DNA of 25,255 bases from a virus. Of this stretch, positions 1-25,255 are shown piece after piece. The notes under the pieces are model-generated. The model had not been told where the DNA came from. It searched no databases and saw nothing but the letters and a program-made list of their open reading frames with translations. Positions within the stretch are counted from its first letter, which is position 1. Each line of letters begins with the position of its first letter. The DNA is taken from the IMG/VR virus record IMGVR_UViG_3300009159_007268, positions 1 through 25,255 of that record. The stretch is one strand, 5' to 3'. Position numbers and translations under genes: made by a program.

Positions 1-39
1 AACAGGCTGAGTAAGAGCAATAATTCTAGCAGTATTCAT
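1..39 (-). CDS. N-terminus of a gene cut by the window edge, possibly ThyX
   Basis: Only the first 13 codons are present (MNTARIIALTQPV), beginning with ATG at 39 behind a GAGG Shine-Dalgarno about 10 nt upstream. Short N-termini of this kind, a beta strand followed by an 'ALTxP' segment, occur in flavin-dependent thymidylate synthases of marine T4-like phages. ThyX would fit a nucleotide-metabolism role beside replication genes. Thirteen residues cannot prove this, so the ThyX label is a guess; the existence of a gene here is better supported. It follows the radical SAM gene by 10 nt and is probably co-transcribed with it. Confidence 0.4.
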   Translation of the reverse strand, partial: MNTARIIALTQPV

Positions 40-49
40 ATTATACGCC

Positions 50-1078
50 TCACTTCTTTGTTGCGTTAACTCTTCGTACACTATGGCTTATTCCACAGTA
101 TTGAGTGCACTTTGACATTTTATCTCTTAACACATCATTATTGTACCAAAACCTACGTAGATCACCTTTTTTAGATATCTTTTGTCCTGGGAATCCAGTT
201 GAGAAACACAATCTAGCTACACCATCCATATCAACCATAATATTTCTTTCGAACGAATTACATATTAACTTTTCAGTACCTCTGCCTTGCCATCCCTTAA
301 TTGCATCACCGTTTTTATGAACACTGTCGTGATACATTCTAACAGTTTCTATCCACTCGGGATCCAAATTTAACTTATACTTTTTGCTGCATTGATTGAG
401 AATTTCAAACAAACCTTCGTGGTCTTTAATAACATTCTTGGTGTAGAATTTATCGCCTCTATCTTGACCTTTTTCATCTTTCAAAGAACCAAACATTGGC
501 TGTAGCCAGTTTAATTTAAGTTTATCGGCTTTTAGATCGTTAAGAACGAAATCATAGAACTTATCGAGATCGCGGTAGTTTTGTTCGCACATAATAGACA
601 TAGCGTATACTGGCGTTAATTTATTTAACTTTATACGGGCAGCAAGTAGTAATTTAATAGCATTAACTGCCATATCAAACGAACCAACAACGCCTCTTGT
701 TGAGTCATGCACCTCAGGAATATAACTATTCAACGAAATTGTAATTTCTGTTGGACCTTCAAGGATTAATTTTTCAGCCATATCAGAGTCAGTAACCATC
801 GTACCGTTCATAACTGAAAAGCATTTAAGACCAAGTTCTCTACACTTCTTTGTAATTGGCCAGTAACGCTCGGGATTCATTAGAGCTTCACCTCCACAAA
901 TTACGATAGTGCCTTTTGGATTCATTTCAGCAAAATCTTCAATAATTGAGTTTCTATGTTCAATAGAGATATGACTTGGAAGAGCAATCTCTTCACGAGT
1001 CCAATACATGCATGTCTTACACTTAAGATTGCACTGTAAGTTAGTATCGAGAAAAAGAAATTTAGGAGGCATATTCAT
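50..1078 (-). CDS. Radical SAM enzyme
   Basis: A 342-residue protein. Near the N-terminus lies the radical SAM cluster motif C-x3-C-x2-C (C16, C20, C23, in CNLKCKTC), which binds a 4Fe-4S cluster and S-adenosylmethionine. It is followed by a GGE-like segment (CGGEAL) typical of the SAM-binding barrel. Extra cysteines late in the protein (in LICNS, RLCFS and SKCTQYC) suggest a SPASM- or twitch-type auxiliary cluster, as in peptide- or sugar-modifying radical SAM enzymes. The substrate cannot be read from the sequence. The start overlaps the stop of the glycosyltransferase by ATGA, so the two are translationally coupled and may share a modification pathway. An in-frame ATG two codons later (M3) is an alternative start; neither has a strong Shine-Dalgarno. 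Confidence 0.85.
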   Translation of the reverse strand: MNMPPKFLFLDTNLQCNLKCKTCMYWTREEIALPSHISIEHRNSIIEDFAEMNPKGTIVICGGEALMNPERYWPITKKCRELGLKCFSVMNGTMVTDSDMAEKLILEGPTEITISLNSYIPEVHDSTRGVVGSFDMAVNAIKLLLAARIKLNKLTPVYAMSIMCEQNYRDLDKFYDFVLNDLKADKLKLNWLQPMFGSLKDEKGQDRGDKFYTKNVIKDHEGLFEILNQCSKKYKLNLDPEWIETVRMYHDSVHKNGDAIKGWQGRGTEKLICNSFERNIMVDMDGVARLCFSTGFPGQKISKKGDLRRFWYNNDVLRDKMSKCTQYCGISHSVRRVNATKK

Positions 1079-1767
1079 GGGTGATACTCGTTTTTGTTAA
1101 GGCTAACTGTAATACGTCTAAAATTAATTCTGTCAATTTGATCTTCAATATCGTCAATAATAGTGTAACCTAAACTGTTTAAACCATTGACATCAAACAA
1201 TTCAGGTTTTATTCTAAACTTTTTAAATATTTCTTTATTAATAGGTACTGCTGTTTGATCTCTTGGATGATCAAATGAATCAAATCTACATTTTTTACGA
1301 ATACTTATATTAATTTTTTTTAATTCGCATCTGTATCGAAAATCATCATCTTCGGACCCCCAAAACCAGTAAGCATTACTATAACCATTTATCTTTTTAA
1401 AATCATATTTGTCTATTAAAACAACACCACCAAAATAACTAGGATATGGCATCGTGTAAGTAAATTGTTTAACCTTTGTTGCTAGTAAAGTAGCGCCAAT
1501 ATTATATGAGTAATCATACAAAGATTTATCTGGTATCATATCAACATCGTGAAAACAAAAGTAATCACAATCATCACAGTAAATAGTTCCTATATTTTTA
1601 AGTTGACCTCTATTAAAGAGCTCTTTTTCTTTTTGCTCAACAACAACAATTTTATGTTGTATATCTGGATAAGAAGTTAGTCTTTGATTTAACTGAGGTA
1701 TCAATTCAGTTAAATGTTCTAATCTATCTCTGTAAGGAATTATGATTCCAAGTTTTTTATCGTTCAT
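1075..1767 (-). CDS. Glycosyltransferase, galactosyltransferase (GT7-like) fold
   Basis: About 230 residues from the ATG at 1767. The protein opens with a nucleotide-sugar-binding strand (LGIIIPYRDR, residues 6-15). It has the metal-binding DVD motif (HDVDMIPD, about residues 73-80), then YFGGVVLIDKYDF and the acceptor-side signature WFWGSEDDDFRYR (about 134-146). This arrangement is that of the beta-1,4-galactosyltransferase family (GT7: N-terminal DVD, C-terminal WGWGGEDDD), so the protein should transfer a hexose from a nucleotide sugar. The acceptor could be a virion protein, a host glycan or modified DNA. A TTG at 1779 would extend it by four residues, but the ATG is preferred. It overlaps the upstream gene by 11 bp and the radical SAM gene by 4 bp. 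Confidence 0.85.
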   Translation of the reverse strand: MNDKKLGIIIPYRDRLEHLTELIPQLNQRLTSYPDIQHKIVVVEQKEKELFNRGQLKNIGTIYCDDCDYFCFHDVDMIPDKSLYDYSYNIGATLLATKVKQFTYTMPYPSYFGGVVLIDKYDFKKINGYSNAYWFWGSEDDDFRYRCELKKINISIRKKCRFDSFDHPRDQTAVPINKEIFKKFRIKPELFDVNGLNSLGYTIIDDIEDQIDRINFRRITVSLNKNEYHP

Positions 1768-2119
1768 ATTTCTGTTCAATTTCTTTAATCATAAGGTTAG
1801 ACATATTATGTAGGGAGCAAATATACTCTGCCAACACAATGTCATCGAGCTCGCAAATAGTTTTATTATTACCGTCGTAGATATTAATGTTTTTACCATC
1901 ATCCCAACGAATAAACCAACGTGTCGTTTGCATTTTGGTACGTTCTTTAAACATTTTCAAATGACGCAGGTTATAGAACAGGTTAGAATTAGCTTTTTCC
2001 ATTATCATATCACTGGTCTCTCTATAATGATAACTAAGATCAGGAACAAGATCGAAACCAAAATCAGCATCGGGTTCGCGACTCTCGGCAAGAAACTTCT
2101 TTGATTTATACCCAACCAT
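1757..2119 (-). CDS. Hypothetical protein, 120 aa
   Basis: I do not recognise this protein. It is soluble and mixed-charge, with the aromatic-rich strand segment TTRWFIRWDDGKNINIYD in the middle and a helical C-terminus ending in KEIEQKYER. It has no membrane segment or cysteine cluster. The ATG at 2119 overlaps the upstream stop (TGATG) and has GGAG about 9 nt upstream; a GTG one codon earlier is possible. It sits in the chain of small genes after the primase and is probably transcribed from the promoter at 3645-3672. Confidence 0.75.
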   Translation of the reverse strand: MVGYKSKKFLAESREPDADFGFDLVPDLSYHYRETSDMIMEKANSNLFYNLRHLKMFKERTKMQTTRWFIRWDDGKNINIYDGNNKTICELDDIVLAEYICSLHNMSNLMIKEIEQKYER

Positions 2120-2343
2120 CACTTTTTCTCCATAATGACCTTGATTACATTTCCAAGACTAGTATGATCGTAATAACTATAGAGCGTCACACCCATACTA
2201 TCGATAGCTTTATCGATACATTCATCAACAACCTGATTGATAACAGGAGTCAATGCTGTTCGAAGCTCTTGTCTAACATGATCTTGAAACAACTTGAAAA
2301 GCAGATCATCTTTCAATGGGTTACCTGTTTGACTATATGCCAT
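2119..2343 (-). CDS. Hypothetical protein, 74 aa
   Basis: A small unrecognised protein beginning MAYSQTGN. It is mainly helical, with a FKLFQDHVRQELRTAL segment and an acidic middle (VVDECIDKAID). The ATG at 2343 is preferred over an upstream TTG. It overlaps the end of the upstream gene by 11 bp and has AGGAAT about 13 nt before the start. The tight overlaps on both sides support it as a coupled operon member; no function can be assigned. Confidence 0.7.
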   Translation of the reverse strand: MAYSQTGNPLKDDLLFKLFQDHVRQELRTALTPVINQVVDECIDKAIDSMGVTLYSYYDHTSLGNVIKVIMEKK

Positions 2344-2593
2344 TATTTTCAATTCCTGTTATTGTCTTGTTACAACGCTTATACCAATCATCACGCTGAC
2401 ACTGAGCCTTTTCATAACTCAATTCGATATAATCATTGGCGATGAAATGTACCATATCGCGATATTTTTCCAAGTCAGCAATTGTCTGTTTCATTTCCAT
2501 GATACCACCAGGACCGGAAGTCAGCTGTTCAATACGTTCAGCTGAAACTCGAACAGTTTCAATCAAAATTCTATTTTCTGATTCTGAACTCAT
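2333..2593 (-). CDS. Hypothetical protein, 86 aa
   Basis: An unrecognised, largely helical protein (MSSESENRIL... to NNGI) with a hydrophobic/acidic middle, MVHFIANDYIELSYEKAQC. I chose the ATG at 2593 because it forms an ATGA overlap with the primase stop and has a GGAG 9 nt upstream. The in-frame ATG at 2605 lacks a convincing ribosome site. It lies directly downstream of the primase and is co-expressed with it. Confidence 0.7.
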   Translation of the reverse strand: MSSESENRILIETVRVSAERIEQLTSGPGGIMEMKQTIADLEKYRDMVHFIANDYIELSYEKAQCQRDDWYKRCNKTITGIENNGI

Positions 2594-3621
2594 GTTTTGC
2601 TCCATTTCGTAAGAGCCAGCTTCGCCGCCAGATCTCTATATGTATTTGACTTGATTATAAACTGAATGAACTCAGAAGTCAAGCCCGCAAGCACCATATC
2701 GTTAATATCTTTATGCTCTAGATTCTCTGGCCAGATACAAACCGAGTATCCCTGCATGATAGCTTTGTCTAGCTTCTTAATCGTATCCTTACTTCTTGGC
2801 TCGTTATCGTAAACTACCACCATGGAAGATTTGGCTTGGCTGTCAAAAGAACCCACAGCAGAAACAAGATCACCACCAGCAGTAGCAATACTATTAGGGA
2901 TAAACATAGAATCAATCGGACCCTCCAACACATATACAGTCTTATCAAAGTTAGCTGTATCTAATCCATAGACCTTCGGAACAGCATCGTTCAAAACGAT
3001 CGTGATATATTTAACCTTAGACGGTCCAAGTGCCCTACCCTGATACGCATGCATATTCTTATCTTTATCAAAGAAAGGAATAAGAAGCCTCGTCTCGTCA
3101 TGGATCAAAGATTCTGCTTCGAACTTGTTAGGAACCAAGTTGTTGGTAAACTGTTTGAAGTTAGGACAGCTGAACAGCTTCGCATGATAGGGATTAGGTA
3201 TCTTTCTAGCATCAACGAACTTCTTCACCCTATGATCGGGCGATAGCTGACTGACCTTCTTCAGCCCCTTGAGAGGACCACTCTTAAGGAATACTGGCTT
3301 CTTCATCTTTTCAACGAAAGACTCATAGTCAAGCTGCTCAGGAGTTTTCCTATCCTGGAGCTTCTCGAGCTGCATCTCGTTATAGATGTTCTGATCTACG
3401 CTCTTGATAAAGTTGGGCACAGACATGGTCGCATTGCAGTTATGGCAATGAAACATCATGTTACCTTGCTTCTCAAAGATATAGGCTCGTGCCTTATGCG
3501 TATGTGTTTGGGAGTCTCCGCAGATAGGGCAGCGAAAGTTGTATAGGTTCGAACCCTTACGCTTGAACTTTTCAAGGCGTCCAGAGATCAATCCAATGTA
3601 TTTGTGCTGAATCCAATCCAT
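2590..3621 (-). CDS. 61: DNA primase, T4 gp61-like
   Basis: A 343-residue primase that should synthesise RNA primers for the lagging strand together with the gp41-type helicase encoded at 21504-22916. The N-terminus carries a zinc-ribbon with CPIC (C31, C34) and CHNC (C59, C62), as in DnaG/gp61 primases. A TOPRIM-type catalytic core follows: VLEGPIDSMF holds the acidic residues E232 and D236, and VVVYDNEP holds D271. The length matches T4 gp61 (about 340 residues). The start is an ATG with AAGGAAATAAGC just upstream. It is the first gene behind a strong sigma70-type promoter at 3645-3672, consistent with early expression. Unlike in T4, it is separated from the helicase gene by about 18 kb. 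Confidence 0.93.
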   Translation of the reverse strand: MDWIQHKYIGLISGRLEKFKRKGSNLYNFRCPICGDSQTHTHKARAYIFEKQGNMMFHCHNCNATMSVPNFIKSVDQNIYNEMQLEKLQDRKTPEQLDYESFVEKMKKPVFLKSGPLKGLKKVSQLSPDHRVKKFVDARKIPNPYHAKLFSCPNFKQFTNNLVPNKFEAESLIHDETRLLIPFFDKDKNMHAYQGRALGPSKVKYITIVLNDAVPKVYGLDTANFDKTVYVLEGPIDSMFIPNSIATAGGDLVSAVGSFDSQAKSSMVVVYDNEPRSKDTIKKLDKAIMQGYSVCIWPENLEHKDINDMVLAGLTSEFIQFIIKSNTYRDLAAKLALTKWSKT

Positions 3622-3644
3622 GCTTATTTCCTTGTTACAGTTAT

Positions 3645-3672
3645 ATTATACCCTGTAAACGGAAAAAGTCAA
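3645..3672 (-). promoter_or_regulatory. Sigma70-type promoter for the primase operon
   Basis: On the minus strand, TTGACT (3672-3667) is followed by a 16-nt spacer and a perfect TATAAT (3650-3645). Transcription would start near 3638, giving a leader of about 17 nt before the primase ATG and running through the small genes to the radical SAM gene. It lies in the 57-bp spacer after the last late gene, so it marks the return from late to early-type control. Confidence 0.8.
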
Positions 3673-3678
3673 AGCTTT

Positions 3679-4059
3679 TTAATGGATTAATTTTAAGTAA
3701 TTTGCGGCATTTGTGAGAAGCCAGGTAATAACCATACCGCCTCCGATTGCCATATACATATATCTTTCTAATTGATTTATTTTATTCAAAAGAAAATTAT
3801 GTTGTTCTGTTGATTCTTTACGTAGTTTTGATATTTCTTCAAGAATGCCGTTGTCCTGGTCCCTCATAGTATTGTATACGTCATTGAATTTTTCATCCAT
3901 AAGTTCGCGGCGTTTTTCGAATTTTAAATCTAACGAAGATGTTTCTTTTTCTTGCTGTGAAATTCTTAATTCATGAACAGCAATCATCTGTTTGAGTTCA
4001 GCAGAAATATTGGTGAGTTTTTCTATCGCAGCTTCGATACGATCATTAGACGGGGGCAT
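3679..4059 (-). CDS. Coiled-coil protein with one C-terminal membrane segment
   Basis: A 126-residue protein. Residues about 8-95 are a long charged heptad-like helix (IEAAIEKLTNISAELKQMIA and onward), followed by one hydrophobic span at about 98-118 (MYMAIGGGMVITWLL) and a short tail. This N-terminal coiled coil plus C-terminal anchor resembles XhlA-type phage membrane proteins that accompany holins, but there is no catalytic motif and no neighbouring endolysin in view. It overlaps the metallopeptidase-like gene by 14 bp, and no strong Shine-Dalgarno is visible, which suggests translational coupling. A role in lysis or membrane interaction is inference only. Confidence 0.75.
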   Translation of the reverse strand: MPPSNDRIEAAIEKLTNISAELKQMIAVHELRISQQEKETSSLDLKFEKRRELMDEKFNDVYNTMRDQDNGILEEISKLRKESTEQHNFLLNKINQLERYMYMAIGGGMVITWLLTNAANYLKLIH

Positions 4060-4516
4060 TGCGACTCAAAATGTTTCTGAGTTTCTTTTTCTTTGTTCCT
4101 AGTAGTGGATCAAAGTTTGCTATGTCTTTTCCAGTATGAATAGCAGGTAAAGCAGAGGTAGTCATTCCTTCGCCCTCTTCGCTGATTGGTTTGGCTTTGA
4201 AAGTTTTAGGATATTTTGTATCGTAATCGCGCATTATTCTACCTGCGATCGCATTAGCGTTATCTTCCCTTGATTGATCGGAAGCTTTACTATTGCCCTG
4301 TCTAAAATGAGTAAGTTCATGGGCGAGTGTACGCATTACGTCGATTGGATGACGATTGGTTACTCTAACAACAACTTCTTTACCCTTGGAATGACCAAAG
4401 GCTTGTTTCTCATCTTCATCCGAACCAACAAAACGAATATGAGGCTGACCTCTGAGCTTCAAATGCTTTGTCGCGAAAGATACGAACTTTTGAACGTGTT
4501 GTAAAGATTTATCCAT
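4046..4516 (-). CDS. Putative zinc metallopeptidase (HExxH)
   Basis: A 156-residue protein with a classical zinc-site helix, TLAHELTHFRQG (H66, E67, H70). It is preceded by a strand-rich region, and the acidic residue following the helix (SREDNANAIAGRIM) could be a third ligand. The architecture resembles small phage HExxH proteins. The C-terminal 50 residues look like a separate tail: KPISEEGEGMTT, then a stretch ending in basic KKKKLRNILSRNAPV. The ISE|E step resembles a T4-type prohead protease site, so the tail might be processed. The ATG has AAGGAAAGTGTA upstream and overlaps the previous stop by 1 nt (TAATG). Substrate unknown; it may act in virion maturation or lysis. Confidence 0.7.
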   Translation of the reverse strand: MDKSLQHVQKFVSFATKHLKLRGQPHIRFVGSDEDEKQAFGHSKGKEVVVRVTNRHPIDVMRTLAHELTHFRQGNSKASDQSREDNANAIAGRIMRDYDTKYPKTFKAKPISEEGEGMTTSALPAIHTGKDIANFDPLLGTKKKKLRNILSRNAPV

Positions 4517-4905
4517 TACACTTTCCTTAACCTTGATACTATAATAGGATCAATCTCAATGAGATTAGTATCTATTATTTTCTCTTCACCAACGTTCATA
4601 ATTTGTTCTGGTAATATATCTAATAAAATTAAAAAAGGCTTTATGTATCTCATCTGAGGTTGTAGTTTCAGATATAAGATTTTACATAAAGCCTCTGGGC
4701 CAAAACAGTTATTCAAAACAATAATATGATTTAATATAAGTCGTTCTTTTAAATCACCATTTTCAACATATCTGGTTATTAATTTTTTAATGTACTTTAT
4801 TCTATTTAAATCTTCAATAAAGTCCTCTGTTGAGGCATATTGATAATTTTCGTAGTTATGGGCGCAATATAATAAAAAGTTTTTATCCGTCAAATATTCA
4901 TTCAT
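4516..4905 (-). CDS. Conserved phage protein, 129 aa, unknown function
   Basis: A soluble, helix-rich protein with abundant Leu/Ile (LILNHIIVLNNCFG, FLILLDILPEQI) and no membrane-length span outside these helices. The compact pattern, with a central NNCFGPEALCKIL turn, is like small conserved proteins of marine T4-like phages, but I cannot give a function. It follows the tail-type gene at 4921-5433 by 15 nt and is coupled to the metallopeptidase-like gene by TAATG. Its position in the late cassette suggests a virion or assembly role. Confidence 0.75.
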   Translation of the reverse strand: MNEYLTDKNFLLYCAHNYENYQYASTEDFIEDLNRIKYIKKLITRYVENGDLKERLILNHIIVLNNCFGPEALCKILYLKLQPQMRYIKPFLILLDILPEQIMNVGEEKIIDTNLIEIDPIIVSRLRKV

Positions 4906-4920
4906 TATGATTCTTTATTT

Positions 4921-5433
4921 TTATGGACCCCAGGCACCGCCATCAATATTCCATGCACCATCAACAAACATTGTTAGTGATAAAGATCGACCCCAACCAC
5001 CACCATTCCAAATCCAATAACTATTAGCTATTACTTGTCCAGAAGGAATGCGCATATTATCCATCCAAATTAAAATATTTTCTTCTGCATAATTACCAGT
5101 TTTTGTAGTAATATACATTAACTGGCCATTTGAACCATTAGGAAGATAATAGTTGTGAGCTTGATCTTCTGAATTTGTACCAAGTGCTTGTACTTGTTTG
5201 GTTAAAGACAAAGTAGTTGCAGTTGTTTTATAGTTAGTATTAGAAGATGTTGCGGAATTAACTGCAACGTTATTAATACTTAAATTTGTAGTTAAACTAT
5301 TTGAAAGGTTTTCTGCTGTAATAGTTCTTGCAGATGGACTGCCCGAAGGGTCGCGAAGAATCACGACCCTATCGGTTTTGGCTAATGAAGTAGCTTGTGG
5401 TAATTCAGATAGCTTTTTGCTGTTATCTGACAT
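4921..5433 (-). CDS. Tail fibre or receptor-binding-type structural protein
   Basis: A 170-residue protein whose first 45 residues (KKLSELPQATSLAKTDRVVI, then TITAENL) match the attachment-like start common in phage tail-fibre and virion proteins. The middle is Thr/Ser/Asn-rich. The C-terminal half is Gly/Trp/Asn-rich beta sequence (YWIWNGGGWGRSL, WNIDGGAWGP), typical of an exposed fibre tip. There is no Shine-Dalgarno before the ATG. The upstream stop is only 3 nt away, so expression probably depends on re-initiation. It follows the AIAIG adhesin and a small protein in the same late operon. Confidence 0.7.
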   Translation of the reverse strand: MSDNSKKLSELPQATSLAKTDRVVILRDPSGSPSARTITAENLSNSLTTNLSINNVAVNSATSSNTNYKTTATTLSLTKQVQALGTNSEDQAHNYYLPNGSNGQLMYITTKTGNYAEENILIWMDNMRIPSGQVIANSYWIWNGGGWGRSLSLTMFVDGAWNIDGGAWGP

Positions 5434-5436
5434 CTA

Positions 5437-5643
5437 TTAAGCAACCGGAGTAGCGGTGCCTACCCAGTCCCATACTTCCTGATAGTCTCTTCTGTTTAGG
5501 AAGTCAGCATAAGCTACAGCTTCCTTATCAGCAGCAGCCTGATCAGCAAACTCAGCTGGAGACTTGAATCTCTTTGCATCGGTGTTAGTTACGGTAGCGT
5601 TTTCTTTTTTTACTGAAGTAGCAGTGATAGTGAAATTTGGCAT
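5437..5643 (-). CDS. Small protein, 68 aa, tail-module associated
   Basis: An unrecognised small protein. It has a short beta-rich start (MPNFTITATSVKKENATVT), then a helical section (PAEFADQAAADKEAVAYADF) and an aromatic end (YQEVWDWVGTATPVA). An AAGGACG ribosome site precedes the ATG. It lies between two adhesin- or fibre-like genes, so a tail accessory or chaperone role is possible but unproven. Confidence 0.7.
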   Translation of the reverse strand: MPNFTITATSVKKENATVTNTDAKRFKSPAEFADQAAADKEAVAYADFLNRRDYQEVWDWVGTATPVA

Positions 5644-5660
5644 TTTACGTCCTTACAATC

Positions 5661-6623
5661 TTATGGGTTATAGTACACGATTTCTTTAGTAGCAGTATTA
5701 TAATAAAGCTGTCTCATATCACCAGTAACTTCAGAAACGCTACGAACTGGATTCACATAGAATGAATTTGCTTGTACAGTATTTAATGTTTCACCAAGTG
5801 AATTAATAACGATTGTGCGAGGATGCTGATCAGTTTCACCAGCTCTGTTACCGATAGCAACTGACAGAGTGCCCTGATTGGTGCCACCAGCAAGCCAGCC
5901 AAATGCGATACCATAATTGTCTTGATTAGCATAGCCAGCTTTTCTACCGATTGCGATCGCATGGTCGCCCTGAATGTCGTTACCAGCTTGTGAACCAATT
6001 GCAATGGCATAATTATCTTGTAAATTATAACCAGCATTTTCACCAATCGAAACGCTATAGCTGCCCTGATGATCGCTACCAGCACCAACACCAATAGCAA
6101 CTGCACGATTGCCCTGATATTCGTCAGCTGCGTAATGACCAATTGCTACTGACTGATTGCCTTGCGACTGATCGCCAGCGGATCTACCGATAGCAATAGA
6201 ATCCCAACCCTGCAAATAGTAACCAGCATCTCTACCGATTGCGATGGCGTGATACTTCTGCTGGTCATAACCAGCCCAAAAACCAATTGCGATAACTTCT
6301 TCGCCGTCACCATTTGGATCGCGCCCATATTGTCCAGCTTGCCAACCAATAGCAATACCGTAGTCATCTTGACTATCTTGCCCAGCCTGATAACCGATAG
6401 CTATAGCGCCATAATTTTGACTTGTCTGACCAGCACCTGTTCCGATAGCAATAGTATTGCCAAATGTACCCTGACTGATAGTCAAGCCACCAGCATTACC
6501 ATCGCCCACACGAAGAGTTAATTCTTCTGGATCATAAAAAAGTTCACCAACGTCGGCTTTATAGTCGCCAGCTGCTGTACCACCTAGTTTATCTACGAAT
6601 ACTTTATAAGTTACATTTGACAT
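5661..6623 (-). CDS. Adhesin-like virion protein with YadA-type AIAIG repeats
   Basis: A 320-residue fibre-like protein. Residues 1-52 form an N-terminal docking-type domain (YKVFVDKLGGTAAGDY, then GELFYDPEELTLRVGDG), as seen in phage tail proteins. Residues 56-269 are about 13 copies of a 16-residue repeat, [AS][IV]AIGxxAGxxxQxxx. This is the pattern of the left-handed beta-roll in YadA-type trimeric adhesin heads, so the mature protein is probably a trimer. The C-terminus (QLYYNTATKEIVYYNP) is a short terminal motif familiar in marine phage structural proteins. It has an AGGAGC ribosome site, and transcription probably comes from the late promoter at 7630-7637. Role: host-surface recognition, by inference. 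Confidence 0.8.
   Translation of the reverse strand: MSNVTYKVFVDKLGGTAAGDYKADVGELFYDPEELTLRVGDGNAGGLTISQGTFGNTIAIGTGAGQTSQNYGAIAIGYQAGQDSQDDYGIAIGWQAGQYGRDPNGDGEEVIAIGFWAGYDQQKYHAIAIGRDAGYYLQGWDSIAIGRSAGDQSQGNQSVAIGHYAADEYQGNRAVAIGVGAGSDHQGSYSVSIGENAGYNLQDNYAIAIGSQAGNDIQGDHAIAIGRKAGYANQDNYGIAFGWLAGGTNQGTLSVAIGNRAGETDQHPRTIVINSLGETLNTVQANSFYVNPVRSVSEVTGDMRQLYYNTATKEIVYYNP
5817..6458 (-). repeat. Tandem 48-bp coding repeat (16-aa AIAIG units)
   Basis: About 13 degenerate direct repeats inside the adhesin gene, mostly 48 bp each, encoding AIAIGxxAGxxxQxxx. The third copy is longer (IAIGWQAGQYGRDPNGDGEE) and the seventh has AA instead of AG. Conservation is mainly at protein level, so unit loss or gain by recombination is possible. 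Confidence 0.9.
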
Positions 6624-6644
6624 TTAAATTGCTCCTTTAAAAAA

Positions 6645-7598
6645 TTAAGCGTCTGGAAGTACAAAATCGTCTGATGCATCTGCTGTGGTAGCTGCAGTAC
6701 CATAAGCAGCACTCTGCTTGCCGAGCGAACCCATAGCAACAAGCACTTCATATTGAACACGACCAGCACGTCCACCAGTACCTTCTGTACGAAGAACCCA
6801 GCCAGCATGGGCAGCACCATCATTTTTCGCACCACCAACGGTTAAATTACCAGTTGCAGTATCGCCTCTAATTGTGTGAATTTCGCCACTAGAAGTAACA
6901 CGAGTATCAGTGATGTTAACATTTGTACCATAAGGTGTTGTCGAGATAGCAATTGTAGTAGTGTTAGCAAATGAAACATAGTAGTATGAATTACCAGTCA
7001 AAGGTGCAATTGCTGTATTGTCAGTTGGTACTGAGTAATACAATCTATCACCAACTTGCCATTTTGAGTTAGCAGTTGATACTATAATGGTATCAGTTGT
7101 GTTTGAGAAACCAACAGAATTGGCAGTAATATTGATTGCTGCAGGTGCTGCAATTGAAGCTGTTGGTGGTGTAATATAACCTGAACCACGAGTTTGAATT
7201 TTAAGCGCAGTAACTCTGCCATTTACAACTTGTGCATTAGCAACGCCAGATGTACCGCCCTGTGTAACTGTAAGAGTTACCGCAGCGTTGGCAGCATACC
7301 CAGAACCACCTGTTACAACAACACCATCAAAAAGACCACCGGAATTTACGCCCATTTCTGTTGAATCGATACCAAACACACCTATAGCGACACCTGGAAT
7401 GAAAGCCCCAACTGTGGTATTACCAAATAGATTCTTGTCTGTATTTGCACGAGTGCTATTTGTATTACCTTGGTGAGCATAATCACCACCACCTGCTTTT
7501 ACAAGAGCATAAGTACCGATTGGTGCGCCATTCGATGTTTCTACAGTAGTACTAGTTGTAACGGTAACGGATTTATCGTTTCTACCCCATTGTGACAT
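6645..7598 (-). CDS. Virion structural protein with GGSGY beta motifs
   Basis: A 317-residue protein, Gly/Thr/Val/Ala-rich and almost free of Cys and Trp. Two copies of a beta module are visible: VVTGGSGYAANAAVTLTVTQ, and the later RGSGYITPPTASIAAP. The C-terminal part (HAGWVLRTEGTGGRAGRVQY) closely resembles the ending of structural proteins in T4-like cyanophages and related marine phages, where such proteins are virion components, probably tail or head decoration. The ATG has an ideal AGGAGG ribosome site, and a TATAAATA late promoter lies 32 nt upstream. This is the first gene of the tail/adhesin sub-operon. Confidence 0.8.
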   Translation of the reverse strand: MSQWGRNDKSVTVTTSTTVETSNGAPIGTYALVKAGGGDYAHQGNTNSTRANTDKNLFGNTTVGAFIPGVAIGVFGIDSTEMGVNSGGLFDGVVVTGGSGYAANAAVTLTVTQGGTSGVANAQVVNGRVTALKIQTRGSGYITPPTASIAAPAAINITANSVGFSNTTDTIIVSTANSKWQVGDRLYYSVPTDNTAIAPLTGNSYYYVSFANTTTIAISTTPYGTNVNITDTRVTSSGEIHTIRGDTATGNLTVGGAKNDGAAHAGWVLRTEGTGGRAGRVQYEVLVAMGSLGKQSAAYGTAATTADASDDFVLPDA

Positions 7599-7629
7599 TA
7601 GTTTATCCTCCTAGGAAATTCTTTTCTTA

Positions 7630-7637
7630 TATTTATA
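7630..7637 (-). promoter_or_regulatory. T4-type late promoter box TATAAATA
   Basis: An exact TATAAATA is read on the minus strand in the 39-bp gap between the 74-aa gene and the structural gene, immediately after a stop codon. The distance to the AGGAGG site and ATG (32 nt) suits initiation about 8-10 nt downstream of the box. T4-type late promoters consist of this element recognised by the gp55 sigma factor. Confidence 0.75.
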
Positions 7638-7862
7638 TTAATTTAAATCTATCATATCTGATTGATATGCTGATCTCTTATGGTATCTTTTTTCTAAATC
7701 GTTATCGATAACGATATGATAGTGATCATTACTAGTTACCACTGGGGGTTCGCGAACGATAGTTGCTTCTTTAAAAGTAACAACTTCTACTGGTTTTTCA
7801 ACAGGCTTTAGTGGGGACTTATTTTCCCCACCAACTATTATATTTTTAGCAATGATTGCCAT
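7638..7862 (-). CDS. Hypothetical protein, 74 aa
   Basis: An unrecognised small protein. It has a hydrophobic start (MAIIAKNIIVGG), a Pro/Lys/Val-rich linker (SPLKPVEKPVEVVTFKEA) and a polar end rich in His and Tyr (NDHYHIVIDNDLEKRYHKR). It begins 2 nt after the stop of the 925-aa gene, so translation is coupled to that gene. It could be a small virion component; nothing more can be said. Confidence 0.65.
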   Translation of the reverse strand: MAIIAKNIIVGGENKSPLKPVEKPVEVVTFKEATIVREPPVVTSNDHYHIVIDNDLEKRYHKRSAYQSDMIDLN

Positions 7863-7864
7863 TA

Positions 7865-10642
7865 TTACTTCTTGCCACCAACTAGCTTGCTACCACCAAG
7901 AGATACCTTACCAGCACCACCCTTTAGGTTTGCTTTTTCTACTTTTGAAAGATCAGTTGTAACGCTCTGACTTGTTGGCGCAGATGTTCTTGAATCGCCG
8001 AAGTGCTTATCAAGGAAACCAGAATATTCCTTTTCCTTTGCAGCTGGCTTTTCAGTATTATGATACTTGTCATAGAAGCCATGAAGATCTGAACGATGTA
8101 TTTTCTTAGTTACTGGGGCTTCTGGTGAAGATGCTGGGTGTGTAATAGTTTTGAAACCGTGTTCGTCTTCACGACCATGACGGATTTGATCTAGAACGTG
8201 AGGAACACCCTTTGGCTCTTCATCTGGCATTGAAGCGCCTTTTGCATCAGCACCACCCTTATGAGCCTTGCCCTTATACGAACCACGCTTCTGGCCAGCC
8301 TTAACACCACGAGCCATTTCATCAATATATTCGAACTCATCAGTAAGATCACGGTTAGGAACTGTATCGCCGATACCTCTTGAATTTGCTCCAGTAGTAG
8401 TGCGGAGTCTTCTCTGTTCTGACTTTTGATCAACAGGTCCGCCTTCTAGAACTGATGCAAAGTGTGCTAGTTCTGCTTCGGAAAAACCAGGATCAGTTTC
8501 TTCTTCCATTTCGCCATGCTTATCACGATCAGCACGATAGGCTTTAATCTTTTCAGACTTCTTTCCTGAACGGAGCTTTCTAAAATCATCACCATCAATC
8601 TTACCATTATTATTGGCATCAATATTCTTTTGCTTGCCCTTTAGCTCTTCTTCCATCTTGCCAGCCTTCTTGGCAGCAGCAATTCTAGAACCAAGGTATT
8701 CGTCTTTGCCAGACTCAACCTTACCGTCGCCATCATAGTCCTTCTTTGCCTTCTTTGATTCATTAATTTTCAAAAATGCATCAATAAGTGTTGATTCAGA
8801 CATTTTTCTTTTCTTTGCAACAGAAACAGACTTTGAACTCTTACTATAGAACGATACAGGATCTGTTGAATTTACAGAAATAGAAGTATCAGCTGATGCA
8901 TTTTTATCATCATCGTCATTATCTGGTTCTTTGTCTTTAGCTATTTCCGTTGTTTTTGGTGCAGAAGGAATTTTAAAATAGTCTTCTGGACCCTTTGAAT
9001 GACCAAGAGCAACTCTCATTCTACGATCGATTTCATCCTCAGATGGCTTTTCAGCTGCGTTAGGGGAATCTTTTTTGAAATAGTCTTCTGGCTTCTTTTT
9101 ATCTTTATCGATACCATATTTATCTAAAATATCTTTATCGATACCCTTTCCGATTGAAGAAGGTTCATCATCATTATCCAAAGCATCTTTATTTCTCTTA
9201 TACTGTTCATCCCCAGCACCTCTATACTGATTATAAACGATAGCAGGGTCGTTTGCATCAGATTTCTTTCCACCTGATGTGCCGTATTCAGCGCCAGCAA
9301 TAGTTCCGTCGCCAACACCGCCTTCGTATCTTGACTTCATTTTTTTGGCGGCTTCAAAAATATTACCAGCCTCAGTTTTTTGTAGTTTTAAAAATGCATT
9401 AATAAGAACTGACTCTGACATTTTTTTCTTTCCTTTTGATGGTCCTGATTCGGCGGTTTCATCATTGTCGATTTGAGATTGGTTTCTTCTATCTTCAACA
9501 TTATTCGACTGTCTACCAGACATTGTTTTATCGCGATAAGAACCAGAGGAATTAGTTGGTGAATTACTTGCAGTTTGAGTTTTTGGTGTATCATCACCTT
9601 TAAATATATCGCTCATGTCCATATTGCCGCCTTTAGATGAGCCACCAGTTTTTTCTGGAGCTGAATTGGGGCGTGGAGTTTCAGATGGTCGCGATGGTTT
9701 TGATGAACCAGACGATTTGTTAAATATATCGGCGAAATCATTAGGAGCTTTTCCTCCCTTTGCTCTTGCAATTTCAGCTTCTGCTCTATGAAATGCACCT
9801 GTATCTTCATTATCAGAACCTACACCATGCTTCTTATAGATAGCTGCTGTATCAACTTCTGACGCTGCCTGTGATTTAGGAGCAGGAGCTTTTGGTGCAG
9901 TTTCAGATGGACGACGCTGTGGCTGAGGAGGTGCTGGACGAGGGCGTGGTAGAGGAACAGCACCACCCTGTGAAACGCCTCCAGGCTGTGTTGCTGGGGC
10001 ATCATCAGTAGAAGCACTAGCAGTTGGACTCTGATTTTTATTCAAAGCAGCAATTACACCACCTGTACCAAGTGCAGCTCCTCCAATAGCAATAGTAGGA
10101 ATTTTAGATTTATAATCAAAACCTATCTTACCGTTTGGTGCTGATGGAGCCGGAGCTTGAGGACCTGTAGAATTAAAATTACCAGTTGATGACGTAGTAG
10201 ATGGAGCAGGTTTTACAGTTGGTTTTGGCGGAGTAACAACATCAATTGGATCTGATATAGATTTTGGTGGAGTTACGATTTTACCATTTTGCATTGGCTG
10301 ACCAAAAATATCTGTTTGTGAAAATTTACCACTATCTACAGTTGGGTTAGAACCAGAAATACTATTAGATGGAGCAGTAGTTGGTTTAACTTTTGTAGTT
10401 TTTACAGATTTTGGCTTAATTAAATTTTCAGCTCCGCCAGCCTTTGCTTCTGCTTCTATTCCGGGTTGAGGTTCAGTTATTTTACCTGTTTTTGGATCAG
10501 CGCCAAATTTTGGCTTTGGGGGTGTAATTTTAGGAGTAGGAGTTCCCTCATAAAGAGATCTAGCATATGCTTCTCTTTGTTCATTTATTTTTCTCTGAAC
10601 CGCTGCTAAAGCTTCCTGAATTGTTTGTTTCTTGTCAGACAT
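7865..10642 (-). CDS. Large modular low-complexity protein with EF-hand-like motifs, probable internal head protein
   Basis: A 925-residue protein. Residues 1-400 are Pro/Ser/Thr/Lys-rich and disordered (many PKPT and PRPRP stretches), with one hydrophobic Ala/Gly-rich span near 175-200. Two copies of one module follow: KKMSESVLINAFLKLQKTE (M408) and RKMSESTLIDAFLKINES (M614). The second is followed by two calcium-loop-like motifs, DYDGDGKVESGKDE (635-648) and DANNNGKIDGDDF (675-687), in EF-hand/dockerin style. The C-terminal part has basic Gly/Lys segments (RGVKAGQKRGSYKGKAHKGG, then EEPKGVPHVLDQIRHG) that recur as modules in large phage proteins. I-x-E steps (IQE|A, INE|Q, INE|S) could be prohead-protease sites. 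Likely a head-core or injected protein; not a clear match to a named gene. The ATG has TAAGGAAATAGAA upstream. Confidence 0.75.
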   Translation of the reverse strand: MSDKKQTIQEALAAVQRKINEQREAYARSLYEGTPTPKITPPKPKFGADPKTGKITEPQPGIEAEAKAGGAENLIKPKSVKTTKVKPTTAPSNSISGSNPTVDSGKFSQTDIFGQPMQNGKIVTPPKSISDPIDVVTPPKPTVKPAPSTTSSTGNFNSTGPQAPAPSAPNGKIGFDYKSKIPTIAIGGAALGTGGVIAALNKNQSPTASASTDDAPATQPGGVSQGGAVPLPRPRPAPPQPQRRPSETAPKAPAPKSQAASEVDTAAIYKKHGVGSDNEDTGAFHRAEAEIARAKGGKAPNDFADIFNKSSGSSKPSRPSETPRPNSAPEKTGGSSKGGNMDMSDIFKGDDTPKTQTASNSPTNSSGSYRDKTMSGRQSNNVEDRRNQSQIDNDETAESGPSKGKKKMSESVLINAFLKLQKTEAGNIFEAAKKMKSRYEGGVGDGTIAGAEYGTSGGKKSDANDPAIVYNQYRGAGDEQYKRNKDALDNDDEPSSIGKGIDKDILDKYGIDKDKKKPEDYFKKDSPNAAEKPSEDEIDRRMRVALGHSKGPEDYFKIPSAPKTTEIAKDKEPDNDDDDKNASADTSISVNSTDPVSFYSKSSKSVSVAKKRKMSESTLIDAFLKINESKKAKKDYDGDGKVESGKDEYLGSRIAAAKKAGKMEEELKGKQKNIDANNNGKIDGDDFRKLRSGKKSEKIKAYRADRDKHGEMEEETDPGFSEAELAHFASVLEGGPVDQKSEQRRLRTTTGANSRGIGDTVPNRDLTDEFEYIDEMARGVKAGQKRGSYKGKAHKGGADAKGASMPDEEPKGVPHVLDQIRHGREDEHGFKTITHPASSPEAPVTKKIHRSDLHGFYDKYHNTEKPAAKEKEYSGFLDKHFGDSRTSAPTSQSVTTDLSKVEKANLKGGAGKVSLGGSKLVGGKK
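8771..8808 (-). repeat. Internal module repeat, copy 2 (MSESTLIDAF)
   Basis: This stretch encodes the start of KMSESTLIDAFLKINE within the 925-aa gene and is clearly similar in DNA and protein to 9387-9428. The ATG of this copy follows a purine-rich run (AAAGAAAAGAAAA), so internal initiation cannot be excluded. Confidence 0.7.
9387..9428 (-). repeat. Internal module repeat, copy 1 (MSESVLINAF)
   Basis: This stretch encodes KKMSESVLINAFLKL within the 925-aa gene, similar to 8771-8808. An AAGGAAAG sequence lies about 8 nt before the internal ATG (M408), resembling a ribosome-binding site and leaving open a shorter product starting here. Confidence 0.7.
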
Positions 10643-10657
10643 TTCTATTTCCTTAAA

Positions 10658-12844
10658 CTAGTTTTCATTATCGTATTTATGATTTAGCTTAGGTTCAAAA
10701 TCTACTAATGGATTTGGACCGCCTTCTTTTTCTTCTTTTTTCTTTTTAATAACAGACTTAACAAGACCAGCCAGTTTCTTTTCTTCATCAATAATTTTAG
10801 ACTTAATAGTAGCATTTCTAGCAAGAACTGACTTAGGATCTTTAACACCAGCCGAATCAGGTCGACCAACTAATTCTTTTGATGAATCTTTACGACGAGT
10901 ATTGTCTGGCCCAAAATCTTCACTTATTCTTCTCTTATCGGCTCTATGAGTAACCCATGGGTTTGAATGATTTTTGTTCCAGTTATATTGTGCACCTAGC
11001 GAAGATAAGCCGCCGCCGAAAAAAGGAATAGGGATAGGTGGGATTTTCGTTTTTACTTTTGTTTCCGGAGCCTTTTCCGGTGTTTTTTCATTAGAAAGTT
11101 CAGGCTTAGGTTCTTCCGCTGGTTTTGGACCTGGACCAGGTTCTTCACTTGGTTTAGGTGAAGTTTTCTCATCAGGAGTTTCTGCTGGTTCCTTTGAAGG
11201 TTCCTTTGTTGGCTCTTTTGATGGTTCCTTAGAAGGTTCTTCGTTTGGAGTTTCTGCTGGTTCTTCAGATGGCGCTGGCTCTTCTTTTGGTTTTTTACCT
11301 GGCTTTTTAGTAGGTACCTGCTTAGGTAATGCAGGGTCTTGGCCTGGTTGCGGTGGCTGTGGCTGCTCTGGCACAACTTCTGGTTTAGGAGCTTCAGGTT
11401 TTACCTCTGGCGCAGGAGTTTTTGGTTTTGGAGCTGGAATTTTAGGTTTGTAAGGTATTTCAAATTCATTTAAAGCAGCGTTCCTCACTGCTAAAATAGT
11501 TTCTTTTAATGATTTTTTATTTTTAGTTGGACCTGATTCTTTTTCTGTTTTATCATCTTTTGAAACAATGCCAACAGGTGCACCAAATATATCACTTGAT
11601 GATGGCTTATTAGAAGATGTAGGAACACTATTAGGTTTAGGTTCACTTTTATTGGGATTAAAAATATCGTCTACATTTACATTTGGTTTTGAATTATCTT
11701 CATCTTTATCCGGACTTTGTGGATCCACAACTCCCTTTACCATAGTTGGTATAGCAGATTTAAATGTACCTTTAACGGCAGGAATCGCATCTAAAGCTGA
11801 AGCAGTATATTGACCTTTTTCAGCATGCCCATAAGCATCAGACCCCATACGAATTGAACCAATTCCTGGGGTTATGATAGGGATTTTTTTAATTGTACCT
11901 AATCTCATTGCAGGATGAGCATAAGAAGCTATATCAGCAACAGTTGCAGCTCCTTTTAATCTAGCTTCTGTATTTTCTGGTGTTGCATTTGACAAACTTC
12001 TTCTAACTGAAGAAGGAACCATTTTTTGTTGAGCTGGTGTTAATTTAGAAAAGTTATCTTTTTTCTGTGCTAAGTTTTTACCGATTTCATCGGAAGACGG
12101 CATATTTTTATCTGTATTAAAAAAATCTCTAACCTTTTTAGTACCAGCACTTAATGTGCTTTTTACAGCATCTGGTATTACTTCAGCAACAGGGTCTGCT
12201 ATTCTACTCAATCCACTATCTATTTTATTTCTAATAGGAGCAATATTTTCTTTACCCCATTCTTGTGCCGCACCCAACCCCTTATCAAATGCATTTTCAG
12301 TGGCTTTTGGGGCCACGACAGCTGAACCACCAATACCAGTTGCTGCACCAATACCTATAGATTTACCAGTTCCTATTTTAAGACGAGCAGCCTCAACAAG
12401 CTTACCATGCATAGTCATGCTTTTATCTTGCTTTGCTGCTCTTCTATTAGTTGAAGTTCTCATCGCAGCCTTAGTATGTCCAGGACCAATTTCAGGAGTT
12501 CCGCCCTGGAATTGATTACCTTTAAATTCAACACCAACAAGACTAATAGCTTCCATTAGCTCTTCTGTGTGCTCTTTTAGCTTCTTGGTGTCTCTTGAAT
12601 CCATATAATCGGCAACGGTATCAAGATAGTCAGCGCCTTTGGTGATCTTTGACTGTACCCAAGCCTCTAGCTCGCCCTCACCATCCATATGAGCCATAAG
12701 ACGCTTCGCCGCATCAATAGCAGTGCGAAGTTCATTACGAGCCATTTCAAACTCGAAGTCTTCATTTAATGGCTTTTTAGTATACTGTTGATCTCTAACA
12801 GCATTTCTAATAGCATGCTCGAGGCTTATGTACTTCTTTGTCAT
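10658..12844 (-). CDS. Large modular Pro/Glu-rich protein, probable head-internal or core protein
   Basis: A 728-residue protein. The N-terminal 110 residues are a compact helical domain (ELRTAIDAAKRLMAHMDGEG, then LEAWVQSKITKGADYLDTVA) of a kind common in large proteins of marine T4-like phages. Residues about 155-230 are Gly/Ala-rich and moderately hydrophobic. The middle is disordered, with a Pro/Glu/Ser/Lys tract containing tandem KEPS tetrapeptides. The C-terminus is highly basic (KKLAGLVKSVIKKKKEEKEG). The opening SLEHAIRNAVRD with PLNEDFEF is echoed internally by SLKETILAVRNAALNEFEIP, suggesting a duplicated module carrying an L-N-E step like a prohead-protease site. The start has AAAGGTTAATTAG upstream. 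No catalytic motif seen. Confidence 0.75.
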   Translation of the reverse strand: MTKKYISLEHAIRNAVRDQQYTKKPLNEDFEFEMARNELRTAIDAAKRLMAHMDGEGELEAWVQSKITKGADYLDTVADYMDSRDTKKLKEHTEELMEAISLVGVEFKGNQFQGGTPEIGPGHTKAAMRTSTNRRAAKQDKSMTMHGKLVEAARLKIGTGKSIGIGAATGIGGSAVVAPKATENAFDKGLGAAQEWGKENIAPIRNKIDSGLSRIADPVAEVIPDAVKSTLSAGTKKVRDFFNTDKNMPSSDEIGKNLAQKKDNFSKLTPAQQKMVPSSVRRSLSNATPENTEARLKGAATVADIASYAHPAMRLGTIKKIPIITPGIGSIRMGSDAYGHAEKGQYTASALDAIPAVKGTFKSAIPTMVKGVVDPQSPDKDEDNSKPNVNVDDIFNPNKSEPKPNSVPTSSNKPSSSDIFGAPVGIVSKDDKTEKESGPTKNKKSLKETILAVRNAALNEFEIPYKPKIPAPKPKTPAPEVKPEAPKPEVVPEQPQPPQPGQDPALPKQVPTKKPGKKPKEEPAPSEEPAETPNEEPSKEPSKEPTKEPSKEPAETPDEKTSPKPSEEPGPGPKPAEEPKPELSNEKTPEKAPETKVKTKIPPIPIPFFGGGLSSLGAQYNWNKNHSNPWVTHRADKRRISEDFGPDNTRRKDSSKELVGRPDSAGVKDPKSVLARNATIKSKIIDEEKKLAGLVKSVIKKKKEEKEGGPNPLVDFEPKLNHKYDNEN
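10674..10681 (-). promoter_or_regulatory. Late-promoter-like box CATAAATA
   Basis: The minus strand reads CATAAATA, one mismatch from TATAAATA, near the 3' end of the 728-aa gene and about 31 nt upstream of the ATG of the 925-aa gene. Its place and spacing suit a secondary late promoter; it is weaker evidence than the exact boxes elsewhere. Confidence 0.45.
11187..11240 (-). repeat. Tandem 12-bp repeat encoding KEPS/KEPT
   Basis: A run of 12-bp units encodes E-P-S-K-E-P-S-K-E-P-T-K-E-P-S-K-E-P, within a longer Pro/Glu-rich stretch of the 728-aa protein. The repeat keeps long frames open on the opposite strand and in an alternative frame, which produces spurious ORFs there. Confidence 0.85.
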
Positions 12845-12848
12845 CTAA

Positions 12849-13286
12849 TTAACCTTTAGTAATTGAACGTAACTGCCAACCATGTTTTTCGTGAGCATCG
12901 ATACGGTCCTGTAGGAAGTTAGCAAGACCCATCTTTTTATTCTTTTCGGCAATAGCCTGAGTTTTAGTAAGCTGTTCGATAATAGTTGCATTATCATCAG
13001 TTAACTTCTTCATCATAGACATAGCAGCAGGAATATTAACTTCATCGCTGACTAATGATAGTTCCTTGTAACGTAGGAATGAAGCAGGTGCATATGCTCC
13101 TAGTGTACGAAGGTGTTCTGCAATAGGATCAACCGCACCAAATGCTTCTTCCCATAGACCCCCAAGAAAATCATGGTACTGTGGAAAGTTTGGACCTTCT
13201 ACATTCCAATGGAAACCATGAGCCTTTAGATAAAAGGCGAAGGTTGTCGCAAGCGATACCTTCATTTCTTGAATAAGATCATCCAT
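12849..13286 (-). CDS. dps: Dps-family ferritin-like DNA-protection protein
   Basis: A 145-residue four-helix ferritin-like protein. The Dps signature is clear: HGFHWNVEGPNFPQYHDFL followed by AVDPIAEHLRTLGAYAP. Ferroxidase ligands correspond to H26 (HWN), H38 (YHDF), D53 and E57; the position of E. coli D67 is G42, so one ligand is lost. Dps proteins form 12-mers at inter-subunit sites, oxidise Fe(II) with peroxide and protect or compact DNA. This one starts directly at helix A and lacks the Lys-rich N-terminal tail used by E. coli Dps for DNA binding. It begins 1 nt after the stop of the Lys-rich protein gene, so the two are coupled. A phage-carried Dps in a late virion cassette is unusual; it may guard packaged or injected DNA (inference). 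Confidence 0.88.
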   Translation of the reverse strand: MDDLIQEMKVSLATTFAFYLKAHGFHWNVEGPNFPQYHDFLGGLWEEAFGAVDPIAEHLRTLGAYAPASFLRYKELSLVSDEVNIPAAMSMMKKLTDDNATIIEQLTKTQAIAEKNKKMGLANFLQDRIDAHEKHGWQLRSITKG

Positions 13287-13287
13287 A

Positions 13288-13905
13288 TTACTTTACTTTC
13301 TTCTTACGAACTTTTTTAACTGGTGCAACAACTACAGGAGCAACGATTGCAGCTGCAGCTTTCTTTGTTCTTTTCTTTACAACCTTAACAGGCTCTTCGA
13401 CAACTGCTTTAGTTTCCGCCAAAACAACTTCTTGAACCTTATCGAGAAGCTCTGCACTCTCCTTCGGTACATCAATAATTGCAGTCTGTACAGTTTCCTC
13501 AACCTTAGCGATAACTTCTTCTACTACTTTTTCAACTTCAGCAACTATTTCTTTTGCTACTTTAGTTTCTGTTTCAACAAAAGCTACCAATTCTTCTTTA
13601 TACTTAGCTACTGCAACTTCGACGTCTGCTTCGACTTTTTTGACTTCTTCAACAACTGGTTCAACAGTAGCTACTACTTCTTTAAGAACCTCTTCAACAG
13701 GTTTCCCAACCTTAGCAGCTTCTTCCATCACCTTGACGAAAATTTCTTCTGTCTTAGCATCGATATTAACTTTAACTTCTTCTTGAGCTTTATCAACAAC
13801 TGGTTCTTTTGCCTTTTCTTCAACTGGTGTTTCTTTCTTTGATACCATTTTATAAATTGTATAACCGACGATACCTAAAATTGCTATTCCGATAATTGTT
13901 TCCAT
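13288..13905 (-). CDS. Membrane-anchored Glu/Lys-rich coiled-coil protein with histone-like basic tail
   Basis: A 205-residue protein. It has one N-terminal membrane segment (about residues 3-19, IIGIAILGIVGYTIYKM), a long Val/Glu/Lys helix of about 150 residues with heptad-like repeats (KVEADVEVAVAKYKEELVAF), and an Ala/Pro/Lys C-terminus (KKRTKKAAAAIVAPVVVAPV, then KKVRKKKVK) resembling a histone H1 or bacterial AlgP-type tail. The ATG has AAGGAGAAATGAA upstream. It is directly coupled to the Dps gene. The basic tail could bind DNA and the N-terminus a membrane, but no enzyme motif is seen and the function is unknown. Confidence 0.75.
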   Translation of the reverse strand: METIIGIAILGIVGYTIYKMVSKKETPVEEKAKEPVVDKAQEEVKVNIDAKTEEIFVKVMEEAAKVGKPVEEVLKEVVATVEPVVEEVKKVEADVEVAVAKYKEELVAFVETETKVAKEIVAEVEKVVEEVIAKVEETVQTAIIDVPKESAELLDKVQEVVLAETKAVVEEPVKVVKKRTKKAAAAIVAPVVVAPVKKVRKKKVK

Positions 13906-13933
13906 TTCATTTCTCCTTATAATTAATCATTAG

Positions 13934-15328
13934 TTATTTATTTTTTTGTATATTGAACTTACCGCCCTGGTTACTGTGAACCTGCTGTGATAAAGTTCCT
14001 CTTAAGTTCTGTTGAACACTACCAAACCCATCGCCATGTTTTACGGTTTTCTCAACGCCATCTGGTGTATATTTTTGTGCATGGTTTTTTCTACTTAAAA
14101 AATCAGCTGGAATTTCAGTTGCTGGATGAGGCTCACCTTTTTCAGCCATATCTATTTCAGTTTCAGCTTTTTTTGCATTAAGTCTAAGTTTGAAATGAGA
14201 AAGCTTATCCTTATCAAGCTTAACTTCTTCTTTCAATTTAGGCGAAACAGTTGGTTTACTGGGGCGTGATTGTTTCGTTTGAGGTTCTGATGATGTTCGG
14301 TCGTCAGCTTTATGGACGCTTACTTGTACTTTATTTTTCTCTGCTTCTCTATCTTTAATTAAATCAGTTAATCCCTTTTCAATTTTAGGATCTAGTTCTT
14401 CTTTAATTGTTTTCTTAATAATACCAAGTATTTTTCTCTTAGGCGGAAGTTTTTGATTTGGCGTGTCGCCAGCATATAATTGAGCAGCTGAACGTGTACC
14501 ATCCATTCTCGATAATGGATTATTCTTATCTGATGACTTAGGATCAGAACCTGTATACTCTTCGTTCTGGGAATTCTTTAAATCGGCTGCAGTTGGTGCG
14601 CCTTTTGATCCTGGCTTACGCATATGCTCGCCAGAACCATTCTTAATGCGTTCTCTCTTGGCATGAATATTATCCCATAGACCACGCTTTTCAGTAATAG
14701 TCGAAGGTCTCGCACACGAACCTGGAGCACATGGCTTAGTTCCTGGAACACGTTTGTAACCATCCCAACAGTTACATGTTTTCTCGTTAATTTGAGTTTC
14801 TTCACAGTTCCACTTACGCAATGCTAATGCCTTTCGAGTTGGCTCGCCATTTGGCTTTCTCATCGGTCCTTTAACGCCACCCATACGGGCACAAAATGAT
14901 TTACGACGATTGGCAGATTTTGAACCAGCCTTTAATTTTGATGGGGGAGTAGTTACGGGTGCCTTTAAATTGCTACCTGTTGTTCTATTATAATGATCAC
15001 GCCCCTTTTGAGTTAGACCACCAGTAGGGTTCTTATAACCCTTGCCATCTTCGGTAATTAGATCATCATCTAAGTCTGCGGCGAATCCGCCAGCAATAAA
15101 TGAGTTTACACGATCAAATGCAAACTGCTCTGGAGTTTGACCAAATGATTCGTTCCAAATATTATACCCACGATAATATACTGTTTCCAATATATTAGTT
15201 GGGATTCCTGATTTTTGGGATTTCTTGTATAGTGATAGTTTAGCTTCGTTAGTGAGAGCTATAGCAGACCCATCCAGCTGTTCTACAACTACTAGCTGAG
15301 GATCAAATTTCTTAAATCTTTTTACCAT
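13934..15328 (-). CDS. Mosaic basic protein built of short conserved phage modules
   Basis: A 464-residue protein made of recognisable short modules joined by linkers. The N-terminal part (SGIPTNILETVYYRGYNIWN, then TPEQFAFDRVNSFIAGG) resembles a small helical domain seen in many phage proteins (DUF5824-like). The next segment (GLTQKGRDHYNRTTGSNLK, then SKSANRRKSFCARMGGVKG and TRKALALRKWNC) resembles DUF6321. A cysteine-rich piece follows (CNCWDGYKRVPGTKPCAPGS), then a basic piece (GLWDNIHAKRERIKNGSGEH). The C-terminal half is charged and disordered. L-I-T-E|D before the second module looks like a prohead-protease site. The ATG has AAAGGGAAA upstream. Family names are from memory. Role unknown; the basic modules may bind nucleic acid or act inside the head. 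Confidence 0.75.
   Translation of the reverse strand: MVKRFKKFDPQLVVVEQLDGSAIALTNEAKLSLYKKSQKSGIPTNILETVYYRGYNIWNESFGQTPEQFAFDRVNSFIAGGFAADLDDDLITEDGKGYKNPTGGLTQKGRDHYNRTTGSNLKAPVTTPPSKLKAGSKSANRRKSFCARMGGVKGPMRKPNGEPTRKALALRKWNCEETQINEKTCNCWDGYKRVPGTKPCAPGSCARPSTITEKRGLWDNIHAKRERIKNGSGEHMRKPGSKGAPTAADLKNSQNEEYTGSDPKSSDKNNPLSRMDGTRSAAQLYAGDTPNQKLPPKRKILGIIKKTIKEELDPKIEKGLTDLIKDREAEKNKVQVSVHKADDRTSSEPQTKQSRPSKPTVSPKLKEEVKLDKDKLSHFKLRLNAKKAETEIDMAEKGEPHPATEIPADFLSRKNHAQKYTPDGVEKTVKHGDGFGSVQQNLRGTLSQQVHSNQGGKFNIQKNK
13935..13942 (-). promoter_or_regulatory. Weak late-promoter-like box AATAAATA
   Basis: The minus strand reads AATAAATA (one mismatch to TATAAATA) at the end of the 464-aa gene, 29 nt upstream of the ATG of the membrane-anchored protein and ahead of its strong Shine-Dalgarno. 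It may add late transcription for that gene and dps. AT-rich context makes chance occurrence plausible. Confidence 0.35.
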
Positions 15329-15398
15329 TGGAGTTTCCCTTTAGGCTTATCCAAGAACATCGAGCAGGTCTGCCATAGCCTATACTGCACTAACATTC

Positions 15399-15947
15399 TT
15401 ATTTAGCTTTTCTGTATTCTTTCGGATTGAATGCTTTGAAACCAAGAGGTGCATGAAGTTTCACGTGGTTCATTAAATCGCCATTTTCATCGTCTTTTGC
15501 TAATCCATTTGTCTCTATATATGATGAAACTTTATCAGAAGATGCAGCTGGATTACCAGAATTAAAACCAAGACCGCCAACAGCAGCAGTTATGTTTTCC
15601 TTAATAGGTTTCTTTTTCTTTGGTCCGCTTTCCATAGGAGCGCCACGAGATGATAAGTCAGCTACGGATGCTGCGTTTCCTTCATTGGGAACGTAACCAG
15701 AGTTTTCTTTAATTGGTTTCTTAGGCTTAACGGTTGGTTGTGGCTTATCATCAGAAGTAATAGCATCAACTGCAGCACCAGCAACAGCGCCAAGAGGACC
15801 ACGAATTGCATTAGTTGCCAATCTGGCTGCGCCTTTTGCAACTCCAGCTAAATCGCCTTTATATGCAGAAGAACCCATATCGCCAAGAGTGCCAAGTGGT
15901 GTGTACTGCTTTAAAGCAGATGATATTGCTGTATCTGGGGCGCTCAT
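15399..15947 (-). CDS. Ala/Gly-rich protein with duplicated KKPIKEN motif
   Basis: A 182-residue unrecognised protein. Its first 65 residues are Ala/Gly-rich and moderately hydrophobic (YKGDLAGVAKGAARLATNAI, then GPLGAVAGAAVDAI), like membrane-active or core peptides. A charged linker follows with two copies of KKPIKEN, separated by about 36 residues, then a soluble C-terminus (LHAPLGFKAFNPKEYRKAK). I-K-E|N in both copies has the I-x-E form of T4-type prohead cleavage sites. The start overlaps the upstream gene by ATGA. It is probably a head-internal protein given its neighbours; function not assigned. Confidence 0.7.
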   Translation of the reverse strand: MSAPDTAISSALKQYTPLGTLGDMGSSAYKGDLAGVAKGAARLATNAIRGPLGAVAGAAVDAITSDDKPQPTVKPKKPIKENSGYVPNEGNAASVADLSSRGAPMESGPKKKKPIKENITAAVGGLGFNSGNPAASSDKVSSYIETNGLAKDDENGDLMNHVKLHAPLGFKAFNPKEYRKAK

Positions 15948-17122
15948 ATTTCTACGACGAGTTTCATCTTCGTCTGCATCTTCTTAATGGTTAATTTCTG
16001 CTGTTCTTTTTCTCTCTTTGCCTTATAATAATCCTGCTTCATATTTTCAATCTCTGCTTCTTTAGCAGGAGTAAAATGATCAGGAAATTTTGTTCTCATA
16101 TAATCAAGAGTTTTATCTTTCATCTTCTGGTCTTCAGCATGGTCATTATCTATTAACTGAGAACCTGGTTCGTAGATAGTTCTAACATATCTATCAGCAA
16201 CTCTGCTCTGTTGTTCTGGATTTAAATGTTTCTTCATACTATCAAGAACGCCATGATATGAACCAAAGGTTTTCATATCTTCAGGTTCTGGTGCCTTACC
16301 AAACATCTTACCATAAATTGATGGTAGGCTTGTATCGTACTGACTTTCTTTTGGAGTTAATTCTCTATAAACTGTATCGCCATTCTCTTGAGCGATTGGA
16401 GTATGAGATGGTCTCATGCCTCTATCGACAGAAAATGAATGATCGGCGATAAACTTTCTTGTATCACCCTTTTTATTTCTAACGACACCATTTGTGCCCT
16501 GCGCTGCAGTTACTGATCTAAGTAGCAGTTTATGGAATGCGCCCTTTATACCTGTCTTAACATCTCCCCAGTCAGAGCCATGGGCAAACTGATTCCATTC
16601 ACTTGGTCGACCGTTTTCATAAGTTGCAGGTTCCATATCTATCTGTTGAACTCTACCATCATCATGACGAAATAAACCTAAGTTCTGAGTTCCTGATTTT
16701 TTACCGCCGATAAAGGTATACTTGCCATATTTTTTACCAGGCTTTAGTTGATCAGCCAACGTACCTGTATGCTCTTCAGGAATTGCAATATCAACATCAC
16801 CAACCTTTGGCTTGTGTTGAGCAAATTCTTTATGAGATATTTTTGGGTCCATAAATGCGTTTGATGACCCCATGAAAGCGGATCCATCATTTAATGCTTC
16901 ATGGTTTGGACCAAATATATGATTACCTGTTTTCTGGGCGTGTTCATCACTCATTTGACTCAAAGCATCGTGAAGATCACCCTGTCTTTCTTTTCTTGAA
17001 ACAGCCTGTGGGTGATTAGGATCCATATGCATAGGATCTGCCCCGATCATTTGACCATGAGCATCAGGTAGCTGTAAATTTCCACCTTCGGCTAAGTAAA
17101 AGTTTTTGAAATTTATTATCAT
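15944..17122 (-). CDS. Pol-beta-like nucleotidyltransferase with capsid-targeting-like N-terminus
   Basis: A 392-residue protein. MGSSNAF (residues 84-90) followed by VGDVDIAIPEE (107-117) is the helix-turn G-S and strand D-x-D pair of the DNA polymerase beta superfamily of nucleotidyltransferases. D109 and D111 would bind metal, and D162 in QQIDMEP is a good third acidic residue. Downstream, EWNQFAHGSDWGD and KGAFHKLLLRS form a conserved-looking helical lid. Such enzymes add nucleotides to RNA, DNA, proteins or small molecules; the substrate is not visible. The start MIINFKNFYLAE|G resembles the T4 capsid-targeting peptide with its cleavage after Glu. The C-terminus is a Lys/Gln-rich helix. 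ATGA overlaps link it to both neighbours. Confidence 0.75.
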   Translation of the reverse strand: MIINFKNFYLAEGGNLQLPDAHGQMIGADPMHMDPNHPQAVSRKERQGDLHDALSQMSDEHAQKTGNHIFGPNHEALNDGSAFMGSSNAFMDPKISHKEFAQHKPKVGDVDIAIPEEHTGTLADQLKPGKKYGKYTFIGGKKSGTQNLGLFRHDDGRVQQIDMEPATYENGRPSEWNQFAHGSDWGDVKTGIKGAFHKLLLRSVTAAQGTNGVVRNKKGDTRKFIADHSFSVDRGMRPSHTPIAQENGDTVYRELTPKESQYDTSLPSIYGKMFGKAPEPEDMKTFGSYHGVLDSMKKHLNPEQQSRVADRYVRTIYEPGSQLIDNDHAEDQKMKDKTLDYMRTKFPDHFTPAKEAEIENMKQDYYKAKREKEQQKLTIKKMQTKMKLVVEI

Positions 17123-18180
17123 GGAGTTCTTCTCAACTTTGCTGTAACGCCTTTGCTATCACCTTTTTGAAGTTTTACAAAAGCACCCTCTGGTTCTGAT
17201 TCAACACCGTCAACTGAATGAGAAAACTCACTATTCTTATGCAAAGGATTCATTAGAGCATTCTTTGCATTTTTAAGATGTGTTTGAAACTCTAAAGCTT
17301 TCTCAAAATGGTTTCTATTTCTCAATACTGTTTCTGCCATCGACGAGTGTTCTTTGTTCTTTTTCAACGAGTCAAGATAACTATCAACTGATGGCTCTAG
17401 ACCTTTAGAACTCATAGATTCTATATGAGCTGCAAATTTTGATCCATGTTTGCCCATCTCATCAAAAGCTTCTGGCTTAATTTTACTATAAGCCATTTCA
17501 GCTTCTCTTTTATGGTTTAGGAATTCTCTTTGATCTTCTGGCGAATAGTTTTTAGGATTGGCTTTAATTTCAGGATCTATCATATGCACGTCAGGGTGCT
17601 TATTGAACTTACTTTTTGTTTTATCGTCTAATGGCTCAAACCCTTTTCCATTGTGCATAGACTCTAAGGAGATAGCCATCTGGGCGGCTTTTAACGATTT
17701 GCCAGTTCCGCTATTCATAGGAACAGAATAGGTTCTATTGCCAGCTTCTATATTTTGCTTACCCTTGTAACCTTTAATTTGATCTTTTGTAAACATCTTA
17801 CCATCATACATCCCAGGAGTTTCAGGAGTTATCTTATGAAGATGATCAAAAGCATGTTTCAATTTATTGATTGTGTCACCATAGCCTTTATGGTTCTTTT
17901 CGATATCATCATGAGAATAATTAGGAACATTTGGGTCTGAACCAACGAAGAAGTTACCCTTTTTATCCCTACCAAAAGAAACTGGTTCGCCATTAAATTT
18001 CATCATAGTTTTAACATTAGAAGATTTACCAAGAAAATGTCTATTCAAAGCATCTAATACGTTAGCCGAATTTAAAGCGCCATTATGGCCATCATGTAAA
18101 TGCATATGGTCAATGTCCTTAATCTTATTATCAGTTTGCGGTGTTTGTTCTTCTTTTAAGAAACTTTTAAAATTTATCAC
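17119..18180 (-). CDS. Ligase-like nucleotidyltransferase (DUF6267-like), degenerate motif I
   Basis: A 353-residue protein resembling a phage family (DUF6267, from memory) with RNA/DNA ligase-like strands. TMMKFNGEPVSFGRDKKGNF (residues 58-77) matches motif I K-x-D-G, but with Asn for Asp (K61, N63). MYDGKMFTKDQI lies where motif III would be. EPEGAFVKLQKG with TAKLRR near the C-terminus resembles motifs IV (EG-x-V) and V (K-L-x-x-R). The family fold would bind ATP and, if active, form a lysyl-AMP; the Asn change makes activity uncertain. It starts at GTG (18180) with GGAG upstream and lies 3 nt after the previous stop. The start MINFKSFLKE|E matches the capsid-targeting-like peptide of its neighbours. 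Confidence 0.65.
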   Translation of the reverse strand: MINFKSFLKEEQTPQTDNKIKDIDHMHLHDGHNGALNSANVLDALNRHFLGKSSNVKTMMKFNGEPVSFGRDKKGNFFVGSDPNVPNYSHDDIEKNHKGYGDTINKLKHAFDHLHKITPETPGMYDGKMFTKDQIKGYKGKQNIEAGNRTYSVPMNSGTGKSLKAAQMAISLESMHNGKGFEPLDDKTKSKFNKHPDVHMIDPEIKANPKNYSPEDQREFLNHKREAEMAYSKIKPEAFDEMGKHGSKFAAHIESMSSKGLEPSVDSYLDSLKKNKEHSSMAETVLRNRNHFEKALEFQTHLKNAKNALMNPLHKNSEFSHSVDGVESEPEGAFVKLQKGDSKGVTAKLRRTP

Positions 18181-18183
18181 AAT

Positions 18184-19326
18184 TTAACTCCAGGCTGGCG
18201 TATGTTGTCTTTGTTCGGCGGAAGGAGCTCTATTACCATTCGCTGGTGTAGGCTGTGGGGCTTCCGCTGCTTTTTTAATTCTTGCTTCTCTTTCTTCATC
18301 GGCGAGTTTTGCGTTTGGTCTAACTTCAGTTGGACCTATAAGAACTCTTCCACCTAAACCATGGTTATTTCTATCTTTAGCTGTTCTAAATATAACAGAA
18401 GTATCGGGGTGTACATCTGAATCGCCGCCATTTCTATTAATATACGATTTAGTAGAATTTAAATTTAATTCGCCGTTTTCGCCAGGAATCAATGAAATAT
18501 CACCACCAATTATTCTATGAACATTTGAAAGACCGTATTCACCGCCATGCTTTACCCCATACATTGATCTATGTATTAAATCTTTATCGTGTTCATCATT
18601 AGTATCTAAAGTATGCCTTATTGCCCCAGTAAATCCTGGATCAGCAGCTCTTTCTTTCCCTAATCTATCTGTTATGCTAGAAATAGCTCTTTTGACTGCA
18701 GGGTGGTTTGCAATATGTGTAGAACCTCCCCACTGTTGGTGTCTAGTTCCTTTTAAAGAAATAAAATGCGTTGGCTTTCCGTTTTCATCATGAAAATAAG
18801 CATCAGCTTTTGGTGCGCCCCTTCCATCATATCCTAATTCTTTCCACTGATCTGGCGTTACTTTTTTTATACCAGCAGCTTCTATATGATTACCATCACC
18901 GAAACGAACTCTAACAGAACCTTTACCTGTAGTTTTTTTATGTAAATCTATACCATTTTGCATCTGTGATATTTGATCGTTTTCAACTTGTTCTGGGTTT
19001 CTTGCATTTCCAATTTTAGCCAACTTTGAAGATCTTACTACTGTTGTATTTCCATTTTCATCACCAACAGTAACATGATGTACGCCATTTTTAACTTCAT
19101 GATGAACTAATTCAACTCTACTTCCTGCCGAGAATCTAACACCAGTTTTCGGATCAACATGATCAGTTGCTAATTGGTGAGTACCTGGCGCATGTTTTGA
19201 TGTTGAATCACCTGGTAAATAATCTTTAATGTATTGTTCATAGTGTCTTTGTGCATTAATGCCAGACGCAGACATAGCTTTTCTTATTTCAGCTTTTTCC
19301 GTTAAATATTCTCCAAATTTAAACAT
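18184..19326 (-). CDS. Putative PD-(D/E)xK-like nuclease with capsid-targeting-like N-terminus
   Basis: A 380-residue protein. The start MFKFGEYLTE|K is capsid-targeting-like. Residues about 66-105 (SAGSRVELVHHEVKNGVHHV onward) look like a small SH3/KOW-type beta barrel. Then APKADAYFHDENGKPTHFIS followed by LKG gives D175 and S190-L-K192, the D-x(n)-[EQS]-x-K pattern of PD-(D/E)xK enzymes in its Ser variant. An upstream acidic residue (E118) fits the fold. The C-terminal region is Gly/Asn-rich, with RRE-like basic ends. If active it would cleave DNA or RNA, perhaps host DNA or competing DNA on entry (inference). The start overlaps the HAD gene stop by 1 nt (TAATG). The nuclease call rests on one motif. 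Confidence 0.55.
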   Translation of the reverse strand: MFKFGEYLTEKAEIRKAMSASGINAQRHYEQYIKDYLPGDSTSKHAPGTHQLATDHVDPKTGVRFSAGSRVELVHHEVKNGVHHVTVGDENGNTTVVRSSKLAKIGNARNPEQVENDQISQMQNGIDLHKKTTGKGSVRVRFGDGNHIEAAGIKKVTPDQWKELGYDGRGAPKADAYFHDENGKPTHFISLKGTRHQQWGGSTHIANHPAVKRAISSITDRLGKERAADPGFTGAIRHTLDTNDEHDKDLIHRSMYGVKHGGEYGLSNVHRIIGGDISLIPGENGELNLNSTKSYINRNGGDSDVHPDTSVIFRTAKDRNNHGLGGRVLIGPTEVRPNAKLADEEREARIKKAAEAPQPTPANGNRAPSAEQRQHTPAWS

Positions 19327-19994
19327 TATTTCTTAGCCTTTTCTTTTTCTTTATCAGAAGGTTTCTCTGTTAGCGATGTGGTCGTTACCTTAACGTTACC
19401 AGTTTTCGCATCATGATCGACATGATGTGCATGAAACTCTGTTTCTGGATATTCCTTCTTTAGTTTTAAGAAACCGTGTAAATTATCCATTGAGTCATCA
19501 TACAGATGAACCTTCTTGTGTCCAGCCTTATTTAATATGTTTCTCATGACCATTGCCTTAGTATCGGCTGGTTTGCCTTCTAAGTTGCCTGCTCTATAAA
19601 CGTGAGTCTTATCAATATCGATACCATACTTTGCCATGTGATGGGCAAACTTCTTTTGATCATCAAGGTCAGATCTAGCAGTAAGGATTGCTGTCTTGCC
19701 ACCATTCTTTTGGATTGCCTTTAGTTTAGCAATCATGCGACGAATAGGCTTGGCTGACTGTGTAAATATATCAGAGCTTCTGAACTCACCAAAATCATAT
19801 CTATGACCAGGAGGAAGCTTATGGGTATTAAATTCTTGATTGGTTAGAGTTTGAACTCTGGCGCCAGATGGATCTGTAACATGAACTCTAAGCTTACTGT
19901 GATCATGGGCGAATAGTGTCTCGTCCATATCGAAGGCATGAAGACCCTCTGGCTTGGTTCTATCTTCAACGATGAATTGGCTGAATTTGATCAT
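19326..19994 (-). CDS. HAD-superfamily phosphatase with capsid-targeting-like N-terminus
   Basis: A 222-residue protein. HAD motif I is HAFDMDETLF (nucleophile D22, acid D24), motif II is AILTARSD (T105), K146 fits motif III, and the acidic pair is in VHLYDDSMDN (D166-D167). The size and motif layout resemble the 3'-phosphatase half of T4 polynucleotide kinase and other small HAD phosphatases, so a nucleic-acid or nucleotide 3'-phosphate is a reasonable substrate. The start MIKFSQFIVE|D closely matches the T4 internal-protein capsid-targeting sequence, with E at position 10. The C-terminus is Lys/Glu-rich. It is the first gene after a TATAAATA promoter (20019-20026), with ribosome site TAGGGATAGTT. 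Confidence 0.8.
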   Translation of the reverse strand: MIKFSQFIVEDRTKPEGLHAFDMDETLFAHDHSKLRVHVTDPSGARVQTLTNQEFNTHKLPPGHRYDFGEFRSSDIFTQSAKPIRRMIAKLKAIQKNGGKTAILTARSDLDDQKKFAHHMAKYGIDIDKTHVYRAGNLEGKPADTKAMVMRNILNKAGHKKVHLYDDSMDNLHGFLKLKKEYPETEFHAHHVDHDAKTGNVKVTTTSLTEKPSDKEKEKAKK

Positions 19995-20018
19995 AACTAT
20001 CCCTACGCAGTTTTAGTA

Positions 20019-20026
20019 TATTTATA
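20019..20026 (-). promoter_or_regulatory. T4-type late promoter box TATAAATA for the enzyme cassette
   Basis: An exact TATAAATA is read on the minus strand, 25 bp upstream of the HAD gene ATG and just downstream of the terminator at 20041-20071. It should start a late transcript covering the HAD, nuclease-like, ligase-like and nucleotidyltransferase genes and probably the head proteins beyond. Confidence 0.75.
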
Positions 20027-20040
20027 AAAGTCTACAAATG

Positions 20041-20071
20041 AAAAAAGGCGAGCCTTTTACAGCTCGCCTTT
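20041..20071 (-). terminator. Rho-independent terminator
   Basis: A perfect 10-bp stem (AAAGGCGAGC pairing with GCTCGCCTTT, 20044-20053 with 20062-20071) has an 8-nt loop. On the minus strand it ends in a TTTTTT tract before C at 20040. It ends transcription from the replication block and from the box at 20186-20193, just before the next late promoter. Confidence 0.85.
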
Positions 20072-20180
20072 ACGTAAACATGGTTGAGCGGAACCCCACC
20101 GTTTGCTCTCAACTATTCCTAGTCTCTCCTCGACTCGTGCCTCTGCAGTAGCTATAGCTACGCATACATGTTCATTACGT
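20041..20180 (-). ncRNA. Candidate late-transcribed structured small RNA
   Basis: This roughly 140-nt region has no gene after the stop at 20175. The predicted RNA begins near 20180, right after a late-promoter box, and ends at the terminator. Its 5' end (TACGTA, then a 3-nt bulge, then AACATG; 20181-20167) pairs with CATGTTTACGTA (20082-20071) to give a 12-bp closing stem. Inside are three hairpins: GTAGC/GCTAC with loop TATA (20161-20148), AGTC/GACT with a 7-nt loop (20135-20121), and GTTGAG/CTCAAC (20113-20083), with a possible CGG/CCG inner stem. Together with the closing stem this makes a four-way junction, followed by the terminator. No known RNA family is recognised; the fold is by eye. 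Confidence 0.55.
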
Positions 20181-20396
20181 ACTTTTATTTATATAAGACT
20201 TCATACTTTTTAAAAAGAAAGTTGGAGAAAAACCATCAAATCCTCCACCTAAATTCAAATGACGCATAAATGCACGTGCCTCAAGGAACTTATCACCAGG
20301 AAATGACTTGATTACCTGATTGGTTGTCTCCTCAAGAATATCATACATTGACTTATCCTTGCCTTCAACCAGATTATAATTCATACGACGCTTCAT
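20175..20396 (-). CDS. Hypothetical protein, 73 aa
   Basis: A small basic protein (MKRRMNYNLVEGKDKSMYDI onward) with a central helix (NQVIKSFPGDKFLEARAFMR) and an aromatic Gly-rich turn (GGGFDGFSPTFF). I do not recognise it. The start overlaps the phosphoesterase stop by ATGA, and GGAG lies about 11 nt upstream. It is the last gene of the replication block, and its 3' end contains a late-promoter box. Confidence 0.7.
   Translation of the reverse strand: MKRRMNYNLVEGKDKSMYDILEETTNQVIKSFPGDKFLEARAFMRHLNLGGGFDGFSPTFFLKSMKSYINKST
20186..20193 (-). promoter_or_regulatory. T4-type late promoter box TATAAATA ahead of the small RNA
   Basis: An exact TATAAATA is read on the minus strand, inside the 3' end of the 73-aa gene. 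Initiation 6-8 nt downstream would fall at about 20179, at the base of the predicted closing stem of the small RNA. No coding gene starts between this box and the terminator at 20041-20071. Confidence 0.65.
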
Positions 20397-20896
20397 TTAA
20401 CCAACTCCTCAATGGCCACAGGTGTATAATTACGAACTTCTACACAACAGTTAACATAACGCTTATCTTGAATTAGTTTACGGTGACTTCCTTTATGAAC
20501 ATGACCATGTAAGTTATACTTGCGTTTATATAATCCACTCTCGTGTAGAGGCGCATGAGTAAGAATACAATCAAACTCTTTAAAGTCTCTCCACATCATA
20601 ATCTTATCAAATGTTTTATGTAGGTGTTCGCACTTACCATCATCATGATTACCAAGTATCAAACGCTTGCGACCATTGAGCCTCGATAACATCTCGTAAC
20701 CTTTTTCAAAGTAAACATCACCAAGGTGATATACAATATCGTTATCTTTTACTGTATTATTCCAGCACTCAACCATATGTTCATTCATATGATGAACGTC
20801 GCGAAACTCACGAATTAGATTATTCTTATCGTCAACGAACTTTAATATATTTTCGTGCCCGAAGTGTGTATCACTGATTACAAATATGTCTCTCAT
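20393..20896 (-). CDS. Calcineurin-like metallophosphoesterase
   Basis: A 167-residue enzyme with the full metallophosphoesterase set: SDTHFGH (D9, H11), HLGD (D60), LGNHDD (N83, H84), ILTHAP (H114) and HGHVH (H132, H134). These bind two metal ions and hydrolyse phosphomono- or diesters. Small versions of this kind are common in phages and may act on nucleotides, cyclic dinucleotides or nucleic-acid ends; the substrate is not determined. The ATG has GGGAGATAAA upstream, 1 nt after the previous stop. It lies in the operon with helicase and uvsX, so a role in nucleotide or DNA metabolism is likely. Confidence 0.9.
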   Translation of the reverse strand: MRDIFVISDTHFGHENILKFVDDKNNLIREFRDVHHMNEHMVECWNNTVKDNDIVYHLGDVYFEKGYEMLSRLNGRKRLILGNHDDGKCEHLHKTFDKIMMWRDFKEFDCILTHAPLHESGLYKRKYNLHGHVHKGSHRKLIQDKRYVNCCVEVRNYTPVAIEELVK

Positions 20897-20897
20897 T

Positions 20898-21272
20898 TTA
20901 TCTCCCTGCTAGCATTATCATCTGCAAATAGCAGACTCGACGCTTGAAAGTCCTTTCGGTGTTCCATTCATATATAACTAATTTAGGTCGTTGACGATCT
21001 TTCCTCTCTATTTTTATATCTAATTCATTTGGTAATAGAATACCAATATGCCTTAGAGCCTTATGAGCATGGTGCTCAAGCCCATACAAGAGCTCTTTAT
21101 CATACCAGCATCGAGCAAGAACAGCGCCAAGGTATTCCATGACACGATCCTTAACATCAACTGGATCAATAACTGTTTCGATTGGTGGTTCTTGTTCAAA
21201 CTCTATATAACTAGACTGGGTGTTACTGTGAATCAGTTGCTTGCTGTACACTAGAACTGGAAGATTTACCAT
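20898..21272 (-). CDS. Hypothetical protein, 124 aa
   Basis: An unrecognised protein beginning MVNLPVLVYSK. It has an acidic loop (FEQEPPIETVIDPVDVKDRV), a helical middle (LYGLEHHAHKALRHIG) and a basic beta C-terminus (RPKLVIYEWNTERTFKRRVC). I chose the ATG at 21272 because GAGG sits at the right distance; an ATG at 21290 would add six residues without a good ribosome site. Either start overlaps the upstream gene by about 50-70 bp in another frame, which is long for this genome. Confidence 0.7.
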   Translation of the reverse strand: MVNLPVLVYSKQLIHSNTQSSYIEFEQEPPIETVIDPVDVKDRVMEYLGAVLARCWYDKELLYGLEHHAHKALRHIGILLPNELDIKIERKDRQRPKLVIYEWNTERTFKRRVCYLQMIMLAGR

Positions 21273-21507
21273 CGTTGGCCTCAATTTCATCCTCGCCAGG
21301 ATGAATGGTAAGTGTTGCTTCTCTTAGTCTATGTCCTCTATCATGCCACGCCTGAATACGATAAGGACGTTCGATGTCAGGTACTTCATGTCCAAGTTTT
21401 CTATACCAAGCCTCACTAGCAGTAGGAGCAAATGTCCAGTATCCAAGCGCATATGCCGCATCGCCAGGAGGGACAATCACGAATCCTTTAATTACTTTTT
21501 CTATCAC
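21223..21507 (-). CDS. Hypothetical protein, 94 aa
   Basis: An unrecognised protein. Residues 1-70 form a compact domain with aromatic and Pro-rich turns (VIVPPGDAAYALGYWTFAPT, then RPYRIQAWHDRGHRL). The last 20 residues are Ser/Gln/Asp-rich and disordered, and this tail is the part that overlaps the next gene. Translation starts at GTG (21507), which overlaps the helicase stop as GTGA, with GGGG upstream. It is part of the helicase operon, so an accessory replication role is possible. Confidence 0.7.
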   Translation of the reverse strand: MIEKVIKGFVIVPPGDAAYALGYWTFAPTASEAWYRKLGHEVPDIERPYRIQAWHDRGHRLREATLTIHPGEDEIEANDGKSSSSSVQQATDSQ

Positions 21508-22916
21508 TTGAACCCCGCAAACTTAGCTCTATCAAACTTACTCTTTGGCTTACTACGCTCGTTATCTTCATTACCAAACTTAGTATTATCCATCACAGGT
21601 CCGTCCATCAAGTCCTCCTGAGCCGAACCCTCTACATCATATAAACGCATCTTGCTGCGATCCACCCCAACAACAAACCTAGAATTAATCCCAGGATCAT
21701 TGTATCGATTCTTAAGCTGTTTAACCACAATTTGATTGAGGTCTGCCATTTCCTCGGACTGCTTGATGAGTGCAAACATAAAATCAGCTGTGGCTGGGAG
21801 TCCAAAGGATTCCGATGTATCTTCCAATCCCACGTCGCTGTTCGAATATCCGCTTCGAGTTGTCTGAGTCGCACTGACGAGAGGAACATCGAACTCAACT
21901 GCCAACCCTCGTAGCTCTTCTGCGATTGCTTTGACAAGGGTATATGAATTGACGTTGGCTCCATGTTTAATCCTCGATGACATACAGATATTCAGGTAAT
22001 CAATATAGATAATGTCTGGTATAAAGTTTTTCTTAATTTTCAACTCATTCAGCAGATGACGAAAGTTAGCCGACCCCGCACAGGCTGTAGGATATTCCTT
22101 TACGATCAACTTACCAGTTGTCTTGCCTTTGACTCGAGCAATCTTCTTATCATATACGTCCTTTGGTAAAAGCTTAAGATCATCAAGCGATACATCAAGG
22201 AGATTAGCATCGATACGCTCGGCGATACGTTCCTCTGACATTTCAAGAGTAATATATAAAACACTCAACCCCTTAGTCAGGTTAGCCGCTGCGCAATGAC
22301 ACATGAACAGAGATTTACCAACGCCAGTACCTGCTAGAGCAATGTTGAGCGTTTTACGAGGCAACCCGCCTTGCGTGATCTTATTGAAGTAGTCGATGTC
22401 GAATGGGATGCGCTCTTCTTTCCTGCGGTAGAACTCATAGCGTGAATCCGCATCTTCAAGGAAGTCATGACCAATATGCGTGTCAAAGGATACAGCAAGT
22501 GCATCCTGAAGGATCTGTGGTATAGCGCCCTTCGTGGTTTTTCCAGAACTGTCATCAAGAATCCCGATTGACGCCATGATCGCATTATAGACTGCTTTGT
22601 CCTGACAGAATTTCTCTGTTTGGTCCAAGAGCCAATCGATTTGGGTTTCTGGGTCGTATTCAAGACCAATGATCAATTCCTTAGATTGCTTAAAAGTCTC
22701 TTCGCTGATTCCATCCTTGTTCGATAGATCAATAGCAAGAGCTTCCTTAGACGGAAACGCATTATACTTGTCTACATATTCTTTAATGAGTCGGAATACA
22801 GCTTTTTCAGTCTGCGATGCGAAATACTCCTCTTTGAGAAAGGGTATGCACTTTCTACTGTATTCTTCATTGTATACCAGATTCCCAAGAATCGCATTTT
22901 CAATCGCCAGTGCCAT
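21504..22916 (-). CDS. 41: Replicative DNA helicase, T4 gp41/DnaB-like
   Basis: About 470 residues. The N-terminal helical domain (to about 150) is followed by a RecA-type motor: Walker A GTGVGKS (about residues 196-202), the catalytic Glu in ITLEM (E225), Walker B DIIYIDYLN (D306), and a DnaB-like Q/R region (SATQTTRSGYSN and later VVGVDRSKMRLYD). This is the hexameric 5'-3' helicase of the T4-type replisome, which works with gp61 primase. The C-terminus is basic and Lys/Phe-rich. I chose the ATG at 22916 because GGGAGAACAA precedes it; the in-frame ATG at 22928 has no such site. Length and motif order match T4 gp41 (475 residues). Confidence 0.93.
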   Translation of the reverse strand: MALAIENAILGNLVYNEEYSRKCIPFLKEEYFASQTEKAVFRLIKEYVDKYNAFPSKEALAIDLSNKDGISEETFKQSKELIIGLEYDPETQIDWLLDQTEKFCQDKAVYNAIMASIGILDDSSGKTTKGAIPQILQDALAVSFDTHIGHDFLEDADSRYEFYRRKEERIPFDIDYFNKITQGGLPRKTLNIALAGTGVGKSLFMCHCAAANLTKGLSVLYITLEMSEERIAERIDANLLDVSLDDLKLLPKDVYDKKIARVKGKTTGKLIVKEYPTACAGSANFRHLLNELKIKKNFIPDIIYIDYLNICMSSRIKHGANVNSYTLVKAIAEELRGLAVEFDVPLVSATQTTRSGYSNSDVGLEDTSESFGLPATADFMFALIKQSEEMADLNQIVVKQLKNRYNDPGINSRFVVGVDRSKMRLYDVEGSAQEDLMDGPVMDNTKFGNEDNERSKPKSKFDRAKFAGFK

Positions 22917-22997
22917 TTGTTCTCCCATACGTCTTTCGCAAACTTCGCCATTCGTGGTGTGCCAACTTGTACCGAGGGTCTTAGTGGCGCTGTATAA

Positions 22998-23219
22998 TTA
23001 AGAAGCTTTGACATTCAGTATACCAAGCGTAAAATTCTCAGCTGCATCTTCTGCATACCGAAGACTCTTTCCAGGAAAAGAAATAGTATCTACAATCTTT
23101 AATCCACTCAGGTGTACGTCGTAAAACTCAACGAAATAACATTGAGTATTAGCATCGACGAAAACCATAGCTTTCTTGTAACGATCATCACTCCAAAATT
23201 CAGATAAAACCTTACTCAT
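22998..23219 (-). CDS. Small conserved-type protein between uvsX and helicase, 73 aa
   Basis: The protein begins MSKVLSEFWSDDRYKKAM and contains a beta-rich core (YFVEFYDVHLSGLKIVDTIS). The reading frame stays open 40 codons further upstream, but that part lies inside uvsX. ATG 23219 overlaps the uvsX end by 8 bp and has GGAG 7 nt upstream. In T4 the slot between uvsX and 41 is occupied by gene 40; this protein is shorter and shows no visible similarity, so it is only a positional counterpart. A spacer of about 80 bp without a clear gene follows before the helicase. Confidence 0.75.
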   Translation of the reverse strand: MSKVLSEFWSDDRYKKAMVFVDANTQCYFVEFYDVHLSGLKIVDTISFPGKSLRYAEDAAENFTLGILNVKAS

Positions 23220-24252
23220 CATCGCTCTCCATGATTGCGCCCATAGCCATCTTATACTTGTTCTCGATATACTTAGCAAAGTCAGTGTTACTGAACATAT
23301 CCATCCAGAACTTCTTGTTATCAACAATATCACCAGCACGCATCGACGGCTGACGAACCTCGCCAGTTTCCTTGTCTACGGTAGCATACCAGCCATTCTT
23401 AGGCTTAACGATATAACCGCCATCAAGTGCAACATCAAGCAAGCCAGACCAGCGATTGATACCACCTTCGAAAGAAACGGTGATTGGGATCTTCGACTTC
23501 TCCTTGACGTAACGAGACTTCTCCACATTGATGACAAAGTGGTAACCAGAAATGCCATCGGCGTCCTTCTCCTGTTGACGACCAAGGATCCAGATATTGT
23601 CAGAGCCATAGTACGAACCAGTACCGCCACCAACGATGTCCTTGGGATAAAGACCAATCTCCTTATATGTATGATTGATCACTGCCATAGGAATATCCTT
23701 GAGAGACAAGTGCGGAGTGATCATACGGAAGAGAGACTTAAGCTGCTTGGCACGAGTCATATCTGCTACGCTCTTGCCATCGAGCGCATCATCAACTTCT
23801 TTCTTTGAAGCAAGGTTACCGATAGAGTCGATAACAATCATACAATGATCATCACGAGTCAGCTGCTTCATCTGCTGCATGATATCAAACTTCAACTCTT
23901 CGACGTCTGTGATAGGTGTATGAACCACAGAATCAAAAGGAATACCGAACGTTTGAAAATAAGACTGAGGAGTACCAAACTCAGAATCATAAAACAGGAT
24001 GATACCATCAGGATACTTCTTAAGGAACGAGGAAGCTAGAAGCAGTGCGAAACCAGTTTTGAAGTGCTTTGACGGTCCAGCCAACATGGTCAAACCAGGA
24101 GTAATTCCACCATCAACAGAGCCAGAAAGAGCAACGTTGATCATAGGCACAGAGGTAGGAATCATATCTTTCTTGGTGAAGATCTTACTATCTGTAAGCG
24201 TAGCAGTCAAATCAATAGTGGAATTCTTAATCAAACGATCTTTAAGTGACAT
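23212..24252 (-). CDS. uvsX: UvsX recombinase (RecA-like)
   Basis: A 346-residue RecA/UvsX protein beginning MSLKDRLIKNS. The Walker A is of the UvsX type, AGPSKHFKTG (about residues 58-67), Walker B is MIVIDSIG (D142), and a Gly-rich DNA-binding loop region (DIVGGGTGSYYGSDNIW) follows. It forms filaments on single-stranded DNA and drives strand exchange for recombination-dependent replication and repair. The ATG at 24252 has GAAGGAAATAAT upstream; an upstream in-frame start would add 16 unlike residues. The C-terminus is acidic (MESDDE), as in RecA and UvsX. It is preceded by two sigma70-like promoters at 24301-24362 and followed by the 73-aa gene and helicase. Confidence 0.95.
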   Translation of the reverse strand: MSLKDRLIKNSTIDLTATLTDSKIFTKKDMIPTSVPMINVALSGSVDGGITPGLTMLAGPSKHFKTGFALLLASSFLKKYPDGIILFYDSEFGTPQSYFQTFGIPFDSVVHTPITDVEELKFDIMQQMKQLTRDDHCMIVIDSIGNLASKKEVDDALDGKSVADMTRAKQLKSLFRMITPHLSLKDIPMAVINHTYKEIGLYPKDIVGGGTGSYYGSDNIWILGRQQEKDADGISGYHFVINVEKSRYVKEKSKIPITVSFEGGINRWSGLLDVALDGGYIVKPKNGWYATVDKETGEVRQPSMRAGDIVDNKKFWMDMFSNTDFAKYIENKYKMAMGAIMESDDE

Positions 24253-24300
24253 ATTATTTCCTTCATGTGGGGATCTATGTATAAACCAATCTCTTAGCAT

Positions 24301-24328
24301 AGTATACCTTAGATAACACTATCATCAA
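24301..24328 (-). promoter_or_regulatory. Second (proximal) sigma70-like promoter for uvsX
   Basis: On the minus strand, TTGATG (24328-24323), a 16-nt spacer and TATACT (24306-24301) lie directly downstream of the first promoter. Initiation near 24294 would give a leader of about 42 nt. It is weaker than the distal one because the -35 has two changes. Confidence 0.5.
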
Positions 24329-25103
24329 TTTTTAGTATACTATGTTCTTTCGGTTTAGTCAAGGCTTTTAATTGACCCAACCCATGGTTAGCTGCAAGCA
24401 GAAGGAGAACAGCAAGAGGGTCAAAAACAAGGACCAGAAGAATAATGACCATGCGAACTGCCTTTTCGAGTTGTTCGGTTCCGGTGCTTGAATAGACCAG
24501 CTCTGCAATATACTTGAGGGGTCCCACCTCTGCTTCCAGCTTTTTGATTCCGGAGGTAAGGGCAACTTTTTCGGCGGTATATGTGGATATATCCCTGACA
24601 TTTTCTTGTTTCCTTTTTATCAGGCTCTCTCTTGTTTTTCTCTGCTGATCAGCAGCCCTAAGTGAATTGGTAGCCTGTCCCTTTTCAGTTAGTTTACTAA
24701 TAGCAGCATCTATCTGTGCTATCTGTTTGTCTAAGTCGGCAACTGTTTGCTTGAGGTAATCTATCTTTTGATCTAATATCACAACCTGATCAGCAGATCC
24801 TGTGTTAATGTTTAATGTCTGTTCAATATGAGCTTTTGATAAGAATCCGAAAATTCCCATACTTGATATGAACATTAAAATAATAACTGCTGATGTTAAA
24901 TAGGATTTCAGCAGCAATGGGCAAGTATTCCAATTTCTGTATAACCATGACGCTGTTACCAACTTTCCAAGTTCAAGTGTTACGCCCATCACCACAACAG
25001 CAACGAATGCTGATGAAAAGATAGCTGTAAGTCCTAATATAGAATAGTAGGCTGACACTCCAGAGACTGCCAGCGCAACAACTAGTGCTATGTAATTAAT
25101 CAT
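24309..25103 (-). CDS. Membrane protein with central coiled coil
   Basis: A 264-residue protein. Hydrophobic spans lie at about residues 5-50 (two, INYIALVVALAVSGVSAYYS and onward) and 67-88 (LTSAVIILMFISSMGIFGFL). A coiled coil of about 100 residues follows (VVILDQKIDYLKQTVADLDK onward), then another span at about 216-238 (MVIILLVLVFDPLAVLLLLA) and a short polar tail. Proteins of this layout occur in marine T4-like phages, with no proven function. It could tether replication or assembly complexes to the membrane (inference). The start overlaps the upstream gene stop as ATGA, and AAAGA serves as a weak ribosome site. Promoters for uvsX lie in its 3' end. Confidence 0.8.
   Translation of the reverse strand: MINYIALVVALAVSGVSAYYSILGLTAIFSSAFVAVVVMGVTLELGKLVTASWLYRNWNTCPLLLKSYLTSAVIILMFISSMGIFGFLSKAHIEQTLNINTGSADQVVILDQKIDYLKQTVADLDKQIAQIDAAISKLTEKGQATNSLRAADQQRKTRESLIKRKQENVRDISTYTAEKVALTSGIKKLEAEVGPLKYIAELVYSSTGTEQLEKAVRMVIILLVLVFDPLAVLLLLAANHGLGQLKALTKPKEHSILKIDDSVI
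24334..24362 (-). promoter_or_regulatory. Sigma70-like promoter for uvsX and helicase
   Basis: On the minus strand, TTGACT (24362-24357), a 17-nt spacer and TATACT (24339-24334) are seen at the 3' end of the membrane-protein gene. Transcription from about 24327 would enter uvsX after a leader of about 75 nt and continue through the helicase operon. Confidence 0.65.
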
Positions 25104-25255
25104 TCTTTCATTACATATTCATCTATCTTCTTGATGAATGCCTTTATCTTTTCTGAACGATCTGGCCAGAGGATATATTCCTTCTCTGGGTCTTTGGCCA
25201 AATTATTTAGCAGAGGCATGATCATATTACGAAGCCCATGAAGCTTATCTGTAAG
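25100..25255 (-). CDS. C-terminal part of a conserved T4-like phage protein, cut by the window edge
   Basis: The last 51 codons of a gene are visible, ending KAFIKKIDEYVMKE before TGA at 25102-25100. The sequence (LHGLRNMIMPLLNNLAKDPE, then YILWPDRSEKIKAF) has the pattern of a small helical protein often found near uvsX and helicase genes in marine T4-like phages. The start is outside the window, so its length and function are unknown. It is coupled to the membrane protein by ATGA. Confidence 0.7.
   Translation of the reverse strand, partial: LTDKLHGLRNMIMPLLNNLAKDPEKEYILWPDRSEKIKAFIKKIDEYVMKE

Follow-up and report, generated by a model that had tools for sequence, protein, structure and literature searches.

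Organisation of the four-gene cassette

The window, i.e. the whole stretch of 25,255 nucleotides that was analysed, belongs to an uncultured T4-like bacterial virus. Its minus strand carries four genes in a row (15944-19994) in which neighbours overlap or abut, and all four open reading frames were found where the original prediction had placed them. There is no ambiguity in their starts, as each is preceded by an in-frame stop at a distance of 2-12 codons, with no alternative start in between.

The region in front of the first gene contains two elements on the same strand. An intrinsic terminator, read directly from the sequence (GGCGAGC-loop-GCTCGCC-TTTTTT; 20041..20068), splits the cassette from the upstream genes. 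Behind it lies TATAAATA (20019..20026), an exact T4-type late promoter -10 element that stands 24 nt before the first gene's start codon. The proposal that the set is read from one late promoter is supported by this exact element, which precedes the first gene by about 25 nt and follows the terminator hairpin.

The encoded proteins

The first gene (19326..19994, minus strand) encodes a 222 aa protein whose assignment as a HAD-fold phosphatase is well supported by its DxDxT and other motifs and by homolog alignment. It matches phrog_415 polynucleotide kinase (E 2e-7), its Pfam matches being below the cut-off. The residues D22, D24, T26, T105, K146, D166 and D167 are invariant in 30 HAD homologs, as is a glutamate at position 10 of the leader described below, which is retained in 30/30 while the linker behind it differs in length and sequence.

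In the case of the second gene (18184..19326, minus strand), the 380 aa product was classified by the invariant residues of its family (E115, D175, S190-x-K192 and QQxGG) as a putative PD-(D/E)XK-like nuclease. The fold search gave no significant match; only small SH3-like barrels were matched, and therefore the nuclease reading stays putative.

The third gene (17119..18180, minus strand) has a GTG start and encodes a 353 aa DUF6267 protein (PF19782, 3.8e-22), for which a ligase-type nucleotidyltransferase fold can be proposed with moderate confidence. Its best PDB fold matches are ATP-dependent DNA/RNA ligases, although weak ones (E about 3e-3, TM about 0.2). The KxDG motif reads KFNG here (K61, N63, G64), with D63 present in >90% of homologs.

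The fourth gene (15944..17122, minus strand) encodes a 392 aa protein that, as supported by its motif (GS...GDxDI...D), is probably a Pol-beta-type nucleotidyltransferase; G85 S86, D109 x D111 and D162 are invariant within its family (n=20 sequences). The alignments were built from viral-contig loci. Profiles of three families were also searched against PDB sequences, which yielded nothing useful. Altogether, the description of the cassette as four enzymes stands well for the first protein, by motif for the fourth and moderately for the third, but is a slight overstatement for the second.

A shared N-terminal leader

The four proteins begin with a similar N-terminal peptide of 10 or 12 residues, within the 10-19 residues expected of a T4-type capsid targeting sequence, with aromatic or hydrophobic residues at positions 4 and 7, shifted by one residue in the fourth. 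Leader 1 (MIKFSQFIVE↓D, residues 1-10, 19965..19994), leader 2 (MFKFGEYLTE↓K, residues 1-10, 19297..19326) and leader 3 (MINFKSFLKE↓E, residues 1-10, 18151..18180), all on the minus strand, match [FYW]xx[FYW][ILVM]xE with Glu at position 10. The fourth protein starts MIINFKNFYLAEG; its leader (MIINFKNFYLAE↓GGN, residues 1-12, 17087..17122, minus strand) has F5, F8, L10 and E12, and thus one additional residue before the first aromatic and another between the second aromatic and Leu. Its predicted cut is E12↓G13, and the N-termini agree with the expected Glu at 12 here and at 10 in the others. A [L/I]xE cut motif of the gp21 type is present in all four leaders (IVE, LTE, LKE and LAE).

Within the window, the leader is confined to these four genes. 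At an internal rate of 0.11% per same-width window in related proteins, at least three motif hits among the 31 window genes would be expected by chance with p about 6e-6, and the bodies of the four proteins have no detectable relationship (profile-profile probabilities <=1%). The peptide that had been noticed on four unrelated proteins is thus real and far above chance.

Distribution of the leader in related phages

To place the leader in a wider context, 4375 N-termini from 325 related loci were scanned, with shuffles as control. The motif was present in 215 of them vs 5.5 in shuffles, an enrichment of about 40-fold, and internally at the above rate of 0.11%. A restriction to the four families used for locus retrieval was rejected, as 87 of 4070 N-termini outside these families carried the leader vs 4.3 in shuffles (maximum 9). 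It occurs on dozens of unrelated protein families and is conserved in the 325 loci where the linker behind it varies. In one relative (L001), the first 11 residues of the second protein are identical, the whole proteins being 61% identical. Among cultured phages, AAY80_066 of Stenotrophomonas phage DLP6 begins MMKFTQFLAE↓S. The P1' residue of the leaders is mostly A/S/E/Q/D/G; the Lys of the second protein is uncommon (10/215).

A short motif of common residues could arise by chance, or the 5' ends of adjacent genes could descend from one another by duplication, in either case with no targeting function. We regard this explanation, which none of the results supports, as hardly credible. Chance was rejected by the 40-fold N-terminal enrichment over shuffles and the unrelated bodies; moreover, codons at the conserved positions vary synonymously, which likewise rejects a signal at the nucleotide level, and descent does not account for a leader on dozens of unrelated families.

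The relationship between leader and body is most clearly seen in the Pol-beta family, where the body begins GGN. Among 62 forms, 53 read [LIVM]xE↓GGN and eight M↓GGN, the remaining exception being a mis-picked site. Therefore, the leader is lost at exactly the predicted cut. Other homologs without leader include the cyanophage DUF6267 proteins and the X1 and phiKT1024 nucleotidyltransferases. The leader is independent of the attached protein, as it stands before unrelated bodies in many families and is present or absent at an identical junction. Fusions of Pol-beta and DUF6267 carry an alternative leader, MLLREL[FY]...LxE↓GGN, which, we presume, may be nearer to the T4 Alt propeptide.

TATAAATA occurs <=100 nt upstream of 19/41 (46%) leader-bearing HAD genes, whereas the share is 4.8% for leaderless genes, 1/82 for UvsX and 0/113 for DnaB. 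Judging from its promoter, the cassette would be expressed late, together with head genes. The original prediction had counted on early proteins being free of the peptide. This was borne out for UvsX (0/82), DnaB (0/114) and primase (0/24), a total of 0/220, by which a leader on early proteins was rejected. No prohead protease gene was found in the window, a 25 kb fragment; among the records of relatives, 22/36 contain a gp21-family protease (PF03420), including contigs with leader-bearing HAD genes (G003, G010).

We also considered a role in which the capsid is uninvolved and the leader, as an amphipathic helix, anchors the enzymes to one another or to a membrane or replication factory of the infected cell. 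The spacing of F4, F7 and L8 is compatible with such a helix, and tagged genes are clustered (37 adjacent pairs vs 12.8 in shuffles). However, docking gives no reason why Glu10 should be invariant and preceded by Leu/Ile at P3, why the E↓GGN junction should coincide exactly with the start of the M↓GGN homologs, or why tagged proteins are detected in virions as described below, and the replication proteins lack the leader. Overall, this makes docking a very improbable reading.

Leader-bearing proteins in virions of relatives

Important insight into packaging came from the published virion proteomes of the cyanophages S-CREM2, S-SCSM1 and S-SZBM1 (PMC10665884, PMC9602691, PMC9146016). In S-CREM2, where 52/219 proteins were detected overall, 3/3 proteins with strict leaders and 5/7 with relaxed leaders were detected. 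For S-CREM2 and S-SCSM1 together, 4/5 strict-leader proteins were found in virions (p about 0.007). In S-CREM2, ORF154 and ORF14 continue after the leader Glu with ADEKQQQ and EETEAHK, respectively. The S-SCSM1 NMNAT (MKSFLQFLKE↓A) and S-SZBM1_140 (MRFRQFIIE↓A) were likewise detected in virions, whereas S-SCSM1 ORF30 bears no virion-protein flag despite its perfect leader. The leaderless S-SZBM1_141 is not in the S-SZBM1 MS list. The hits stem from CsCl-purified particles for which the authors allow for contamination, the accessible text reports no processed N-termini, and the detected leader proteins belong to families other than those of the window. The cyanophage DUF6267 homologs have no leader and are therefore unusable as proof of DUF6267 in virions.

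These cyanophage enzymes, among them cytidylyltransferase/NMNAT, SAM hydrolase and APH kinase, resemble the window's proteins in carrying the same leader, which we spotted here, and in being virion proteins. They differ in family, and in the available sections of the three papers they are reported without a targeting signal, two papers weighing carry-over. The tag would explain the recurrence of cytidylyltransferases, a SAM hydrolase and a kinase in cyanophage virion proteomes.

Proposed mechanism and significance

Taken together, it is highly probable that the shared leader is a T4-type capsid targeting sequence, by which the four proteins would be packaged, cut by a gp21-family protease and most likely injected. 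Counting against this reading are the uncommon P1' Lys of the second protein, the homologs that lack the leader, the unflagged S-SCSM1 ORF30, the missing protease gene in the window fragment and the contamination for which the authors of the proteomes allow. Packaging is strongly supported by the virion mass spectrometry of leader-bearing proteins in relatives, from which the presence of the window's own four proteins in virions would follow by analogy. The four proteins would be made late from one operon, and the amphipathic leader, by its aromatics at 4 and 7, would dock them on the prohead scaffold core. A gp21-family prohead protease would then cut after [L/I]xE (residues 8-10), as predicted from sequence. 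The mature proteins would be freed in the head, kept with the packaged DNA and most likely reach the next host along with the genome, like T4 Alt and IPI. The cargo would be a probable nucleic-acid end-processing set of phosphatase, putative nuclease and ligase-type and Pol-beta-type nucleotidyltransferases.

Alternatively, the enzymes may be head-targeted but act within the prohead or virion, by sealing or repairing packaged DNA ends or by filling the core, without functional delivery to the next cell. The cargo appears suited to nucleic-acid ends, a tagged 95 aa protein adjoins the protease gene in the relative L328, and the T4 core proteins gp22, gp67 and gp68 are cut and largely lost (PMC9026906). 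Against this, T4 proteins with such a leader persist after processing, and ejection is known for many of them (PMC9026906). Moreover, the leader is a minimal tag on proteins that are complete and folded and whose catalytic residues are conserved. We consider action confined to the head rather unlikely.

With ejection as the preferred reading, the enzyme set suggests prompt repair or defence of incoming nucleic acid, and a repair or counter-defence role may be proposed. As three relatives have tagged enzymes in their published virion proteomes, it is probable that these phages take a small kit of enzymes along with their DNA. More broadly, T4-type phages of aquatic bacteria may employ the targeting sequence as an address tag of general use that can be swapped between proteins, and ship a coordinated end-repair or counter-defence kit to the next host (phosphatase, nuclease, ligase, nucleotidyltransferases, adenylate kinase, NMNAT, SAM hydrolase and others), so that the injected proteome could be read from sequence by the tag alone; for this wider view we see the balance as even. 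It has long been asked which proteins phages inject with their DNA, and an answer usually requires proteomics on phages in culture. With a tag of 10 residues that can be recognised in the sequence, injected enzymes could be predicted in thousands of uncultured phages.

Comparison with known capsid-targeting systems

The closest likeness is to the T4 internal proteins IPI, IPII and IPIII, whose targeting sequence also comprises 10 N-terminal residues with hydrophobic or aromatic residues at 4 and 7, Ile/Leu at 8, Glu at 10 and an L/I-x-E cut. In the mutational map of IPIII, positions 4 and 7 serve targeting, and 8 and 10 gp21 cleavage (PMC9026906); the conserved positions of the window leaders coincide with this map. 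The original prediction of a T4-type capsid targeting sequence is thus strongly supported by this match, by conservation of the leader apart from the body, by the relatives' protease, by its absence from the early proteins and by the three virion proteomes.

T4 Alt ADP-ribosyltransferase is likewise a head-packaged enzyme that has its N-terminus processed by gp21 and is ejected (PMC9026906), as proposed for the window's proteins. However, its propeptide has another form, the targeting sequence not being conserved in other core proteins (PMC9958956), and its enzyme family is unrelated. In SPN3US and phiKZ, a gp21-family protease also strips an N-terminal propeptide from packaged head proteins, but these propeptides are mostly >100 aa with other motifs, rather than a 10-residue aromatic leader (PMC5694885). 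No earlier report of the leader outside well-studied model phages was found in the open-access literature that was searched.

The T4 targeting sequence is modular and works on foreign proteins (Mullaney and Black 1996, reviewed in PMC9026906 and PMC3012670). Whereas its natural cargo in T4 consists of a few small internal proteins, the leader stands before large enzymes in the window and, in T4-type phages from the environment, before dozens of families that are unrelated to one another; the T4 capsid-targeting system would thereby be extended widely to enzymatic cargo.

A four-gene operon behind a probable late promoter

The real genes of the 25,255-base record are coded on the minus strand, and the phage is T4-like: UvsX (23212-24300), a gp41-type helicase (21504-22928) and a gp61-type primase (2590-3621), all on the minus strand and identified by sequence recognition and similarity to annotated cyanophage genes, frame the region. 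The four ORFs of the original prediction were all found as described (first protein, 19326-19994; second, 18184-19326; third, 17119-18180; fourth, 15944-17122; all minus strand). Their start codons are forced, because an in-frame stop lies 2-12 codons upstream of each with no alternative start in between. At the junctions there is a 1 nt overlap, a 3 nt gap and a 4 nt overlap, thus the genes form one operon. The first gene is preceded, at a distance of about 25 nt, by an exact TATAAATA, the late promoter element of the T4 type, with an intrinsic terminator further upstream; this agrees with the predicted reading of the set from one late promoter. Elsewhere in the window, exact copies occur only at 20186-20193 and at 7630-7637, in each case on the coding strand, and the latter precedes a 317 aa gene (6645-7598).

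The minus-strand ORFs downstream of the operon (15399-15947, 13934-15328, 10658-12844 and 7865-10642) are of low complexity and share KK(K)x(I/L)KE(N/E/T) segments, e.g. KKKKPIKEN. These segments also match the [I/L]xE cut motif, and the ORFs may encode core or internal proteins. In L001 (8973-10436), a close relative, a fusion joins the fourth protein to the end of the next ORF (15944-17122 plus 15399-15947), so an insertion or frame change separates the two records there. Also on the minus strand, a Dps/ferritin-like protein adjoins a Lys/Ala-rich histone-like protein (12849-13286 and 13288-13905), and a radical SAM protein lies beside a family-7 glycosyltransferase (50-1779); Campylobacter phage CP220 has radical SAM and sugar-transferase genes close to the homolog as well.

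Unrelated proteins with a common leader

The N-terminal peptide shared by the four proteins (the leader) was searched as [FYW]xx[FYW][ILVM]xE near the N-terminus. It is present in 3 of the 31 window genes, and MIINFKNFYLAE of the fourth protein is the same pattern with inserted residues. Given a background of 0.11% per equal-width window inside related proteins, 3/31 corresponds to p about 6e-6. A near-miss, MMVGYKSKKFLAE/SREP (slash, predicted cut), starts a 121 aa protein (1757-2122, minus strand), with a perfect LAE cut motif and wider aromatic spacing.

No relation among the four protein bodies was found by profile-profile comparison. The first is a HAD phosphatase with a complete motif set, invariant in 30 HAD homologs, and its nearest PHROGs family is polynucleotide kinase. 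In the second, no known domain was found. Its family's invariant E115, D175 and S190-x-K192, together with the alpha-beta-beta-beta-alpha-beta order in an AlphaFold2 model of middling confidence (pLDDT 73), suggest a putative PD-(D/E)XK-like nuclease; fold comparison yielded no match backing this assignment. The third is DUF6267, with a K-x-D/N-G motif, whose model (pLDDT 81) has weak best PDB matches to ATP-dependent DNA and RNA ligases; N replaces D of KxDG in the window protein, which makes its activity uncertain. The fourth carries the Pol-beta-type nucleotidyltransferase motifs GS, DxD and D, all invariant.

The leader is conserved apart from these bodies. All 30 HAD homologs (27-93% identity) keep E10 and nearly all keep F4, and the linker after the leader varies widely in length and sequence. 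Residues 1-11 of the second protein are identical to those of L001, at 61% identity overall. The conserved part of the nucleotidyltransferases begins at GGN: 53 of 62 distinct sequences have [LIVM]xE/GGN and 8 have a leaderless M/GGN, the lone exception (L041) being a mis-picked GGN whose true junction is FVLE/GGN. The same N-terminal glycine would result from Met removal by a host aminopeptidase or from the predicted prohead cut, and we regard this shared junction as the strongest sequence evidence for the proposed leader cleavage. In jumbo contigs (including L025, L057 and L082), single proteins of about 900-2,073 aa combine the Pol-beta and DUF6267 domains and open with another leader, MLLREL[FY]...[L/I]xE/GGN.

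Distribution among relatives

The 325 loci comprise 4,375 distinct genes, and 215 N-termini carried the leader, compared to 5.5 (maximum 13) in shuffles and 0.11% internally. Because the loci had been fetched with the four families, these were removed, leaving 87 of 4,070 genes against 4.3 (maximum 9) in shuffles. Among the carriers are a Dps-like protein (L019, 14645-15070, MKSFTRFLNE), adenylate kinase, cytidylyltransferases, an RNA-ligase-like protein, other Pol-beta nucleotidyltransferases and proteins of unknown fold. Adjacent leader-bearing pairs numbered 37 (12.8 expected), and at least three such genes in a row occur in 11 of 241 distinct loci; two loci, L256 and L217, hold leader-bearing operons of different families with a functional flavour as in the window. 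The conserved residues are encoded by varying synonymous codons, therefore selection acts on the peptide and not on the DNA.

TATAAATA precedes 19/41 leader-bearing HAD genes and 6/10 leader-bearing second-family genes, and it precedes 4.8% of leaderless genes, 1/82 UvsX and 0/113 DnaB genes. It is rarer at the third and fourth families, as expected for genes downstream in an operon. The leader was absent from the early replication proteins UvsX (0/82), DnaB (0/114) and primase (0/24), so this check did not refute the original prediction. In the complete phage DLP6, only the DUF6267 homolog AAY80_066 has a strict leader at its annotated start.

Correspondence to the T4 capsid targeting sequence

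In T4 IPIII, residues 4 and 7 determine capsid targeting and residues 8 and 10 processing, with gp21 cutting after L/I-x-E (PMC9026906). The aromatic and Glu classes of the 215 leaders are fixed by the search pattern; independent of it are the within-class bias (first aromatic F in 202, second F or Y in 211), the P1' preference (mostly A, S, E, Q, D or G) and the clustering of Glu at position 10 (150). P3 is L or I in 200, and P2 is free. The gp21-family protease (PF03420) occurs in 22 of 36 relatives' records, including contigs with leader-bearing HAD genes, and is absent from the window, a 25,255-base fragment. In L328, a 95 aa protein starting MKKFLDYLNE/EGEL (from about base 916) is encoded two genes upstream of the prohead protease gene.

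Virion proteins of cyanophages

Published mass spectrometry connects the leader to virions. In the case of S-CREM2, three of 219 proteins have strict leaders (a SAM hydrolase, MKDFDSFLEE; a kinase, MKRFDAFLTE; a cytidylyltransferase, MKNFSSFLTE), and all three are among the 52 virion-detected proteins (Fisher p 0.013). A relaxed pattern adds ORF13 and ORF136 (5/7 detected, p 0.009), and the virion-detected Cas9-like ORF12 has RFASFMAE/A at residues 18-25. In the case of S-SCSM1, a virion-detected NMNAT starts MKSFLQFLKE/A; ORF30, the other strict-leader protein, is not flagged as detected. Combined, 4/5 strict-leader proteins of these two phages were detected (p about 0.007). In S-SZBM1, a virion-detected cytidylyltransferase starts MRFRQFIIE/A, and its leaderless DUF6267 neighbour is missing from the virion list. 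In their passages on these proteins, the papers consider either virion cargo or carry-over and mention no leader (PMC10665884, PMC9602691, PMC9146016).

Altogether, the best reading of the peptide is a T4-type capsid targeting sequence. Packaging of leader-bearing proteins is very probable; their ejection into the host, suggested by analogy to T4, is less certain. New here are the scale on which the tag is used and its cargo. T4-type phages seem to use the tag as a general address label, and the window cargo resembles a nucleic-acid end-processing set, which may help to repair incoming DNA or RNA or serve in counter-defence. The cyanomyoviruses S-PM2 and S-8S55 carry a DUF6267/cytidylyltransferase cluster between gp41 and gp61, the same slot as in the window.

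Follow-up and report, generated by a model that had tools for sequence, protein, structure and literature searches.

Stable RNAs C and D of phage T4, which come from its tRNA cluster, are structured noncoding RNAs of unclear function. Noncoding RNAs that the literature on T4-like phages mentions include CFrI, PhotoRC-II, wcaG, manA and the glutamine riboswitch (PMC9964418, PMC2864571). These RNAs of T4-like cyanophages are comparable to the RNA considered here, in that they are likewise structured RNAs of T4-like aquatic phages; manA and wcaG, however, are proposed leaders of metabolic genes, whereas our RNA is a separate unit placed between two late-promoter boxes. GOLLD and ROOL, large ornate RNAs of phages and other elements (cited in PMC12286853), are also structured and noncoding and unclear in function, but they exceed our RNA several-fold in size and assemble into multimers made of RNA only, and they have no sequence or model match to our family. 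In a study of pelagimyophages, late promoters were not predictable and no riboswitches were found (PMC7029224).

The RNA was noticed in a stretch of viral DNA of 25,255 nucleotides (IMG/VR record IMGVR_UViG_3300009159_007268, positions 1 to 25,255), hereafter the window. We conclude, with a probability of about 0.8, that it represents a family of structured noncoding RNAs encoded as separate units by uncultured T4-like phages of aquatic habitats, likely a late RNA that acts in trans. The broad kind, a phage-encoded structured RNA, is already known, and the claim of novelty concerns the family only: as far as Rfam 15, the records of phage isolates and open-access papers show, neither the RNA family nor its core and strict late wiring has a known counterpart.

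Layout of the unit in the window

The whole unit is on the minus strand, where the end of a 73-aa ORF with a box in it, a four-way junction, an intrinsic terminator, a second box and an ORF for a HAD-type protein follow one another. The 73-aa ORF (20396-20175) belongs to a family that we call C1, and is a constant neighbour placed outside the RNA; its last codons contain the late-promoter box TATAAATA (20193-20186), recognized by its sequence, and its stop codon falls in the closing stem, on the 5' side. The position of the box, the fold and a covariance-model match (20070-20181, 89.9 bits) together predict an RNA of about 140 nt (20041..20181), which would begin at about 20179-20181, at the base of the closing stem, and end within the T run.

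The minimum free energy (MFE) fold of the isolated RNA (-47.6 kcal/mol, z = -3.1, with 0 of 200 shuffles as good) has a closing stem of 12 bp, interrupted by a 3-nt bulge, that encloses three hairpins and is directly followed by a 10-pair terminator stem. The closing stem, P1, joins a 5' arm at 20167..20181, made of 7 + 5 pairs around the bulge at 20172-20174, to a 3' arm at 20071..20082. P1 is seen in both the MFE fold and covariation, and so is P2 (20144..20164), a hairpin of about 5 bp with a variable loop. The conserved junction strand GAGGCA (20138..20143) is followed by P3 (20121..20135), a short hairpin of the MFE fold and the weakest of the helices, and the invariant junction strand GGAA (20116..20119) is followed by the hairpin formed by P4 and P4a (20083..20113), which is drawn from covariation. 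P4 has 6 bp and a bulge on its 5' side; P4a is a 3-bp helix, CGG/CCG (20101-20099 with 20091-20089), capped by the invariant loop UGGGGUU (20098-20092). In the MFE fold P4a is placed differently, and covariation prefers CGG/CCG with this loop. The terminator (20041..20070) has arms at 20070-20061 and 20054-20045, paired by nine Watson-Crick pairs and one U-G, and a T run at 20046-20041, two of whose six T also belong to the 3' arm. The second TATAAATA box (20026-20019) appears, from its sequence and from the relatives, to serve the downstream operon.

An earlier note, made from this DNA alone, had placed box, closing stem, three hairpins, terminator and second box where we find them. Its terminator retains the ten pairs and six T, and is less than perfect in its U-G pair and in the two T shared with the stem. 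The note had further held that the coincidence of box, stem and terminator is unlikely to be random. The window by itself does not demonstrate this, as it contains 3 exact matches to TATAAATA against 2.25 expected, which is no enrichment, and 8 terminator-like sites against 6.3 expected from shuffles, which are not rare. With box and terminator both at chance level, one genome cannot prove the unit and relatives are needed; there the coincidence is repeated in 101 of 101 cases.

Two other interpretations of the segment were tried and rejected. A small encoded peptide would begin with the AUG of P1, which in the window reaches a stop at the fourth codon, and the members differ in length. An alternative pairing of GGAA with UUCC is complementary, but shows no covariation and is incompatible with the supported P4a.

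Relatives of the RNA and their conserved fold

The relatives were found on metagenomic IMG/VR contigs, the first loci being those that encode the upstream ORF or the HAD protein found downstream; about 30 distinct loci in this first sample share the arrangement of the window. A covariance model, R1, was built from 19 loci and gave 33 matches in 69 sources. A DNA pattern scan raised the matches to at least 98, and further stretches added another 41, where a 42nd row (L227) was left out of membership; E-values of the model are rough. A third sample of 80 loci was picked by the upstream protein alone, and 59 of the 80 have the RNA directly behind the upstream ORF, while a few others end at the contig edge. 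Altogether, IMG/VR contigs contain at least 124 distinct homologous RNAs, of which 103 form our main set. All 14 large records positive for the RNA have a single copy each.

Conservation of the core in the large set is partly forced by the scan pattern. In 41 distinct loci picked by protein only, without regard to RNA sequence, G, GGCA, GGAA and UGGGGUU are found at 95-100%, the G and GGCA of the first junction strand standing at 98-100% and GGAA at 100%. The consensus junction strands read G(A)GGCA and GGAA(U)A. Another loop type, UGGUGGUU, is seen in a side branch (loci L018, L020, L026 and L067 among others). In P2 and P3 the terminal loops are free to vary, and the invariant bases are confined to the junction purines and one G-rich loop.

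The signals on both sides of the RNA are equally regular. TAAATA is located 1-9 nt ahead of P1 in each of the 101 main-set units whose upstream sequence is long enough, compared with 1.8% of 18,183 control stretches, and 64 of these 101 have the exact TATAAATA; in the most diverged members the box is up to about 45 nt upstream. An intrinsic terminator is present in 99 of 99 testable main-set units, and 94 of 98 have another TAAATA no more than 150 nt downstream. A TATAAATA-type box just ahead of the transcript start is what a T4-type late unit should have. The window is too short to show either gp55 or gp33, and homologues of both, as well as of gp23 and gp21, are encoded by a 164-kb carrier contig. 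In that contig most forward TATAAATA boxes are no more than 120 nt away from the start of an ORF, and one is just ahead of gp23, which supports reading the box as a late promoter.

The earlier note had staked its claim on compensatory stem changes in relatives, and double changes are indeed seen in 28 of the 31 modelled pairs among 99 diverse members. The covariation score of these members is 0.667, against 0.220 when shuffled and at most 0.101 with slid partners; the first 27 members give the same picture (0.528 against 0.219). All five modelled pairs of P2 and all three of P4a have double changes, as do four of the six pairs in P4, and paired cells make up 100% in P4 and 99.7% in P4a. In P3 the inner three pairs covary and the outer two do not; thus, of the three hairpins in the earlier note, all are present, with the outer pairs of P3 unsupported by relatives and the inner part of the third better drawn as CGG/CCG. 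In an unguided ranking by mutual information, the first 19 places are all taken by helix pairs, from P1, P2, P3, P4 and P4a. Fitting the alignment to the model works in the model's favour, but many of these pairs are already apparent in the first MAFFT alignments. G-U pairs are tolerated in P4 and unpaired cells are not seen there at all, which indicates that selection acts on the minus-strand RNA rather than on a DNA cruciform. With the terminator excluded, the fold z averages -1.5 and is below zero in 95% of members. More than 100 versions keep the four-way fold together with the invariant bases, so that the molecule almost certainly works as RNA, and the stand-alone late small-RNA unit of the earlier note has gained comparative support from covariation, box and terminator.

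Searches for known families gave no match. Rfam 15 at curated gathering thresholds recognized nothing in the window and 13 further member loci, and permissive Rfam scans of three members yielded chance-level matches or none. Among 50,697 phage records, blastn with the locus or with concatenated RNAs as query retrieved nothing relevant. R1 searches, which by the same method give matches on positive records, were negative in eight related isolates (Melnitz-3, DLP_6, DSL-LC03, Mosig, phiM12, phiN3, S-SCSM2R and Bellamy). A weak match to model R2 in phiN3 (18.8 bits, E 0.02) was rejected: it is without GGCA and the P4a loop, and runs against the gene strand between tail genes. Similarly, a scan of genome contigs with the core pattern gave 9 matches, none of them confirmed by the model, the best being L227 (18.8 bits, E 0.025). 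We found no description of the RNA family in the main texts of open-access papers.

Genomic neighbourhood and empty sites

Upstream of the RNA the carriers share a constant gene order, which runs from UvsX, often by way of a small ORF, to gp41 helicase, the C1 ORF of about 70 aa and the RNA. In nearly all carriers a member of the C1 family (signature LNxGGGFDGWTPxF) stands ahead of the RNA, and the family occurs also without it. It has no confident Pfam match, its predicted model retrieved no meaningful fold match, and a relative of the ORF found no match in phage isolates. Downstream, the genes differ among carriers and include those for HAD phosphatase, DUF6267-type proteins and others.

In several relatives the same upstream ORF is found with no RNA (L028, L072, L297 and L300-L305), which provides a natural deletion-like comparison. 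At L028 and L072 a terminator and a late box come directly after the C1 ORF, and at L297 and L300 a late box and the next gene do. The RNA is therefore not essential to the lineage, and appears as an optional module between replication genes and a late operon.

In many carriers the next gene after the RNA encodes a HAD-type protein, in the window a 222-aa ORF (19326-19994, minus strand). This protein weakly resembles the phage polynucleotide kinase family phrog_415 (E 2e-7), and tblastn did not detect it in phage isolates. The DUF6267 protein (17119-18180, minus strand; Pfam E 4e-22) belongs to a family whose alignment contains the ligase-like motifs KYDGAP, GVYQGD and EGAV, motif I of the window copy being KFNGEP; its predicted model has DNA and RNA ligases as best Foldseek matches, at a weak E of about 0.01. 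N-termini of the FxxFLxE type (e.g., MIKFSQFIVED, MFKFGEYLTEK and MINFKSFLKEE) begin 67 of 190 downstream ORFs and 0 of 138 upstream ORFs, and in the window three minus-strand ORFs start in this way (19326-19994, 18184-19326 and 17119-18180). The motif resembles the capsid-targeting sequences of T4 (PMC3012670), and on this analysis the proteins that have it may be packaged in the head and injected. A carrier also encodes a homologue of the gp21 protease, noted here beside the head-packaging reading. The RNA adjoins, in many carriers, genes for phosphatase and ligase-like proteins that are seemingly packaged in the head.

Several other genes of the window were annotated by eye, all on the minus strand. 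A 320-aa protein (5661-6623) is made of IAIGxxAG repeats like the head repeats of trimeric adhesins, and is possibly a fibre protein. A 145-aa protein (12849-13286; FHWNVEGPNFPQYHDF) within the late region looks Dps- or ferritin-like, and has relatives in other carriers (cluster C22). At the window edge, a putative radical-SAM protein (50-1779; CNLKCKTCMYW) adjoins a glycosyltransferase-like protein. The 164-kb carrier contig (L322-L330) has 28 tRNA genes and a permuted tmRNA of alphaproteobacterial type (RF01849, L324:18249-18647), which may hint at an alphaproteobacterial host.

Possible modes of action

The conserved core without a variable seed, and the differing downstream genes with a promoter of their own, make action in trans the most likely on the comparative sequence evidence. 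In the mechanism that we propose, late machinery of the gp55/gp33 type would start at the base of P1, make about 140 nt and stop at the terminator. The RNA would then fold into a four-way junction presenting G(A)GGCA, GGAA and UGGGGUU, and act in trans as a folded object, independently of the next operon, by binding a protein or ribonucleoprotein of the host or the phage late in infection, and so recruiting or titrating it. An invariant core speaks for a protein or ribonucleoprotein that recognizes it and against a base-pairing seed that varies. A protein partner is our guess, held at somewhat less than even odds; a conserved junction core would also be expected of a ligand-binding aptamer.

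Among the alternatives, an antisense small RNA that regulates mRNAs by base pairing survives best, and is nevertheless unlikely. Its size, its own promoter and a terminator with a U tail are those of many bacterial small RNAs, and accessible invariant elements are present; but the loops of P2 and P3 vary, and the invariant bases, being purine-rich, would not pair with purine-rich ribosome-binding sites.

The direct junction of a conserved core with a terminator is also the usual layout of a cis-acting riboswitch or attenuator, in which a junction aptamer would govern read-through into the downstream late operon. We regard this as quite unlikely, since such an element belongs in the leader of the gene that it controls with no promoter in between, whereas here the next gene has its own start, the second late box coming after the terminator in nearly all units. 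Moreover, the downstream genes are unrelated among carriers while the upstream side is constant, and no antiterminator pairing with P1 was spotted by eye in the members inspected. The regulatory role that the earlier note had considered is thus disfavoured in its cis form, by the second promoter and by the unrelated downstream genes.

Resemblance to tRNA is a matter of topology. Like tRNA, the RNA is a cloverleaf, in which a closing stem is followed by about 2 nt and three hairpins, the last abutting the closing stem; unlike tRNA, it is closed by about 12 bp, its second and third loops vary, it lacks a CCA end and it has its own terminator. ARAGORN detected no tRNA or tmRNA gene in the window, and of the tRNA-like decoy once suggested for this RNA the cloverleaf shape is what is left. 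In the T-box antiterminator, an unpaired UGG-N element pairs with the NCCA end of tRNA. UGGGGUU likewise offers a UGG-N that could pair with NCCA, a resemblance only, and in contrast to the T-box the UGG is in a hairpin loop, stem I and the specifier loop are absent, and Rfam gives no match. It is a long shot that UGGGGUU (UGG-U-GGUU in the side branch) recognizes tRNA 3' ends as the complement of NCCA, or joins RNAs via G-quartets; if so, the RNA would be a tRNA sensor or decoy that acts in trans, or would form a multimeric RNA particle. A specific link to tRNA-His was rejected: UGGGGU is complementary to an end in ACCCCA, whereas in a carrier phage ACCA is what follows the tRNA-His gene.

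A virion or packaging RNA, which would be carried inside the head or would act on the motor that packages the DNA, might be suggested by the adjoining operon, rich as it is in N-termini like T4 capsid-targeting sequences. The same kind of operon, however, exists without the RNA, and T4-type packaging is not known to require one, which makes this role very improbable. For the pRNA of phi29-type phages, which binds the portal and on which packaging depends, the window gives no Rfam match. Finally, a chance fold between operon end and terminator, or a DNA element such as a cruciform, might account for the chance-level box and terminator in the window and for the C1 ORFs followed directly by a terminator at two empty sites, but is largely refuted by covariation with strand-specific G-U pairs, by the fixed distance of the box throughout the testable main set and by fold energies below the shuffle mean, and we give it hardly any weight.

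The preferred reading, a folded late RNA acting in trans, has two consequences. The covariance model can be applied at once to metatranscriptomes and new isolates; and such strict retention of the RNA points to a conserved target in the host or in the virion.
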